DNA of 59,491 nucleotides from Oscillospiraceae bacterium (GTDB taxonomy: Bacteria; Bacillota; Clostridia; Oscillospirales; Oscillospiraceae): positions 1-59,491 of the forward strand of contig JAFQFC010000009.1 in assembly GCA_017415775.1 (NCBI GenBank). The letters are read 5' to 3'. Below, one piece after another: positions 1-59,491 of this stretch. Positions within the stretch are counted from its first letter, which is position 1, and the number at the start of each line of letters is the position of its first letter. The translations under genes were made by a program, and so were the position numbers. Under the pieces are notes generated by a model. That model did no database searches, was not told the DNA's origin, and saw only the letters and a list, made by a program, of their open reading frames with translations.

Positions 1-33
1 GAGGCAAGAGCTCTCCGTCCTCGCTGCACCTAC

Positions 34-128
34 CTTGGCTCTCCCTCTGGGAGAGCTGTCACCGGAGGTGACTGAGAGGGTCTTGGCTCTCCCTTTGGGA
101 GAGCTGTCACCGGAGGTGACTGAGAGGG
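34..128. repeat. Two tandem copies of a 47-base nested-palindrome repeat
   Basis: Two copies (34-80 and 82-128) differ at one base. Each holds two hairpins: GGCTCTCCC/GGGAGAGCT followed by GTCACC/GGTGAC, and ends in TGAGAGGG, which can also pair with the first arm. The layout is that of short REP-like elements. From memory, such elements are widespread in Oscillospiraceae genomes; that was not checked here. They lie just downstream of the lipoprotein gene stop and could act as a transcription-end or mRNA-stability structure. A related element of the same design occurs at 19636-19690. Confidence 0.8.
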
Positions 129-130
129 CT

Positions 131-610
131 TTACTTATGGGCGAAGCTGTTGTACTCCACCTCCGTCATGGAGAAGGAGTAGGCGGCGCTCTCACCGGCG
201 ATGCGCAGGGACACGTGGCCCTTCACGCCCGGCAGCAGGATCTGGGTAGTGCCGGGAGCGATGTCGGCGATGATCTTGTCATCGTTGATGACCACCATGC
301 GGAAGTTGCCGCCGGTCACGGTGTAGTCCATCAGATCCAGCACGAAGTCGCCGGCCAGCATGTCGGTCCACAGGATCTCCACCACGCCGGAGAAGTCCTT
401 GGAGGAAAACTCCGCCGTCTTGCTCAGCAGTCCGCTGATCTTGATGCCGCTGCCGGCGGAGGGCAGATCCAGCTTGAGAATGTTCTGGTCGGTGATGGTG
501 TTCAGGGCGAAGTTGTCGGCGCCGTTGGTGTCCTCGATCTTGGCGCTGCCGCAGGCCGTCAGACTCAGGGCCAGTGCCAGCGTCAGCACCAGGGCAAAGA
601 TGCGTTTCAT
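131..610 (-). CDS. Small secreted lipoprotein of unknown function
   Basis: A 159-residue protein with a lipoprotein signal peptide: basic MKR start, hydrophobic stretch and a lipobox ending at Cys20 (SLTACG). It should be exported by Sec and lipid-anchored outside the membrane. The remainder is a compact, probably beta-rich domain with no motif I recognise. The start at 610 is chosen because GGAGG lies just upstream and the signal peptide begins there; a longer reading frame reaches 715 but adds a non-signal extension. It stands alone, with its own extended -10 promoter upstream. Confidence 0.75.
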   Translation of the reverse strand: MKRIFALVLTLALALSLTACGSAKIEDTNGADNFALNTITDQNILKLDLPSAGSGIKISGLLSKTAEFSSKDFSGVVEILWTDMLAGDFVLDLMDYTVTGGNFRMVVINDDKIIADIAPGTTQILLPGVKGHVSLRIAGESAAYSFSMTEVEYNSFAHK

Positions 611-646
611 AGGCGGTTCCTCCTTGTGTCGTTTTGATTTTGGAAC

Positions 647-675
647 ATTATAACAAGGGGAAAAGGTCGGTGTAA
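647..675 (-). promoter_or_regulatory. Promoter of the lipoprotein gene
   Basis: On the minus strand TTACAC (670-675) and TATAAT (647-652) are separated by 17 bases, and the -10 is preceded by TG-T (extended -10). It lies about 40 bases upstream of the start at 610. Confidence 0.6.
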
Positions 676-729
676 ATAGGGAGTAGTTCCAAAATTTGTG
701 AACTTTTTGCAACATTTTGACGAAAGCCT

Positions 730-758
730 TTGACGACCCGGCGGGAAGATGGTATACT
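730..758 (+). promoter_or_regulatory. Promoter of the 65-residue protein gene
   Basis: TTGACG (730-735), a 17-base spacer and TATACT (753-758), placed about 40 bases before the start codon at 801. Confidence 0.65.
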
Positions 759-800
759 GCGTGCTGTCAACATCCCACCCACGGAAACAGGAGGAAAAGA

Positions 801-998
801 ATGGAAAAATTTGTCCCCTACGACAAGCTTTCGAAAAAGAAGAAAAAAGAACTGGATAAGGCGCGGCGCGGCGGCTGGTACGGCATCAATCCCGTCACCC
901 GCAAGCCGGAAAATTCCCGGGCCTACAACAGAAAGAAGACACGGACATGGAGTGATGACTCCTGGACCGTGTCTTTTTTTTATGAATATTCGGCCTGA
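801..998 (+). CDS. Small, very basic hypothetical protein (65 residues)
   Basis: The start at 801 is set by GGAGGAAAAGA upstream. The N-terminal part is rich in Lys/Arg (KLSKKKKKELDKARRG), followed by GINPVTRKPENSRAYNRKK. I remember similar short 'NPVTRKP' proteins in Clostridia, without a known function; this is unverified. The basic charge would suit nucleic-acid or ribosome contact, but that is a guess. The last ~18 codons overlap the stem and T-tract of a strong terminator, so the C-terminal FFYEYSA is encoded by or after the T-run. Confidence 0.65.
   Translation: MEKFVPYDKLSKKKKKELDKARRGGWYGINPVTRKPENSRAYNRKKTRTWSDDSWTVSFFYEYSA
938..980 (+). terminator. Rho-independent terminator overlapping the 3' end of a coding sequence
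   Basis: The outer stem GACACGG (938-944)/CCGTGTC (967-973) and inner stem GGAGT (949-953)/ACTCC (958-962) are followed by eight T. It sits inside the reading frame that ends at 998, so full-length mRNA for the last codons would need readthrough. Confidence 0.75.
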
Positions 999-1037
999 AA
1001 TTGTTGTAAAAATTCCGACGATTTTCGACGGTACATA

Positions 1038-1066
1038 TTGAAAAAGAAAAGGCTTGCTGTTATAAT
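1038..1066 (+). promoter_or_regulatory. Promoter of the polysaccharide operon
   Basis: TTGAAA (1038-1043), a 17-base spacer and TATAAT (1061-1066) with an extended TG (1058-1059). It is the only good promoter I see ahead of the long operon starting at 1121. Just upstream, CGACG occurs twice around ATTTT (1016-1030), which could be a protein-binding site but is not a clear palindrome. Confidence 0.7.
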
Positions 1067-1120
1067 CTATACTGTATTGCCATGTGCAGACGAAGGCTGC
1101 CGAAAGAGAGGGCCACAACG

Positions 1121-1749
<629 letters not shown>

Positions 1750-1753
<4 letters not shown>

Positions 1754-2358
1754 GAGAGAAAGTCATGCTGATTGGCGGCGGCGGACACGCCAAAGTCATC
1801 ATGGATATTGTACAGGCCTGCGGCGATACTGTGGTGGGCCTGCTGGACGACGGTATCGAGATCGGTACCGTGGTGCAGGGCGTGCCGGTGGTGGGTGCCG
1901 CCATCGACGCCGAAAAGTTTACCGACTGCCGCTTCATCGTGGCGGTGGGCAATAATGTGATCCGCCACCGCATCGTGGATGCGCTGGCACTGCGGTGGTA
2001 CACCGCCGTGCATCCCAGCGCTGTGATCTCCCCCAACGCCGTCATCGGCGAGGGCAGCGTGGTCATGCCGGCGGCTGTGGTCAATGCCGGCGCCAAAGTG
2101 GGCCGTCACTGTATCATCAATACCGCCGCCGTGGTGGAGCATGACAATGTCATCGGCGACTATGCCCATGTGTCCTGCGGCGCTGTGCTGACCGGTGCGG
2201 TGCATGTGGGTGAGGAGGCACTGGTGGGCGCCGCCGCTGTGGTGCGCAACAATGTGCATATCTGTGCCGGCTGCATCGTGGGCGCCGGTTCGGTAGTGAT
2301 TACCGATATGAAGGAAAAGGGTACTTACGCCGGTATTCCGGCCAGAAAGATGGCATGA
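1750..2358 (+). CDS. NeuD/PglD-type sugar O/N-acetyltransferase
   Basis: A 202-residue protein with an N-terminal Rossmann-like GGGGHAKVIMDI motif and a C-terminal left-handed beta-helix of hexapeptide repeats (VIGEGSVVMPAAVVNAGAKV and onwards). It belongs to the family that acetylates UDP-4-amino-sugars (PglD) or sialic acid (NeuD). Adjacent to a PglC-type transferase it most likely makes the acetamido group of the first sugar. The aminotransferase and dehydratase that would make the amino sugar are not in this window. Coupled by ATGA overlap on both sides. Confidence 0.85.
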
Positions 2359-3437
2359 AACTTCTGATTTTAGCAAATTTCGATGTGGGCCTGTACCAGT
2401 TCCGTCAGGAACTGCTGCAGCGGCTGCTCTCTGCCGGGCACGAGGTGACCATCGCTCTGCCCGACGGCGATCTGGTCCGTCCGCTGGAGGAGATGGGCTG
2501 CACCTTTGTCGATACCCCCCTCGACCGGCGGGGCATCAATCCCGTCACCGACGGCAAGCTGCTGCTGCGCTACCGCCGTCTGCTGCGACAGGTGCGGCCG
2601 GATCTGGTGATCTCCTACACCATCAAGCCCAACATTTACGGCGGCCTCGCCTGCCGGGCGGCGGGCGTCCCCTTCGCCGCCAATATCACCGGCCTGGGCA
2701 CCGCCTTCCAGAAGCAGGGCGCCCTGCGCACGCTGGTGACGATTATGTATAAAACGGCGCTGAAAAAGGCCAAGGTGGTGTTCTTCGAGAACGCCGGCAA
2801 CCGGGATACGCTGCTGGAAATGGGCATCGTCCGCCCCGAGCAGTGCTGTCTTTTGATGGGCGCCGGTGTGAATCTGCAGCGCTTTGCAGCCGTGGATTAC
2901 CCGGCGGAGGAACCCACCCGGTTTTTGTTCGTGGGCCGCTTGATGCGGGAAAAAGGCGTGGACGAGCTGTTTGCCGCCATGGCCCGCCTCCATGACGAGG
3001 GTGCTGCCTGCACGCTGGACGTGCTGGGCGAAATGGAAGAGGACTACAGCGCCGCCGTTGCCGCCGGAGAGCAGGCGGGCTGGCTGCGCTATCACGGCTA
3101 CCAGACCGACGTGCGGCCCTTTGTGGCCGCCGGTCATTGCTTCGTGCTGCCCAGCTACCACGAGGGCATGGCCAATACCAACCTGGAGTGCGCCGCCATG
3201 GCCCGCCCCGTCATCACCAGCGATATCCCCGGCTGCCGGGAGGCGGTGGAGGAGGGCGTCAGCGGTCTTTTGTGTGCACCGCAGGATGCGGAGAGCTTGT
3301 ATGCGGCCATGAAGCGCTTCCTGGCGCTGCCGATGCAGGAGCGTGCCGCCATGGGCGCCGCCGGCCGCCGGCGAATGGAAGCAATTTTTGATAAAGAAAA
3401 GGTCGTGAATGCGACCTTGGAAGGATTGGGACTATGA
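2355..3437 (+). CDS. GT4-family glycosyltransferase (PglA/EpsD-like)
   Basis: A 360-residue GT-B enzyme. The N-terminal half has the short-chain start MKLLILANFDVGLYQFR and TIKPNIYGGLACR; the C-terminal half has FVGRLMREKGVDELFAAM and the donor-binding SYHEGMANTNLECAAMARPV. Family members add the second sugar to the undecaprenyl-linked acceptor on the cytoplasmic face. Position directly after the PglC/PglD-like pair mirrors the order in general glycosylation and EPS loci. It overlaps its neighbours by ATGA. The exact sugar cannot be told from sequence. Confidence 0.85.
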   Translation: MKLLILANFDVGLYQFRQELLQRLLSAGHEVTIALPDGDLVRPLEEMGCTFVDTPLDRRGINPVTDGKLLLRYRRLLRQVRPDLVISYTIKPNIYGGLACRAAGVPFAANITGLGTAFQKQGALRTLVTIMYKTALKKAKVVFFENAGNRDTLLEMGIVRPEQCCLLMGAGVNLQRFAAVDYPAEEPTRFLFVGRLMREKGVDELFAAMARLHDEGAACTLDVLGEMEEDYSAAVAAGEQAGWLRYHGYQTDVRPFVAAGHCFVLPSYHEGMANTNLECAAMARPVITSDIPGCREAVEEGVSGLLCAPQDAESLYAAMKRFLALPMQERAAMGAAGRRRMEAIFDKEKVVNATLEGLGL

Positions 3438-4495
3438 GTGAGCCGAAGCGGGTGCTGCAGGCTGATTTGGTTAGTGTCATTGTGCCTGTTTACAGAGCAG
3501 AGACCTACCTGTGCCAATGTTTGGACAGCATTTGCGGTCAAAGTTATCGCAAGCTGGAAATCGTGCTGGTTGATGACGGCTCGCCTGATTTGAGCGGTGC
3601 GATTTGCGACGAATATGCGGCGAAGGATGAGCGAATCACTGTTTTACATCAAGAAAACTCTGGTATTTCTCAGACAAGAAATGCGGGTCTTTCTGTTGCG
3701 ACGGGCGAGTATGTACTGTTTGTGGACAGTGATGACTGGATCGAAGCAGAAACTTGCGAAGTAGCTGTAGCTGCGGCAAAAGCGCAGCAGGCGGATGTGG
3801 TCTTTTGGAACTATTACAGGGAGTACGGAGACAAGCAACTGACACGAAAGCTTTTGCCTAACACCGACATAGTGTTCGATAAAGCTGAGTGCGTCAAACT
3901 TCGGCGGAGGCTTGTCGGCCCTGTCGGTAAAGAATTGGCCCGCCCGGAACAACTTGACACGCTGTCTACTGTGTGGGGAAAGCTCTATCGCCGCAATTGT
4001 ATAGAAGCTTCCGCAGCTCGCTTTGTGGATTTGGAAGAGATCGGCACTTGTGAAGACGGACTGTTTAATGCAGAAGTGTTTTCGGCTGTCGAGAAAGCGG
4101 TATATATAGATCGATATTTGTACCACTATCGTCGGACCAACGAAAACTCCTTTACGACGGGCTATAAGGCTGACCTTTGGGAGCAGTGGAATCGTCTTTA
4201 TGACCGGTTTGGAGAGATTTGTCCCGAAGAAAGCGCAGCGCTGAAGAACCGCATTGCGCTGAATTTGATCGGACTGGGTATGAATGTTTCCGCAAGCGGA
4301 TTGGCTGCAAGAGAAAAGAGAGCGGAACTGAAAGAGATTCTCGCATCTTCCCGATATCGGGCGGCTGCAAAGCAGTTGGATATTTCCCATATGCCAATCT
4401 ATTGGGAAGTGTTCTTCCTGTGTGCCAAGTGGCGTTGGAGCGGCGGAGTACTGCTTCTGTGCAGAATGATCGATTGGCTGAGAAAGATGAAGTAA
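3434..4495 (+). CDS. GT2-family glycosyltransferase
   Basis: A 353-residue GT-A enzyme. SVIVPVYRAE is followed by the nucleotide-binding DDGS (residues 47-50) and the metal-binding DSDD (98-101). The C-terminal region has no clear membrane anchor except a weakly hydrophobic end. It probably extends the repeat unit from a UDP-sugar. Base composition is visibly more AT-rich than the preceding genes and the reading of rare codons increases, suggesting a different origin for this gene and the next. Start overlaps the previous stop. Confidence 0.85.
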   Translation: MSEPKRVLQADLVSVIVPVYRAETYLCQCLDSICGQSYRKLEIVLVDDGSPDLSGAICDEYAAKDERITVLHQENSGISQTRNAGLSVATGEYVLFVDSDDWIEAETCEVAVAAAKAQQADVVFWNYYREYGDKQLTRKLLPNTDIVFDKAECVKLRRRLVGPVGKELARPEQLDTLSTVWGKLYRRNCIEASAARFVDLEEIGTCEDGLFNAEVFSAVEKAVYIDRYLYHYRRTNENSFTTGYKADLWEQWNRLYDRFGEICPEESAALKNRIALNLIGLGMNVSASGLAAREKRAELKEILASSRYRAAAKQLDISHMPIYWEVFFLCAKWRWSGGVLLLCRMIDWLRKMK

Positions 4496-4593
4496 GTAGG
4501 AGAACGAAAAAGAAGAATGGGCATAGATAGTGTGAAACACTTTTGATGCCGCAGATAACCGTAAAGAATTAGAGCGTAGAGACGGAGAAAGAA

Positions 4594-5409
4594 ATGGAAT
4601 TCCAAGTGAAGATTTCTGTTTTGATGGGAATCTACAATTGCGCAGAGACGTTGCCGGAAGCAATCGACTCTATTTTGGAACAGAACTATACGGATTGGGA
4701 ATTGATCATGTGTGATGATGGTTCAAGCGATGATACATACCATGTAGCCAACGAGTATTGCCAAAGGTTCCCAGACAAAATTGTCCTTCTGAAAAATGAA
4801 AAGAATATGGGCTTGAATTTCACGCTGAATCATTGCTTGGAACATGCACGCGGGGAATACATAGCGCGCATGGATGGTGACGATATATCTTTACCTCAGC
4901 GATTTGAACAGGAACTTGCAGTATTAGAAAACGAACCGGATGTGGCCGTCGTTAGTTGCCCTATGATCTACTTTGATGAAGCGGGTGACTACGCAACTGG
5001 GCGGATTGATAGCGAATACCCTAAAGCGGAAATGATGGTTCATGGGCCGGTGCACTGCCATGCACCATGTATGATGCGTGCAGAGATTTTGCGCAATGTG
5101 GGTGGTTATAGTGTAGATCCACGACTGCTGAGGGTAGAAGACTGCCATTTGTGGTTGAAAATTTATTCCGCTGGCGGGAGAGGGAAGAATTTGAGTCAGC
5201 CGCTATATAAAATGCGGGATGACAGAAATGCAGCCAATAGACGAAAGTTTCGGTATCGACTAAATGAAATGTACATGGTTATGTTGGTTGTAAAGACATT
5301 GGATCTCCCCAAGTGGAAAAATATATATGCTTTGAGATCTTTTCTAATAGGTCTTTTGCCGGGATTTGTGTATCGTTTTTTGCATAAAAAGAGAATACAG
5401 GGTAGATAG
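4594..5409 (+). CDS. GT2-family glycosyltransferase (AT-rich)
   Basis: A 271-residue GT-A enzyme: ISVLMGIYNCAETLPEAI, DDGS (41-44), then ARMDGDD as the DxD motif. The region HGPVHCHAPCMMRAEIL is typical of polysaccharide GT2 enzymes. A 98-base gap separates it from the preceding gene, unlike the coupled joins elsewhere. I see no promoter there, only GGAG 8 bases before the start. The gap and the low GC content suggest an inserted cassette of two genes (3434-5409). Confidence 0.85.
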   Translation: MEFQVKISVLMGIYNCAETLPEAIDSILEQNYTDWELIMCDDGSSDDTYHVANEYCQRFPDKIVLLKNEKNMGLNFTLNHCLEHARGEYIARMDGDDISLPQRFEQELAVLENEPDVAVVSCPMIYFDEAGDYATGRIDSEYPKAEMMVHGPVHCHAPCMMRAEILRNVGGYSVDPRLLRVEDCHLWLKIYSAGGRGKNLSQPLYKMRDDRNAANRRKFRYRLNEMYMVMLVVKTLDLPKWKNIYALRSFLIGLLPGFVYRFLHKKRIQGR

Positions 5410-5438
5410 ACCATAATGAATAAAAAAGAGGAAACAAC

Positions 5439-6554
5439 ATGAGTGAACTGCTGCCGGTGGTGCTGACAAGTATGATATTGGCGGTGCTGTCCCATTACAC
5501 CTCGGTCTACGAGCGTAATGGGATGCGCTATGTGCGCCGGGAGTGGGTGTTCTACACCGTTATGGCCGTGGTGATGATCCTGTTTGTGGGATTGCGCCGT
5601 GGCTATAACGACACGTATTTTTACCGTCACGCGTACAACCTGATGGAGGTGGGCGGCCCGGTACTGGCGGGCCGCAACTGGAGTCTCAGCACCGATCCGG
5701 GGTTTGAAGCGGTCAACCAGTTGCTGGTGAATCTGGGAGCAAATGATCAGACTTTTTTGATGTTCTATGCTGCCATTACTGTGGGCATCTACCTGTGGTT
5801 CATCCGCAAATACAGCTGTAACCTCTGGCTGACGGTGTTTCTGTTCATTGCGGGCGGTGCGTTTACCTTCCCGCTGGCGGCCATCAAGCAATGTGTGGCA
5901 ACGGCCTTCTGCTTGGTGGCCGTGGATCGGGCGCTGAAAAAAAAGTGGATCCCCTTTGTGCTGTGGGTGGCGCTGGGCAGCTTGTTCCACGCCTATGCAC
6001 TGATCTACCTGATCACCCCATTGCTGCTGTTTACCCCGTGGACCAAGCTGACCTACTGGATGCTGGCAGCGTTTGCAGCGGCAGGCGTGCTGCTGCAGCC
6101 GATGATGGGAACCATCATCAATATCACCACCATGCTGGGCGAGGGCTACAGCGTGGAGGAATTCTCCGGTGAAGGCGTCAATCCCTTCCGTCTGGCGGTG
6201 GTGGCGGTGCCGGTGGTGCTGTCCTTTATGACCCGGAAGGTCATCGCCCAAAAGAACGACCGGACCATGAATCTGATGGTGAATCTGGTGACGGTCAATG
6301 CGGCCATCATGTTCGTGGCCCTCTTCGGCACGGCCAACTACTTTGGCCGCCTCGCCAACTACTTTTTGATTTTTCAGTGCATCACCATCCCGTGGCTCTT
6401 CAGCAATTTTGACCGGGCCACCCGGCGCTGGCTGATCCCGGCGGCGGTGGTGTGCTACGTGGCGTATTTCTACTATGCCAACGTGATCAACCAGCATTTC
6501 GACTCCGGCTTCTCCAGCGTGACGCTGCGGGAGTGGCTGAGCTCGCTGGTGTGA
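5439..6554 (+). CDS. EpsG-family polysaccharide polymerase (Wzy-like)
   Basis: A 371-residue protein with about ten hydrophobic segments. The stretch FVGLRRGYNDTYFYRHAYN matches the EpsG-type signature (GLR...ND...Y), and SLFHAYALIYLI resembles the conserved His-containing loop of that family. Members polymerise lipid-linked repeat units on the outer membrane face. A single polymerase and a single flippase in the operon support a complete Wzx/Wzy-type pathway. GC content returns to the high level of the operon start at this gene. Confidence 0.8.
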   Translation: MSELLPVVLTSMILAVLSHYTSVYERNGMRYVRREWVFYTVMAVVMILFVGLRRGYNDTYFYRHAYNLMEVGGPVLAGRNWSLSTDPGFEAVNQLLVNLGANDQTFLMFYAAITVGIYLWFIRKYSCNLWLTVFLFIAGGAFTFPLAAIKQCVATAFCLVAVDRALKKKWIPFVLWVALGSLFHAYALIYLITPLLLFTPWTKLTYWMLAAFAAAGVLLQPMMGTIINITTMLGEGYSVEEFSGEGVNPFRLAVVAVPVVLSFMTRKVIAQKNDRTMNLMVNLVTVNAAIMFVALFGTANYFGRLANYFLIFQCITIPWLFSNFDRATRRWLIPAAVVCYVAYFYYANVINQHFDSGFSSVTLREWLSSLV

Positions 6555-6565
6555 GGAGTGTCTGT

Positions 6566-7264
6566 ATGATCCCCAAAACGATCCATTACTGCTGGTTTGG
6601 CGGCAAGGAACTGCCGAAACTGGCGCAAAAGTGCCTTGAAAGCTGGAAAAAGTTCTGCCCCGATTACGAGATCGTGCGGTGGGACGAGTCCAACTTCGAC
6701 CTCACCATGAACGGCTATACCCGCATGTGCGTGGCGGAGAAGAAGTGGGCCTTCCTCAGCGACTATGTGCGGCTGTGGGTGGTGGCCCACCACGGCGGCA
6801 TCTACTTCGACACTGACGTGGAGCTGCTGCGTTCCCCGGACGAGCTGCTGCAAAACGACGCCTTCTTCGGCTTCGAAACGCCGGAGTATGTGGCCACCGG
6901 CCTCGGTTTCGGTTCCGTGGCGGGCGGCGAGGTCGTGACGGCCATGCTGGAGCAGTACGATCCGCTGCTGGACGGCCAGCACGGCGTCATCGGCTGCCCC
7001 CGGCTGAACACGGCGGCGCTGGTGGCGCTGGGCCTGCAGCAAAACGGTGAGCGCCAGAACGTGGCGGGCGCCGAGATCCTGCCCGTGGACTGGCTGAACC
7101 CCTACGAGAGCACCACGGGGCGGCTGCGCAAGACGAAAAATACCCTGTCGGTGCATTGGTACACCGGTGCATGGCTGACACCGAAGCAGCGCATCCGCCT
7201 TGCCATCAGCAAGCCGCTGCACCGTCTGTTTGGCAATGATTTTATGCAAAGGTTGAGAAAATGA
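6566..7264 (+). CDS. GT32-family (OCH1-like) glycosyltransferase
   Basis: A 232-residue protein beginning MIPKTIHYCWFGG, with AFLSDYVRLWVVAHHGGIYF and the DxD motif D82-T83-D84. These are the hallmarks of GT32 enzymes of capsule and EPS loci, retaining transferases that use nucleotide sugars. The start at 6566 follows GAGGAGTG; longer frames upstream lie inside the polymerase gene. It overlaps the next gene by ATGA. The acceptor cannot be deduced. Confidence 0.85.
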   Translation: MIPKTIHYCWFGGKELPKLAQKCLESWKKFCPDYEIVRWDESNFDLTMNGYTRMCVAEKKWAFLSDYVRLWVVAHHGGIYFDTDVELLRSPDELLQNDAFFGFETPEYVATGLGFGSVAGGEVVTAMLEQYDPLLDGQHGVIGCPRLNTAALVALGLQQNGERQNVAGAEILPVDWLNPYESTTGRLRKTKNTLSVHWYTGAWLTPKQRIRLAISKPLHRLFGNDFMQRLRK

Positions 7265-8454
7265 AGCGAATTCTCCTCTTTTCCCACGCATTGGAGCTGG
7301 GCGGTGCCGAGCGGGCGCTGATCGGCCTCCTGGACAGCATCGACTACAGCCGCTGCAGCGTGGACCTTTTCCTCATGCGCCATCAGGGCGAGATGATGCC
7401 CCTGATCCCGGCGCAGGTGCGCCTGCTGCCGGAGATCTCTGCTTATGCGTCGCTGGCGGTACCGCTGTCGGCGGTGCTGCGGCGTGGTCAGCTGGGTGTG
7501 GCCCTGGGCCGTGCTTACGGCAAATGGCGCACGGCGCAGTACATCAAGAAAAACGCCATCACCGGCGAGTGCGGCGTGGCGCTGGACTACAGTCACAAAT
7601 ATACCCGCCCCTTCATGCCCCCCGTGGGCGAGGGCGAGTACGACCTGGCCATCAGCTTCCTGACGCCCCACTACTTCGTGGCAGAGAAGGTGCGTGCCAA
7701 GGTGAAGCTGGCCTGGACCCACACGGACTATTCCCGGGTGCAGGTGGATGTGGCCTCGGAAGAGGCCATGTGGGGCCGCTATGACCGGATCGGCGCCATT
7801 TCCCCGGCGGTGGGCGAGGCCTTTGCGCAGGTGTTTCCTTCGCTGAAGGATAAGCTGCTGCCGCTGGAGAATATCCTGCCGGCACGGCTGGTACGCATGG
7901 ATGCACAGCAGGATGTTTCTGCCGAGATGCCCGAGGACGGCAGCATCCGTCTGCTGTCGGTGGGACGGTACACCAACGCCAAAAATTTCGACAATGTGCC
8001 CTATATTTGCCGCCGACTGCGGGAGATGGGTCTGCATGTGAAGTGGTACCTCATCGGCTACGGCGGCGACGAGGATCTGATCCGCCGTCGTATCGCCGAG
8101 GCGGGGATGGAGGAGCATGTGATCCTGCTGGGTAAGAAGGCTAATCCCTACCCCTATATGGCGGCTTGCGACCTCTACGTGCAGCCCAGCCGGTATGAGG
8201 GTAAGGCTGTCACCGTGCGGGAGGCCCAGATGCTGGGTAAACCCGTGGTCATCACCCGCTACGCCACCTCCGCCAGCCAGCTGGAGGAGGATGTGGACGG
8301 CGTCATCGTGCCCATGGATAACGAGGGCTGCGCCGCCGGGATCGCCGAGCTGCTGCGGGACGAGGCGAAAATGGAGCGCCTGCGGCAGACCTGCCTTGCA
8401 CGTGACTATTCCGGCGCCGAAGAAGTGGAAAAGATTTATCAGTTGATGGAGTGA
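7261..8454 (+). CDS. GT4-family glycosyltransferase, paralogue A
   Basis: A 397-residue GT-B enzyme: LGGAERALIGLL near the N-terminus, then RLLSVGRYTNAKNFDNVP and NPYPYMAACDLYVQPSRYEG with the donor-binding E of YEGKAVTVREAQMLGKP. It belongs to a set of three related GT4 proteins in this operon (also 10965 and 12174) sharing the NPYPY...DLYVQ signature. Start overlaps the previous stop (ATGA), indicating coupling. Confidence 0.85.
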   Translation: MKRILLFSHALELGGAERALIGLLDSIDYSRCSVDLFLMRHQGEMMPLIPAQVRLLPEISAYASLAVPLSAVLRRGQLGVALGRAYGKWRTAQYIKKNAITGECGVALDYSHKYTRPFMPPVGEGEYDLAISFLTPHYFVAEKVRAKVKLAWTHTDYSRVQVDVASEEAMWGRYDRIGAISPAVGEAFAQVFPSLKDKLLPLENILPARLVRMDAQQDVSAEMPEDGSIRLLSVGRYTNAKNFDNVPYICRRLREMGLHVKWYLIGYGGDEDLIRRRIAEAGMEEHVILLGKKANPYPYMAACDLYVQPSRYEGKAVTVREAQMLGKPVVITRYATSASQLEEDVDGVIVPMDNEGCAAGIAELLRDEAKMERLRQTCLARDYSGAEEVEKIYQLME

Positions 8455-8459
8455 GAAGT

Positions 8460-9410
8460 ATGCCGAAAGTCAGCGTGATCGTGCCGGTGTACCGGGTAGA
8501 AGAATATCTGGACCAGTGTGTGGCATCGGTGTGCGCACAGACTTTCACGGACTGGGAACTGATTTTGGTGGACGATGGATCGCCCGATCGCTGCGGCGCT
8601 ATGTGCGACGAGTGGGCAGCGAAAGACGGCCGGATCCGAGTGATCCACCGGGAAAACGGGGGCTTGTCTGCCGCCCGCAATAGCGGTGTGTTGGTGGCTG
8701 AGGGGGCATTTGTCTTTTATCTTGACAGCGATGATTATCTGGAGCCGGATGCATTGGAACGGCTGCTGACGGTGCAAGAAGCCTGTGATGCCGATGTGGT
8801 GGTGGGCGGCTATTACTATACCTACGCCGACCGGGAAGAGACGGCAGAGATGGCATGGGGCGCCTCGACGACGCTGCTTCGCTCCGAAGCCGTGGAGGCG
8901 CTGGTTGGCGGGAAGCTGCAGAATTTTGCGTGGGGCAAGCTGCTCCGTGCCGGGATCGCCCGACAATATTTGTTCCCTGAAGGGCGGCTCTTTGAAGACC
9001 ACTACTGGGCTCATCACGTGATGGATGCAGCGCAAAAGGTGGCGGTGCTGCCGGTGCCGTTGGTCCACTATCGCCAACGAGGCGACAGTATTTCGTATAC
9101 TTTTACACTGAAAAGGCTGGATATGCTGGACGGTTGGCGTGCCCGCCGCGATTTTTTGCGGGAAAAGTATCCGCAGATGCTGCCTGACTTCTGGCGGCAT
9201 GTGGTGCCATCCTATCTGGGGATGGCATGGCTGGCGCTGACACGGATGCAGAAGAACAAGGGGCAGGCCTTTGTACTGCTGCGGCAGTTCAGTCGGGAGA
9301 ACCAATTGACGGCATATGCTGAGGGAAAAGAAAAAACGCTGATTGCGGCGCTGGAGCGTGGCACGGTTTGCTATGGCCTCCGGGCATTGCTGCAGCGAGT
9401 GGTGAGATGA
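8460..9410 (+). CDS. GT2-family glycosyltransferase
   Basis: A 316-residue GT-A enzyme: MPKVSVIVPVYRVEEY, VDDGS (DDGS at 38-41), LDSDDYLEPDALERL. The ATG at 8460 is favoured over a GTG at 8451 because GGAG lies 9 bases before it and the family begins at this Met. It probably adds a hexose or hexosamine to the growing repeat unit. Its GC content is intermediate between the rich and poor parts of the operon. Confidence 0.85.
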   Translation: MPKVSVIVPVYRVEEYLDQCVASVCAQTFTDWELILVDDGSPDRCGAMCDEWAAKDGRIRVIHRENGGLSAARNSGVLVAEGAFVFYLDSDDYLEPDALERLLTVQEACDADVVVGGYYYTYADREETAEMAWGASTTLLRSEAVEALVGGKLQNFAWGKLLRAGIARQYLFPEGRLFEDHYWAHHVMDAAQKVAVLPVPLVHYRQRGDSISYTFTLKRLDMLDGWRARRDFLREKYPQMLPDFWRHVVPSYLGMAWLALTRMQKNKGQAFVLLRQFSRENQLTAYAEGKEKTLIAALERGTVCYGLRALLQRVVR

Positions 9411-9417
9411 ACGATTG

Positions 9418-10539
9418 ATGAAAGAACGCATAAGAAAATTGATCCTGTGGGTGATGCGCAGACTGCCCCTTCGCAAGCGGGTGCTGTTTTTTGGTTATTA
9501 TGGTGAGCAATATTCCGGATCGCCTAAGTATATCAGCCGCTATATGATGGAGAACGGCTTGGGCGAGCGTGTGATTTGGGCATTTACCCGGCCGAAGAAG
9601 CATGCTGCATATGAAGGGAAATCGGTCAGGTACGGCAGCCTTCGTTTTTGCTACTATTTGAGTACTTCGGCGGTGATCATTACCAACTATCGTATGACGC
9701 AGGAGTTTATCAAGCGGAAAGGGCAGACCTATATCCAGACCTGGCACAGCTCTTTGCGATTGAAAATGATCGAAAAAGACGCCGAGGATACCTTGCCGGC
9801 CCATTATCTTGCTATGGCCAAGCAGGACTCGCCACAGATCGATTATTTGCTGGCCGGCTGTAAAAAGAGTCGTGAGATTTTCGAGCGTGCCTTCTGGTAT
9901 GACGGCAAAATCGTCAACTGTGGTACGCCTCAATGCGACATTTTGTTTGAGGGCAGAACGCCTCTGTTGGAAAAAGTGCGGGCACATTATGGAATTCCCA
10001 CCGGAAGCCGTATCGCCCTGTATGCCCCGACCTTCCGCAAAAACGGGGATATGAGCGTTTATCAGCTGCCCTTTGCGGAGATTGCGGATACGCTTGGAGA
10101 GAAATTCGGCGGCGAGTGGTATGTACTGGCTCGCCTGCATCCCCATCTGTCGGCACGGACGGACTGCATCCAATATTCTGACCGGGTGCTGCAGGCAACG
10201 GATTATGACGATGTGCAGGAACTGCTGTGTGCGGCGGATGTGCTGTTGAGCGACTACTCCGCCATTATGTTTGACTTCAGTGTGACGAGAAGACCTTGCT
10301 TCCTCTATGCACCGGACCGGGTGGCGTATACGACGGAAGACAGAAAACTGTATTTTGACATGAGTGACCTGCCGTTTTCCTGTGCCGAAACGGTGGAGGA
10401 CTTGCTGGGAGATATTGCCTCTTTTTCGCAAGAGGCATATGGGCAGAAGATAGCGGCGTTTTTGGACGGCATCGGCAGCTACGATGACGGCCACGCCGCT
10501 GAGCGTGTGTATGAATTGATTCGGGAGAAAATCGAATGA
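9418..10539 (+). CDS. CDP-glycerol glycerophosphotransferase (TagF/TagB-type)
   Basis: A 373-residue GT-B-like enzyme. The C-terminal half carries ALYAPTFRKNG, LARLHPHLS and LLSDYSAIMFDFSVTRRP, the diagnostic motifs of the CDP-glycerol:poly(glycerophosphate) transferase family (conserved His and the SDYS...D signature). It would transfer glycerol-3-phosphate from CDP-glycerol to the polysaccharide. The next gene makes CDP-glycerol and overlaps it by ATGA, so the two form a module. In other species relatives can transfer ribitol phosphate, but the TagD neighbour favours glycerol. Confidence 0.85.
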   Translation: MKERIRKLILWVMRRLPLRKRVLFFGYYGEQYSGSPKYISRYMMENGLGERVIWAFTRPKKHAAYEGKSVRYGSLRFCYYLSTSAVIITNYRMTQEFIKRKGQTYIQTWHSSLRLKMIEKDAEDTLPAHYLAMAKQDSPQIDYLLAGCKKSREIFERAFWYDGKIVNCGTPQCDILFEGRTPLLEKVRAHYGIPTGSRIALYAPTFRKNGDMSVYQLPFAEIADTLGEKFGGEWYVLARLHPHLSARTDCIQYSDRVLQATDYDDVQELLCAADVLLSDYSAIMFDFSVTRRPCFLYAPDRVAYTTEDRKLYFDMSDLPFSCAETVEDLLGDIASFSQEAYGQKIAAFLDGIGSYDDGHAAERVYELIREKIE

Positions 10540-10952
10540 GTGTTGTCGGCTATACAACAGGTGTGTTTGACCTGTTCCATATCGGACATTTGAATATCCT
10601 GCGCCGCGCTAAGGAGCAGTGCGACTATCTGATCGTGGGCGTGACGGTGGACGAAGCGGTGAGTTATAAGGGCAAAAAAGCCTTCGTTCCCTATGAAGAG
10701 CGTGCTGCCATTGTGGCAGCCATCAAGTATGTGGACATGGTGGTTCCTCAGGTGACCATGGACAAAATGGCTGCATGGGAGAAGTATCACTTCAACAAAA
10801 TTTTTGTCGGTGACGATTGGAAGGGTACCGAAACCTGGAACCACTGGGAAGAGGAGTTTGCCAAGGTGGGCGTGGAAGTGGTGTACTTCCCCTATACAAA
10901 ACAAACTTCTTCTACGGAGCTGCGAAAGGGCTTGGCTGCGCTGAGCAAGTAA
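10536..10952 (+). CDS. tagD: Glycerol-3-phosphate cytidylyltransferase
   Basis: A 138-residue nucleotidyltransferase with GVFDLFHIGHLNIL (HxGH, H15-H18) and the C-terminal KQTSSTELRKG that matches the RTxGxSTT-type signature of TagD. It makes CDP-glycerol from CTP and sn-glycerol-3-phosphate in the cytoplasm. Coupled to the TagF-like gene upstream. The length equals the usual ~130 residues. Related HIGH cytidylyltransferases act on other substrates, but motif and neighbour fit TagD best. Confidence 0.9.
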   Translation: MSVVGYTTGVFDLFHIGHLNILRRAKEQCDYLIVGVTVDEAVSYKGKKAFVPYEERAAIVAAIKYVDMVVPQVTMDKMAAWEKYHFNKIFVGDDWKGTETWNHWEEEFAKVGVEVVYFPYTKQTSSTELRKGLAALSK

Positions 10953-10964
10953 AGGATTGCTGTT

Positions 10965-12167
10965 ATGAAAAAACAACTTTTATTTGTCATCGAGTCGCTG
11001 GTGTGTGCCGGTGCGGAAAAAAGTCTGGTGACGCTGCTGCGTCTGCTGGACTATACCAAGTACGAGGTGGACCTGCAGCTGTTTGCTTATGGCGGCGAGT
11101 TTGAAGAACTGCTGCCGCCGGAGGTCAACCTTCTGCCGCCCCTGCCGTATTTTACCTATGCCTCCCAGTCCCTGCGTGCGTTGACCAAAGGCTGCGGCAA
11201 GGCCGAGACCCGACGTGCCCTTGCGGGGCGTCTGCGCTACTCTGCTGCGCTGCGGACAGGGACTTACAATCATCCACAGAAGGCGGTGCTGTTCTGGAAG
11301 AGTGCCCATACATGCTTCACGCCGACAGAAAAGACGTATGACGTCGCCATCGCTTATGCACAGGGTACGCCTACGTTCTACGTTGCGGACTGCGTGCGGG
11401 CGAAGCGCAAGCTGGCGTGGGTCAATGCTATTTATACCCCCACTGGTAAATGGCGCAACTATGTTGCCGGGAAGTATGCCGCCTTCGACGCAGTCAACTG
11501 CGTATCCGACTCGGCACAGGAGACCTTCCGTGTTACGTTCCCCGAAGCGGCGGCGAAAAGCACCGTTATCTACGACATCAACGACGGTGCGCTGATGGCC
11601 GACATGGCGCAGATGGAGAACACGGCTGCGGCCGATATGGCCTGCGGCGGCGTAAAGATTTTGACAGTGGGCCGATTTGCACCGCAAAAGGGCTACGATA
11701 TTGCGCTGGAGGCCTGCCGCATCCTGAAGGAGCGGGGGTTGGACTTCTGCTGGTACGCCCTGGGCCGGGGCGCATTGGAGGCAGAGATCCGGCAGAGCAT
11801 GGCCGAAAAGGGAATCGAAGACCGATTCGTGCTGCTGGGTACCCGGGCCAATCCCTATCCCTACTATAAGGAAGCGGATATTTACGTTCAGACCTCTCGT
11901 TTTGAAGGCTTCGGCCTGGCCATTGCTGAGGCACGGATGCTCAATACGCCGGTGGTGACCACCCGGTTCGACGCCGTGGATGCCCAGATGGTGCACGGTG
12001 AGAACGGCCTCGTGGTGGATATGACGGCGGAAGCGGTGGCGGACGGTATTCAGCGGCTGCTGGATGACCGGGCGCTGTACGACCATATCACGGACTACCA
12101 GAGCCGTGAGAAGAAGGGCAACTACGAGGAGATTGAGAAGTTCTACCGTTTGTTGGACAAGGAGTAA
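10965..12167 (+). CDS. GT4-family glycosyltransferase, paralogue B
   Basis: A 400-residue GT-B enzyme: LVCAGAEKSLVTLLRLLDY, ILTVGRFAPQKGYDIALE, NPYPYYKEADIYVQTSRFEG and GLAIAEARMLNTPV. It shares the arrangement and several identical stretches with the proteins at 7261 and 12174. The start has a usable GGATTGCTGTT leader; the join to tagD is 12 bases. The substrate is not predictable. Confidence 0.85.
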   Translation: MKKQLLFVIESLVCAGAEKSLVTLLRLLDYTKYEVDLQLFAYGGEFEELLPPEVNLLPPLPYFTYASQSLRALTKGCGKAETRRALAGRLRYSAALRTGTYNHPQKAVLFWKSAHTCFTPTEKTYDVAIAYAQGTPTFYVADCVRAKRKLAWVNAIYTPTGKWRNYVAGKYAAFDAVNCVSDSAQETFRVTFPEAAAKSTVIYDINDGALMADMAQMENTAAADMACGGVKILTVGRFAPQKGYDIALEACRILKERGLDFCWYALGRGALEAEIRQSMAEKGIEDRFVLLGTRANPYPYYKEADIYVQTSRFEGFGLAIAEARMLNTPVVTTRFDAVDAQMVHGENGLVVDMTAEAVADGIQRLLDDRALYDHITDYQSREKKGNYEEIEKFYRLLDKE

Positions 12168-12173
12168 GAAGTT

Positions 12174-13274
12174 GTGAAGAAAAAAGTGCTCTTTATGCTC
12201 AACGACATGAACGTGGGAGGCACGGAAAAGGCGTTTTTGAATCTGGTGGACACTATGTCCCCAGAGGAGTATGAGGTGACGCTGCTCCTGCTGCGCCGTT
12301 GGGGCGGCTTCATGGACGCCGTGCCGAGCTGGGTCAAGGTGGAGACCATCGACAACTACGCTTTCCTGGAACGTGAGATGAAGGATGCTCCGCTGGCGGT
12401 GACGAAAGATTACATAAAGAGCGGTAAATTAGGTCGTGCGGTCGGTGTTGCGCTGACACACCTCTACTTTAAAGCCACAGGCAACCGCATACCTTATTTC
12501 CACCGCATGTTCCGTGGGTTGGAGCAAAAGAGACGGGGCTATGATGTGGCGGTGGCCTTTGCAGGGCCGCAGGACTGCATCTCTGCGTATGTACAGGAGT
12601 ATGTGGATGCACCTATTAAGGTACAGTGGATCCATTTTGATGTCAGTAAGATTTATTTCGCTGCAGAGACTTGCCGCAAGCTTTACCCCAAGTTTCAGCA
12701 TGTGTTCGTGGTGTCGGAGGAGGCGCGGCAGGCGCTGGTGCGAGTCCTGCCGGAGATCGAACCCATCACCCGCACCGTGCCCAATGTGATCTCTGCCAAG
12801 CTGTGCCGTCAGCAGGCGGAGCAGGGCGAGAGCTTCGCCGACGGCTATACCGGCACGCGCATCGTGACGCTGGGCCGGCTGAGCGAAGAGAAGGGACAGA
12901 ACATCATCCCCGAGGTGGCGGCGGAACTGGCCAAGCGGGGCGTGGACTTCCGCTGGTATCTGGTGGGCGACGGCAAGCTGCGCACCACCATCGAGGAAAA
13001 GGCGGCGGCGCTGGGCGTGGCCGACCGTGTGGTACTGCTGGGCACGCAGACCAACCCCTACCCCTATTTGAAGGACGCCGACCTTTATGTGCAGACGTCC
13101 GTGCATGAGGGCTTCTGCATCACGCTGGGCGAGGCCAAGGCCTTTGATCTGCCCATCGTGTCTACCAACTGCGCCGGCGCTCACGAGCAGTTGGACGGCT
13201 TGCCCAACTGCCGCATCGTGGAGCGGACGAAAGAAGAAATTTTGCAGGCAGTCTTGGAACTGCTGGGAAAGTGA
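12174..13274 (+). CDS. GT4-family glycosyltransferase, paralogue C
   Basis: A 366-residue GT-B enzyme starting with GTG at 12174, placed 6 bases after the previous stop with GGAGTAAGAA as ribosome site. Motifs: MNVGGTEKAFLNLVDTM, IVTLGRLSEEKGQNIIPE, NPYPYLKDADLYVQTSVHEG. Third member of the in-operon GT4 family. The middle (about 12400-12700) is slightly more AT-rich than the ends. Confidence 0.85.
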   Translation: MKKKVLFMLNDMNVGGTEKAFLNLVDTMSPEEYEVTLLLLRRWGGFMDAVPSWVKVETIDNYAFLEREMKDAPLAVTKDYIKSGKLGRAVGVALTHLYFKATGNRIPYFHRMFRGLEQKRRGYDVAVAFAGPQDCISAYVQEYVDAPIKVQWIHFDVSKIYFAAETCRKLYPKFQHVFVVSEEARQALVRVLPEIEPITRTVPNVISAKLCRQQAEQGESFADGYTGTRIVTLGRLSEEKGQNIIPEVAAELAKRGVDFRWYLVGDGKLRTTIEEKAAALGVADRVVLLGTQTNPYPYLKDADLYVQTSVHEGFCITLGEAKAFDLPIVSTNCAGAHEQLDGLPNCRIVERTKEEILQAVLELLGK

Positions 13275-13285
13275 GAGGAAACCCT

Positions 13286-14263
13286 ATGCCCACCATCAGC
13301 GTCATCGTGCCGGTTTATAATGTGGAGAAGTATCTGCGCTGCTGCGTGGACAGCATTCTGGCTCAGACTTTTACGGATATTGAGGTGCTGCTGGTGGACG
13401 ATGGTTCTACCGACGGCAGCGGTGCCATCTGCGACGAGTACGCCCAAAAGGACAGCCGTGTGCGGGTGTTCCATAAGGCCAACGGCGGTGTCTCCTCGGC
13501 ACGGAATATGGGACTGGACGAGGCGGCGGGTAAATATTTTCTCCTTTGTGACAGCGATGATGTAATCCATCCTCAACTGCTTAGTATGGCTGTTTCGGAG
13601 ATTGAGCAGAATGAACTGGACTGTTTGATCTATGGATACAGCTGTGTAGATGAGGAAATAACATTTGAAGAAGTACGGAAGGAAATTCGAAAAAAGGAAA
13701 CCGTTGAATTGATGAACCGCGAACAAGTTTTGCGTGAAATCCTGCGTGGTCAGCGGTTTCGCATGCTTGCGTGTAATAAGCTGTATAGGGCTGAATTATG
13801 GGAAAGTATTCGCTATCCAGTTGGACGCAAGTATGGCGACGATACGAGTGTTACCTATCGACTGATGGATTTATGCCAAAAGGTAGGTTATGTAGAAACA
13901 CCGTATTATTACTACCGCATGAGAGCGGGGAGTGCGCTTCAGTCTACGGTGAGCATGGAAAGATTGCAACTATTTCTATCTTATTCGGAATTGCTGGCAT
14001 ATTATCATGATGTGTGCCCTCAATTGACTGGTGAAGCGCATTATGCGTATGTGGTTAGAATGTTTGATTTTTTTGCAATTGTAAATAAAAGCGAGATCGC
14101 AGATAAAAAGAAGTGTGCGCTCTATGATGGCTTGCGCAAAATATCAGTTCCTTTTTGGCGGGAGCTTTGCTTCTGCCATAAAATAACACTTAAACAGAGG
14201 GTTTTGCTTTTGATGTTCTTCTTTTCGGTAAATGTTTTTGCTATATTAACAAAAGGGTTTTAA
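13286..14263 (+). CDS. GT2-family glycosyltransferase, compositionally mosaic
   Basis: A 325-residue GT-A enzyme: MPTISVIVPVYNVEKY, VDDGS (DDGS at 38-41), CDSDDVIHPQLL. The first ~85 codons are GC-rich like the rest of the operon. From about 13535 onward composition drops sharply (TTT, AAA, ATT codons), while the frame stays open. The 5' part encodes the conserved nucleotide-binding region, so recombination between related GT2 genes at this conserved segment is a likely explanation. The end reaches a hydrophobic tail (LLLMFFFSVNVFAIL) that may touch the membrane. Confidence 0.85.
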   Translation: MPTISVIVPVYNVEKYLRCCVDSILAQTFTDIEVLLVDDGSTDGSGAICDEYAQKDSRVRVFHKANGGVSSARNMGLDEAAGKYFLLCDSDDVIHPQLLSMAVSEIEQNELDCLIYGYSCVDEEITFEEVRKEIRKKETVELMNREQVLREILRGQRFRMLACNKLYRAELWESIRYPVGRKYGDDTSVTYRLMDLCQKVGYVETPYYYYRMRAGSALQSTVSMERLQLFLSYSELLAYYHDVCPQLTGEAHYAYVVRMFDFFAIVNKSEIADKKKCALYDGLRKISVPFWRELCFCHKITLKQRVLLLMFFFSVNVFAILTKGF

Positions 14264-14266
14264 AAC

Positions 14267-15139
14267 ATGGAAAAAGACTTGATAATTAACGCTGATGACT
14301 TTGGAATGTCGCATGAGTTTAATGTAGCTATCGCAGAATTGTTAAAGAACAGGTGTATTTCCTCAACCTCCATCATGGCAAACGGTTGTGCATATGATGA
14401 GGCAGTTTCATTGGCACAAAGTGAGCAATTACAGGACATTGGTGTACACTTAACGCTGACACGAGATGATTTTGCTGTGGATTCTCCACTGATTTATCAT
14501 AGCTTAACTTCTTCTGCTTCGCTGGAAAATGGATGTGGTCTATATACAAAGCCAACGGAACTGAAGGCGAAGGCTAGATTTGGGGATGTCGTAGATGAAA
14601 TAGAGGCTCAGATTCGTAGAGTTGCAGACTCCGGCATAGACTATACCCACATAGATAATCACATGTATAGTTTAATGCCCAGAATGGGATATAACGGCTA
14701 CCGTGCTTTTTTTAAGGCGTACAACAGGGTGAAAAAAGGTAGCTGTGGTGTTAGAATTGCCAAGCACTATTATCAGCAAGATGGAATGAATTACATATGG
14801 AGTGGCAGAAAACTGGCACCTTACATCAAGCTTAATATGAAGCTTTTGGGCTTGGTTGGCGTGGACTATAGTTTTGCGTTTCCGTATTATGCAGAGACCG
14901 ACAATACCTTGGCATCCAAAATTACATTATTGGATACATTTTTCCGAAATCTAAAGCCCGGCGTGACGGAGTTGCATGTCCATCCCTGCGTTTATTCCGA
15001 GGACTTGAAAAATTACAATCCCTATTGGGAAAATCGAGTCCTTGAGTTTGAGATTTTGAGGATGTTTGGCGAAAAGCGTTTGATGGATGAGTATAAAATC
15101 CGCTTGATTTCCTATCGGGAGTTAGGGAAAACTTTGTAA
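14267..15139 (+). CDS. ChbG/YdjC-family carbohydrate deacetylase
   Basis: A 290-residue protein: LIINADDFGMSHEFNVAI gives the metal-binding Asp pair, and THIDNHMYS and ELHVHPC give the His ligands of the YdjC/ChbG/HpnK fold. Family members remove N-acetyl groups from oligosaccharides or lipid-linked sugars. Within an EPS operon it could deacetylate one N-acetylhexosamine of the repeat unit, giving it a positive charge. It is AT-rich, in the same island as the 3' part of the preceding gene. Confidence 0.85.
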   Translation: MEKDLIINADDFGMSHEFNVAIAELLKNRCISSTSIMANGCAYDEAVSLAQSEQLQDIGVHLTLTRDDFAVDSPLIYHSLTSSASLENGCGLYTKPTELKAKARFGDVVDEIEAQIRRVADSGIDYTHIDNHMYSLMPRMGYNGYRAFFKAYNRVKKGSCGVRIAKHYYQQDGMNYIWSGRKLAPYIKLNMKLLGLVGVDYSFAFPYYAETDNTLASKITLLDTFFRNLKPGVTELHVHPCVYSEDLKNYNPYWENRVLEFEILRMFGEKRLMDEYKIRLISYRELGKTL

Positions 15140-15148
15140 GTTTTTACC

Positions 15149-15229
15149 ATGCCGAAAACTACTTCCTCCGGGTTGTGGCTGTTGGGTGTGCCGGGAAAGA
15201 TCAAAGAAGCAATCAAGAGAAAGAAGTAA
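15149..15229 (+). pseudogene. 26-codon open frame, possible gene remnant
   Basis: Between the deacetylase stop and the flippase start lies a short frame ending WLLGVPGKIKEAIKRKK with no convincing ribosome site. Its basic amphipathic end looks like the C-terminus of a membrane-associated transferase. It marks the point where the sequence changes from AT-rich to GC-rich, so it may be the left-over tail of a gene lost by cassette exchange. Chance is also possible. Confidence 0.25.
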
Positions 15230-15232
15230 CCA

Positions 15233-16765
15233 ATGAACGCAAGAAAAGGATTCAACAACATCATAACGAGCATTCTCAGTCAGGGCATCACCCTGGCTTT
15301 GGGTGTTGTCATCCCCCGCCTTGTGTTGGTGAATCTGGGTTCGGAGGCCAACGGTCTGTTAAGCTCCATCGGCGAGGTGCTGGTATATGTGGCCCTGCTG
15401 GAGGCCGGCGTGGGAGCAGCATCCATGCAGGCACTGTACGGCCCGATCGGTCGGGAAGACCACGACGCCATCAACGGCATTCTGGCGGCCACCGACCGGT
15501 TTTATAAGCGGACGGGCCGCATGTATCTGGCCATCGTGATGCTGCTGACCTTTGTGTTCCCCCTGACCATTGAGACGACACTGCCCCGCAGCACCGTCAT
15601 GTGGGTCATGCTCCTCAGCGGTCTGCCGGGTGCCATCCGTTACTTTTTCCAAGGAAAGTACACCATCCTGCTGAACACCGAGGGCAAGGGCTACATCTTG
15701 ACCTCCATGACCACGGTGATCAACATCCTCACCAGCCTGTCTAAGATCGCTTTGCTGCTGGCGGGCTTCGACGTGGTGGCCCTGCAGGTGATGTATCTCT
15801 TCTTCAATCTGGTGCAGATGGCCTTCATTCTTTGGTACATCCGTCGCCATTACCCGTGGCTGGATTTGAAGGTGCAGCCCAACACGGCGGCCATCTCCCA
15901 GAGCAAAAATGCGCTGGTGCATCAAGTGTCCACGCTGATCTTCAACAATACGGACACGCTGGTGCTGACCTATTTCTGCGGCCTGAGTGCTGTCAGCGTG
16001 TACGGCGTCTACACCATGCTGCTGGGGGTGATTGCTGGGATCATCGGTGCCTTTGGTGGATTCAGATTTGTGCTGGGGCAGGCGTTCCACAACGACCGCA
16101 AGCGGTACGTGAAGCTGATGGACGTGTACGAGCTGTACAACATGACCCTGACCTTCTGCCTGTACTGCATTGCCAATCTTTTCATTCTGCCCTTTTTGAC
16201 CCTGTACACCGATGGCGTGGCGGACATCAGCTATGTGGATGCGTATCTGCCCTATCTCTTCATTGCGGTGAAGCTATTAGGCAATGGACGGACTTCGTCG
16301 AATATGACCATCGATTTCGCCGGTCACTTCAAGCAGACCCAATACCGCTCCCTCCTTGAATCCGCCATCAACATTGTGGTGTCGCTTGTCTGCGTATGGC
16401 GTTTCGGCATCTACGGCGTGCTGATGGGCACCATTGCGGCGCTGCTGTACCGCACCAACGACATGATCCTCTACGCCAACCGCAAGATTCTGCACCGCAA
16501 TCCGTGGATCACGTACCGGCGGTGGCTTTTGAATTTAGCTCTCTTCGTCGCCGTGACGGCGGCAGGCAAGTGGCTCTTCTCCTTCGTGGCGCTGGACAGC
16601 TATCTGCGCATCATCGGCTGGGCCGTCGTGTGCTGCATCGTGGTGATCCCCTTCTTTTTCGGCGTGGTGTCGCTGTGCGAGCGGGAGGTGTTCCGCTTCG
16701 CCTGCGAGCTGCTGCGGCCCTACTGGGGCAAGCTGCGGGAGAAACTGAGGCTGCGCCATGTATAA
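15233..16765 (+). CDS. Polysaccharide flippase (Wzx/MATE-like)
   Basis: A 510-residue integral membrane protein with about 12-14 hydrophobic segments and no signal peptide. The start ILSQGITLALGVVIPRLVLV and the motif GVGAASMQALYGP are typical of the polysaccharide-biosynthesis (MviN/MATE-like) exporter superfamily. It would flip undecaprenyl-linked repeat units outward for the EpsG-type polymerase. Its stop lies 8 bases inside the next gene, so VanZ is coupled. Confidence 0.85.
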   Translation: MNARKGFNNIITSILSQGITLALGVVIPRLVLVNLGSEANGLLSSIGEVLVYVALLEAGVGAASMQALYGPIGREDHDAINGILAATDRFYKRTGRMYLAIVMLLTFVFPLTIETTLPRSTVMWVMLLSGLPGAIRYFFQGKYTILLNTEGKGYILTSMTTVINILTSLSKIALLLAGFDVVALQVMYLFFNLVQMAFILWYIRRHYPWLDLKVQPNTAAISQSKNALVHQVSTLIFNNTDTLVLTYFCGLSAVSVYGVYTMLLGVIAGIIGAFGGFRFVLGQAFHNDRKRYVKLMDVYELYNMTLTFCLYCIANLFILPFLTLYTDGVADISYVDAYLPYLFIAVKLLGNGRTSSNMTIDFAGHFKQTQYRSLLESAINIVVSLVCVWRFGIYGVLMGTIAALLYRTNDMILYANRKILHRNPWITYRRWLLNLALFVAVTAAGKWLFSFVALDSYLRIIGWAVVCCIVVIPFFFGVVSLCEREVFRFACELLRPYWGKLREKLRLRHV

Positions 16766-17291
16766 CTTCATCTACTCCCGGCCCCTTTGGCTGGTGGGGT
16801 TTTGCTTGCTCTTTCTGGCCGTGGTATGGAGCCGCGCGGACGAGTGGTGCGCCGTGTCCCATCGCCGCACCGTGGCATGGAAGCTCCTCAACTTTATGTT
16901 GCTCCTCGTGAGCATCCTCTTCATCGCATGGGTGACGCTGCTGCGGCGCGAGCCCATGGCGGAGCCGGTGGTGGAGCTGCGGCCCTTTGCCACCTTTGAG
17001 CGCATCGCCGGAGAGCGGGAATACATCCGCACCATGGTGATGAACGCCGCCCTCTTTCTGCCCCTGGGCCTGTCCGCTGCGGCGCTGCTGCCCCGGCGCT
17101 GGCCGTGGCTGCGGATGGCTGCGGCGCTGCTGCTGGGACTGGCGGTGAGCTGCGGCGTGGAGCAGCTGCAATACCTGCACCTGCTGGGCACGGTGGAGGT
17201 GGACGACGTATTGTGCAACACCTTCGGGGCGCTGCTGGGCGGCCAGTTCGTGCTGATCGTGCCGCTGACACGCAAGCTCCTGCGCCCATAG
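16758..17291 (+). CDS. VanZ-like membrane protein
   Basis: A 177-residue protein with four or five membrane segments. The pattern TMVMNAALFLPLG, then GLAVSCGVEQLQYL and VDDVLCNTFGALLG is the VanZ-family signature (N-x3-F-P-G, E-x2-Q, D-x2-N-x3-G). Members confer low-level teicoplanin resistance or accompany cell-wall polymer genes; the reaction is unknown. It ends the operon and is followed by a terminator. Confidence 0.85.
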   Translation: MYNFIYSRPLWLVGFCLLFLAVVWSRADEWCAVSHRRTVAWKLLNFMLLLVSILFIAWVTLLRREPMAEPVVELRPFATFERIAGEREYIRTMVMNAALFLPLGLSAAALLPRRWPWLRMAAALLLGLAVSCGVEQLQYLHLLGTVEVDDVLCNTFGALLGGQFVLIVPLTRKLLRP

Positions 17292-17300
17292 AAACCCAAA

Positions 17301-17327
17301 GGCCTGCCGTGACGGCGGGCCTTTTTT
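17301..17327 (+). terminator. Terminator of the polysaccharide operon
   Basis: GGCCTGCCG/CGGCGGGCC hairpin (one mismatch) with a TGA loop and six T, 10 bases after the VanZ stop. Confidence 0.85.
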
Positions 17328-17420
17328 CAAGGATTCTTGTAAAATCCCCAGTAGAAATGGCGGGCAAAATGTGCTATGATAAAAATAATCAACACTGCGG
17401 CGAAAAGTGAGGAATAACCC

Positions 17421-18143
17421 ATGATGATCTTCCAGAAAGAATACGAGCTGCGTGCAGCGGACTTCGACCGCTGGGACCGCATCCGCCCTGCGTCCATCCT
17501 GTCCCTCTTTCAGGACGTGGCCGGCATCCACGCCAACGAGCTGGGCATCGGCTTTGCTGCGCTGATGGAGCGCAAGACCATCTGGGTGCTGACCAAGGTG
17601 CGCTATGAGCTGGTGGGTACGCCCCGCCGCTATGAGCGGGTCCGGGTGCGGACCTGGCCGCTGCCCCCGGCCCGGATCAATTTCCGCCGGGAATACTGCA
17701 TCGAGACCATGGACGGCGAAGTGCTGGTCCAGGGTACCAGCGAGTGGGTGGTGGTCCACAGCGAGAAGCGCCGGGTACTGCCCGCCGCCGACATCTACCC
17801 CTCCGACGACTACTGCACCGACACCTGCTTCCCCGGCCGCCTTGCCAAGGTGCCTGCCTTCGAAGTTGAGGGAGCGGGCAGAGAAGTGGTGCCCGGCTTT
17901 ACCCAGCTGGATATCAACGGTCACATCAACAACACCTGCTACGCCGACTTCGTGATGGACGCCTTGTCCCCGGCGGAGGACACCGCCGTGACGGGCCTGC
18001 AGATCGACTACCACCGGGAGCTGATGGCCGGACAGCGCTTTGCGCTGCACCTGCACCGTGACGGCGACACGCTGCTCTCCTGCGGCATCAGCGGTGAAGG
18101 GGAGCGCATGTTCTCCTGCCGGCTGCAGCTGACACAGGAATAA
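17421..18143 (+). CDS. Acyl-ACP thioesterase
   Basis: A 240-residue double hot-dog protein. The N-terminal domain has SLFQDVAGIHANELGIGF and IWVLTKVRYELVG; the second has GFTQLDINGHINNTCYADF, the conserved N/H-containing motif of bacterial FatA-like acyl-ACP thioesterases. It releases fatty acids from acyl carrier protein, setting chain length or supplying free fatty acids. ATG codons at 17421 and 17424 both fit GAGGAATAA. It is monocistronic between terminators. Only a weak -10 (TATGAT, 17375-17380) is visible upstream. Confidence 0.85.
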   Translation: MMIFQKEYELRAADFDRWDRIRPASILSLFQDVAGIHANELGIGFAALMERKTIWVLTKVRYELVGTPRRYERVRVRTWPLPPARINFRREYCIETMDGEVLVQGTSEWVVVHSEKRRVLPAADIYPSDDYCTDTCFPGRLAKVPAFEVEGAGREVVPGFTQLDINGHINNTCYADFVMDALSPAEDTAVTGLQIDYHRELMAGQRFALHLHRDGDTLLSCGISGEGERMFSCRLQLTQE

Positions 18144-18148
18144 GGAAG

Positions 18149-18174
18149 AAGAGGAGCTTTGGCTCCTCTTTTTT
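18149..18174 (+). terminator. Terminator after the thioesterase
   Basis: AGAGGAGC/GCTCCTCT stem with a TTTG loop followed by T6. Confidence 0.85.
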
Positions 18175-18206
18175 GCCGAAAAACGCAAAACAGCAAGGGA
18201 AATATC

Positions 18207-18235
18207 TTGTATTGCGTCGAAATCTGTCGTATACT
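18207..18235 (+). promoter_or_regulatory. Promoter of the first zinc-ribbon acyltransferase
   Basis: TTGTAT (18207-18212), 17-base spacer, TATACT (18230-18235), about 48 bases before the start codon at 18284. Confidence 0.6.
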
Positions 18236-18283
18236 TTCTGTAACTGACCTTCCGCAAATCCGAAACCTACAGGAGGCTTCGTT

Positions 18284-19591
18284 ATGAAGATCACCGTTAG
18301 AAAGAAAAGCTATGCGCAGGTGATGGCTCTGCGCCGCCCTAAGCATCGCAAGCCCCTGCGGCCCAGCTTCCTGCTGCGCTGCCTGATCCGTCTGCTGGCC
18401 ATCCCGGACCTGCTGTCGGCCCGGTTCAGCTACACTACCGAGCGTATGGAGCTGGTGGGCAGGAAAGAGCCTTGCCTCATCCTCATGAACCACTCCAGCT
18501 TTATCGATATGAAGGCCGCCTACGGCATTTTCTTCCCCCGCCGCCTGTCCTTCGTCTGCACCTCCGACGCCTTCGTGGGCCTCAACTGGATCCTGCGTCT
18601 GGTGGGCGCCATCCCCACCAATAAGTTCGTCAGCGATGTGCGGCTCATCAGCGATATGCAGTACGCTTTGCGTGAGAAGAAGAGCAGCGTGCTGATGTAC
18701 CCCGAGGCCAGCTACACCTTTGACGGCACCGCCACGCCCCTGCCCCGGAAGATGGGCGTGCTGCTGAAAAAGCTGAAGGTGCCGGTGGTCACCGTCACCA
18801 CTTCCGGCGCTTTTTCCCGGGAACCGCTGTATAATTGCCTGCAAAAGCGGAAAAATGTGCCCGTCAGCGCCCATGTGCGCTGCCTGCTGACGCCGGAGGA
18901 GATCGCGGAGAGATCCGTGGCCGAGCTGGACGCCATGCTGGATGAGGTCTTTACCTTCGACGGCTTTGCCTGGCAGCGCAAGAACAATATCCACATCGAC
19001 AGCCCCACCCGTGCCGACGGTCTCAGCCGCATCCTGTTCCGCTGCTGCGCCTGCGGCGCCGAGGGCGAGATGGAGGGCAAGGGCATTGCCCTGCGCTGTA
19101 AGCACTGCGGCAAGACGTGGCATCTGGATACTCTGGGCCGTCTGCAGGCCCTGAAAGGGGAGAACCGCTTCCCCCACATCCCCGACTGGTACGCCTGGCA
19201 GCGGCAGGAGGTCCGCCGTGAGCTGGAGGAAGGCACCTACAAGCTGGACGTGGACGTGGATATCGGCATGCTGGTGGACTATAAGGCCATCTACATGGTG
19301 GGCAGCGGCCGCCTGACCCATACCGCCGAGGGCTTCACCCTCACCGGCTGCGACGGCCAGTTGGAATATACCCAGTCCCCGCTGGCAGGCTACAGCCTCT
19401 ATGCTGACTATTACTGGTACGAGATCGCCGACGTGATCTGCATCGGCAACAACGACGTGCTGTACTACTGCTTCCCCAAGAATGCCGGCGACGTGGTGGC
19501 CAAGACCCGCATGGCCACCGAGGAGCTGTATAAGCTGAAGAAAAAGCGTCCCGCCCGCCGTGCCAAGGCGGCCGAAGCTGCGGAAGAATAA
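18284..19591 (+). CDS. PlsC-like acyltransferase fused to a zinc ribbon, copy 1
   Basis: A 435-residue protein. Residues ~40-230 form a lysophospholipid acyltransferase domain: NHSSFIDM (H-x4-D catalytic motif) and YPEASYTFDG. It is followed by a zinc ribbon with two CxxCG pairs (CCACG and CKHCG) around residues 250-280, then a ~150-residue domain I do not recognise. The fold predicts transfer of a fatty acyl group to a glycerolipid or other acceptor at the membrane. The zinc ribbon and tail are absent from classical PlsC (~240 residues). A paralogue with the same layout is at 51392-52648. Good AGGAGG precedes the start. Confidence 0.75.
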   Translation: MKITVRKKSYAQVMALRRPKHRKPLRPSFLLRCLIRLLAIPDLLSARFSYTTERMELVGRKEPCLILMNHSSFIDMKAAYGIFFPRRLSFVCTSDAFVGLNWILRLVGAIPTNKFVSDVRLISDMQYALREKKSSVLMYPEASYTFDGTATPLPRKMGVLLKKLKVPVVTVTTSGAFSREPLYNCLQKRKNVPVSAHVRCLLTPEEIAERSVAELDAMLDEVFTFDGFAWQRKNNIHIDSPTRADGLSRILFRCCACGAEGEMEGKGIALRCKHCGKTWHLDTLGRLQALKGENRFPHIPDWYAWQRQEVRRELEEGTYKLDVDVDIGMLVDYKAIYMVGSGRLTHTAEGFTLTGCDGQLEYTQSPLAGYSLYADYYWYEIADVICIGNNDVLYYCFPKNAGDVVAKTRMATEELYKLKKKRPARRAKAAEAAEE

Positions 19592-19596
19592 AGAAA

Positions 19597-19622
19597 AGAG
19601 GAGCGAAAGCTCCTCTTTTTTT
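19597..19622 (+). terminator. Terminator after acyltransferase copy 1
   Basis: AGAGGAGC/GCTCCTCT with GAAA loop and a run of eight T; the stem sequence is the same as that of the terminator at 18149-18174. Confidence 0.85.
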
Positions 19623-19635
19623 GCGTATGTTTCGA

Positions 19636-19690
19636 TGGCTCCCTCTGATGAGGGAGCTGGCACGGCGTCAGCCGTGACTGAGGGAGAGAT
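19636..19690. repeat. Nested-palindrome (REP-like) repeat
   Basis: GGCTCCCTC/GAGGGAGCT hairpin followed by CACGGC/GCCGTG hairpin and TGACTGAGGGAG. It is the same design as the repeats at 34-128 but a different sequence family. A further GC hairpin (GCGGGGGC/GCCCCCGC) lies at about 19759-19778, just after the stop side of the peptidase gene on the minus strand. No gene is present from 19592 to 19788. Confidence 0.7.
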
Positions 19691-19788
19691 CCACTCCCGT
19701 CACCCGCACTTCCGTAGGGACCGGCGTCCTCGACGGTCCGTTTCGCCGCTCTCGTGGGGCGGGGGCTTGCCCCCGCCGCCTCGCTGTT

Positions 19789-20250
19789 TCACTTCCGCAC
19801 AAACGCCCGGTGCAGCCCCACCATCACCGCCAGCAGCGGCCGCCGCACGAACCGCAGCGCCATCCAGAGGGCCACCGCCGTGCGCAGATGCCATGCCCCA
19901 CAGTCGGTGATCTTCGCCCCGTGGCGCACATGGCTCACCTGCGCCACCACCTGCTCAGGGCGGATGATCTCCGGCGCCGTCTGTGCGTCGCCGCACATCA
20001 CCAATGTGCCGTCTTTCTGCACCCGTACCACCCGGTGCAGGATGCACCAGTCGCTGCGCCGCAGATACAGCAATATGTCGCCCCGGCGATAGGGCGGGGT
20101 GGGGGAGGTGAGTACCACGGCGCTTTTTTTGTGCCGCAGGAAGGGCACCATGCTGCCGCCCGTCACCACCAGATGACAGGGCCGCCCGGCCGCCAGATCC
20201 GCCCGGATTTTTTCCAGCGCTTCGGCCGTCTGCAGTACAGGTGTATCCAT
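19789..20250 (-). CDS. Signal-peptidase-like protein (S24/S26 fold, Ser-His type)
   Basis: A 153-residue protein. GGSMVPFL provides the likely nucleophile Ser, RRGDILLYL the conserved GD box, CILHRVV a His as in Sec11/SipW-type (ER-type) signal peptidases, and MCGDAQ the Asp box. The C-terminus is hydrophobic and may anchor it. The start at 20250 is preferred over 20271 because AGGGGGG lies at the correct distance before it. It is transcribed divergently from the giant-protein/peptide operon with back-to-back promoters, so it is a candidate leader or precursor protease of that system. Confidence 0.75.
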   Translation of the reverse strand: MDTPVLQTAEALEKIRADLAAGRPCHLVVTGGSMVPFLRHKKSAVVLTSPTPPYRRGDILLYLRRSDWCILHRVVRVQKDGTLVMCGDAQTAPEIIRPEQVVAQVSHVRHGAKITDCGAWHLRTAVALWMALRFVRRPLLAVMVGLHRAFVRK

Positions 20251-20280
20251 CCATAAGCCCCCCTCATACAAGATATTGTT

Positions 20281-20309
20281 ATTATATAAAGTATTACACC
20301 AAAAAACAA
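20281..20309 (-). promoter_or_regulatory. Promoter of the signal-peptidase-like gene
   Basis: On the minus strand TTGTTT (20304-20309), 17-base spacer, TATAAT (20281-20286). Its -35 lies 11 bases from the -35 of the divergent promoter at 20321, so one regulator could control both. Confidence 0.65.
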
Positions 20310-20320
20310 GGGGAAAGCGG

Positions 20321-20348
20321 TTGACATTTCCTACAATTGTGCTATCAT
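20321..20348 (+). promoter_or_regulatory. Promoter of the giant-protein/peptide-maturation operon
   Basis: TTGACA (20321-20326), a 16-base spacer and TATCAT (20343-20348). Transcription should start near 20355, leaving a ~90-base leader before the start codon at 20445. Confidence 0.75.
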
Positions 20349-20366
20349 GTATCTGTTATATTATCT

Positions 20367-20428
20367 AAAACTGCGTCCTTATACTCATGCGTGGTTTTAG
20401 GGGGGGCGAGAAGCCACAAATTCGCCCC
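20367..20428 (+). other. Structured 5' leader with two hairpins
   Basis: Hairpin 1 pairs AAAACTGCG (20367-20375) with CGTGGTTTT (20390-20398) including two G-U pairs. Hairpin 2 pairs GGGGCGA (20403-20409) with TCGCCCC (20422-20428). They precede TTAGGAGGA, the ribosome site. No T-run follows hairpin 2, so it is not a plain terminator. I could not match it to a riboswitch class; it may be a stability or regulatory element. Confidence 0.45.
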
Positions 20429-20444
20429 GGTTAGGAGGAAAAAA

Positions 20445-23400
20445 ATGAGAAAGAGCAGTCAAAAATTTTTTGCATTACTGATGGCTCTGGTGATGCTGAT
20501 TGGCGTCATTCCCGTCCCCGCATTTGCGGCGGAAGGTGATCCCGTCGTCGTCATTGCTGCCTCTGACTATCAGGCCAGCAACTCCGGCACCACCATGTCC
20601 AACATTGCCACGCAGATCAAGAAGGAATATGCAAGTCCCTTCGGCATTCTGATGGGCGGCGACTATGATGGTGGCATATACAATGCCAGCAATGTTGGCA
20701 CGACAGCTGATGATATTGAGGCTGTGGATGACGTCATTGATAAGGTATTTCCTGACATTGCTGCCGATAATCGTATCTACATTCAGGGTAACCATGAGAA
20801 CTACGGTGGTTTGAAGGTTGATGGTACCAACCTGATGGACTACACCGGTTACTATAAAACCGACTATTATGGTGTTTATGCTATTAACCATGATGATTTC
20901 CCTTGGAGCAATAGCAGCAGCACACTTGTACAGGGTACCGCTGATGATTTGGAAGCGGCTTTGACCGAATTAGCAAATGACGGCTATAAGAAGCCGATTT
21001 TCGTCATGTCCCACCTGCCCCTGCACTATACCAACCGTGGCGACAATGACTATGCCAACCTGCTGTTTGATGTGCTGAACGAGGCCGGTAAGACGCTGAA
21101 CATCATCTTCCTGTTCGGCCATAACCACTCCACCGCTTACGACAGTTATCTGGGTCAGAACTCCATCTACCTGAAGAAGGGTGATGCCATCAAGGTCGCA
21201 AAGGGCGATGGCAAGTCTTACAACAGCGAGACCCTGAACTTCACCTACATGAACTACGGTTATGTTGGCTATACCGGCTCTACCGATGCCGATAATACCC
21301 TCACCATGACCGCTTTCGCAATCTATGACGATCAGGTCGTTGTCAAGCGCTACAGCACCAGCGGCCAGCACACCCTGAAGGCTGCCGGTGGTAGTACCCA
21401 GCTGCCCAGCGGTGTTTCCGTCAACAGCGATGTCTATGGACAGGCTGTGCTGAACCTGTCCACCGGCGAGTCCGCCACCTATGATCTGTCCGATGACTCC
21501 GGCGACTCCGGTGACGACAACACCGGCTCCGGCGATAACTCTGGCTCCACCGGCGGCAGCGGCAATGTCTATACGCTGGATACCGACGGCATTGATGTGG
21601 ACGAGGAATACTTGATCGTCAGCGCAGGATCCGGCACGGCTTCTGCCCTGACCAACAACAGCGGATCTTCCACCGGTACCACCGTCACCATCTCCGGCGA
21701 CAAGATCACTCTGGATAATGCCAACGCTGTGTGGATCTTCAGCGATGCTGAAAACGGTACTGCACAGAACGGTACCTCCGGTTACTACATTTATCCCAGT
21801 TCCACCAGCGGTGAAGATCCTGTCATTCGTGATTCCACCTGTGACTTGCTTTTCACCCATAAGGGCGATGGTGAGTATACGATCCAGAGAGACAGCAGTT
21901 ATTCTGGCTACTATGTCAGTTCCGGCAGCGACTGGACTTACAGCAGTAGTGAAACCAGTGTCTACCTCTTCAAGAAGACCGGCACCGGCTCTGGCGGCGG
22001 CACTGTCACTCCCTCCGGAAACGAGTGGGTCACCATCACCGAGGGCACCGAGACCTATTATGTGTTGGCTGACGAAGTGGTGGATGGTGAAACCTATCTG
22101 ATTGCTTCTAAGGCTGCCGGTGAGGCATACTTGTTTGGTAACGAGGGTGGTGCTACTTTTGTTACCATCTCTGACGAAGACACTACAGACTACTCTGATA
22201 ACATAATTACGACCGCTGTTGACTCCACCAATGAATGGGTCTTTGATGGCTCTGATGGCAGCTATGTTATTAGCAGCAATGGAAGATACCTCTATCTTAG
22301 TAGCAACTCTTCCGCTGTGACTTCAAGCACTAATCAAAGAAATATCACTGTTACGTCGGATGGCGTTAGTGGCTTTAGGCTTTCCAGAAGCAATTATTAC
22401 TTGCGTTACTACAACGGTTTTAGTAGAACGACTACCCAAAGTAGCCTCTATCTCTTCCAGAAGGTCACCAAGACCACCACCGGCCTGTACGCCAAGATCG
22501 TGGAAGCAGATGGCACTACCGATTTCACTTTCACCGTGGCTCGCGGCGCTATCGGCGAGCAGGCTCTGGCAATGGTTGTCGCTGGCATCAAGGGCTATGA
22601 GTACGAAGGTACTTCCAAGCCCGGCGATGATGTGACCGGTAATGAGATCACCGAAGAACTGGAGTTCGTTCTGGATTCTGCCTACGACGGCTCCGTTCCC
22701 GGCGAGTATGCTGTGACCATCTCCTACAAGGGCAAGACCCTCGGCACCGCCAAGGTCGTTGTTCCCGAGGCTACCATCCTTGGCTATACCCTGGAGTCCT
22801 ATGAGGGAGCTGTCCACAAGGGCGCTTCCAAGACTGCTGAGACCGGCGCTTACATCCTGGTGGATGTGAAGGACGACGAGGGCGAGGACTACCGTGTTCC
22901 CGTCACCGTGGGCATGCTGAGCGGTGACTTTACCACCTCCGTGATGGATACTTACGAAGGACTGACCGTCACCTATAACGGCCAGACTTTTGATAACTTC
23001 ACCCTGACCGTCAACCCCAAGGCCGGCAGCAAGTATCCCACTTACCCCGACCCCGGCGCCGTGAAGGTCAACAAGACCGCTACCGGTATTGACTTCCAGG
23101 CCTCCGGTACCGCCACCGTGGAGCTGTCCGCTTCCGGTATCCCCATGAACGAAGGCGTGGACGTGGTCATCGTTCTGGATGCTTCCAGTTCCATGGATAA
23201 AAACGGAACGACGTTCACATTTACAGATGAAAATGGCAATACTGTTAGAGGCAAACGTATCGGCTTGCTGCGTCCTGCTGTTGACGAGTTGATCCAGCAG
23301 ATGCAGACCAAGCGTGAGGACGGCTCTGATCCCGATATTGACATTGCCATCCTTACCTTTAACGGCAACACCGTTAAGGCGGGCACCAACGAGATCGGCG

Positions 23401-26400
23401 CTGCCGGTTCCAGAGGAACAGGTTACGGTATTAAGACCGGTGACAAGACCCTCACCGGTGCATGGGAAAAGATCAGCGAGATCTCCGCTACTTGGGCAAC
23501 CGATGGTGTTACCTACAATAGCGATTACACTACAAATAATGCGGGCAATATCCCCACCGGCTCCGGTACCAACTACGACTACGGTCTGCAGATGGCCTAT
23601 GACCTGCTGGCCCAGAAGAAGGCCGACAGCAATTCCGAGCGTCAGCAGTTCGTGCTGTTCCTGTCCGACGGCTCTCCCTCTCAGTACAACGGCGCCGAGT
23701 CCAATGACGGCGAGGACGAGTATGTCAAATGGATCCGCGGTTGGTATGACAATACCGATACGGATACCAGCAACGATATTCCTGACATTGATAATCCGGA
23801 GTTCTATACCGGTTATAACAATAACAACGGCCAGCTGCACCGCTCTGCTGAGGCGATCAAGGCAGCCATCACTGACTCCAAAGATATCATTCGCTTCAAT
23901 TCCAGCGGCGTTGGTACTCTGGAAGCCGTAGAGGGCCTGGGTGCTACCGTGTACTCCATCGGTCTGCTGCTGGAGGATGGTGCTCAACGTACCGAAGAAG
24001 ACCAGATCACCGTTTTGAAGACCATCGCCAGCGATGACGAAAAGTTCTTCAACATTGACTCTGTCACCGACCTGAAGGGTGCATTCACCAGCTTCGCCAC
24101 CGACGTTCTGCTGGCTGCCACCAACGCCTACTTCGTGGACGAAATGGGTGAGGCCTTCGATCTGCAGCTGGCTCCCGTGGAATACCTGCCCACCGGTGAG
24201 ACCGTGAACAAGAGCACCATCAACCCCGTGCTGGAAGTCCGCTCCTACGAGATCTGGACCCGTCAGGAACTGGTCGGTACTGATGGTACGCTGAGCGCTG
24301 AAAACGCAAAGAAGGTTGGTACCCGCAAGACCAACGAGGATGGCTCCTACAAGTACGAGACTCTGGAAATCATTACCCTCGAGTCTACCAAGAACGCTGA
24401 CGGCTCTTACACCTTGAGCGGTGCAAAGTCCGATCTGATGGGTGATGCTAACATCCTCAACAGCGACGGCGTCATCTGCGGCAAGTATGTCTTCTACAAC
24501 ACCAACAAGAAGACTACCACCGACGACGGTGCCAAGATGATCGATGTGGATGGCGACGGTACCGCCGAGACTTCTCTGGCTGCCGAGTGCTTCTACTGGA
24601 ACATCGGCGACATCCGCACCACCGAACTGGCCCTGCGCTACAATGTCCATCTGGAAGGCTCTCTGGACGTTGATGTCGGCTGCGAAGCCGGTACCTATGA
24701 TACCAACGGCAATGCCATTCTGTATTACAACAACTATCAGGAGCTTCCCTGTGAGAAGGCTGCTGTATCTCCCACTGCAACTTGGAAGGGCGCCAATGTC
24801 AGCTACGCTTTCTATCTGGTGGACGCTTCCAGTGGTCAGCCTGTGAACAACGACGGTGTGCAGGTTCCCTTCTCCAACAGAACCGTCATCGTAAGCCCCA
24901 CCTTGTATAAGGAAGTACTTCTGAATACCGGTGCCACGACGCTTGAGCCCATGACTGTTGCTGCATCCGGCGTTCTTCCTGCAGGCTACTGGCTGTACGA
25001 TGAAGAAGCTCACTATACCGTTCAGGCTAACTCCAATGAAACCGGTTATTGGGAGATTACCGGCGCAACCTCCGGCCTTAATAATCTTAACAGCACCTAT
25101 GTTACCGACTACTACGGTGATGCCTACACCTATCAAAACAGTAACAGTGACGACTATCCCAACCATGAGTATACCCACACCACCGTCTGGTTCGCCGTGA
25201 AGTGGGAGCCTCGCGCCATGCGTGACGCTGTGGTCATCGACTTCGGTCTGCCTGTGGATGTCCATGTGCTGACCAACGACATGTTCGGTAAGTACGGCAA
25301 GCTGACCGGCGTTGTTACCGGCGAGCTGGCTCAGCCCGCTGAGGGTGAGAAGGCTGAAGCCTTCAATGATCAGAGTGCGGAAGGTACGTTTGGTTCTGCT
25401 GTGATTGATGCTCCCGCAACCGGCTATACCGATGAAAACTCCGTGATCCGCTATACGCCCGCCTCCATGGTGATGACCGATGTGGATACCTTCACTTACT
25501 GCATCCAGTATGCCAACCCCATTGAGAGTAAAAACGATGGCGCATACTATGGTTATCTGACCGTCATCCCCGCCACCACCATCTACTATGAGGATGAGTT
25601 CCTGTCCTTCTCTGGAAATAATGCAAATGGTGCGACAACTGGTGTACAGACCGAGATTCCCGAGACTGGTATGGTGTCCGGTCAGTGGTATCTGAATGGT
25701 ACGTCCACCAGTAAGACTCAGGATGAGGACCGCCCCGATGATATCAAGTTCGGCTTCGACACTGTGATCGACGCCAACAATGTTTACGGTTACGACAGCG
25801 CTTACACCAACGTCTCCGAGTATTCTCTGGGCAGCGCCGCCGTGGTTCATGTGGATGCCACTTCCTACGGTACTGCATCCTTTAGCTTCTGTGGTACCGG
25901 CTTCGACGTGATCTCCCTGACCAGCAATACCACTGGTGTTCTCGCATTGGAGGTGAAGAACAGTAGCGGTACTGTTGTTGCCAAGAAGATCGTCAACACC
26001 TATTACGGCTATAAGTTCGAAGGTGGCAAGTGGGTTGTTACCAACAACACCGCCAACAGCCTGTATCAAGTGCCCGTTCTGGAAGTTGCCGGTCTGCCCC
26101 ATGACACTTATACTGCAAAGCTGACCGCCACTTATATGGCACCTATGGACAAGACCGAGGGTATTGTCTATAACGATGAAGGCAACATTGAGACAACCGA
26201 TGGTTACGATTTGTATCTGGATGCCGTCCGTGTCTACGATCCTGCCGGTGTTGCCAGCGGCGAAAAGACCAATGCGACCATCCAGGATGCTTATGTGAAG
26301 GACGGCGAGGCATGGCCCATCTACGCTGAGCTGCGCAATAAGGTCGTCGACGCATCCAAGGTTTCCGTGAGCAGAAATGAGGATGGCAGTCTGGAGGTTA

Positions 26401-27248
26401 CTGTGGGCGATGATGCAAATGGCGTCCTCCGCGGACCTGTATTCATTGACGGCAAGGCTTCCACTGATAGCGTTTCTGACTATGTCAGCTATGGCCCCAA
26501 CAATGAGCTGTATCTGGACAACGAGCAGGCAATTGCCTTTAGAGTGAATGTCAGCGATGAATTGACCGTGGATACCGATGGCGACAACAAACTGGATGCT
26601 CCTCGGGTGGCTGATCTGCAGATGGGTATCAAGGTGGCAACCGGTAATACCGTGACCTTCAAGATCAATGACGATGAATACACCGTCAATTCTGCCACCG
26701 ACATGTACTACAGCATTCTGAAGTATGCTCTGGAAGGCGAAGTGATCATCAAGAATGTCAGCGGTGGAATTCTGTCCATCACTAACATGAAGATGACCCA
26801 CAATACTGATCCTGGCGATGACGCAGATATCGAACTGACGACAACTGCCGAAACGGTGCGTTTCGCCCTGATGAGAATGCGTCCTGTTGCTGAGCCCGAG
26901 ACTCCCGTGGATCCCGAGACTCCCGTCGAGCCCGAGACTCCCGTCGAGCCCGAGACTCCCGTCGAGCCCGAGACTCCCGATGAGCCCGAGACTCCCGTGG
27001 ATCCCGAGACTCCCGTCGAGCCCGAGACTCCCGATGAGCCCGAGACTCCCGATGAGCCCGAGACTCCCGATGAGCCCGAGACTCCCGATGAGCCCGAGAC
27101 TCCCGATGAACCCGAGGTTCCCGACGAGCCTGAGACCCCCGACGAGCCCGAGGTTCCCCAGCAGCCCAGCTACGAGGAGATCGTGAAGACGGTGGTCAAG
27201 AAGGTCGTGAAAACCATCAAGAGCCTGCTTGGCTGGCTGTTCAAGTGA
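20445..27248 (+). CDS. Giant secreted multidomain protein (metallophosphatase + VWA + repeats)
   Basis: A 2267-residue protein with signal peptide (cleavage after AFA, residue 28). Residues ~35-310 form a calcineurin-like metallophosphatase: GGD (D73), GNHE (115-118), SHLP (H190), GHNH (225-228). A Ser/Asp/Gly linker (346-374) leads to two ~140-residue YLI...YLF modules, Ig-like modules, then a von Willebrand A domain with a MIDAS motif DASSSM (D912). Further beta-rich modules follow, including an Ig/cadherin-like DVHVLTND segment. Then come fifteen six-residue PETPxE-type repeats (~2150-2240) and a basic amphipathic C-terminus (IVKTVVKKVVKTIKSLLGW). There is no LPxTG motif. The start at 20445 has AGGAGG and the signal peptide. 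It is the first gene of the peptide-maturation operon. Its role is unknown; an adhesin or surface receptor with ectophosphatase activity is the best guess. Confidence 0.85.
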   Translation: MRKSSQKFFALLMALVMLIGVIPVPAFAAEGDPVVVIAASDYQASNSGTTMSNIATQIKKEYASPFGILMGGDYDGGIYNASNVGTTADDIEAVDDVIDKVFPDIAADNRIYIQGNHENYGGLKVDGTNLMDYTGYYKTDYYGVYAINHDDFPWSNSSSTLVQGTADDLEAALTELANDGYKKPIFVMSHLPLHYTNRGDNDYANLLFDVLNEAGKTLNIIFLFGHNHSTAYDSYLGQNSIYLKKGDAIKVAKGDGKSYNSETLNFTYMNYGYVGYTGSTDADNTLTMTAFAIYDDQVVVKRYSTSGQHTLKAAGGSTQLPSGVSVNSDVYGQAVLNLSTGESATYDLSDDSGDSGDDNTGSGDNSGSTGGSGNVYTLDTDGIDVDEEYLIVSAGSGTASALTNNSGSSTGTTVTISGDKITLDNANAVWIFSDAENGTAQNGTSGYYIYPSSTSGEDPVIRDSTCDLLFTHKGDGEYTIQRDSSYSGYYVSSGSDWTYSSSETSVYLFKKTGTGSGGGTVTPSGNEWVTITEGTETYYVLADEVVDGETYLIASKAAGEAYLFGNEGGATFVTISDEDTTDYSDNIITTAVDSTNEWVFDGSDGSYVISSNGRYLYLSSNSSAVTSSTNQRNITVTSDGVSGFRLSRSNYYLRYYNGFSRTTTQSSLYLFQKVTKTTTGLYAKIVEADGTTDFTFTVARGAIGEQALAMVVAGIKGYEYEGTSKPGDDVTGNEITEELEFVLDSAYDGSVPGEYAVTISYKGKTLGTAKVVVPEATILGYTLESYEGAVHKGASKTAETGAYILVDVKDDEGEDYRVPVTVGMLSGDFTTSVMDTYEGLTVTYNGQTFDNFTLTVNPKAGSKYPTYPDPGAVKVNKTATGIDFQASGTATVELSASGIPMNEGVDVVIVLDASSSMDKNGTTFTFTDENGNTVRGKRIGLLRPAVDELIQQMQTKREDGSDPDIDIAILTFNGNTVKAGTNEIGAAGSRGTGYGIKTGDKTLTGAWEKISEISATWATDGVTYNSDYTTNNAGNIPTGSGTNYDYGLQMAYDLLAQKKADSNSERQQFVLFLSDGSPSQYNGAESNDGEDEYVKWIRGWYDNTDTDTSNDIPDIDNPEFYTGYNNNNGQLHRSAEAIKAAITDSKDIIRFNSSGVGTLEAVEGLGATVYSIGLLLEDGAQRTEEDQITVLKTIASDDEKFFNIDSVTDLKGAFTSFATDVLLAATNAYFVDEMGEAFDLQLAPVEYLPTGETVNKSTINPVLEVRSYEIWTRQELVGTDGTLSAENAKKVGTRKTNEDGSYKYETLEIITLESTKNADGSYTLSGAKSDLMGDANILNSDGVICGKYVFYNTNKKTTTDDGAKMIDVDGDGTAETSLAAECFYWNIGDIRTTELALRYNVHLEGSLDVDVGCEAGTYDTNGNAILYYNNYQELPCEKAAVSPTATWKGANVSYAFYLVDASSGQPVNNDGVQVPFSNRTVIVSPTLYKEVLLNTGATTLEPMTVAASGVLPAGYWLYDEEAHYTVQANSNETGYWEITGATSGLNNLNSTYVTDYYGDAYTYQNSNSDDYPNHEYTHTTVWFAVKWEPRAMRDAVVIDFGLPVDVHVLTNDMFGKYGKLTGVVTGELAQPAEGEKAEAFNDQSAEGTFGSAVIDAPATGYTDENSVIRYTPASMVMTDVDTFTYCIQYANPIESKNDGAYYGYLTVIPATTIYYEDEFLSFSGNNANGATTGVQTEIPETGMVSGQWYLNGTSTSKTQDEDRPDDIKFGFDTVIDANNVYGYDSAYTNVSEYSLGSAAVVHVDATSYGTASFSFCGTGFDVISLTSNTTGVLALEVKNSSGTVVAKKIVNTYYGYKFEGGKWVVTNNTANSLYQVPVLEVAGLPHDTYTAKLTATYMAPMDKTEGIVYNDEGNIETTDGYDLYLDAVRVYDPAGVASGEKTNATIQDAYVKDGEAWPIYAELRNKVVDASKVSVSRNEDGSLEVTVGDDANGVLRGPVFIDGKASTDSVSDYVSYGPNNELYLDNEQAIAFRVNVSDELTVDTDGDNKLDAPRVADLQMGIKVATGNTVTFKINDDEYTVNSATDMYYSILKYALEGEVIIKNVSGGILSITNMKMTHNTDPGDDADIELTTTAETVRFALMRMRPVAEPETPVDPETPVEPETPVEPETPVEPETPDEPETPVDPETPVEPETPDEPETPDEPETPDEPETPDEPETPDEPEVPDEPETPDEPEVPQQPSYEEIVKTVVKKVVKTIKSLLGWLFK
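26893..27165 (+). repeat. 18-base tandem repeat encoding PETPxE units
   Basis: About fifteen in-frame 18-base units such as CCCGTCGAGCCCGAGACT, differing mainly at the third and sixth residue codons (V/D, D/E). They encode a rigid proline-rich wall-spanning stalk. Near-identity of units makes length variation by slippage likely. Confidence 0.9.
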
Positions 27249-27264
27249 GAGGAGGTAAACTAAG

Positions 27265-27534
27265 ATGAAAAAGACTTATAAAAAGCCCGAAATCAGCTTT
27301 GAGAGCTTCCTCATGAGCACCAATATTGCCGGTGACTGCGAGAAGCCGTTTGTGAATAATGCTTCCAAAGGAACATGTGCAGTTCTTGGTACGGGTGATA
27401 TTGCCGTTTTTGATGCTAAAGTAGGCGCTGCTTGTACTTGGACGCTGGGAGAGTTGGGACTTCCTGAAAATGACCAGTATAATGGCCTGTGCTACCATGT
27501 TCCTATCGAAAGTGCTACGCTCTTCAACTCCTAA
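27265..27534 (+). CDS. Candidate modified-peptide precursor (89 residues, four Cys)
   Basis: GAGGAGGTAAACTAAG precedes the ATG. The N-terminus KKPEISFESFLMSTNIAGDC looks like a conserved leader. The remainder is a Gly/Ala-rich core with Cys at 25, 38, 57 and 76 and segments such as GTCAVLGTGD, GAACTWTLGE and GLCYHVP. There is no signal peptide. It lies between the giant protein and genes for a membrane protein, HPr-kinase-like ATPase, radical SAM/SPASM enzyme and PqqD-like protein, and is followed at once by a strong hairpin. That context makes it the probable substrate of the radical SAM enzyme. The final product and activity are unknown. Confidence 0.7.
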   Translation: MKKTYKKPEISFESFLMSTNIAGDCEKPFVNNASKGTCAVLGTGDIAVFDAKVGAACTWTLGELGLPENDQYNGLCYHVPIESATLFNS

Positions 27535-27542
27535 CATCCCCC

Positions 27543-27575
27543 GGAAGGCCGCGCCTTGTGGCGCGGCCTTCCTTT
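27543..27575 (+). terminator. Strong hairpin (attenuator) between precursor and maturation genes
   Basis: A perfect 13-bp stem, GGAAGGCCGCGCC/GGCGCGGCCTTCC with a TTGT loop, then a short T-tract (TTTCC). It begins 9 bases after the peptide stop. Such partial terminators give more precursor than enzyme mRNA in many peptide operons, and no promoter is visible after it. Confidence 0.8.
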
Positions 27576-27593
27576 CCTAAGCGAGGTGCCAAA

Positions 27594-28319
27594 ATGGCAA
27601 AGAAAACCCCCAAGAAATCGAAAAAAACCCTCTATCTGTGCATCGGCGCAGCCGCTGTTTTGCTGCTGGGTCTGGCCCTGTGCCTGCTGCTGGGCGGCGG
27701 GGATGAGACCCCGGTGGACGACGGCAATACGCCGCCCGCCTATGAGGGCAGCATGAGCCTGAACGTCGGCTCCGGCCTCACCATCGTGGACATCGGTCCC
27801 TACACCGGCATGTACATGGAGGACGGCAGCAACGAGATCGTCAGCGGCGTGGTGATGTGCATCGTCCGCAACGACGGCGACCGTGCTGTGGAATACGCCG
27901 AGATCAAGCTCAGCGACGGCCAGAAGGACATCCCCTTCACCCTCACCGCTCTGCTGCCCGGCCGCAGCGTGGTGCTGCTGGCTACGGACCGCACCGCCCA
28001 CGATAATTCCGCCACCTACACCGCTACCATGGCCCAGAGCGTGGCCTTCTTCAGCTACGAACCCTCTCTGCAGGCCGACCGTCTGCAGATCCAGGGTCTG
28101 GACGGCGGCATGAATATTACCAACATCTCCAAGGAAGATATCACCGGCGATGTGGTGGTCTACTACAAGAACGTGGCGGCAGACGGCCTGCTGTACGGCG
28201 GCATTACCTACCGCACCCGCATCAGCGGCGGCATCAAGGCCGGCGAGCTGAAGCAGGGCATGACCCAGCACTTCTCCGTCAAGGGCAGCGAGGTGCTGTT
28301 CGTCACCGTGGCCGAATGA
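27594..28319 (+). CDS. Membrane-anchored extracytoplasmic protein of unknown function
   Basis: A 241-residue protein: lysine-rich start (MAKKTPKKSKK), one membrane helix at about 13-33, an acidic/Pro linker, and a ~190-residue beta-rich outer domain (SGLTIVDIGPYTGMYMEDG...; VVMCIVRNDGDRAVEYAEI...) that resembles FxLYD/Ig-like accessory folds only loosely. The start at 27594 has GCGAGGTG upstream. It overlaps the following gene by ATGA, so it is translated with the peptide-modifying enzymes. It may escort the product or the giant protein at the outer membrane face; this is inference. Confidence 0.7.
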   Translation: MAKKTPKKSKKTLYLCIGAAAVLLLGLALCLLLGGGDETPVDDGNTPPAYEGSMSLNVGSGLTIVDIGPYTGMYMEDGSNEIVSGVVMCIVRNDGDRAVEYAEIKLSDGQKDIPFTLTALLPGRSVVLLATDRTAHDNSATYTATMAQSVAFFSYEPSLQADRLQIQGLDGGMNITNISKEDITGDVVVYYKNVAADGLLYGGITYRTRISGGIKAGELKQGMTQHFSVKGSEVLFVTVAE

Positions 28320-29182
28320 GTATGGAGAAGTATTACCGCTTCGCCGGCGTGGAGCTGGCCGTCTCCGCCCCGGATGAACTGATGTATGACGAGGACCGCC
28401 ATCTGGCGCCCTTCCGGGTGGACAGCGTGACAAATCCCCACCGTTTCACCTTCGAACGGGTGGCGCAGCTCTCCGCTCCGGAGGGTGACGTGGTAACGGT
28501 GCAGGGCGACTATGTGGTGTACGGCTGTCCCGGCGGCACGACCCGCTATATCAACGCCGTCGGCGGCGACTGGCAGAGCGCCACCATACGTGCCCGCCAC
28601 TGCGGCCATGACCATGCGGTGGAAGTGAAAGAAAGCGTCTACCCGGGCGGCATCACCGCCAAGACGGTACTCAACGCCGCCATGGCCGAGCATCTGGTGC
28701 TGCAGCAGGGGGGCGTGGTGTTCCACTGCTCCTACATCTCCCATGAGGGCCGTGCCATCCTCTTCACGGCCCCCTCCGGCACCGGTAAGTCCACCCAGGC
28801 AGAGCTGTGGCGTGAGCTGCGTGGTGCGGAGATCATCAACGGCGACAGAGCGGTGATCCGCAGCACCGAAGCGGGCATCCTGGCCTGCGGCATCCCCTTT
28901 GCCGGCAGCAGCGAGTATTGCCATAACGAGACGCTGCCCATCATTGCCATCGTGTATCTGGCCCAGGCGCCCTCGACGTCCATCCGCCCCCTGGGCGGCT
29001 ATGAGGCTTTCCGCTGTATCTGGGAAGGCTGCAGCATCAACACCTGGGATAAGGGGGATATCACCCGGGCCGCCGATCTGGTGCAGCAGATCGTGGAAGA
29101 GATCCCCGTCTATTACCTGCCCTGTACCCCCGACGAATCGGCGGTGCAGGCCGTGGAAAAAGTTCTGAAAGGAGGCAGATGA
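28316..29182 (+). CDS. HPr-kinase-like ATPase of the peptide-maturation operon
   Basis: A 288-residue protein with a Walker A loop APSGTGKST (152-160) and the surrounding layout of HprK-like C-terminal kinases, preceded by a ~150-residue beta-rich domain. The HPr-binding N-terminal domain of true HprK is not evident, and HPr/PTS genes are absent nearby. HprK-like proteins occur in lasso-peptide and other RiPP clusters together with PqqD-like proteins, where some phosphorylate the precursor. ATGA overlaps link it to both neighbours. I infer phosphorylation of, or ATP-driven action on, the 89-residue peptide or its partner. Confidence 0.75.
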   Translation: MSMEKYYRFAGVELAVSAPDELMYDEDRHLAPFRVDSVTNPHRFTFERVAQLSAPEGDVVTVQGDYVVYGCPGGTTRYINAVGGDWQSATIRARHCGHDHAVEVKESVYPGGITAKTVLNAAMAEHLVLQQGGVVFHCSYISHEGRAILFTAPSGTGKSTQAELWRELRGAEIINGDRAVIRSTEAGILACGIPFAGSSEYCHNETLPIIAIVYLAQAPSTSIRPLGGYEAFRCIWEGCSINTWDKGDITRAADLVQQIVEEIPVYYLPCTPDESAVQAVEKVLKGGR

Positions 29183-30306
29183 GCATGCAAAAGTCCAATA
29201 TCGAGCCGCAGATCGCCACCTACCTCCATGCCAAGGGCCGCCGTCTGGGTCTGCCCATCGCCGGCAACTTCGAACTGACGGCGAGATGCAATTTCAACTG
29301 CCCCATGTGCTACGTCCATCTCAGCGACGAGCAGGTGCGGCAGCAGGGCGGCGAGCTGACGGCCCAGCAGTGGCTGCAGATCGCCAAAGACGCCCGTGAC
29401 CGCGGCATGATCTTCGCCCTGCTGACCGGCGGCGAGCCGCTGGTGCGCCGTGACTTCTTCGAGATCTACGACGGTATGAAGAAGCTGGGCATCCTGCTGT
29501 CCATCAACTCCAACGGCTCACTGCTGCGGGGCGAGATCCTGGAGCGTTTTCTGGCCGATCCTCCCAGCCGGTTCAACATCTCCCTCTACGGCGGCAGCAA
29601 CGCCACCTACGAGAAGATGTGCGGCCGTCCGGTGTACGCACAGGTGAAGGAGAATATCCGTGCGCTGCGCAAGGCCGGTGTGGATGTGAGTTTGAATCTC
29701 TCCATCACGCCCTATAATTTGCAGGACATTGAGCAGATCTACCGTGATGCGGTGGAGCTGGACGTGAATGTGAAGGCTTCCAGCTATATGTACCCTTCCA
29801 TCCGTGTCAACGGTGAGCAGTACGGCAGCGGCAACCGGCTCAGCGCCGAGGAGGCCGCCGCTGCCGGCGTGGCGTGGGACGCCATCCGTTTCAGCGATGA
29901 GGAGTTCCGCCAGCGTGCGGAGAATATGAAAAATCTGGTGATGAACAACCCCGACGGCTGCCCCATGGAAGAAGGGGAGGGGGTGCGCTGCCGTGCCGGA
30001 ACCACCAGCTTCTGGATGACGTGGGATGGCCGGATGCTGCCCTGCGGTATGATGACCGAGCCGGTGGTCCGCCCGCTGGAAGTGGGCTTCGATGCGGCGT
30101 GGCAGCAGCTTCGTGAAGCCACCGCCGCCATCCGCACGCCGAAGGAATGCACCGGCTGCGCCTACAAAGAGGTGTGCGGCGCGTGCGCCGCCGTCTGCTA
30201 CACGGAGACGGGCCGGTTCGACGGCCAACCGACGTATATCTGCCGCAAGACTAAGGAAACCGTGCGCTGCACGGCCCAAACGCTTGCAGAAAGGGAGAAA
30301 CGATGA
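29179..30306 (+). CDS. Radical SAM/SPASM peptide-modifying enzyme
   Basis: A 375-residue protein. The SAM-cleaving cluster motif is C37-x3-C41-x2-C44 (RCNFNCPMC), followed by LLTGGEPLVRRDF. From residue 271 a SPASM domain supplies further cluster cysteines (RCRAGTTSF, LPCGM, ECTGCAYKEVCGACAAVC, YICRK). SPASM proteins install thioether, C-C or other crosslinks in peptides. The immediate neighbours, a PqqD-like protein and a small Cys-containing peptide, fit a RiPP role rather than sulfatase maturation. Overlapping start and stop codons on both sides show tight coupling. Confidence 0.9.
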   Translation: MSMQKSNIEPQIATYLHAKGRRLGLPIAGNFELTARCNFNCPMCYVHLSDEQVRQQGGELTAQQWLQIAKDARDRGMIFALLTGGEPLVRRDFFEIYDGMKKLGILLSINSNGSLLRGEILERFLADPPSRFNISLYGGSNATYEKMCGRPVYAQVKENIRALRKAGVDVSLNLSITPYNLQDIEQIYRDAVELDVNVKASSYMYPSIRVNGEQYGSGNRLSAEEAAAAGVAWDAIRFSDEEFRQRAENMKNLVMNNPDGCPMEEGEGVRCRAGTTSFWMTWDGRMLPCGMMTEPVVRPLEVGFDAAWQQLREATAAIRTPKECTGCAYKEVCGACAAVCYTETGRFDGQPTYICRKTKETVRCTAQTLAEREKR

Positions 30307-30563
30307 AGATCCGCAAAGAACTGATCCGCCGGGAGATCGCCGGCGACGTGATTTTGGTGCCGGTGGGCGGCACGGTGCTGGAAAATAACGGCCTGTTCGC
30401 CCTCAACGAGCTGGGCGCCTTCCTCTGGGACCGACTGGAATCGGTCGAGGATGAAGAAACGTTGGTGCAGGCCGTCCTCGCCGAGTACGAGGTGGACGAA
30501 GCCACCGCCCGCACCGACACCGCCCAGTTCCTGCAGAAGCTGCGGGAGATGGAGATTCTCTAA
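30303..30563 (+). CDS. PqqD-like peptide recognition protein
   Basis: An 86-residue protein: ENNGLFALNELGAFLWDRL matches the PqqD-family pattern in which N..G..IW.L forms the winged-helix core, and the end is a coiled helical segment. PqqD-like proteins (RRE domains) bind the leader of a precursor peptide and present it to the radical SAM enzyme. Its start overlaps the stop of that enzyme gene. It is the last gene of the operon and is followed by a terminator. Confidence 0.9.
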   Translation: MKIRKELIRREIAGDVILVPVGGTVLENNGLFALNELGAFLWDRLESVEDEETLVQAVLAEYEVDEATARTDTAQFLQKLREMEIL

Positions 30564-30570
30564 AGCGAGA

Positions 30571-30602
30571 AGGAGGAGCCTTGGACGGCTCCTCCTTTTT
30601 TA
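30571..30602 (+). terminator. Terminator of the peptide-maturation operon
   Basis: AGGAGGAGCC (30571-30580)/GGCTCCTCCT (30587-30596) followed by T6. Confidence 0.9.
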
Positions 30603-30611
30603 TTGCGCCTG

Positions 30612-30653
30612 TTGACATTGTAAACAGGTTGTGGTATAGTGTGTTTACAATGT
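30612..30653 (+). promoter_or_regulatory. blaI-blaR1-type promoter with perfect 12-base inverted-repeat operator
   Basis: TTGACA (30612-30617), 17-base spacer, TATAGT (30635-30640). ACATTGTAAACA (30615-30626) and TGTTTACAATGT (30642-30653) are exact reverse complements flanking the -10, and each contains the TACA/TGTA halves typical of BlaI/MecI sites. Binding would block RNA polymerase, giving autorepression. Confidence 0.85.
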
Positions 30654-30674
30654 AAACTATCGGAGGAACGCATC

Positions 30675-31067
30675 ATGGAACATAGAGAGACTTTGCTGAC
30701 CGCCGCCGAGTGGCACCTGATGGAGTGCCTGTGGGAGAAAAGTCCCCGCACCGGCCGGGAGGCGGTGGAGGATCTGGAGCAGCGGGCCGGATGGTCCCGC
30801 TCCACCACCCTGACGATGCTGCGGCGCATGACGGACAAGGGACTCATCGACTGCCGGGAAGCGGACGGCGTCAAGGTGTATGCGCCGCTGCTCCTGCGGG
30901 ACGATGCTGCCGGGCGCACAACGGAGGATTTTCTCCATCGGGTGTATCACGGCAGCGTCAGCATGATGATGAGTGCCATCACCCGAAAGCAGGAGCTGAG
31001 CCGTCAGGAGATCGACGAGCTGTACGCCATCTTGCGTCAGGCGGAGGAAGGAGCCAAAGATGACTGA
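30675..31067 (+). CDS. BlaI/MecI-family transcriptional repressor
   Basis: A 130-residue winged-helix protein: LTAAEWHLMECLWEKSPRT and SRSTTLTMLRRMTDKGLID form the DNA-binding domain; the C-terminal helices dimerise. The start at 30675 follows CGGAGGAACG. A perfect inverted repeat overlaps its promoter, and the membrane sensor-protease gene follows with an overlapping start, the classical BlaI-BlaR1 arrangement. No beta-lactamase is nearby, so the regulated target is unknown. Confidence 0.9.
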   Translation: MEHRETLLTAAEWHLMECLWEKSPRTGREAVEDLEQRAGWSRSTTLTMLRRMTDKGLIDCREADGVKVYAPLLLRDDAAGRTTEDFLHRVYHGSVSMMMSAITRKQELSRQEIDELYAILRQAEEGAKDD

Positions 31068-32916
31068 CTGGATCGTTACCTCATCGGTGCTGATCGTGGT
31101 GGTCGCTGCCCTGCGGTATCTGCTGCGGGGTAAGATCAGCCTGCGATTGCAGTATGCACTGTGGGCTATCGTGCTGCTGCGCCTGCTGCTGCCGGTGCAG
31201 CTGGGACAGACGCCTTTCAGTGTACTCAACGCCGTGACGGAGCGGGAAGAACTGCGCATCACCGTCGCCGAGCCCTTCTTTTATATCGGAGAAACGCCGG
31301 ATCTGGCGCCGCCCGTGGTAGAAGACGACACCCTGACCGAGGCAGAGCGGACGGCGCAGGAGAAGCAGCTGTATCTGGAATATCTGGAAGAAATGGCCCG
31401 ATACGCCACGCCCGTTTCCCTTTCCACGGTGCTCTACGGCATCTGGCTCGTGGGTGCAGCCGGCACCGCCGCCGTCTTTTTCGTCAGTAATTTCCGCTTC
31501 GCCCGACGGCTGCGCCGCAGCAGCCGGACAACGGAGCTTCCCTGCGGCACGCTGCCGGTCTATGTTTCGCCGCTGGTGGAGACGCCCTGCCTTTTCGGAC
31601 TGCTGCGCCCCGCCGTCTATGTGACGGAGGACGTTCTTGCTGACCACATCGCCCTGGGCCATGTGCTGCTCCACGAAGAGACCCACTATCGCCACGGCGA
31701 TCACCTCTGGGCGGCGCTGCGGGGCCTGTGTCTTGCCTTGCATTGGTACAATCCGCTGGTGTGGCTGGCGGCGTCGCTGTCCCGCCGGGACAGTGAACTG
31801 GCCTGTGACGAAGGTACGCTGCAGCGCCTGGGCGAAGGGGAGCGCACCGCCTATGGCAAAACGCTGATCGCCCTGACCTGCGGTCGCCGCCGTCCGCTGC
31901 TGGCAGCCACCACCATGACCGACAGTAAGGGCAGCCTGCGTGAGCGCATCACTCTCATCGCCCGCAGACCAAAGACGGCAGCCTGCGCCTTTGTTGCCGC
32001 CCTGCTGGTGGTCACGGTTGCCGCCGGCTGTACCTTTACCGGCGGCCGGCAGCCCTTCGACGAAGATTTCCCCGTTGCTTACCTGCCTGCCACCCCTGTC
32101 GACGCACAGGTGCTTTCTTCCGCCAAAACCTACGTCATCGCCCACGCTGCGATCCTCAACGAATTGGCGGGGGAGGCTGACTTCATCACCGAAGCGTCTC
32201 TGCACTCGGTTGCCGTCTCTCCCAACGGCGACACCGGAAACGCCCTGTGCCTGTATGATGTGGTCTATTACTTCTCCTGTGAGGACCTGCCCCGGTTGGA
32301 AGCGCTTTCCGCAAGCGAGGAATTTGCCGAAAAATGGCAGGCCGAGGGGACCAACGGCAGCGCTCCTGTGCCCAATCCGTTCCACACCGGCTTCTTCCGG
32401 GCCGAGATCATCGCTCCTTGCAGCGAGCCGGGTGTGGACGAGGGCCGTGGAACGATCCCCGTCACGTATAAGGACAGCTGGCAGCTGCCCGATGCGGTGA
32501 TTGATTCCGCCGCCGAGTTTGTGGAGGAGCGTGCCGATGCCATCCAGATGCTGGTGGCCGCCCCGGATTTTATCACCGAGGGTGAGATCACCTGTCTCGA
32601 GCCGGTGGACACCGCTTCCGTTTCGGAAACGCTCCACATTTGCCTGTATTATCTGGACTACCGCCTGCGCCTGCGAATTCCCGACGCTGTCAACATGAGC
32701 CTTGACGGCATGATCTATCAGGAGGATGACGGCAGCGTGTGGCTGGTGGAGCCGGATACCGGCAGCACCCGTGTTTTGGTGATGGAGTACCGGGTGGAGG
32801 AAGGCCGCTGGTCCCGTGTGGGCCTGCTGGACACCCGGCAGATCGCCGAGGAATACGGCGATGACTATAACCGTGCCGCCGTGGAATTCTACGAATCCGT
32901 CCGTAATAAGGGTTAA
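31060..32916 (+). CDS. BlaR1/MecR1-like M56 membrane metalloprotease sensor
   Basis: A 618-residue protein. Several membrane helices surround an M56 protease domain with HEETH (205-209) and a downstream glutamate in SRRDSELACDEGTL. After the last helix (around 305-325) comes an outer domain of ~290 residues that is not the penicillin-binding sensor of BlaR1 (no SxxK/KTG layout seen). It should cleave the BlaI-type repressor when its outer domain detects a signal. The ligand is unknown. A Cys after VVTVAAG might be lipid-modified or chance. Confidence 0.8.
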   Translation: MTDWIVTSSVLIVVVAALRYLLRGKISLRLQYALWAIVLLRLLLPVQLGQTPFSVLNAVTEREELRITVAEPFFYIGETPDLAPPVVEDDTLTEAERTAQEKQLYLEYLEEMARYATPVSLSTVLYGIWLVGAAGTAAVFFVSNFRFARRLRRSSRTTELPCGTLPVYVSPLVETPCLFGLLRPAVYVTEDVLADHIALGHVLLHEETHYRHGDHLWAALRGLCLALHWYNPLVWLAASLSRRDSELACDEGTLQRLGEGERTAYGKTLIALTCGRRRPLLAATTMTDSKGSLRERITLIARRPKTAACAFVAALLVVTVAAGCTFTGGRQPFDEDFPVAYLPATPVDAQVLSSAKTYVIAHAAILNELAGEADFITEASLHSVAVSPNGDTGNALCLYDVVYYFSCEDLPRLEALSASEEFAEKWQAEGTNGSAPVPNPFHTGFFRAEIIAPCSEPGVDEGRGTIPVTYKDSWQLPDAVIDSAAEFVEERADAIQMLVAAPDFITEGEITCLEPVDTASVSETLHICLYYLDYRLRLRIPDAVNMSLDGMIYQEDDGSVWLVEPDTGSTRVLVMEYRVEEGRWSRVGLLDTRQIAEEYGDDYNRAAVEFYESVRNKG

Positions 32917-32920
32917 ACGC

Positions 32921-32950
32921 AAAAAAGGAGAGGCAATGCCTCTCCTTTTT
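32921..32950. terminator. Bidirectional terminator
   Basis: A6, then GGAGAGGC/GCCTCTCC with an AAT loop, then T5. It separates the BlaR1-like gene (+) from the carboxylesterase gene (-), which converge here. Confidence 0.85.
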
Positions 32951-32967
32951 ACGTTTCAAATGGTTTC

Positions 32968-34323
32968 TCATTCGCCCACGGCTTTGTTGGTGAGCATGGT
33001 GTGGAGCATCTTCAGCATACCGGGCTTGCCCATGGTGGTGGGCTGCTGCCCCAAACACAGGGCGGCCTTCTGCTTTTTGCCCGTTTCCTGCCAGCGGGGG
33101 AGACCGTCACCGTTGGGATCGCCGGTGCGGACGAAGTTGCACAGGTAGTCGGTCATCTGCTCACTTAGAGCGATATCCTTTTCCTCCATGGGCCGCCAGC
33201 AGTTGGACAGCGTGCCGAACCAGTACCACAGGTCGGCGGAGTGCCATGCACCGTTGCTGTCACCGGGCAGCTGGCGGTCGAAATACCAGAGATAGGCGCC
33301 CTTTGGCTGGGCCATGCACCACTTCCGGGACATACTGTACAGGATAGGGGGCATCATGTCTTCGCTGGTGGTGCCGATGAGGTAGGGGATCCGGGCCTGC
33401 CGATGGGCAGCGAGCAGCTCCGTACCGGTGCCCACCACCAGCTGTCCGTCCTGACAGGGGAAGCTGCCGGGACTGCGCAGCTCCTTCTTTGTCTCCTCCC
33501 ACGCCTCGAAGAGGGCTTCGGGGCTGAGGGAACGGAACTCTGCCAGCGTGGAGCAGCCGGCCTTTTCCATGGCAGTCTGCCAGAAAGGATAGTGCCGCTC
33601 GGCACGTGCTGCAGACAGTACCCGGCTGATGCCGCCGCCGCTGGACATGACGGCGCTGCGGAAAAGTCCACGGCTCAGAGGGCTGAGGCAGTGCTGCTGG
33701 ACGCTCATGGCGCCGGCGCTCTGGCCCATGATGGTGATGGCCTCGCCGTCACCGCCGAAAGCGGCGATGTTATCCCGCACCCAGCGCAGGGCGGTCAGCT
33801 GGTCAAAAAGCCCGTAGTTGCCGGTGCAGCCGGCTTCTTCCTGCAGTTCCGGCAGGCAGACGAAGCCCAAGGGGCCAAGGCGGTAGTTCATCGTCACGCC
33901 GATGACGCCCTTGGCAGGCCAGACCGGGCCGTCGAAGTGCTTCTCATGGCCGCAGCCGCCGGTGAAGCCGCCGCCATGGATGTAGAACAGCACCGGCAGC
34001 TTGTCGCCCTCCCTGGCATCTGCGGGGGCGAAGATGTTGAGGAACAGGCAGTCCTCGCTGTAGGTGTAAGTCTCGCCCTTGCGGAACTCGTTGTAGTAAA
34101 AGACCTTCTTCAGGTTCTCCTCCTCGTTATAGAAGGAGCGGGGCTGATAGCAGCAATGGCCGTAGTGGGTGGCGTCGTAGACGCCGTCCCAGCCGGTGAC
34201 CTGTACGGGATATTCCCAGCGCCCGGCGGTGGCGTAGCGGATGCCCTTATAGGCGGCAGTGCCGGGGATGCGGCCGGCGCAGCCCTGTACCGGGCCGCAG
34301 GGCGTGTTGACGATATAGTCCAT
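32968..34323 (-). CDS. Type-B carboxylesterase
   Basis: A 451-residue alpha/beta-hydrolase. FYIHGGGFTGG forms the oxyanion hole and GQSAGAMSVQQH the nucleophile elbow (Ser in GxSxG). The family hydrolyses carboxylic esters of sugars, xenobiotics or aromatic acids. No signal peptide is visible, so it acts in the cytoplasm. The start at 34323 has GGGAGGTAC upstream; a longer frame to 34494 overlaps the transporter gene. It follows the GPH symporter gene by 41 bases, suggesting that an esterified or acetylated sugar is imported and then cleaved. Confidence 0.85.
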   Translation of the reverse strand: MDYIVNTPCGPVQGCAGRIPGTAAYKGIRYATAGRWEYPVQVTGWDGVYDATHYGHCCYQPRSFYNEEENLKKVFYYNEFRKGETYTYSEDCLFLNIFAPADAREGDKLPVLFYIHGGGFTGGCGHEKHFDGPVWPAKGVIGVTMNYRLGPLGFVCLPELQEEAGCTGNYGLFDQLTALRWVRDNIAAFGGDGEAITIMGQSAGAMSVQQHCLSPLSRGLFRSAVMSSGGGISRVLSAARAERHYPFWQTAMEKAGCSTLAEFRSLSPEALFEAWEETKKELRSPGSFPCQDGQLVVGTGTELLAAHRQARIPYLIGTTSEDMMPPILYSMSRKWCMAQPKGAYLWYFDRQLPGDSNGAWHSADLWYWFGTLSNCWRPMEEKDIALSEQMTDYLCNFVRTGDPNGDGLPRWQETGKKQKAALCLGQQPTTMGKPGMLKMLHTMLTNKAVGE

Positions 34324-34364
34324 AGATGTACCTCCCGGAGTAAATTGGTTTACTTGTGGGTGGA

Positions 34365-35759
34365 TCAGCGGTCGGTTTCGGCGGCATCTGCCTTGGCCTC
34401 GGCCATTTTGGCACGGATCGCAGGGGTGATGTTCCACACAAAGCGGAAGGCAGCCCAGGAGCCGAGGATGAACACAGCGGGCACCAGCACGCACAGGATC
34501 TTAAAGCCAAAGATGGTAGCGGCGCTCTGCACATCCAGCTTGGGGACATAGCCCACCCAATCCAGCGCAAAGAAGCTGATGCCAAGGCCGACGGTCTGGC
34601 CGATGCGGCGGGACAGGTTGAAAGTGCCGTAGATAGAACCCTCCGTTCGCTTGCCGGTGAGAAACTCGTTGTAGTCGATGGCCTCGCCCACCAGACCCCA
34701 CTGCATCTGGATGGAAACCATGGCAAAGCCGGTGCCGATGCCCAGGATCACGCCGTGGACCAGCGGACCCACATCCATCACCAGATGCATGGCGAAGAGC
34801 GCAGTGCAGATAGCGCCGCCGATCAGCAGGGAGATGCGGATCACCTTTTCCAGTCCCATTTTCCTGCACAGGAAGGGCACAAGGATCATAGCGCCTGCCA
34901 TGAAGGGGGCGGACAGGGCAGCGGCCAGCGTCTTGTAGGTCACATCGTTGTAAACGGCGGAGTACATGTACATGCTGATGTTGTCCGTCAGGTACTGCAT
35001 GGTGCAGATGCAGATGCCGTGGATGCACAACGCCACAAAGGCCCGGTTTTCCTTCAGCACGGTGAAGATGTCGGACACCTTGATGTCGTCGGGCTTGGCT
35101 TCGGCGGCCACCACCGTGCGCTCTTCGGTGAAGACGTAGTGCAGCAGGCAGATGACGAAGCCCACAATGGCGCAGGCCACGCCGGTGATCGTGTAGCCGG
35201 TGGAGGTGTTTTCACCAAACATGCCGATAATGACGGGACCCACCATGCCGGGGATCATGTTGCCCAGCATAGAGCCCACGCCCCGGGCAGAGGACAGGGA
35301 GGCTCGCTCGGCATCGTTGGTGGACATGGCGCTCAGCAGCGAACCCATGGGGATGTTGAACATGGTGTAGGCGCCCTCGTAGAGGATCTTGAAGGAGAAC
35401 AGGGCCACCAGCAGGGGAATGCCCTCCAGGAAGGTGGGCACAGTCCACAGGGCGATGGCAGTCACCGCCAGCAGCGGCGTGGCACGCAGCAGCCACGGGC
35501 GGAATTTGCCCCGTTTGTTTTGCCTTCTGGCGAAAGCCTTATCCATCAGGGCGCCCATCATAGGATCGTTGACGGCATCCCAGATGGTCCACACAACGGT
35601 CAGCACGCCCATCACGGTGGGGTCGATGCCAAGAACGTTGGTGCAGTAAATGGAAAAGATGCTGGCCATCAGGGCGAAGGTCATGCAGCCGCCCCAGTCG
35701 CCAAACATGTAGCCGAACCAGTGCTTGCGATTCAGGCCGTTTTTTGCGGTCGCTTTCAT
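34365..35759 (-). CDS. GPH-family sugar:cation symporter
   Basis: A 464-residue membrane protein with about 12 helices. GYMFGDWGGCMTFALMA and the cytoplasmic loop VWTIWDAVNDPMMGALMD with RQNKRGKFRPWLL are hallmarks of the glycoside-pentoside-hexuronide transporters (MelB/XynP group). It imports a glycoside driven by H+ or Na+. TAGGAGGATC precedes the start. No dedicated glycosidase is adjacent; the esterase downstream is the only partner. Confidence 0.85.
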   Translation of the reverse strand: MKATAKNGLNRKHWFGYMFGDWGGCMTFALMASIFSIYCTNVLGIDPTVMGVLTVVWTIWDAVNDPMMGALMDKAFARRQNKRGKFRPWLLRATPLLAVTAIALWTVPTFLEGIPLLVALFSFKILYEGAYTMFNIPMGSLLSAMSTNDAERASLSSARGVGSMLGNMIPGMVGPVIIGMFGENTSTGYTITGVACAIVGFVICLLHYVFTEERTVVAAEAKPDDIKVSDIFTVLKENRAFVALCIHGICICTMQYLTDNISMYMYSAVYNDVTYKTLAAALSAPFMAGAMILVPFLCRKMGLEKVIRISLLIGGAICTALFAMHLVMDVGPLVHGVILGIGTGFAMVSIQMQWGLVGEAIDYNEFLTGKRTEGSIYGTFNLSRRIGQTVGLGISFFALDWVGYVPKLDVQSAATIFGFKILCVLVPAVFILGSWAAFRFVWNITPAIRAKMAEAKADAAETDR

Positions 35760-35787
35760 GCTGAGATCCTCCTAAGGATGATATTGC

Positions 35788-35825
35788 AGAAAACTCCCTC
35801 TTTTCCGCCGGGAAAGGAGGGAGTT
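35788..35825 (-). terminator. Terminator of the sortase/LCP operon
   Basis: AACTCCCTC (35792-35800)/GAGGGAGTT (35817-35825) with a partly paired inner region. On the minus strand the stem is followed by TTTT. It ends the LCP gene at 35837. Confidence 0.8.
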
Positions 35826-35836
35826 GTATCGTGGGG

Positions 35837-36862
35837 TTACGCCTGGGGCGCTTCTTCCTGCACCGGGACAAATTCTTCGTAGAAGGTGCCCAGCATCAGC
35901 TCCAGCAGGGCGTCCTGATCGGGGATCAGTTCGGCCTCGTTGTCCTCGTTGAGCCGCAGCTCGCCGGTGACGGAGTGTACCTCGCCGTCCCACTGCAGTT
36001 CCACCGCCTGGGTGGCCAGATAAGCAATGCGGCTGAAGGACAGATTGGTCAGGGTGTAGGGCAGCACGGCGTTGTACACGTTCAAAAGATCCGTGGGCTT
36101 CTCCTGCACCAGCGTCAGGCAGCGATTGATGAGGGCCATCATGTACTGCTTCTGGCGCACCATGCGCAGCTCGTTGGCGTCAGCCTGCTCCTCCAGTCGG
36201 GCCCGGATGTAGAACTTGGCCTGTTCGCCGTTGAGCTTCACTTCACGGCCGCCGATCATGTGCTGGTAGCCGGGCACGTTGCGGAAGGGGAAGTCGTCGA
36301 TGACCTTCACCGTCACACCGCCCACAGCGTCGTTCAGGGCGGGGATGCCGCTCATGTAATAGGCGCCGTAGCCGTGGATGGGCAGACCGTAGAAGATGCC
36401 GGACACGGCGTCGCAGGTCAGGCGGCAGCTATCGTGGAGACCGCCGCCGTAGGCGTAGGCCAGCGCCAGCTGATCCCGGGTCTGGATTACCGTACCGTCG
36501 CTCTGCAGCATTTCCATGTCGCACAGGATGTCGCGGGACAGGTTGATGAGGGTCATTTTCTTGCTGCCCGGATCCAGACAGGCCAAAATCAGCACGTCGG
36601 CCTGATCCCGAACGCCCTCGGTGGGCAAACCGTCGGCGTCGATGCCCATCAGCAGGATGTTGATCATGCCCTGCCGGTAGACGTATTCCTGCCCGTTGTA
36701 GACCAGATCGGCCTTCTGGGGCGGTGCCACCTCTTCCTGCATGGTGTTGCGTCCGTGGAGCCACAGGCCCAGCACGGTGCCGCTCAGCAGCACGGTAATG
36801 CACAGCAAAATCAGCAGCAGCACCACGCCAAGAGGCAGTTTCTTGCGCTTTTTCTCTTCCAT
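35837..36862 (-). CDS. LytR-CpsA-Psr (LCP) family glycopolymer transferase
   Basis: A 341-residue protein: one N-terminal membrane helix (~9-33) and an outer LCP domain with LLMGIDADG, RDQADVLILACLDPGSKKM and LINLSRDILC, containing the conserved Asp/Arg residues that bind polyprenyl phosphate. LCP enzymes attach secreted polymers (teichoic acid, capsule) to peptidoglycan. It follows the sortase gene by one base in the same operon and ends at a terminator. It could ligate the polymer made by the operon at 1121-17291. Confidence 0.85.
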   Translation of the reverse strand: MEEKKRKKLPLGVVLLLILLCITVLLSGTVLGLWLHGRNTMQEEVAPPQKADLVYNGQEYVYRQGMINILLMGIDADGLPTEGVRDQADVLILACLDPGSKKMTLINLSRDILCDMEMLQSDGTVIQTRDQLALAYAYGGGLHDSCRLTCDAVSGIFYGLPIHGYGAYYMSGIPALNDAVGGVTVKVIDDFPFRNVPGYQHMIGGREVKLNGEQAKFYIRARLEEQADANELRMVRQKQYMMALINRCLTLVQEKPTDLLNVYNAVLPYTLTNLSFSRIAYLATQAVELQWDGEVHSVTGELRLNEDNEAELIPDQDALLELMLGTFYEEFVPVQEEAPQA

Positions 36863-36863
36863 A

Positions 36864-37634
36864 TCAGTTCTCCACTACGTTGTAGGTCTGGGTCAGCACG
36901 CCCTGCACCAGATAGCGCTGCATGCGGTTGCGCTTGTAGCAGGTGGACAGGGTCAGCACCTTGTCGCCCTCCTCGGGGAACAGTTCCCGGCGGTAATGGG
37001 TGTCCAGACCGTCCTTCAGCTGGGCGAAATAGTCGTTGAATTCCTTGCTGTCGGTGAAATCATGGCACAGCAGCAGATGCTCGCTGGAATGGGGATAGGC
37101 GGCGAAGATCTCGTACTGATACACCGTCTCCGGCGTGTAGATGAAGATGTAGCGGTTGGCCTCAAACACGTCGGCAGCGGCGAAATCGTTCAGCGGTGCG
37201 AACATGGTGTGGGAATGGCGGTTATGGCCGTACAGCACCGTGACGGGGTCTTCAAAGGTGGTGGTGTTGTACCGCTGGGAGAAGATGCTGCCGCCGGAAT
37301 AGTAGGACTTGTCGATGTTGTGGTCGTTGTAGAAGAGGTCGTTGGTGGCGCTCTGCACCACGGCGTGACTGATGTCGGCGCCGGGCAGCTCCACCCAGGC
37401 GTAGATCTCCTCGTTCATCTCCTGCAGCGAGGCAAAGTCGATGCCGATGGTCATGGAGGGTTCGGTACTGGCATTGCCCACCACGATGGTGGCGTTGGGC
37501 GCAGACTCACCGGCTACCGTCTCAGTCAGCTGGCCGCCCCGGAAATATTGATAGATGTACAGGCAGCACAGCACGCAGATGGCGGCAGCCGCCACAGCCA
37601 CCACGGACAGCAGAATTTTCACAACAGGTTTCAT
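36864..37634 (-). CDS. Class B sortase
   Basis: A 256-residue transpeptidase with an N-terminal membrane anchor (about 5-30). The catalytic His is in TVLYGHNRHSH, the Cys in VLTLSTC, and a downstream Arg in KRNRMQRYLV. Class B sortases fix single proteins (NPQTN-like signals) to peptidoglycan. The adjacent upstream gene encodes a mini-protein with SPQTG, a membrane stretch and a basic tail, so enzyme and substrate are probably paired. The start at 37634 matches the anchor and a GGAG site. Confidence 0.9.
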   Translation of the reverse strand: MKPVVKILLSVVAVAAAAICVLCCLYIYQYFRGGQLTETVAGESAPNATIVVGNASTEPSMTIGIDFASLQEMNEEIYAWVELPGADISHAVVQSATNDLFYNDHNIDKSYYSGGSIFSQRYNTTTFEDPVTVLYGHNRHSHTMFAPLNDFAAADVFEANRYIFIYTPETVYQYEIFAAYPHSSEHLLLCHDFTDSKEFNDYFAQLKDGLDTHYRRELFPEEGDKVLTLSTCYKRNRMQRYLVQGVLTQTYNVVEN

Positions 37635-37660
37635 GGACAGGTTTCTCCTTGCATAGCAAA

Positions 37661-37690
37661 AGCCCCATAAACGCAAGCATTCATGGGGCT
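37661..37690 (-). terminator. Hairpin between sortase substrate and sortase genes
   Basis: On the minus strand AGCCCCAT pairs with ATGGGGCT across a ~14-base loop and is followed by TTTT. It lies between the two genes and could lower sortase expression relative to its substrate. Confidence 0.6.
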
Positions 37691-37709
37691 GGCTTTATGA
37701 GTGGATCGT

Positions 37710-37937
37710 TCAGGCCTGCTGACGCAGCTTGCGGGCAGACACATAGGCCACGACGCCGCCGGCCAGAGCAATACCGGCCACAGCACCGATGCCGGTCTCA
37801 TAACCGGTCTGGGGAGAAGAGGGGGGCGTATCGCCGCCGGGCTCGGGGCTGACCACATAACCATCGGCAAAAGCGGTGGTGGTCAGGACAGAACACATCA
37901 TCACCAGAGCGCACAGAAAACCAAGGATCTTCTTCAT
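37710..37937 (-). CDS. 75-residue mini surface protein with sortase signal
   Basis: A signal peptide (MKKILGFLCALVMMCSVL...TTAFA, cleavage about residue 24) is followed by a short acidic/proline stretch, an SPQTG motif, a hydrophobic segment (GIGAVAGIALAGGVVAYV) and an ARKLRQQA tail. After signal-peptidase and sortase cleavage only about 20 residues (DGYVVSPEPGGDTPPSSPQT) would remain attached to the wall. It is transcribed first, ahead of the sortase B and LCP genes. Its role is unknown: a wall-bound peptide tag, a decoy, or a released peptide. Confidence 0.8.
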   Translation of the reverse strand: MKKILGFLCALVMMCSVLTTTAFADGYVVSPEPGGDTPPSSPQTGYETGIGAVAGIALAGGVVAYVSARKLRQQA

Positions 37938-37956
37938 GGATATAATCCTCCAATTA

Positions 37957-38003
37957 CACTACATTAGTGCTATTATTATACCCCCTGCCCATGGAAAAAG
38001 CAA
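37957..38003 (-). promoter_or_regulatory. Promoter of the sortase operon with a small palindrome
   Basis: Minus-strand TTGCTT (37998-38003), 17-base spacer, TATAAT (37975-37980). The palindrome CACTACATTAGTG (37957-37969) lies at the expected transcription start and may be an operator. GGAGG precedes the start at 37937. Confidence 0.65.
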
Positions 38004-38058
38004 CAGGAATTTCGAAAGTTTTTCCCTTTTTTCTCGCCTGTACAAGGGGCAAAAGCTG

Positions 38059-38067
38059 TGTTATAAT
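38059..38067 (+). promoter_or_regulatory. Extended -10 promoter of the nucleotidyltransferase gene
   Basis: TG-T-TATAAT (38059-38067). No good -35 is seen 17 bases upstream. GAGGAGGG lies before the start at 38098. Confidence 0.5.
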
Positions 38068-38097
38068 CAAAAAAACGATGAAGAGGAGGGATGCGGT

Positions 38098-39327
38098 ATG
38101 GAGATTCGTCAGGCCTTGGTGCAGGCGGTTTGCGCCGGTATGCGCAGCGGGCAGGTGGCGTGGCCGGCAGACGCCCTGACGCAGCAGGACTGGGAAGCGC
38201 TGCGGACGCTGGCACGAGAGCAGCAGGTGCTGCCTGTGGTGGTGCAAAGCTGTTACGCATCCCCTGCGTTCCTCTCGCAGGAAGCGGCGTTCCGGCATGA
38301 GCTGCTGGGCCGCAACCGCCTGCAGGTGGTGGGACAGACCATGCGCTCGGCCGCATTGGGCGCCCTGTGGAAGGAATTGCGCCGGGCCGGATTCACCCCC
38401 GTCATCATGAAGGGGGCTGCCTGCCGCAGCGTTTGGCCTTTGGACATGGTGCGCCTCTCCTCCGACGAGGATGTGCTGGTGCCCCGCGATCAGTTTGCCG
38501 CCTGTGTGGATCTCCTGCGTGGGCAGGGCTTCACCTGCGGCGACGTTGCCGAGGACGCTTTCGAGGCAGGCCTGCGCCGCAAGGACGGCCTCTATATCGA
38601 GCTGCACCGTGCGCCCTTCGACCCGGAAGACACCGTGCTGGGCGGCTGCAATCCGTGGTTTGACGGCGTCTATGACCGCTGCATCACCGTGGAGACCGAC
38701 GGCGCAGCCCTGCAGATCATGGGCGGCGACGACCACATGCTGCTCCTGATCCTCCACGCCTTCAAGCACCTGCTCCACAGCGGCTTCGGCCTCAGGCAGG
38801 TGTGCGACATCGTGCTGTGGGCGGAAAGCTACGGCGCACAGATCGATTGGGAGACCATCGTACAGCGCTGCCGCACCGTGCGTGCCGTGGGTTTTGCCCG
38901 TGCCGTGTTCGGCATCGGCGCAAAATATCTGGATATGGACACCCAAAAGGCCTGCCTGCCGGCGGAACTGCTGTGCGATGACGGTACGGCGGAGCTGCTG
39001 CTCCAGGATCTTCTCAGCGGCGGCGTGTTCGGCACCGCCAGCCGCAGCCGCCACCACAGCGCCACCGTCACCCATAACGCCGTGGCGGCAGACCGTGCGG
39101 GGGAGAAGTCCTCGCTGCTGCAAAGTCTGTTCCCGCCCCGTCGTCAGCTGGAAGGGCAGTACCCCTACCTGAAAAAATCACCATGGCTGCTGCCGGCGGC
39201 ATGGACGACCCGCCTTGCCCGCTACGGCGCCGAGGTGCTGCGCCGCAGCGACAGCGACGCCGCCGAAACGCTGCGCATCGGCCGGGAGCGCACGGAACTG
39301 CTGCGAAAACTGGATATTATGGACTAA
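38098..39327 (+). CDS. Uncharacterised nucleotidyltransferase-fold protein
   Basis: A 409-residue protein. VIMKGAACRSVWPLD followed by LSSDEDVLV gives the hG-x and DxD pattern of the nucleotidyltransferase superfamily (PF14907-type, 'uncharacterised nucleotidyltransferase'), and IELHRAPF and HMLLLILHAFKHLLH follow as in that group. Relatives are found in polysaccharide and peptide-modification loci; the reaction is unknown. It is monocistronic, convergent with the ABC transporter, and shares a bidirectional terminator with it. The start at 38098 is set by GAGGAGGG. Confidence 0.7.
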   Translation: MEIRQALVQAVCAGMRSGQVAWPADALTQQDWEALRTLAREQQVLPVVVQSCYASPAFLSQEAAFRHELLGRNRLQVVGQTMRSAALGALWKELRRAGFTPVIMKGAACRSVWPLDMVRLSSDEDVLVPRDQFAACVDLLRGQGFTCGDVAEDAFEAGLRRKDGLYIELHRAPFDPEDTVLGGCNPWFDGVYDRCITVETDGAALQIMGGDDHMLLLILHAFKHLLHSGFGLRQVCDIVLWAESYGAQIDWETIVQRCRTVRAVGFARAVFGIGAKYLDMDTQKACLPAELLCDDGTAELLLQDLLSGGVFGTASRSRHHSATVTHNAVAADRAGEKSSLLQSLFPPRRQLEGQYPYLKKSPWLLPAAWTTRLARYGAEVLRRSDSDAAETLRIGRERTELLRKLDIMD

Positions 39328-39361
39328 AAACCACCCTTTTTACTGCGAAAAGGGTGGTTTT
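39327..39361. terminator. Bidirectional terminator
   Basis: A perfect 14-bp inverted repeat AAAACCACCCTTTT/AAAAGGGTGGTTTT with a TACTGCG loop. It serves the nucleotidyltransferase (+) and the BY-kinase/ABC operon (-). Confidence 0.9.
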
Positions 39362-39363
39362 GA

Positions 39364-41094
39364 TTATCTTCCGTATTGTGCCACTTCTTCATCGCTGAGC
39401 TGCACCGCCCGGCCGCTGCGGATGGCGTACACCCGGGTGCAGGAGGTCAGCACCGAGGGGCGGTGGGTGGTGACCACCACCGTGCGCTGCCGTGCCAGCA
39501 GACCGTGAAGCACCGCCTTTTCCGTCTCCGGGTCGAGGGCTGAGGTGGCCTCGTCCAGCAGCATGACGGGGGCGGGGGACAGGATGGCCCGGGCGATGGC
39601 GAGGCGCTGGATCTGACCTTCGGAAAGGCCGCTGCCCCGTTCGCCCAGCGGCGTATCGAGGCCCTGGGGCAGGGCGGAAACGAAGTCCCATGCGCAGCTC
39701 AGGCGCAGGGCGTATTCCAGCTCTTCGTCGTCGGCGGTGAGATCGGACAGCCGCAGGCAGTCTCGTACCGTGCCGGAAAAGATCACCTTTTCCTGTGCCA
39801 CATAGCTGATGAGGGGGCGCAGACCCGGCTGCAGCGGGGCGGAAACGTCGCCGCTCTCCAGCAAAACAGCGCCGGACTGGGGGGCAATGAGGCCCAGCAG
39901 CAGACGGATGAGGGTGGTCTTGCCGCCGCCGGAGGGACTGACGATGCCGATGATCTCGTCAGGTGCGGCGTGGAGGGAGAAGTCCTGCAGCACCGGCTGC
40001 TCGCTGCGGTAGGCGAAGGAGACGTTCTCCACCCGGATGCCTACGCCGTGGGCAGCATGGTCCAGCAGGTTTTGGGCCTCATCGGTGAGGGTGCTGTCCT
40101 CCCGGGGCAGGTCCAGAATGGTCATGATGCGGCCCGCCGCCACGGTGGCGGAAATGGCCGAAGGCACCAGCGACACCAGCGAGGAGAAGGAGGCGGACAG
40201 CAGTCCCGCCATCTGCAAAAAGAGGGTCATGGTGCCGAAGGTGATGTACCCGCTCCACAGCCGGTATACGCCCCAGGCGAAGCAGCCGCCGGACACGGCG
40301 AAGCCCATGATGCTCAGCAGCAGGTGGATGCGGACGGAGAAGAGGTTGTAGTCCAGCGCCACGTCACGGTACAGGCTCTGCAGCTCATGGAGCCGCCCGG
40401 TGAACCGCTTGTGGAGGGAGAAGGATTTGATGGCCTGCAGATTCTGCAGGGATTCCTCGTAGAAGGCGATGAGGTCGGCCTGAGCCTTGCGCACGTCCTG
40501 ACCGAAAGAGCGCATCTTCTTCAGCATCACCCGGCTCAAAAGCACCATCACCGGTGCGCTCAGCAAAGCGATGAGGGCCATCATGGGGTCGTAGATGAGG
40601 ATGATGGTCAACGTGCCGAAGAACTGCACGAGGCCGGTGATCAGGCTGGGGATCCAGCCCAGGATGCTCTCGGACACGGTGGACACATCGCTGTTGACAC
40701 GGCTCAAAAGGTCGCCGGAGTGATAGTCCAGAGAGGACTGCCAGTCCACGTCCAGAAACCGGGCGAAGACGTCGGCCCGGATCTCGTTGCCGGCCCGGAT
40801 GCTGAGCCGGGCACTGATGCGCCGTGTGACGGCCTGAAATACCAGCTGCACCACGGCGAACACGGCGTAGCACACGGCGGCTGCGGCGATGGCCCCGCCG
40901 CCGGTGACGGCGTCGATGAGGTACTTGCTGGCCACGCTGCTGCCCAGGCCCAGCACGATGGCGGCCAGGCCCAGCAGGATGTACAGAAGGATGCTGCTGC
41001 GGTAGGGGATGGCCTGGGTGTAGATCCAGCGGGTTTCGGCGATGATCTCACGCAGCATGCCGCTGCGGATCTTTTCGATGATCTTTTTCAGCAT
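39364..41094 (-). CDS. ABC exporter, fused membrane and ATPase domains
   Basis: A 576-residue half-transporter: six membrane helices (~30-310), then an ATPase with SPSGGGKTT (Walker A), LSEGQIQRLAIARA (signature) and VMLLDEATSALD (Walker B). There is no N-terminal C39 peptidase domain. The ATG at 41094 is preferred over GTG at 41106 since GAGG lies 8 bases upstream. It is last in the operon after two BY-kinases (30-base gap). Lipid, polysaccharide precursor or peptide export are all possible; the operon context favours the envelope polymer. Confidence 0.8.
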   Translation of the reverse strand: MLKKIIEKIRSGMLREIIAETRWIYTQAIPYRSSILLYILLGLAAIVLGLGSSVASKYLIDAVTGGGAIAAAAVCYAVFAVVQLVFQAVTRRISARLSIRAGNEIRADVFARFLDVDWQSSLDYHSGDLLSRVNSDVSTVSESILGWIPSLITGLVQFFGTLTIILIYDPMMALIALLSAPVMVLLSRVMLKKMRSFGQDVRKAQADLIAFYEESLQNLQAIKSFSLHKRFTGRLHELQSLYRDVALDYNLFSVRIHLLLSIMGFAVSGGCFAWGVYRLWSGYITFGTMTLFLQMAGLLSASFSSLVSLVPSAISATVAAGRIMTILDLPREDSTLTDEAQNLLDHAAHGVGIRVENVSFAYRSEQPVLQDFSLHAAPDEIIGIVSPSGGGKTTLIRLLLGLIAPQSGAVLLESGDVSAPLQPGLRPLISYVAQEKVIFSGTVRDCLRLSDLTADDEELEYALRLSCAWDFVSALPQGLDTPLGERGSGLSEGQIQRLAIARAILSPAPVMLLDEATSALDPETEKAVLHGLLARQRTVVVTTHRPSVLTSCTRVYAIRSGRAVQLSDEEVAQYGR

Positions 41095-41124
41095 GGTGCG
41101 CCTCACTGTCCTTTCTTTGGGGGA

Positions 41125-42606
41125 TTATTCTTCCTCGACACTTTCCTCGGCCCGGCGGCTCTTGCTGTAGCCGTAACCGTAGCGCTTGCCGTAGCGGCTC
41201 TGGCCGTAGCCGTAACCGTAGCCATAACCGTAACCGTAGCCCGAGCCGGCGCTGCCGGACGTGCTCTGGGTAAAGACGAAGCCGCAGATCTGTGCGCCGC
41301 CGTCGCTGAGGGACTGGATGCCGTCGTAGATCTGGCCGGTGGCGGCGTGGTCTTCACGGATCACGTACACCGTCTTGTCTGCATGGACGCAGAAGGCCAG
41401 CGCATCGGCCATGGTGGTGCACGGCGGCGTGTCGATGATGATGTAGTCGAACATATCCCGCAGCGGCTGCAGGAAATTCTGCAGCGCCTCACGCTGCAGC
41501 AGCGCCGTGGGGGAGGGGATGGGCTCGTCGCCGGCCAGCACATAGAGCTTGCTCTGGCCGTAGCGCAGGAACTTCACCTGCTCTTCGGGGTGGTTAAGAT
41601 AGTCGGCAAGACCCATGGAGGGCTTGGTGATCTGCAGCATTTCCTTCACGGAGGGACCGCGCAGGTCGCCGTCGATGAGCAGCACCTTCTTGTTGTCGCG
41701 GCTGAGCAGCAGGGCCAGATTGGCTGCCAGCGTGCTCTTGCCCTCGGAGGGGATGGAGCTGGTGACCATCAGCACCTTGTCCTGCGCATCCAGCTGACGC
41801 AGCAGCTTCAGCCGCAGCAGCCGGTGCGCCTCGCAGAAGGCGGAGTCGGATTCCAGTTGGGTGATGAGCAGGGCGGACTCGCTGCCGCTCTTGCGCTTTT
41901 TGCGCTGCACCAGCGGGATGCGGGCCAGACAGGGCAGGTTCACCAGCTTCTTCACGTCGTCGCTGCGCAGCACCGTGCGGCGCAGCAGGCCCAGCACAAA
42001 GATGATGGCGCAGCCCAATGCGGCGCCCAGCATGGCGCCCACCACCAGCGGACGCTTCCAGCTCATGGAGTTGTAGGGCTCCTCGGCCAGCGCCGGTTCA
42101 CGGCTGACAGACAGCTGGGTCTCGCCGATGACCTGACGGCTCACCTGCGGATAGACCTCCATCACCGCCTGCAGGATGTCGTAGGCGTCCTGCGCACTGT
42201 TGCTGGTGACGGTCAGCACGAAGCAGTTGGTGTCTGCCATGGAGCGGGAGGTAATGCTGCCGTTGATGTAGTTGGTGCCCAGCTTGCGGCAGATCAGTTC
42301 CCGGGTCAGCTGGGTCTGGAGAATGTAGGGGAAGGTCTCCACCAGCTGCTTGGCGGCAGCGTTGTCATAGTAATAGCTGTAAGAGGTGATGTCCGTCTCG
42401 CCGGTGGTGTTCAGGCTGACAGAAAACATGGCCTCGGAGCGGTACATGGGAACGTAGGAACCCATGGAGCGGATGGCCATGATGCCGCCAAACAGCACCG
42501 CCAGCGCCAGGATCAGCGCCCACAGGCGGCGCAGCACCGGCATGGTCCGCCGTACCACAGCCCAGAGGTCGATATGTACCAGTTCTTCTTGTTTCACAGT
42601 TTCCAT
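41125..42606 (-). CDS. Fused Wzz-adaptor/BY-kinase with Tyr-Gly tail, copy 2
   Basis: A 493-residue bacterial tyrosine kinase. The N-terminal Wzz-like part has two membrane helices (~20-42 and ~173-196). The cytoplasmic kinase has SIPSEGKST (Walker A), VLLIDGDLRGP (A') and YIIIDTPP (Walker B). The tail is tyrosine-rich: six YG units, then QSRYGKRYGYGYSKSRR, the autophosphorylation cluster. BY-kinases control chain length and export of polysaccharides with CpsB-type phosphatases. In many Firmicutes the two halves are separate genes; here they are fused. The start at 42606 has GAGG upstream. Confidence 0.85.
   Translation of the reverse strand: METVKQEELVHIDLWAVVRRTMPVLRRLWALILALAVLFGGIMAIRSMGSYVPMYRSEAMFSVSLNTTGETDITSYSYYYDNAAAKQLVETFPYILQTQLTRELICRKLGTNYINGSITSRSMADTNCFVLTVTSNSAQDAYDILQAVMEVYPQVSRQVIGETQLSVSREPALAEEPYNSMSWKRPLVVGAMLGAALGCAIIFVLGLLRRTVLRSDDVKKLVNLPCLARIPLVQRKKRKSGSESALLITQLESDSAFCEAHRLLRLKLLRQLDAQDKVLMVTSSIPSEGKSTLAANLALLLSRDNKKVLLIDGDLRGPSVKEMLQITKPSMGLADYLNHPEEQVKFLRYGQSKLYVLAGDEPIPSPTALLQREALQNFLQPLRDMFDYIIIDTPPCTTMADALAFCVHADKTVYVIREDHAATGQIYDGIQSLSDGGAQICGFVFTQSTSGSAGSGYGYGYGYGYGYGQSRYGKRYGYGYSKSRRAEESVEEE
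41168..41240. repeat. Short tandem repeat encoding (Tyr-Gly)n
   Basis: Six-base CCGTAA/CCGTAG units on the plus strand (TACGGT/TACGGC in the coding strand). The related array 42640-42706 lies in the neighbouring paralogue. Homologous arrays this close could recombine or slip. Confidence 0.75.
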
Positions 42607-42614
42607 GGTTGACC

Positions 42615-44132
42615 TCACTTACTGCGGCTCTTGGACGAACCGTAGCCGTACTTCTCGTATTTTCCGTACTTACCGTAGCCGTAGCCGTAACCGTAACCGT
42701 AGCCGCTGCTCTTGAAGTGCAGGTGGCGCATGTCGTTGAGGATGCAGCCCAGGAACACGGCCTTACCGGCGCTGAGTGCGTCGATGGCGTCGTTGATCTC
42801 GGCGGCGGGTACGGTGTCCTGCCGCACCACCAGCACCGAGGCGTCGGACAGGTCGCTGAGCAGCTCGCTGTCGGCGAAATAGCCCAGGGGGGGCGAGTCG
42901 ATGATGATGTAGTCAAATTCCTCACGGGCCACCGCCAGCAGCCTTGCCAGAGCGGGGGAGGAGATCAGCTCGATCATGTCGGTGTAGGACTGGGCGCTGA
43001 GCAGGGAGTGCAGACCGCTGCCCGGCTCCACCACGGCGGCTTCCAGAATGCGGCGGGGCTCTGCGCCCTTGGCCAGCAGAGAGCCGAACTCGCTGCGCTT
43101 GTTGACCTGCAGACCCAGCAGCTGGTTCTGCACGGGACGGCGCAGGTCCAGATCGATGAACAGCACCTTGCCCTTCTTCTCGGCCAGAGACAGGGCGGTG
43201 TTGGCGGCCAGCGTGGACTTGCCCTCGGCCTCGGACACGCTGGAAAAGAGGAAGATCTTGCGGCCCCGGGCCTGCTCATTCTCGAACTGGGAGGCCACCC
43301 GGTGGATGGACTCGGCGAAAGCGAAGCTGATGGCGGGGGAGGAGATCTTCAGGTCGCTGCGGACCCGTCGGCCCTGCTGGATGCCCAGCAGCTTCTGCAC
43401 CTTGGGCAGGAAGCCGGTCTCACTGCGCAGACCCTTGGCCAGCTGGGCCCGGCGTGCAGCGTCCTTTTCATGGGGGATGGCGGCGAGAATGCGGCCGTCC
43501 AGCCGGTTCTTGGCGCCCTCACGGTTGTGGATGGTGCCGTTCATCAGGGACAGGAGCAGCAGAGCAGCACACATAGCGGCACCGCACACCGCAGCGGCCA
43601 TCAGGCACAGCTGCCGGGTGTTGAAGACACGGTTCACCCGTACCGCCACGGTGGGGGCGTCCAGCGGCGAAAGCACCGCCATGGAGGAGACGTATTCGGA
43701 AATGTCGGCGTAGTTGTCCATCACCGCCTGCACCAGGCGCAGGGCGTCCTTGGGGGTGGCGGAGGTGACGGTGACGTTGATGAGGTTGGTCTCGCCCAGC
43801 TGTGCGGCGGTAATGGTGCCGGGCATGCCGCCCAGCGACTCGTGGACGGCGGCGCTCATCATGTCGCTTTGCAGCAGCTGCGAGTAGATGGAGGCCACCT
43901 CACCGGCGGTAGAGACGTTGGAGTAGAAGTTGCTGTCGGAGGCGCGGGCCGTGACAGCGAAGGTGACGGTACTGGAATAGGTGCGGCTGACCAGACTTTC
44001 CAGCACCACATGGGTCAGCATGGCGCCGATGAGGGCGGCCATGACGATCAGCCACCACTTGCGCAGCAGCAGGCGCAGCAGGCACAGAGGCTCTACCTCT
44101 GCCCAGCGGAAAGAGATCCGTTTTTCTTCCAT
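42615..44132 (-). CDS. Fused Wzz-adaptor/BY-kinase with Tyr-Gly tail, copy 1
   Basis: A 505-residue paralogue of the preceding protein: membrane helices at ~25-45 and ~172-195, kinase with SVSEAEGKST, VLFIDLDLRRP and YIIIDSPPLG, and a tail of five YG units followed by KYGKYEKYGYGSSKSRSK. A' carries DLDLR rather than DGDLR. It is encoded just upstream of copy 2 (8-base gap between stop and start). Two kinases in tandem may phosphorylate each other or control different polymers. Confidence 0.85.
   Translation of the reverse strand: MEEKRISFRWAEVEPLCLLRLLLRKWWLIVMAALIGAMLTHVVLESLVSRTYSSTVTFAVTARASDSNFYSNVSTAGEVASIYSQLLQSDMMSAAVHESLGGMPGTITAAQLGETNLINVTVTSATPKDALRLVQAVMDNYADISEYVSSMAVLSPLDAPTVAVRVNRVFNTRQLCLMAAAVCGAAMCAALLLLSLMNGTIHNREGAKNRLDGRILAAIPHEKDAARRAQLAKGLRSETGFLPKVQKLLGIQQGRRVRSDLKISSPAISFAFAESIHRVASQFENEQARGRKIFLFSSVSEAEGKSTLAANTALSLAEKKGKVLFIDLDLRRPVQNQLLGLQVNKRSEFGSLLAKGAEPRRILEAAVVEPGSGLHSLLSAQSYTDMIELISSPALARLLAVAREEFDYIIIDSPPLGYFADSELLSDLSDASVLVVRQDTVPAAEINDAIDALSAGKAVFLGCILNDMRHLHFKSSGYGYGYGYGYGKYGKYEKYGYGSSKSRSK
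42640..42706. repeat. Short tandem repeat encoding (Tyr-Gly)n, second array
   Basis: CCGTAG/CCGTAA units in the C-terminal coding end of BY-kinase copy 1, the same kind of array as at 41168-41240. Confidence 0.7.
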
Positions 44133-44146
44133 GATGCCTGCCTTTC

Positions 44147-44923
44147 TCAGTGGACCACCACGGTCTGCCAGACCGTGTCGGGGCCACAGGTGTACGATAC
44201 GTGATACATGCCGGGGAGCTGGGTGTTGACCTCGTGGGTCACGGTCACCAGATAGGGCTCCGGGGCGGTGATGTAAGCGGTGGGATCAAAGCTGCTGCCC
44301 ACGTCCAGATAAACGATGTAGTCCTGCAGCGTCAGGGCGCAGGGCTCTTCGTTGTCGGTGACGATCACTTTCAGCGTCACCGTGTCCATGTCGCCCAGGG
44401 AATTGCTCACCTGCGCCGTGACGGAGTAGAGGCCGGGCTCCCGGGCGTTGACGTTCTGGGACACGATGCGGATGTTGCCGGAGATGTCGCCATCCACCAC
44501 ATCGGTGGCGTGGAGACGGTCCAGCAGCATCACCGGGCCGTTCACCGGGTAGACAGCCGCCTGATTCATGGAGAAGTGGGGCTTTTCGTAGTCGGTGTAG
44601 CGGACGGTGCGGCTGCAGGTGGCCATGTTGTTGGCCTTGTCAAAGACGATGTAGGTGACCTTGGCGGTGTTCTCACCGATGAGCTTGGTGACGCCCTGCA
44701 CGATGACTTCCGCCGTCAGGTCGCCGTCCCGGTTGTCCGTGGCACGGACGCCCCGCAGCAGAGCCTCCCGGGTGTCGCCCAACCGCATTTCCACGGTGTC
44801 GCTGTCCATGGTCAGCACGGGGGGCGTGTCGTCCACCAGAAAGTGATGATAGGTCCGGCTGCCGGCGTACAGCAGCGCAGAAATAATAAACAGAATCACA
44901 GTGATTCGTTGCAGCAGTTTCAT
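44147..44923 (-). CDS. Membrane-anchored protein with DUF5011/Ig-like domains
   Basis: A 258-residue protein: one N-terminal membrane helix (~6-22), then three ~75-residue Ig-like modules. DDTPPVLTM and ATDNRDGDLTAEVIVQG in the first and ATDVVDGDISGNIRI in the second are the DUF5011 pattern. The protein is outside the membrane and probably holds polymer or a partner. It lies between the CpsB phosphatase and the BY-kinases, so it is likely a structural part of the polysaccharide export complex. Confidence 0.8.
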   Translation of the reverse strand: MKLLQRITVILFIISALLYAGSRTYHHFLVDDTPPVLTMDSDTVEMRLGDTREALLRGVRATDNRDGDLTAEVIVQGVTKLIGENTAKVTYIVFDKANNMATCSRTVRYTDYEKPHFSMNQAAVYPVNGPVMLLDRLHATDVVDGDISGNIRIVSQNVNAREPGLYSVTAQVSNSLGDMDTVTLKVIVTDNEEPCALTLQDYIVYLDVGSSFDPTAYITAPEPYLVTVTHEVNTQLPGMYHVSYTCGPDTVWQTVVVH

Positions 44924-44940
44924 GGTTCGTTCCTCTTCTC

Positions 44941-45681
44941 TTACGGTTCGTCAGGTGCCAGCAGGGGGCGGTCGTGAGCGATGCGGTCAGGATTGATCCG
45001 CAGCAGGATGTTGCAGTAGGCGCTGCCGCAGCGGTCTTCCAGCGTCCGCCGCAGCTGGTCCATGTGGGGTGTGCGGTATTGGTCGGAGTGGGCGTCGCTG
45101 GCCACGGTGTGGGCAAGGCCCCGGTCCAGCAGCCATTCGGCGCACCATTGGGCCCGGCGTCCCAGCCGGCCCAGGATACTGCCCTTGTTCAGCTGGATCA
45201 CGTAGCCGCTGTGGAACCAGCGGGCCACGGCGTGGGGTGCCTGCTGCACCGCCTCGTACCGCTCCGGGTGGGCGATGACAGGGACCAGCCCCCGCTCGGT
45301 GATCTGCTCCAGCAGCTGGTCGATGGCGTCCAGATGCTCGTCAAAGAAAAACTCCACCAGCAGATACCGGGACCCGGCCAGAGGGATCAGCTTTTTCTCA
45401 TCCAGCAGCTGAGGGACATTCGGTGTACACAGAACCTCCGCACCCGGCAGGATCTCCAGATCGATACCGGCGTCCCGCACCGCTTTTTTCAGCGTGTTGA
45501 ACCGCCGGGTCATGGCGCCGGAGCGGTAGTTGCCCGCTTCGCCGGGCAGATTGCAGTGGGGCGTGGCGATGATGGTGCGCACGCCACTTTCCCAGGCCAT
45601 ACGGGCCATGGCAACGGCCTCGTCCATGTTTTCCGCACCGTCGTCCACACCGGGCAGGATGTGGCAATGAATATCCGTCAT
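44941..45681 (-). CDS. CpsB/YwqE-type tyrosine-protein phosphatase (PHP fold)
   Basis: A 246-residue protein: MTDIHCHILPGVDDG, IIATPHCNLP, VPVIAHPERY and ASDAHSD provide the His/Asp metal ligands of the polymerase-histidinol-phosphatase fold. CpsB phosphatases dephosphorylate BY-kinases, two of which follow in the operon. The start at 45681 follows GGAGGTGATG. First gene of the operon. Confidence 0.9.
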   Translation of the reverse strand: MTDIHCHILPGVDDGAENMDEAVAMARMAWESGVRTIIATPHCNLPGEAGNYRSGAMTRRFNTLKKAVRDAGIDLEILPGAEVLCTPNVPQLLDEKKLIPLAGSRYLLVEFFFDEHLDAIDQLLEQITERGLVPVIAHPERYEAVQQAPHAVARWFHSGYVIQLNKGSILGRLGRRAQWCAEWLLDRGLAHTVASDAHSDQYRTPHMDQLRRTLEDRCGSAYCNILLRINPDRIAHDRPLLAPDEP

Positions 45682-45698
45682 GCCACCATCACCTCCTG

Positions 45699-45752
45699 TT
45701 CTGTGGACATAACAAATCAATTTATCATACCACAGAAAAGGACGATCTGCAA
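45699..45752 (-). promoter_or_regulatory. Promoter of the CpsB/BY-kinase operon with flanking inverted repeat
   Basis: Minus-strand TTGCAG (45747-45752), 17-base spacer, TATGAT (45724-45729). TTCTGTGG (45699-45706) and CCACAGAA (45730-45737) form an 8-base inverted repeat enclosing the -10 and start site; it could be an operator. Confidence 0.6.
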
Positions 45753-45784
45753 GGAAATCTTACAGAATCGGTGCCCAAAACTGC

Positions 45785-45814
45785 AAAAAAACACCCCCGC
45801 CGCAGCAGGGGTGT
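45785..45814 (-). terminator. Terminator of the DUF134/phosphatase operon
   Basis: ACACCCC (45791-45797)/GGGGTGT (45808-45814) and, on the minus strand, seven T after the stem. It lies directly after the low-molecular-weight phosphatase stop. Confidence 0.8.
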
Positions 45815-45828
45815 GGGGTGAGATGTGC

Positions 45829-46296
45829 TTACAGGCCGTGCTTCGTCCGCAGCTCACGCAGCAGGGCGTCGCAGCCCTCGGTGACGTCCCGCCAGGTGGC
45901 CTCAAAGTCCCCGGTGTACCAGGGGTCGGCCACGTCGCCGGGCCGGCTCGTGTGGTCGAGGAGGCGGGTGATCTTGCCCTCGCCGTCGCTGCCCCAGATG
46001 CGCAGAGCGTTGCGGATGTTGTAGCTTTCCATGCAGACGAGGCAGTCGAAATCCTGGTAGTCGGCTTTGGTGATCTGCCGTGCGGCGTGACCGCTGCAGC
46101 CGATGCCGTGGCGCTGCAGCTCCCGCCGTGCAGGGGGATAAACGCCGCAGCCGATCTCCTCCCGGCTGGTGGCAGCGGACTCGATGCGGAAGGCCCAGTC
46201 CAGCCCCGCTTTTTCCACAATGTGCTTCATGTAATACTCCGCCATAGGACTGCGGCAGATGTTGCCGTGGCAGATGAAAAGAATGTTGATCATCAT
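45829..46296 (-). CDS. Low-molecular-weight protein tyrosine phosphatase
   Basis: A 155-residue enzyme: ICHGNICRSPMAEYY contains the C-x5-R-S P-loop, and VADPWYTGDF the general-acid Asp. It dephosphorylates tyrosine in the cytoplasm, plausibly the BY-kinases encoded downstream. However, it is transcribed with the DUF134 gene (12-base gap) and separated from CpsB by its own terminator, so its regulation differs. Two ATG codons (46296, 46293) are equally possible. Confidence 0.9.
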   Translation of the reverse strand: MMINILFICHGNICRSPMAEYYMKHIVEKAGLDWAFRIESAATSREEIGCGVYPPARRELQRHGIGCSGHAARQITKADYQDFDCLVCMESYNIRNALRIWGSDGEGKITRLLDHTSRPGDVADPWYTGDFEATWRDVTEGCDALLRELRTKHGL

Positions 46297-46308
46297 CTCG
46301 ATATTCCT

Positions 46309-46629
46309 TCATAAATCGCTGTGCAAAGGATCGTCTTCTCCGCAAAGCCAGAAGTCTCCGCCCTCGATTCTGAGAGGACGCCCTTCCACAAGGCTGTCAG
46401 CCATCTTTTTTCTTGCGCTGCTGTAGATCCTCTGCACGGTCGTTCGTGCCACTTGCATGTACATACTGCACGCTTCCTGGCTGAAGCCGTCTTTGTCGAT
46501 CAGACGAACGGCTTCATATTCATCGACCGTCAGAATAACAGGGAGCTTTTCTTCGCCTGCCGTAACCGGTACAAACTCTTTTACTTCAGGAAGTTTGCAT
46601 ACCCGCCTGCTCTTTATCCGTCTCGACAT
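46309..46629 (-). CDS. DUF134-family helix-turn-helix protein
   Basis: A 106-residue protein: PVILTVDEYEAVRLIDKDGFSQEACSMYMQVARTTVQRIYSSARKKMADSLVEG, read as two segments, matches the UPF0251/DUF134 sigma-like HTH pattern. The start at 46629 follows GGAG. It shares a divergent promoter region with the Crp/Fnr gene. The function is a presumed DNA-binding regulator; target unknown. Confidence 0.85.
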   Translation of the reverse strand: MSRRIKSRRVCKLPEVKEFVPVTAGEEKLPVILTVDEYEAVRLIDKDGFSQEACSMYMQVARTTVQRIYSSARKKMADSLVEGRPLRIEGGDFWLCGEDDPLHSDL

Positions 46630-46658
46630 ATTCGTACTCCTACGCACTTTATGTCTCC

Positions 46659-46724
46659 ATTATACAACTCTTTATGGACATATGTCAATTAAAACGTTGA
46701 CATGTGCCATAAAACAGATATAAT
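46659..46724. promoter_or_regulatory. Back-to-back promoters of DUF134 and Crp/Fnr genes
   Basis: Minus strand: TTGACA (46683-46688), 18-base spacer, TATAAT (46659-46664). Plus strand: TTGACA (46697-46702), 16-base spacer, TATAAT (46719-46724). The two consensus -35 boxes are only 8 bases apart, so both polymerases cannot bind at once. Confidence 0.8.
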
Positions 46725-46748
46725 GATAGGGAGTAAGGAGGGGACGCT

Positions 46749-47408
46749 ATGGACTTTCAGGAGTACTTTCCGATATGGAGCAAACTGAGTGTGACTCAGC
46801 AGAATACATTATCCGCAGCTTTGATGACCAAAACGATTGCCAAAGGAACGATGATTCATAATGGCAGCATGGACTGTACCGGTCTGCTGCTGGTGAGATC
46901 CGGTCAGCTCCGGGCATACATCCTCTCAGACGAGGGGCGGGAGATCACGATCTATCGCCTGTTTGATCGGGATATGTGTTTGTTCTCCGCCTCCTGCATG
47001 ATGCGTTCCATTCAGTTTGATGTGACGATCGAAGCGGAGAAGGATACCGAGCTTTGGGTGATCCCCTCCGAGGTATATCAGAATATGATGTCCGAATCCG
47101 CACCGGTAGCCAATTATACCAATGAGTTGATGGCGACCCGCTTCTCCGATGTGATGTGGCTCATGGAGCAGATCATGTGGAAGAGTCTGGATAAGCGCGT
47201 TGCTGCGTTTTTGCTGGAGGAAGCCTCCATTGAAGGGTCGGACAGGCTGAAGATCACCCACGAATCCATTGCCAACCACCTTGGCTCTCACCGGGAGGTC
47301 ATCACCCGGATGCTCCGCTACTTCCAGAATGAAGGGATGGTCAAGCTGTCCCGGAGCGTTGTGGAAATCACGGATACAGCAAAGCTGGAAGAACTGACGG
47401 AACAATAA
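46749..47408 (+). CDS. Crp/Fnr-family regulator with a Cys pair
   Basis: A 219-residue protein: cyclic-nucleotide-like beta-barrel, long dimer helix, and an HTH in HESIANHLGSHREVITRMLRYF. Cys occur at 43, 77 and 83 (DMCLFSASCMM); the N-terminal FNR iron-sulfur cysteine cluster is absent. Cys77/Cys83 could sense thiols or persulfides. It is next to operons for rhodaneses, thioredoxin and CoA-disulfide reductase that carry palindromic sites at -41, the classical activator position. I infer that it is their activator. Confidence 0.85.
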   Translation: MDFQEYFPIWSKLSVTQQNTLSAALMTKTIAKGTMIHNGSMDCTGLLLVRSGQLRAYILSDEGREITIYRLFDRDMCLFSASCMMRSIQFDVTIEAEKDTELWVIPSEVYQNMMSESAPVANYTNELMATRFSDVMWLMEQIMWKSLDKRVAAFLLEEASIEGSDRLKITHESIANHLGSHREVITRMLRYFQNEGMVKLSRSVVEITDTAKLEELTEQ

Positions 47409-47411
47409 GCA

Positions 47412-47457
47412 AATGTCCGCCGCTGCTGCTGCAGCGGCGGACATTCTTTCTGTTTTT
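47412..47457 (+). terminator. Terminator of the Crp/Fnr gene
   Basis: A 15-bp stem AATGTCCGCCGCTGC/GCAGCGGCGGACATT with a TGCT loop and a T-rich tail (CTTTCTGTTTTT). Confidence 0.8.
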
Positions 47458-47637
47458 GGGTGATTTCGGCAAACCGATCACCTGCTTGCGCAATGGCAGC
47501 CTTGAAAGCAGCGTCAGATGCGGCCTGGTTCGGGTTCAGAATATCGGGGCGGCAGGGATCTTCCGTGACGGCAGCATCCTTGCCCGGCAAAAACCACGCT
47601 CTGCGAACGTCGGAAAGCGTGGCTGCTGCGTTGGGGT
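47458..47637 (-). other. Open frame without recognisable start; possible gene remnant
   Basis: On the minus strand an open frame downstream of the CoA-disulfide reductase stop reads, in part, DPCRPDILNPNQAASDAAF and AIAQAGDRFAEITQKQ with codon use like the neighbours. It has no separate ribosome site and runs on through the Crp terminator. It may be the decayed end of a lost gene. I do not recognise a family. Confidence 0.2.
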
Positions 47638-49326
47638 TTACTGATCCATACCGCAAGCAAAGGCTGCTTCGACCAATGCCCGGTCATTCATCACCGCATC
47701 GTAGAACCGGAAGCCACCGGCAAAGTTGTAAGCTTCAAAGCCATGACCCTCCAGGATCCGGGCGGCAATATAGCTGCGCAGACCGCTCTGGCAGATCACA
47801 TAGACGGGTTTTCCGGCTTCGATCTCTCCGATTCGCTCCCGCAGTTCATCCACAGGGATATTTTGGAAGCCATCGATATGTCCGGCGCTGTACTCTTCCG
47901 CTGTCCGGGTATCCAGCAGGGTGACGCTTCCGTCCCGGGGCAGCTTGGCGGCATCGGCCAGATGCCACTGCTTCAGTCCCTTGGAGATGTTATCGATCAT
48001 GAAGCCGGCCATATTCACCGGATCCTTGGCAGAGGAATAGGGCGGTGCATAGGCCAGATCCAGATCCTTCAGTTCCGTTGCCTTCATACCGGCATGGATG
48101 GCAGTTGCCAGCACATCGATGCGCTTATCCACACCATCATATCCCACGATCTGAGCGCCCAGCAGGCGATAGGTCTCCTTTTCAAAGACGACCTTCATGG
48201 TCATCAGCTTACCGCCGGGATAATAGCCGGCGTGGCTCATCGGCGACAGGATCACAGTGTCCGCATCCAGACCGGATCTCAGGGCGGTGGTCTCGTTGAT
48301 GCCGGTAGCGGCTGCGGTCATGTCGAATATCTTGATCACGCTGCTGCCCTGGCTGCCCAGGTAACGGCTGTCACCACCGCAGATGTTGTCCGCCGCAATT
48401 CTTCCCTGCTTGTTGGCAGGGCCGGCCAAAGCGATCAGCGTGTCCCTGCCGGTAACATAGTGCTTCACCTGCACCGCATCGCCAACAGCATAGATGTCGG
48501 GCACCGAGGTTTCCATCCGGTCATTGACCAGAATGCTGCCTTTCATGCCCAGAGCCAGACCGGCATCCTTTGCAAGGTCGGATTCCGGAGTGACGCCGAT
48601 GGCCATCACCACCATGTCGGTATGCAGGGCGGGCTGATCTTTCAGCAGCACATCCACGCCGCCGTCCGCTGCGGCAAAACCCTCTACGCTGTGGCCCAGT
48701 GCCAGCTTCACGCCATGGCTGCGGACTTCGCTGTGGATCAGGGAAGCCATATCGGCATCGAAGGGATTCATCAGCTGCCTGGGCCGCTGGACGATGGTTA
48801 CATCCATACCAAGCTCCCGCAGGTTCTCGGCCACTTCCAGACCGATGAAGCCGCCGCCCACCATCACCGCAGACTTTGGTTTCTGCTGCTCCAAAAATTC
48901 CCTGATCCGGAAAGTATCCTCCACAGTGCGAAGCGGGAAGAGTCTGTCGCTGTCCATGCCGGTCAGGTTGGGCCAGACGGGCGCTGCACCGGGGGAAAGA
49001 AGAAGCTTATCATAGCGCTCTTCGAATGCTTCGCCGGTTTCCAGATTCTTGACGGACACTGTCTTTCTGTCGGGGTGGATCGCAGTGACCTCGTGCCGCA
49101 CCTTCATGTGGATGCGGAAGCGGGAGAAAAAGCTTTCCGGGGTTTGGAGTGTCAGCTCCTCCGGGTCTTCAATGACGCCGCCAATGTAATAGGGCAGACC
49201 GCAGTTGGCATAGGAAATATAGCCGGACCGCTCGAACACAACGATTTCAGCCTGCTCATCCAGTCTGCGGATTCTTGCTGCTGCGGTGGCTCCACCTGCC
49301 ACGCCGCCTACGATCACAACCTTCAT
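47638..49326 (-). CDS. CoA-disulfide reductase-like flavoprotein fused to rhodanese
   Basis: A 562-residue protein. FAD-binding GGVAGGATAAARIRR is followed by the single redox Cys42 in SYANCGLPYYIGG, the NAD-binding GGGFIGLEVAENL, and a C-terminal rhodanese domain (~465-562) with CQSGLRS as active loop. Such CoADR-RHD proteins reduce CoA persulfides, polysulfides or CoA disulfide with NAD(P)H. It is last in the operon thioredoxin - rhodanese - CoADR and starts one base after the rhodanese stop. Role: sulfur or persulfide detoxification or respiration. Confidence 0.85.
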   Translation of the reverse strand: MKVVIVGGVAGGATAAARIRRLDEQAEIVVFERSGYISYANCGLPYYIGGVIEDPEELTLQTPESFFSRFRIHMKVRHEVTAIHPDRKTVSVKNLETGEAFEERYDKLLLSPGAAPVWPNLTGMDSDRLFPLRTVEDTFRIREFLEQQKPKSAVMVGGGFIGLEVAENLRELGMDVTIVQRPRQLMNPFDADMASLIHSEVRSHGVKLALGHSVEGFAAADGGVDVLLKDQPALHTDMVVMAIGVTPESDLAKDAGLALGMKGSILVNDRMETSVPDIYAVGDAVQVKHYVTGRDTLIALAGPANKQGRIAADNICGGDSRYLGSQGSSVIKIFDMTAAATGINETTALRSGLDADTVILSPMSHAGYYPGGKLMTMKVVFEKETYRLLGAQIVGYDGVDKRIDVLATAIHAGMKATELKDLDLAYAPPYSSAKDPVNMAGFMIDNISKGLKQWHLADAAKLPRDGSVTLLDTRTAEEYSAGHIDGFQNIPVDELRERIGEIEAGKPVYVICQSGLRSYIAARILEGHGFEAYNFAGGFRFYDAVMNDRALVEAAFACGMDQ

Positions 49327-49327
49327 G

Positions 49328-49648
49328 TTATCGTTCCACCTTTCCGGAATAGGCGGCGATGCCGCCGATATTTTGGACCTGGGTATATCCCATACGCTGC
49401 AGCATGGAAACTGCCTGACGGCTTCTGCTGCCGGAATAGCAGTAAACAAACAGTGCCGTCTCCTTATTGCCGGCGACAGCCTTCACCTGGTCAAGCCGCT
49501 GCAGCGGCACATTTTTGCTTCCGGGAATATGACCTTCCCGATATTCCTGGGGTGTGCGTACATCCAGCAGCACGGCGCCGGGGGTATTGTGATAGTCCAC
49601 GACGCCCTGATCGATATTGGGCTGCCGAAACAAACCGAAGATTCCCAT
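49328..49648 (-). CDS. Single-domain rhodanese
   Basis: A 106-residue protein: VLLDVRTPQEYREGHIPGS and active-site loop CYSGSRSR, with Cys as the persulfide carrier. There is no signal peptide, so it is cytoplasmic. It probably passes sulfane sulfur to the CoADR-rhodanese encoded immediately downstream. Its start follows GGAGGTGCAG. Confidence 0.9.
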   Translation of the reverse strand: MGIFGLFRQPNIDQGVVDYHNTPGAVLLDVRTPQEYREGHIPGSKNVPLQRLDQVKAVAGNKETALFVYCYSGSRSRQAVSMLQRMGYTQVQNIGGIAAYSGKVER

Positions 49649-49660
49649 AGCTGCACCTCC

Positions 49661-49966
49661 TTAAAGCATCCCAAGAATTGCGCTCTTGGGTCTTGCGCCC
49701 ATGGCCTGATGGACGATCTTGCCATTTTCCATGACCACCAGGGTGGGGATACTCATAATACCGAACCGACCGGACAGTTCCGGGTTTTCATCCACATTGA
49801 TCTTGCAGACTTTGATATCGGGACGCTCCTTTGCGATCTCCTCTACCATGGGGGCCACCATGCGGCAGGGACCGCACCAGGGTGCCCAGAAGTCCAGCAG
49901 AACTTTCTTTTCGGAATGCATCACTTCTTTTTGAAAGTTATTGTGATTGATATTGATAGCTGTCAT
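49661..49966 (-). CDS. trxA: Thioredoxin
   Basis: A 101-residue protein with the FWAPWCGPCRMVAP active site (CGPC) and the cis-Pro in MSIPTLVV. It reduces disulfides or persulfides in the cytoplasm. First gene of the three-gene sulfur operon, with AAGGAGGG before its start and the shared palindromic operator 58 bases upstream. A thioredoxin-reductase-like gene lies at 52814. Confidence 0.95.
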   Translation of the reverse strand: MTAININHNNFQKEVMHSEKKVLLDFWAPWCGPCRMVAPMVEEIAKERPDIKVCKINVDENPELSGRFGIMSIPTLVVMENGKIVHQAMGARPKSAILGML

Positions 49967-49992
49967 TGGTTAGCCCTCCTTGTTTTTCTTTC

Positions 49993-50040
49993 TGGCCTTA
50001 TGATAACAGGGATAAAGGGGCGCTTCCGTGATGTCATCAC
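49993..50040 (-). promoter_or_regulatory. Activator-type promoter with palindromic site, copy 1
   Basis: The 17-base sequence TTCCGTGATGTCATCAC (50024-50040) contains the palindrome GTGATGTCATCAC. On the minus strand exactly 22 bases separate it from a -10 (TATCAT, about 50000-50005), and no -35 consensus is present. The palindrome centre falls near -41, typical of class II Crp/Fnr activation. An identical copy is at 51304-51320. Confidence 0.8.
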
Positions 50041-50063
50041 TTAAATTCAGGAGATCGGGGATA

Positions 50064-50099
50064 TGAAAAAATCTGCCGGACCCATCATCCGGCAGATTT
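50064..50099 (-). terminator. Terminator of the SDR/rhodanese-lipoprotein operon
   Basis: AATCTGCCGG/CCGGCAGATT with a ~9-base loop, followed on the minus strand by TTTTTT. Confidence 0.85.
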
Positions 50100-50102
50100 C
50101 GC

Positions 50103-50486
50103 TTATCCGGTTACGGTCTCACCCGGCCAATCGTTGATGCCGCCGAATTCCACAACGTTGGTATATCCCAGGGCTGCCAGCTTTTCAGATGCCTGCTTGC
50201 TTCGATTGCCGCTGCGGCAGTATACCAGGATCAGCTGATCCTGATCCGGCAGCTCCGGGATCTCCTCCGTACCGATGGTTTCGTTGGGTATATTGATGGC
50301 TCCGGGGATGCGCTTATCCGCAAACTCCTGCGGTGTGCGTACATCCAGAAGGATATAGCCGGATTCTTCTTCCATCAGGGTGATGGCCTCATCCATATTG
50401 ATCTGACGGTAAGTAAGCTCTCCTGCAGGCGCTGCGCAGCCCGTCAGAAGAAGTACCGCCAGTAAAACGGGCAGGATCTTTTTCAT
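50103..50486 (-). CDS. Rhodanese lipoprotein
   Basis: A 127-residue protein: lipobox LLTGC (Cys17), then a rhodanese domain with YILLDVRTPQEFADKRIPGA and the active loop CRSGNRSK. It is therefore an extracytoplasmic, lipid-anchored sulfurtransferase. It follows the SDR gene by 13 bases and ends at a terminator. Together with the cytoplasmic rhodaneses it suggests handling of sulfane sulfur on both sides of the membrane. Confidence 0.9.
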   Translation of the reverse strand: MKKILPVLLAVLLLTGCAAPAGELTYRQINMDEAITLMEEESGYILLDVRTPQEFADKRIPGAINIPNETIGTEEIPELPDQDQLILVYCRSGNRSKQASEKLAALGYTNVVEFGGINDWPGETVTG

Positions 50487-50499
50487 GGTATTTCCTCCT

Positions 50500-51246
50500 T
50501 TAGCTTCGTGCCATGCCGTCTACACTCAGTACAACGCCGGTGATGTAGCTGGCCTCATCGGAAGCCAGGAACACAAATGCATTGGCGATGTCTTCGGGCT
50601 GTCCCAAACGCCGCAGAGGAATTTGTGCGATCATGGGGTCGATGATTTCTTTGGGAACGGCCTTCATCATGTCGGTCTCGGTGATACCGGGCGCTACGGC
50701 GTTGACACGGATCCCCTTGGGACCCAGCTCTCTTGCCAGAGATACCGTCAGTCCGTTCACCGCAAACTTGGATGCAGGGTAGGCAAAACCGCTGGGCTGG
50801 CCGGAAATGCTGACCATGGAGGACGTAGAAAGAATGACGCCGTGACCTCTTGCCACCATGCATTCTGCGGCAGCGCGGGTAGCGTTGAATACACCCTTCA
50901 CATTCAGATCCATGACCTTATCGAAGGTGTCTTCCGTATAGTTCATGAAGGGGGTGCTTTCAGACACACCGGCGTTGTTTACCAGAATGTCTACGCAGCC
51001 GTATTTTTCGGTGGCATTCCGAAAAGCTTCTCTCACAGATTCCAAACTGGCCAGATTCGGGCTGATACCGGCAACAGTCGCTTCCGGGTATTTCTCTTTC
51101 AGCTGTGCGACCGCCTTATCGGCAGAGGCCTGGGAACTTGCGGTGAGAATGACGGCGGCACCCTCTTTCAGGAACTTGTCGGCGGTAGCAAAACCAATGC
51201 CGCGGCTTCCTCCGGTGATGATTGCAACTTTATCTTTCAGTCTCAT
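50500..51246 (-). CDS. Short-chain dehydrogenase/reductase (FabG-like)
   Basis: A 248-residue classical SDR: TGGSRGIGFA (cofactor), NNAGVSE, the catalytic Ser in STSSMVSISG, and YPASK (Tyr/Lys). Arg in GGSRG suggests NADP(H). Substrate unknown; the similarity to FabG is generic. The start at 51246 follows CCAAGGAGG. It is controlled by the second copy of the palindromic site and shares its operon with the rhodanese lipoprotein, so it may act on a thiol- or sulfur-linked carbonyl rather than in fatty-acid synthesis. Confidence 0.85.
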   Translation of the reverse strand: MRLKDKVAIITGGSRGIGFATADKFLKEGAAVILTASSQASADKAVAQLKEKYPEATVAGISPNLASLESVREAFRNATEKYGCVDILVNNAGVSESTPFMNYTEDTFDKVMDLNVKGVFNATRAAAECMVARGHGVILSTSSMVSISGQPSGFAYPASKFAVNGLTVSLARELGPKGIRVNAVAPGITETDMMKAVPKEIIDPMIAQIPLRRLGQPEDIANAFVFLASDEASYITGVVLSVDGMARS

Positions 51247-51272
51247 AGCGAGTACCTCCTTGGAGAAGATTC

Positions 51273-51320
51273 TGGCTGTAGTATAACTGAAAAACAAGCT
51301 GTATTCCGTGATGTCATCAC
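51273..51320 (-). promoter_or_regulatory. Activator-type promoter with palindromic site, copy 2
   Basis: TTCCGTGATGTCATCAC (51304-51320) is identical to 50024-50040. On the minus strand 22 bases separate the palindrome from TATACT (about 51280-51285), and the site starts 58 bases before the SDR start codon, the same geometry as copy 1. The rest of 51247-51391 shows nothing further. Confidence 0.8.
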
Positions 51321-51391
51321 ATACCGGAGAAAGTGGACACGCTATGAAAATATTCTCTGCAGGAGCGCTTCATGAAAGAACGCCGGACTTC

Positions 51392-52648
51392 TCAGACGTC
51401 GGCCGTTTCCGCCGCCGCATCATACAGCAGCATGGACGCCATGTACCATTCCACCGCCGAGCGCCGCTCCTGGGGCACAAAGTAGTGGATCACGGTGCCG
51501 TCGTAAATTTCAAAGTTCTCGCCGGCGCCAAAGAGCAGCCGGTATACCCGGCGCAGCGGATAGTGGAGCGTGACCGCCTCGCCGTCCTTGGTGCCGACAT
51601 AGGTCAGCCCCGAGCGGTCCAGCGTGCAGACGCCCTCGCCGCCGTGGCGGGTCAGGGACTTGCCGTCACCGGGCAGCCGCAGCTCCACCGAGGAGGACAG
51701 GGCATAGTCCGGGTGGTTGGCGATCTCCTGGGCCAGCAGCTCCATCTGCCAGTCGTACCACTGGCCCGGATGGGCAAAGGGGAACACCCCGGTAAAGCCG
51801 TAGCGCTCATCCACCGAGGTGAGGTAGCCGCAGCGCTCACAGAAGATCTTGTCTTTCTCCGTGGTGAGGATGTGCTTTTTCCCGCAGGTGGGGCAGGTGG
51901 TCAGAATGTTTTCCAACCCTTCTGCCATCCGTGCCGAGCGATAGCGAATGTCCGGCCGCTGCTGCAGCCATTGGAACTCGTCGTAGTACAGCCGCTGCTC
52001 CACACCCTGCCGCAGCTGGGCAGGGGAGAGCGCCTTTACCTCCTGGGCGGTGTACAGCAGATCCAGCTCTGCCTCCACCACAGCGCCCCGGCGGAAGCCC
52101 TTGCCCCACTTGGGGTCGGCCAGATAGTCGCCGTGGATCTTCACGGTGTAGAGATCCACTCCTGCCTTTTTGAGAAAGGAGATGGTGGTTTCCTGAATGT
52201 CCTCAAACCGACCGGCGGTGGACAGTCGTGCCTCCGGCATCATGGCCAGCACCTCGCCCTTTTTCAGCACCGTCAGGCAGTTGCGGGCGTTTTCGGTGTC
52301 TGAGGCGAACATGCTCTTGGGAAAGGCGCCCACCAGCCGCAGCAGGAAGCGCAGAAAGCCGTGGTAGAAGTACAGCCGTGCCACGATGAAGTGGGGGCGG
52401 CAGCGCCGCAGCAGGGCGGCGGCATAGATAAAGTCGATGAACGAGCCGTGGTTGCACAACACGATGGCGGGCCCCTTGGGCAGCGCCACCCGGCTGACCG
52501 CCTGCAGCCGCACGCCGCTGAAGAACAGCCAGACCCGGACGCCGAAATACAGCAGGTCCATCATGGGACCGTTTACCGACTGCACTTTATTGGCAGCTGC
52601 CTTTTTCTTGCGGTTGCTTCGGGAAGGAAGCTTTTCTTTCTCTGTCAT
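51392..52648 (-). CDS. PlsC-like acyltransferase fused to a zinc ribbon, copy 2
   Basis: A 418-residue paralogue of the protein at 18284. Acyltransferase motifs NHGSFIDF (H-x4-D) and MPEARLSTAG are followed by a zinc ribbon with CPTCGKKH and CERCG, then the same kind of C-terminal domain (PGQWYDWQMELL versus IPDWYAWQRQEV in copy 1). The basic N-terminal ~25 residues differ. The ATG at 52648 is chosen over an upstream TTG at 52660. Reaction presumed acyl transfer to a lipid or surface acceptor. Confidence 0.75.
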   Translation of the reverse strand: MTEKEKLPSRSNRKKKAAANKVQSVNGPMMDLLYFGVRVWLFFSGVRLQAVSRVALPKGPAIVLCNHGSFIDFIYAAALLRRCRPHFIVARLYFYHGFLRFLLRLVGAFPKSMFASDTENARNCLTVLKKGEVLAMMPEARLSTAGRFEDIQETTISFLKKAGVDLYTVKIHGDYLADPKWGKGFRRGAVVEAELDLLYTAQEVKALSPAQLRQGVEQRLYYDEFQWLQQRPDIRYRSARMAEGLENILTTCPTCGKKHILTTEKDKIFCERCGYLTSVDERYGFTGVFPFAHPGQWYDWQMELLAQEIANHPDYALSSSVELRLPGDGKSLTRHGGEGVCTLDRSGLTYVGTKDGEAVTLHYPLRRVYRLLFGAGENFEIYDGTVIHYFVPQERRSAVEWYMASMLLYDAAAETADV

Positions 52649-52813
52649 CACGATCACCAATCGAAGAAGCGCTGCAAGAGCGCATTCTGAATTACCCGAC
52701 AGGGCGTTATTTCACATTCTATTTTCTATTGTAACGGATAAAAACAAAAATTGCCACAGTTTTTTAAGACAATGAAAGAAAAAGTGTCGATTAATGCGGA
52801 CGCAGCGGCGGCC

Positions 52814-53662
52814 TTACTTCTCCGCCAGATATTCCAGCATGCTGTGGGCAGCCACGTTGCCCTCGCCCACGGCCTTGGCCAGCTGATAGGGCCGGCCGGT
52901 GCAGTCGCCGGCGGCGAAGCAGCCGGGCAGGTTGGTGCGCTGCTGCCGGTCCACCACGATGTGGGCGCCCTCCACCGTCAGGGACGGCAGCAGGGAAGTG
53001 GGGGCTACGGCATTGCGCAGGCAGAAGAGGGCTTCCACTTCGATTTGCGTGCCGTCAAACAGCTCCACGCCGGTGACACGCTCCGTACCCAGCACGGCAC
53101 GGATGGGGGCGATCTTTTCCACATTGGGAGCGGTAACAGCGCTGTCTTTGTAGGGGGTGTAGAGGTAGACCTTTGCGGCAAGGCCTGCCAGATATTCCAC
53201 CTCATGCTCGTAGCGTGCTGCGGCGCAGAACACGGCGATGGTCTTGCCCCGGTGGAGGAAGCCGTCGCAGGTGGCGCAGTAGCTGACGCCCCGGCCCAGC
53301 AGCTCCGCCTCGCCGCTGAAGCTGCGGGCAGACACCACGCCGGTGGCCAGCAGCACCGTTCTGGCCTGGTAGACCTCGTTCTCCGCCAGCAGCATGAAGT
53401 GATCCTCGGCGGGCATGATGTTGGTGACCATCTTATCCTCCACCGTCAGGCCCAGCGTCTGGGCGTGGGCGGCATAGTGGGCGTTCAGTTCCGGGCCGGA
53501 GATGAGACCCATGCCGGGATAGTTGGCGATCTTCTCGCTCTTTTCCACTTTGTCGCTCCCCTGAGCAGAGCCGAACCACACCACGCTTTTGTCGTGGAGC
53601 TTGAGATTGATGGCGGCAGACAGCCCGGCAGGACCGGTACCGATGATGGCGGCGTCGAACAT
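52814..53662 (-). CDS. Thioredoxin-reductase-like flavoprotein
   Basis: A 282-residue protein: FAD-binding IIGTGPAGLSAAINL, redox pair CATC in GVSYCATCDGFLHRG, and PGCFAAGDCTG at the C-terminal FAD site. In the pyridine-nucleotide region CAAARYEHEVEYLAG replaces the usual GGGxSAxEEA pattern, so the cofactor may differ from NADPH (ferredoxin- or flavodoxin-type reductases show such changes). It is a good partner for the thioredoxin at 49661, but it is monocistronic. Confidence 0.8.
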   Translation of the reverse strand: MFDAAIIGTGPAGLSAAINLKLHDKSVVWFGSAQGSDKVEKSEKIANYPGMGLISGPELNAHYAAHAQTLGLTVEDKMVTNIMPAEDHFMLLAENEVYQARTVLLATGVVSARSFSGEAELLGRGVSYCATCDGFLHRGKTIAVFCAAARYEHEVEYLAGLAAKVYLYTPYKDSAVTAPNVEKIAPIRAVLGTERVTGVELFDGTQIEVEALFCLRNAVAPTSLLPSLTVEGAHIVVDRQQRTNLPGCFAAGDCTGRPYQLAKAVGEGNVAAHSMLEYLAEK

Positions 53663-53716
53663 GAAAAAGCCCTCTCTTTCGTGTGTGATCGCCCCGTAGG
53701 GCGGCTGATTTTCTAT

Positions 53717-53745
53717 AGTTTATCGCAAATTTACAGAAAGTTCAA
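53717..53745 (-). promoter_or_regulatory. Promoter of the thioredoxin-reductase-like gene
   Basis: Minus-strand TTGAAC (53740-53745), 17-base spacer, TAAACT (53717-53722). Confidence 0.5.
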
Positions 53746-53775
53746 GATTAACACAATAATGAACATCAACTGCTG

Positions 53776-53804
53776 TTGACACTTCGACAAAATGAGATTA
53801 GAAT
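53776..53804 (+). promoter_or_regulatory. Promoter of the DegV-family gene
   Basis: TTGACA (53776-53781), 17-base spacer, TAGAAT (53799-53804), 45 bases before the start codon at 53849. Confidence 0.7.
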
Positions 53805-53848
53805 GTTGAATATCTTTTACAGGCGTTTTTTGAAAGGAGTTCTCTCTG

Positions 53849-54682
53849 ATGAACTATAAAATTGTTGCCGATTCGTCCTCCAACGTGTTTGAATTGTCCG
53901 GTGTGGACTACGCCCATGTGCCGCTGAAGATCCTCAATCAGGGCGTGGAGTATGTGGATGTACCCGGTCTGGACGTGTTCGGTATGCTGGATGCCATGAA
54001 GGCCAGCCGTGAGGGAAGCTCCACTTCCTGCCCCAATGTGTACGAGTGGAAGGAGGCCTTCGGTGATGCCGAGGGTATCTTCGCCGTGACCATCACCTCC
54101 AACCTGTCCGGCTCCTGTGCTGCGGCCCGCACCGCCGCCGAGGATTATATGGAGGAGCATCCCGGCCGCCGTGTCAGCGTCATCGATACCCTGTCCGTGG
54201 GCCCCGAGGCCCATCTGGTGCTGGATAAGCTGGCAGAGCTGATGGCGCAGGGCCTGGAATTCGACGAGATCGACCGTCAGGTGCGGGAATATCTCCAGAC
54301 CACCCGTCTGTGCTTCTCTCTGGAGTCCATTGAGAATCTGGCCCGCAACGGCCGGTGCAGCATGGCGGTGGCCAAGCTGGTGGGCGTCATGGGCATCCGC
54401 ATCGTGGGCCGTGCCAGTGACGAGGGTACGCTGCAGCAGCTGCACAAGTGCCGCGGCGAGAAGAAGGCGCTGGCCGCCGTTTTTGACGAGATGAAGAGCC
54501 GCGGCTACTGCGGCGGTAAGGTGTGGATCGACCACTGCCTGAACCTGAACGCCGCCATGGCGCTGAAGGATCTCATCCGCAGCGAGTTCCCCGGCAGCGT
54601 TGTGAAGGTCGGCACCTGCATGGGCCTTTGCAGCTACTACGCCGAGCACGGCGGCCTGCTGATCGGCTACGAAGGCGCATAA
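53849..54682 (+). CDS. DegV/FakB-family fatty-acid-binding protein
   Basis: A 277-residue protein: KIVADSSSN at the N-terminus, AVTITSNLSGS and ARNGRCSMAVAKLVGV as in DegV proteins. The family (FakB) binds a fatty acid and presents it to the FakA kinase for phosphorylation; FakA is not in the window. The start follows GAAAGGAG. It is monocistronic with its own promoter and terminator. Its specificity cannot be told. Confidence 0.85.
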   Translation: MNYKIVADSSSNVFELSGVDYAHVPLKILNQGVEYVDVPGLDVFGMLDAMKASREGSSTSCPNVYEWKEAFGDAEGIFAVTITSNLSGSCAAARTAAEDYMEEHPGRRVSVIDTLSVGPEAHLVLDKLAELMAQGLEFDEIDRQVREYLQTTRLCFSLESIENLARNGRCSMAVAKLVGVMGIRIVGRASDEGTLQQLHKCRGEKKALAAVFDEMKSRGYCGGKVWIDHCLNLNAAMALKDLIRSEFPGSVVKVGTCMGLCSYYAEHGGLLIGYEGA

Positions 54683-54694
54683 CAAAAGAACAAT

Positions 54695-54733
54695 AAAAGG
54701 ACGGTATTCCCACGGGAATACCGTCCTTTTTGG
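54695..54733. terminator. Bidirectional terminator
   Basis: A perfect 17-bp stem AAAAGGACGGTATTCCC/GGGAATACCGTCCTTTT with an AC loop, between the convergent DegV and membrane-protein genes. Confidence 0.9.
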
Positions 54734-54745
54734 TATGTATCTGGG

Positions 54746-55846
54746 TCACTCCGCCTTTTCCACAACGTAGGCGTAGTCGAAACCCAAAGCGCCCTTGTCG
54801 TGAACCACCATCACCGTGTCACCGGGTTGGAGTATGTCGTAATAACTTTCGGAGATCCATACGCTCACCAATTCTCCATCCAACTCAACTTCGCAGACGC
54901 AGTGTTTAGCCCCTCCTTTACCGATGGAAAAGTCTTTTTCGATAACCTCATAGGGTTGCGGTGGGGGTTCCGCACCTGTGAGAAATCGGTCGACAAAAAG
55001 TGGGGCGCTGAAGCTGTAAAACAGCGTAACGATAACGCACAAAAAGAAGATAATTTCACGATGATCCCGTACCTCCCGGGATAGATAACGCAACAAAAGA
55101 GGGGAGAGAAGCAAGGCGAGGGCGATGAGATAGTAATGAAGCGGGAGGTTGTAGTGATCGGAAGAAACTTGCCGCAATCCCAAAACAAAAGACGGGAAAA
55201 TAAGGGCGCACGGTACAAAACTCAGCTCCACCGGGGCGGTGTAGCCGTACTTGTGGTATTCCTCCTCCATTAAGAGAAATGAGTAATACTGGGGCAGCAG
55301 CAGATACAGCAGCAGAGTCAGCGGAACAATCAGCGTGCAGACCAACAGGGAGGTGTTGCCGCCGAGAAAGAGAGCGCCGAGGGAGAAGAAAATGGCGATA
55401 CCGTTCCAGCAGCGGGTGAGGGGCTTGATCCATCGCAGAACACGGGGATCCTGCCGCTCCAGGCGCCAGTCCTCCATTTGGGGGATCTCCGGCTTCGGAG
55501 GCTCTACCTCGCCGAACTTACCGATGCCTTCCAGCAGGGCGGCGGCCTGATCGGCAGAGACATCCTCGTGGATATGGTAGCTGCGCACCTCGCTGCCAAC
55601 GTACAGCAGCAGGCCGCTGCCCGCCGCTGTGTCGGACATGGCGTAGCTCCATACGTCCTTGATGGGCAGAGATTCGTAGGTCAGGCGCAGCATATCCAGC
55701 TCACTGTCCTCGCAGGGGGCGGAGAGGATGTGACGTTCCATGGCTTCGGTGAGTCGCTCGTTGGCGGTGACAAAGCGGAATTGCTCATCGTAGCGGACCA
55801 GAAGATAGACTTTTCCGCCCTTACGGACTTTCGCATGGGGTACCAT
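54746..55846 (-). CDS. Membrane protein of unknown function
   Basis: A 366-residue protein: a ~145-residue soluble N-terminal part (YLLVRYDEQFRFVTANERL...), six or so hydrophobic segments (~150-290), and a ~70-residue C-terminal soluble part (VCEVELDGELVSVWISESYY...GDTVMVVHD) that looks like a small beta domain. The start at 55846 has GAGGAGG. It is encoded 14 bases after the HAD hydrolase gene in the same direction, so probably co-transcribed. I do not recognise the family. Confidence 0.65.
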   Translation of the reverse strand: MVPHAKVRKGGKVYLLVRYDEQFRFVTANERLTEAMERHILSAPCEDSELDMLRLTYESLPIKDVWSYAMSDTAAGSGLLLYVGSEVRSYHIHEDVSADQAAALLEGIGKFGEVEPPKPEIPQMEDWRLERQDPRVLRWIKPLTRCWNGIAIFFSLGALFLGGNTSLLVCTLIVPLTLLLYLLLPQYYSFLLMEEEYHKYGYTAPVELSFVPCALIFPSFVLGLRQVSSDHYNLPLHYYLIALALLLSPLLLRYLSREVRDHREIIFFLCVIVTLFYSFSAPLFVDRFLTGAEPPPQPYEVIEKDFSIGKGGAKHCVCEVELDGELVSVWISESYYDILQPGDTVMVVHDKGALGFDYAYVVEKAE

Positions 55847-55860
55847 GGAGGTTCCTCCTC

Positions 55861-56532
55861 TCACAATATTTCACAGATCTCCCGCAGATCCGCCACGCAG
55901 TAGTCGGCCATGCTGCCGTCCTTGCCGCTTCCATGGCGATACCAGCAGGTCCGGATGCCGCAGGCCTTGGCTCCGGCGATGTCCGCCGTCAGCGAGTCGC
56001 CGATCATCAGTACCTCATCAGGTCGCAGGGGAGCGAGGGAGGCCAGACAGGCTTCAAAAAAGAGGGGAGAGGGCTTGGCCGCCCCGATCTCCTCGGAGAT
56101 AAAGAGATGGTGCAGGTGGGGCAGATACCCCGCCTTTTCCATCCGCTGTACCTGCTGGAGATAGGGTGCGTTGCTGGCGATGCAGAGGGTGTATCTGCCC
56201 TGCAGATGCGCCATCAGCTCATCGGCACCGTCTACCTTTTCTGCAGCCGTGGTGAGATAGTGGTAAAACCGGGCCTCAAAGTCCGGGCCGTCAAAGTCGA
56301 TGTCCAGTTCCCGGAAGATCAGCGCCCAGCGGATGCGGTAGAGCTCCTCTGTGGTCAGGGTCTGTTCCTCGATCCGGCGCCAGAGTTCGTCATTGATGCG
56401 CCGAAAGACGGCAAAGGCGTGCTCCGGCAGAGACAGGGAAAACTCCCGTGCCGCATCCTGCATGGCGGCGCAGGCGCATTTGTTGAAATCCAGAAGGGTG
56501 TTGTCCACATCCAGCAAGACGGCTTTGATCAT
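55861..56532 (-). CDS. HAD-superfamily hydrolase (YjjG-like)
   Basis: A 223-residue phosphatase: AVLLDVDNTLLDF (motif I, DxDxT), CIASNAP (motif II Ser), K in GAAKPSPLFF, and MIGDSLTADIAGA (motif IV). The helical cap after motif I matches the nucleotide-phosphatase YjjG/PynA group. It probably dephosphorylates small phosphometabolites. The start at 56532 has AAAGGAG. Longer frames upstream add unrelated sequence. Confidence 0.85.
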   Translation of the reverse strand: MIKAVLLDVDNTLLDFNKCACAAMQDAAREFSLSLPEHAFAVFRRINDELWRRIEEQTLTTEELYRIRWALIFRELDIDFDGPDFEARFYHYLTTAAEKVDGADELMAHLQGRYTLCIASNAPYLQQVQRMEKAGYLPHLHHLFISEEIGAAKPSPLFFEACLASLAPLRPDEVLMIGDSLTADIAGAKACGIRTCWYRHGSGKDGSMADYCVADLREICEIL

Positions 56533-56670
56533 AGGATGGCTCCTTTCTCGGGAAATGACAAGAAAAGTATGCCACAGTTCCGGTGCGATTTCAATTCTTT
56601 TTAGTACTGCCCATGGAGACACATAAAGAATCGGCAGACCGGGCAGCGGAAATTGTGCGCCCGGTGCGTC

Positions 56671-56715
56671 ACTTTTTGTGAAAAAGTTGACGGGAGCGGC
56701 AGAAAACGCTATAAT
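56671..56715 (+). promoter_or_regulatory. Promoter of the ene-reductase operon with an inverted repeat
   Basis: TTGACG (56687-56692), 17-base spacer, TATAAT (56710-56715). ACTTTTT-GTG-AAAAAGT (56671-56687), a perfect 7-base inverted repeat, abuts the -35 and could be a regulator site. Confidence 0.7.
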
Positions 56716-56786
56716 GAACACATGAAACCCGGACGGGGGGAGAGACCCCGTTCACCCTTTGGCAAATAGAGAAAGGATGAGTTAGT

Positions 56787-58850
56787 ATGGATCAGAAATA
56801 CGAAGCCCTGTTTACCCCGTGGAAGGTGGGCAATGTAGAGATCAAGAATCGCATCGTCATGTGCCCCATGGGCGGCACGTCCCTGTTCGGCTGGTTCGAA
56901 CTGGGCGGCTGCCACTTCGACAAGGAGGCCGCCAACCTGTTTCTGGAGCGTGCCCAGAACAACGTGGGCCTGATCATCCCCGGCATCGCCCCCCTGCGTG
57001 ACACCTTCTGGGGCAAGTGGCTGTGGCAGAACCCCAAGATGTTCAAGGATCTGAAGGTCTTTATGGACGAGATCCATAAAACCGGCACCAAGCTCTTCGT
57101 GCAGCTGACCGCCGGTATGGGCCGCAGCTGGGCCATTACCGAGGTGATCGGACCCCTGCACAAGAATAAGTTCACCCGTGCCCTCATCAAGCCTGTCATC
57201 GACACCAACCACGAGCTGGCCTGCCCCAGCCCCCAGCCCAACCGCTGGGCTCCCGATATCATCTGCCCTGAGATGACCGTGGAGCAGATCCATGAGATCA
57301 TCGAGGCCTTCGCCAAGACGGCCAAGCTGTGCATGGAAGCCGGCGTGGACGGTGTGGAAGTCCATGCAGTCCATGAAGGCTACCTGCTGGACCAGTTTGC
57401 CATCGAGTTCTTCAACAAGCGCACCGACGACTACGGCGGCAGCTTCGAAAACCGCTACCGCTTCGCCGCCGAGGTGGTCAAGGCCATCAAGGAAGCCTGC
57501 GGCGACGATTTCCCCGTGTCTTTGCGCTACAGCGTGGAGTCCAAGCTGAAGGGCTTCGCCAAGGGCATCGTTCCCGGTGACGACGCTCCCGAGCTGGGCC
57601 GCGGTATGGAAGAGTCCGAGCGTGCCGCCAAGTACCTGCAGGATGCCGGCTACGATATGCTCAACGCCGATAACGGCACCTACGACAGCTGGTACTGGGC
57701 ACATCCGCCTATGTACATGCCCCAGAACTGCAATCTGGACGATGTGGCCCATATCAAGACCGTGGTGGATATCCCCGTGGTCTGCGCCGGCCGTATGGAA
57801 CCGGACGTGGCCGCCGAGGCCATCGCTGCCGGTAAGATCGACGGTCTGGGCGTGGCACGCCAGTTCCTGGCTGACGGTGAGTGGATCACCAAGCTGATGG
57901 AGGACCGTCTGGAGGATATCCGCCCCTGCATCTGCTGCCACAGCGGCTGCTTCAACTTCTCCTCCTCCAAGGGCCACTACAATACCCAGGATCTGAGCGA
58001 CACGATGCATCTTGCCCGCTGCGCCGTCAATGCCGAGACCATGCAGACCAAGAAGCACTATATCGCCAAGTCCCATGTCAGCAAGAATGTGGCCGTCGTC
58101 GGCGGCGGCATCGGCGGTATGGAGTCCGCTCTGGTGCTGGCCAAGCGGGGCCATAGGGTGACCATTTACGAGAAGTCCGACCGTCTGGGCGGCGTGTTTA
58201 TCGCTGCTGCCGCCCCCTCCTTCAAGGAGAAGGACCGTGACCTCATCACCTGGTACCGCCGTGAGATCACCAAGTACCCCAACATCACTGTCAAGCTGAA
58301 CACCGAGGTCAAGGACATCAGCGAGGTGGACTGCAACGCCATCATCGTGGCCACCGGCTCTACCCCCAACCGCATCCCTGTCCCCGGCATCGAAAAGGGC
58401 ATTCAGGCCATCGACTTCCTGCTGGATCAGCCGGAGGTGGGCGAGAATGTGACCATCATCGGCGGCGGCCTCACCGGCTGCGAGATCGCCTACGAGCTGT
58501 ACCTGCAGGGCAAGAAGCCCACCATCGTGGAAATGCTGGACGACCTGATCACTACCCCCGGCGTGTGCCTGGCCAACTCCAGCTTCCTGCGTGACTTCTT
58601 CGAGGCCAATCAGGTGACCGTCCATACCGAGACCAAGCTGTGCGGCATCGAGGACGACGGCGTGCTGGTGTCCGACAAGAACGGCGTGCAGTTCAAGATC
58701 CCGGCCGACAACGTGATCCTCTCCACCGGCTATAAGAGTGCACCTCTGTTCCCCAAGGCCAGCAACGTCTACCACGTGGGTGACTGCTCCAAGGTGGGCA
58801 ACCTGCGCTCCGTCATCTGGCAGGCTTGGGATGTGTGCATGAAGATCTGA
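56787..58850 (+). CDS. Old-Yellow-Enzyme-type ene-reductase (2,4-dienoyl-CoA reductase-like)
   Basis: A 687-residue protein. Residues 1-~375 form an FMN-binding barrel (VEVHAVHEGYLLDQF as catalytic/core strand, FNKRTDDYGGSFENRYRF). A [4Fe-4S] motif follows: C381-x2-C384-x3-C388 and C412. The rest is an FAD/NAD(P) module (VAVVGGGIGGMESALVLA; IIGGGLTGCEIAYELYL). Relatives reduce C=C bonds of enoates, dienoyl-CoA, flavours or steroids (BaiCD and BaiH in bile-acid metabolism). The substrate here is unknown. AGAAAGGATG precedes the start; an aconitase X gene follows 16 bases after. Confidence 0.85.
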   Translation: MDQKYEALFTPWKVGNVEIKNRIVMCPMGGTSLFGWFELGGCHFDKEAANLFLERAQNNVGLIIPGIAPLRDTFWGKWLWQNPKMFKDLKVFMDEIHKTGTKLFVQLTAGMGRSWAITEVIGPLHKNKFTRALIKPVIDTNHELACPSPQPNRWAPDIICPEMTVEQIHEIIEAFAKTAKLCMEAGVDGVEVHAVHEGYLLDQFAIEFFNKRTDDYGGSFENRYRFAAEVVKAIKEACGDDFPVSLRYSVESKLKGFAKGIVPGDDAPELGRGMEESERAAKYLQDAGYDMLNADNGTYDSWYWAHPPMYMPQNCNLDDVAHIKTVVDIPVVCAGRMEPDVAAEAIAAGKIDGLGVARQFLADGEWITKLMEDRLEDIRPCICCHSGCFNFSSSKGHYNTQDLSDTMHLARCAVNAETMQTKKHYIAKSHVSKNVAVVGGGIGGMESALVLAKRGHRVTIYEKSDRLGGVFIAAAAPSFKEKDRDLITWYRREITKYPNITVKLNTEVKDISEVDCNAIIVATGSTPNRIPVPGIEKGIQAIDFLLDQPEVGENVTIIGGGLTGCEIAYELYLQGKKPTIVEMLDDLITTPGVCLANSSFLRDFFEANQVTVHTETKLCGIEDDGVLVSDKNGVQFKIPADNVILSTGYKSAPLFPKASNVYHVGDCSKVGNLRSVIWQAWDVCMKI

Positions 58851-58866
58851 GAAAGGAGATCCCCCT

Positions 58867-59491
58867 ATGATTCTGACCCCTGAACAGCAGGCCATCCTGA
58901 ACGGCTCCAAGGGCGAAACCATGGCAAAGGTCATGAAGACCCTTGTCATGTACGGCGAGACCTTCGGCGCAGACAAGATGGTGCCTGTCACTTCCGAGTA
59001 TAACCATCTGGTCACCTCCTTCGGCCTGAAGATGATGGGCCCCGTGTTTGAGCTGACCCAGAAGCTCATCGACGCCGGCGCTCTTTCCCAGCAGCAGTTC
59101 TCCGTGGACCCCCGTCCCGTGGACAACAAGGTGCCTGCCAACTTCCTGATGAATTTCATCTTCAACAAGATCATGTACACCAAGCAGGACAGCTACGAGC
59201 AGCAGCTCAAGGAACTGGGCCTCATGAACGAGGATGCCTTCACCTGCGCCTGCTACCTCGATCAGGTGGGCAACACCCCCAAGAAGGGCGAGATCCTCAG
59301 CTGGGCCGAGTCCAGCGCCGTGGTCTACGCCAACAGCGTGCTGGGTGCCCGCTGCAACCGCAACAGCGGCATCATGGACATCATGGGCTCCATCGCCGGC
59401 TTCGTGCCCTACTTCGGCCTGCTGACCGATGAGGGCCGCAAGGCCACCTGGGTGGTGGAGATCAAGACCACCAAGAAGCCGGAGGCGCAGC
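58867..59491 (+). CDS. Aconitase X (AcnX/DUF521) catalytic subunit, partial at window end
   Basis: The first 208 residues are visible; the gene continues beyond the window. ILTPEQQAILNG, MVPVTSEYNHLV, then CACYLDQVGNTPKKGEI, WAESSAVVYANSVLGARC match the aconitase X family, with Cys as metal-cluster ligand. AcnX enzymes dehydrate hydroxy acids (cis-3-hydroxy-L-proline, phosphomevalonate). GARC replaces the usual GART. The start has AAAGGAGATC. Co-transcription with an ene-reductase suggests a dehydration followed by reduction of the new C=C bond. Confidence 0.8.
   Translation, partial: MILTPEQQAILNGSKGETMAKVMKTLVMYGETFGADKMVPVTSEYNHLVTSFGLKMMGPVFELTQKLIDAGALSQQQFSVDPRPVDNKVPANFLMNFIFNKIMYTKQDSYEQQLKELGLMNEDAFTCACYLDQVGNTPKKGEILSWAESSAVVYANSVLGARCNRNSGIMDIMGSIAGFVPYFGLLTDEGRKATWVVEIKTTKKPEAQ

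Follow-up and report, generated by a model that had tools for sequence, protein, structure and literature searches.

Sequence analysis of a 59,491-nucleotide stretch of Oscillospiraceae DNA (hereafter the window) identified an operon belonging to a conserved, unnamed RiPP-like system, in which a small peptide is encoded beside a giant secreted protein and a set of putative modifying enzymes. It is very likely that this is a RiPP-type system, and the reading favoured as a whole, whereby the peptide would be modified, tailored by a kinase, exported and put to work with the giant protein, is given a probability of about 0.6. No description of such a system was found in the databases and literature searched. 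Most work on RiPPs has treated them as free antibiotics, signals or cofactors. In the present case, a peptide family is paired with a family of giant surface proteins in gut bacteria, and the last residue of the peptide is the expected substrate of a linked kinase. If correct, the system would represent a class of radical SAM RiPPs that are phosphorylated at the C-terminus and act at the cell surface, and further members could be found by an invariant last Ser together with the giants' constant module.

Organization and recurrence of the locus

Seven genes were confirmed between positions 19789 and 30563, each at or near the position at which it had been predicted. The gene for an S26-like protein lies on the minus strand (19789-20250; 153 amino acids from an ATG start, or 160 from an upstream TTG), and is followed on the plus strand by those encoding the giant protein (20445-27248; 2267 amino acids), the precursor peptide (27265-27534; 89 amino acids), a membrane-anchored protein (27594-28319; 241 amino acids, predicted to fold as two beta-sandwich domains with a single helix at the N-terminus), an HprK-like kinase (28316-29182), a radical SAM/SPASM-type enzyme (29179-30306) and a PqqD-like protein, the candidate RiPP recognition element (30303-30563). 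The ATGA overlaps that had been claimed were also found, with three adjacent gene pairs sharing four bases. Two linked genes of the window had been overlooked, namely a nucleotidyltransferase, considered a linked tailoring enzyme (37876-39327, plus strand; PF14907, with homology beginning near 38104), and an ABC exporter (39364-41106, minus strand; PF00664 and PF00005). The statement that the locus has no dedicated exporter was wrong, since the latter gene lies within the same window and its family adjoins the S26-like gene in other genomes. An exopolysaccharide block (41125-45720, minus strand), comprising two Wzz/ParA-like genes, an Ig-like protein and CpsB/CapC, forms the further context.

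A terminator-like hairpin (27543-27572, plus strand; z -4.65) was located between the peptide gene and the enzyme genes, and 32 of the 33 loci folded gave structures below -20 kcal/mol at the same place 3' of the peptide gene, these latter values being energies without shuffles. This hairpin is probably an attenuator; the giant and the peptide would be produced from one transcript, with enzyme levels kept lower.

This set of genes was encountered repeatedly, in dozens of loci from Clostridia, which argues against a chance assemblage. Loci L015-L058 were retrieved through the SAM enzyme, hence its presence in these is by construction. Among 250 genomes of the Oscillospiraceae family, the peptide was accompanied by S26 in 18 of 21 and by HprK in 19 of 21 genomes, S26 occurred with HprK in 44/48, and all 20 genomes with the giant module carried the peptide. 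This co-occurrence bore out the original prediction in assigning the S26-like protein, the HprK-like protein and the giant to one system, and the conserved operon and peptide family agree with its central proposal of peptide maturation, the peptide being the likely substrate as judged from sequence. In the genome of the window (75.7% complete), the peptide, HprK, S26, nucleotidyltransferase, giant module and membrane protein returned one match each, all on the same contig. Two further loci formed one-strand clusters, with L118 encoding the giant, peptide, HprK, SAM, PqqD, nucleotidyltransferase, ABC and S26 components, and L120 the same set with no nucleotidyltransferase seen.

Operons without the peptide, named beforehand as evidence that would count against the proposal, do occur, in that no peptide was found in the examined stretch of four enzyme loci (L028, L032, L033 and L050), but 4 to 5 peptide genes are located elsewhere in their genomes. 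Six peptide genes in three genomes have no enzymes within 6 kb, with enzyme loci present elsewhere in those genomes, an arrangement that was counted in support of possible maturation in trans. At another locus (L068), HprK and a giant adjoin the peptide and no SAM gene was found in the examined stretch. Four SAM/HprK or SAM/PqqD loci that are more distantly related (L051, L052, L053 and L056) lie in genomes in which no peptide family member was found.

The precursor peptide and its giant partner

The peptide consists of a leader of approximately residues 1-24 (the border being inferred), a four-Cys core and a C-terminus of the form CYHVP...LFNS. Alignment of the family revealed a fixed leader (MKKxYxKPEIxFExF...IAxxC), invariant M1, Y5, C25 and S89 residues, four Cys in 31 of 41 members, and a core that varies between fixed ends, with the C-terminal CYHVP..LFNS conserved. 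A chance open reading frame could be rejected, given 41 and later 65 family members. The general features of a RiPP were found, namely a small precursor with a conserved leader and a variable core, adjoined by modifying enzymes. The last residue was Ser in all 65 complete non-redundant peptide genes examined, compared with 52 of 681 control open reading frames; as the family members are mutually related, this figure denotes conservation and is not a count of independent events. The corresponding codon (27529-27531, plus strand) is the predicted phosphorylation site. We had also considered the C-terminal FNS, presumptively, as a three-residue cyclophane motif, though this is less likely because Phe and Asn vary whereas Ser does not.

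The giant has a hydrophobic, signal-peptide-like N-terminus followed by metallophosphoesterase motifs, a VWA region, the constant module (25407-26876, plus strand), a Pro/Glu-rich spacer and an amphipathic C-terminal tail (27141-27245, plus strand; ...VVKTIKSLLGWLFK). Its description as a metallophosphatase/VWA protein held in part, with a VWA match obtained below the curated cut-off, whilst the metallophosphatase part had no Pfam match and its motifs were read by eye. The constant module, of approximately 490 amino acids, has 37 invariant columns in 21 sequences, and its first half is tentatively predicted to adopt a carbohydrate-binding-like jelly roll. The N-terminal parts of the giants differ, with metallophosphoesterase motifs in 9 of the 24 inspected and a GH20 domain in that of locus L063. 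The constant module was present in 20 of the 21 peptide-positive genomes and in none of the 229 peptide-negative genomes, and the giant gene precedes that of the peptide, the two either overlapping or lying a short distance apart. We are confident that the peptide and the giant form one functional pair.

This pairing bears on two other explanations, neither of which we consider likely. The modified peptide could itself be the active agent, secreted as a bacteriocin or signalling RiPP, with the giant as its carrier, receptor, self-protection or merely an adjacent adhesin; the variable core between fixed ends, the linked ABC exporter family and the 4 to 5 different peptides per genome found in four genomes, as expected of diversifying effectors, would all suit such a role. 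However, conservation of the C-terminus is higher than would be expected of a diversifying toxin, inspection by eye of the 30 neighbour clusters listed revealed no evident immunity-like gene, and the giant is unlikely to be a mere neighbour since its module was never found without the peptide in the 250 genomes. Alternatively, the SAM enzyme could cross-link the peptide before it joins the giant as a structural subunit or peptide-derived cofactor, for which quinohemoprotein amine dehydrogenase, with its small cross-linked subunit, provides an analogue. The strict association with the constant module, the gene order and the four conserved Cys would fit, but the dissimilar N-terminal parts of the giants leave no common redox role evident and, to our knowledge, a kinase, a nucleotidyltransferase and a PqqD-like protein are not part of the quinohemoprotein amine dehydrogenase pathway.

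We instead infer that the peptide is modified, cleaved and then acts with the giant. Outside the cell it would act together with the constant module, probably retaining the giant on the cell surface or in the glycan layer, though surface attachment as the purpose of the whole system is put forward tentatively, at less than even odds. A more specific scheme, in which the C-terminal phosphoserine of the cross-linked peptide is coupled to surface glycan through the nucleotidyltransferase and exopolysaccharide genes, and the peptide is gripped by the glycan-binding-like constant module of partner giants, would be a novel means of attaching giant proteins to a bacterial surface, replacing sortase-type anchoring, but is considered improbable.

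Modifying enzymes and the C-terminal serine

The predicted pairing of a radical SAM enzyme with a PqqD-like protein was upheld, both exceeding their Pfam cut-offs (93.8 bits for the former; 62.9 bits against a cut-off of 23.4 for PF05402 in the latter). From this match the PqqD-like protein is a putative leader-binding element, which would bind and present the YxKPEI leader. The SAM enzyme contains CxxxCxxC and seven conserved C-terminal Cys; in the alignment, the Cys of the SAM motif and of the SPASM region are retained in 48 to 51 of the 52 rows. Sactipeptide and ranthipeptide systems (SkfB, AlbA and StsB) likewise combine a radical SAM/SPASM enzyme and a precursor rich in Cys, SkfB being the best PDB match. 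In the present system, the core would be cross-linked by the SAM enzyme, most likely through thioether links from the conserved Cys. Unlike those systems, the present one has a separate PqqD-like protein, a kinase, a nucleotidyltransferase and a giant partner, and no curated sactipeptide or ranthipeptide maturase scored over its cut-off among the best 25 of 72 families (StsB 80.1/625, AlbA 50.9/850 and SkfB 49.2/300 bits). A sulfatase or quinohemoprotein maturase is an unlikely identity, as no such partner was evident in 30 neighbour clusters judged by eye.

The same three enzyme types make up part of the SynChlorMet cassette (NCBIfam: HprK-like ScmC, PqqD-like ScmD and radical SAM ScmE/ScmF), which among the best 25 of 72 families provided the best NCBIfam match of the kinase and the second best of the SAM enzyme, with all models far under cut-off (ScmC 32.1/125, ScmD 16.6/100 and ScmE 87.3/400 bits). 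We know of no giant or precursor of this peptide family in that cassette.

The HprK-like protein had no Pfam match and its HprK match was below the curated cut-off, though in the PDB its profile found no chains other than those of HprK (E 0.0013). Its H137, GKST (157-160) and D177 residues were identified, and alignment demonstrated that H137, G157, K158, T160 and D177 are kept in 50/50 kinases. In the literature drawn on (PMC10368454, PMC8498205, PMC7533575, PMC9266682 and PMC4289311), lasso kinases require a His-Lys-Asp-Asp catalytic set and, until one exception was described, the HprK-like lasso kinases reported all targeted the C-terminal Ser of the precursor (PMC10368454, PMC8498205, PMC9266682). 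The family described here has the Ser-ended precursor throughout, yet the catalytic set is incomplete, with the His, Lys and last Asp present in 50/50 and the first Asp position occupied by Gly in 47/50, such that kinase activity may be altered or lost. Candidate precursors beside distant kinase or SAM relatives mostly did not end in Ser (L051, L053, L056, L112, L115 and L117), with L113 and L114 the only Ser-ended cases, hence the presence of a kinase does not alone imply a C-terminal Ser. By analogy with the lasso kinases, phosphorylation of this residue by the HprK-like protein is nonetheless somewhat favoured. The nucleotidyltransferase may then add a sugar or nucleotide to the Ser phosphate, as in the paeninodin and pseudomycoidin lasso pathways. 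This specific kinase target had not been foreseen in the original prediction.

It is unlikely, by comparison, that the HprK, PqqD, S26, ABC and nucleotidyltransferase genes constitute an exopolysaccharide-linked module from which the SAM-peptide-giant operon borrowed parts, leaving the peptide unphosphorylated by the HprK-like protein. The missing catalytic Asp, the HprK-PqqD-S26-ABC sets without a SAM gene at loci L115-L117, and the exopolysaccharide genes in 15 of the 27 loci with S26 or ABC would be consistent with this, but 47 of 55 peptide genes have HprK at a distance of no more than 6 kb, HprK is present in 9/9 peptide-first loci on contigs >5 kb, and the C-terminal Ser is invariant (65/65).

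Leader removal, export and likeness to lasso pathways

The S26/S24-like Ser-His protein retains GxSM and His-Arg, and is a candidate leader peptidase, with removal of the leader expected near the conserved IAxxC. The GxSM and His are common to archaeal/ER-type signal peptidase I (TIGR02228); unlike that enzyme, the S26-like protein has no clear membrane segment by eye, its relatives adjoin HprK and ABC genes, and its score was under the curated cut-off (37.6 against 51.85 bits, among the best 25 of 72 families). The ABC exporter, in which Pfam reports no peptidase domain, would send the peptide out. Of the 55 peptide genes, 5 have S26, 11 the nucleotidyltransferase and 6 ABC within 6 kb, and so these three genes are usually not near the peptide. 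As exopolysaccharide blocks recur beside S26/ABC genes, these two could serve exopolysaccharide instead, but processing and export of the peptide is the more probable function.

As described in the cited papers, paeninodin/pseudomycoidin-type lasso tailoring involves an HprK-like kinase (K), a nucleotidyltransferase (N), a PqqD-like protein (B1) and an ABC transporter (D). The present system is similar in having a PqqD-like protein, an HprK-like kinase with a Ser-ended precursor, an ABC exporter, a nucleotidyltransferase (likened by enzyme type, here PF14907) and a YxxP-type leader motif, its YxKPEI resembling the YxxPxL of lasso leaders (PMC10368454, PMC8498205, PMC9266682). It differs in its radical SAM enzyme, Cys-rich core, giant partner and kinase without the first catalytic Asp. 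An ordinary lasso cluster was rejected, as the B2 leader peptidase (PF13471) had no match in the 75.7% complete genome and the Asn-synthase-like cyclase (PF00733) had none in the window, with only two short matches on other contigs.

The source guts named for the loci included those of deer, goat, sheep and buffalo, among others. The system is also carried by Pseudoflavonifractor phocaeensis An569 (L036), a named strain not labelled a MAG, which may make it testable.

Spread and conservation of the peptide family

The putative 89-residue precursor of the window (27265-27534) gave no matches to Pfam, NCBIfam or PHROGs models, and none of 41 aligned members of its family was matched by any Pfam or NCBIfam model. 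A peptide-first search recovered relatives from 12 of the 250 genomes of the taxonomic family, probably Oscillospiraceae (the window's genome being counted), and the 41-peptide profile (E up to 0.001) retrieved them from 21 of these genomes and 14 of 106 genera; Pseudoflavonifractor phocaeensis An569 (L036) is among the carriers. At class level, the profile (E up to 1e-5) detected the peptide in 3 of 391 genomes, two of which belong to the same family.

Residues M1 (GTG and TTG starts being counted as M), Y5, C25 and S89 were without variation across the 41 peptides, P8, E13, F15, I21, A22, C38 and C57 were near-invariant, and 31 of the peptides contained four Cys. All loci examined yielded 66 non-redundant peptide genes, the L122 gene having been set aside as the L063 gene truncated at the locus end. 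Each of the 65 complete genes ended in Ser (codon TCN in 64, AGT in one), compared with 52 of 681 further ORFs (200 amino acids or longer) in the same loci; as the members are related, this count is one of conservation, not of 65 separate events. Short peptides with a YxKP leader and a last Ser, both missed by the main profile, lie between the radical SAM and HprK-like genes of L113 (1347-1541, minus strand) and L114 (7014-7196, plus strand).

Operon layout and co-occurrence

All genes listed in the original prediction were found in the window. The S26-like protease gene lies on the minus strand, and the plus strand carries, in order, the 2267-residue giant secreted protein, the peptide, a hairpin, the membrane-anchored protein and the HprK-like, radical SAM/SPASM and PqqD-like genes, the last four genes linked via 4-base overlaps. 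Only 16 bases separate the giant gene from the peptide gene. The hairpin (27543-27572; -32.4 kcal/mol, z -4.65) has counterparts elsewhere: in a sample of 33 out of 65 peptide genes, raw fold energies of the 60 bases 3' of the gene fell below -20 kcal/mol in 32, L044 being the sole weak fold. This is compatible with an attenuator, which would hold the enzymes below the precursor and giant protein in abundance. The closest relative, L109 (541-7952), likewise has an S26-like gene divergent from that of the giant. Immediately 3' of the window's operon lies a pair encoding a BlaI/CopY-type repressor and a BlaR1-type M56 peptidase (30639-32916).

Searches of the same 250 genomes (E up to 1e-15) found S26 in 48 and HprK in 51; the peptide was accompanied by S26 in 18 of 21 genomes (4.0 expected) and by HprK in 19 of 21 (4.3 expected), and S26 by HprK in 44 of 48 (9.8 expected), with p-values that ignore shared ancestry. 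At this limit S26 was not found in peptide genomes G092, G161 and G195, nor HprK in G124 and G161, where the peptide contigs are shorter than 5 kb.

Downstream sequence of 3.8 kb or more was available for 55 peptide genes: 39 had HprK, SAM and PqqD together within 6 kb, and six, all from G250 to G252, had none of them; loci L015-L058 were retrieved via the SAM protein and are biased toward its presence. In the nine other genomes of the peptide-first set with contigs longer than 5 kb, HprK stood beside the peptide in nine, SAM in eight and PqqD in seven. Enzyme loci lacking the peptide, named in the original prediction as evidence against it, do occur within the stretches examined, in G250 to G252 (L028, L032, L033) and G253 (L050). 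These genomes harbour 4 to 5 peptide genes each, and in G250 to G252 other HprK/SAM genes adjoin other peptides (L093-L095, L098, L099, L102); we infer that one enzyme set may serve several giant-peptide pairs.

Two differing copies of the system lie close together in one genome in the cases of L016 and L035 (one contig) and of L042. L034 (8874-11134) encodes a tandem pair of family radical SAM genes in a single operon. The window's own genome (1.76 Mb, 75 contigs, 75.7% complete) encodes a second PqqD-like protein (L070, 6959-7375), on a contig where profile searches gave no match to the family's kinase, SAM enzyme or peptide.

Candidate tailoring enzymes and the terminal serine

Across 52 aligned rows, conservation of the radical SAM motif and of another seven SPASM-region Cys ranged from 48 to 51 rows. 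In the kinase, H137, G157, K158, T160 and D177 were present in 50 of 50 rows and S159 in 47, and in the PDB its profile matched HprK/P chains and nothing else (E 0.0013). The reviews PMC8498205 and PMC9266682 describe the precursor's C-terminal Ser as the target of lasso HprK-like kinases, extremely conserved wherever such a kinase is present, and the nucleotidyltransferase PsmN as adding hexoses onto its phosphate. The primary paper PMC10368454 likewise assigns earlier lasso kinases to the C-terminal Ser, with one kinase reported to act on Ser3 instead. By analogy, S89 is predicted to be the kinase target.

Counting against S89 phosphorylation, the first catalytic Asp of the His-Lys-Asp-Asp set that lasso kinases are reported to require is replaced by Gly in 47 of 50 kinases. 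Kinases adjoining family peptides carry NGD here, apart from a single L042 copy (of two) with SND, and NDD occurs in the relatives found in L051, L056, L115, L116 and L117. Among the matches listed, candidate precursors near distant enzyme relatives end in Ser in L113 and L114, and elsewhere in D (L115, L117), Y and N (L056), R (L051), C (L053) or P (L112).

The enzymes scored below cut-off for the SynChlorMet, sactipeptide and lasso PqqD models, and a literature search found no published description of this gene set. The system resembles in its workings a RiPP pathway with C-terminal tailoring of the lasso kind, but tested negative for membership of the lasso pathways; filing it with the sactipeptides would need chemistry. 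Its partner, the giant protein, is unusual.

Export and cell-surface context

Neighbour clustering linked three more families to the system: a nucleotidyltransferase (PF14907), an ABC exporter with no peptidase domain reported, and the S26-like protease. The window encodes the first two at 37876-39327 and 39364-41106, both overlooked initially, and the earlier statement that a dedicated exporter was absent is thus superseded. The ABC and S26 genes adjoin or overlap in L017, L020, L036, L056, L118, L120 and others. L118 encodes on a single strand the giant, peptide, HprK, SAM, a 313-residue protein, PqqD, a sugar transferase, nucleotidyltransferase, ABC and S26; the 313-residue protein has a hydrophobic N-terminus and shows no clear relationship to the membrane protein of the window (E 0.67). 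L120 carries the giant, membrane protein, PqqD, peptide, HprK, SAM, ABC and S26. The S26 GxSM motif was present in 7 of 7 rows reaching that region, and the conserved His in 8 of 8.

Of 27 loci that carry S26 or ABC, CpsB or Wzz genes were present in 15; L066 and L123 overlap within this set, and the family peptide does not occur in all 27. The window itself has CpsB, two Wzz/ParA-like, LCP and sortase genes, of which the LytR-CpsA-Psr and sortase genes (35837-37676, minus strand) adjoin the nucleotidyltransferase; they lie near the export genes and may function in wall attachment. On this recurrence and these surface genes is based a bold reading, that the peptide's C-terminal phosphate is coupled to glycan. 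The same co-presence of CpsB/Wzz near S26/ABC genes also fits export genes that may serve polysaccharide instead.

A broader, SAM-free kind of the system may exist. Sets of HprK, PqqD, S26 and ABC lie in L115 (7703-10775), L116 (5467-8641) and L117 (6877-11007), no radical SAM gene being found within the examined stretches of these loci, and a giant ORF is located upstream of the set in L115 and L117.
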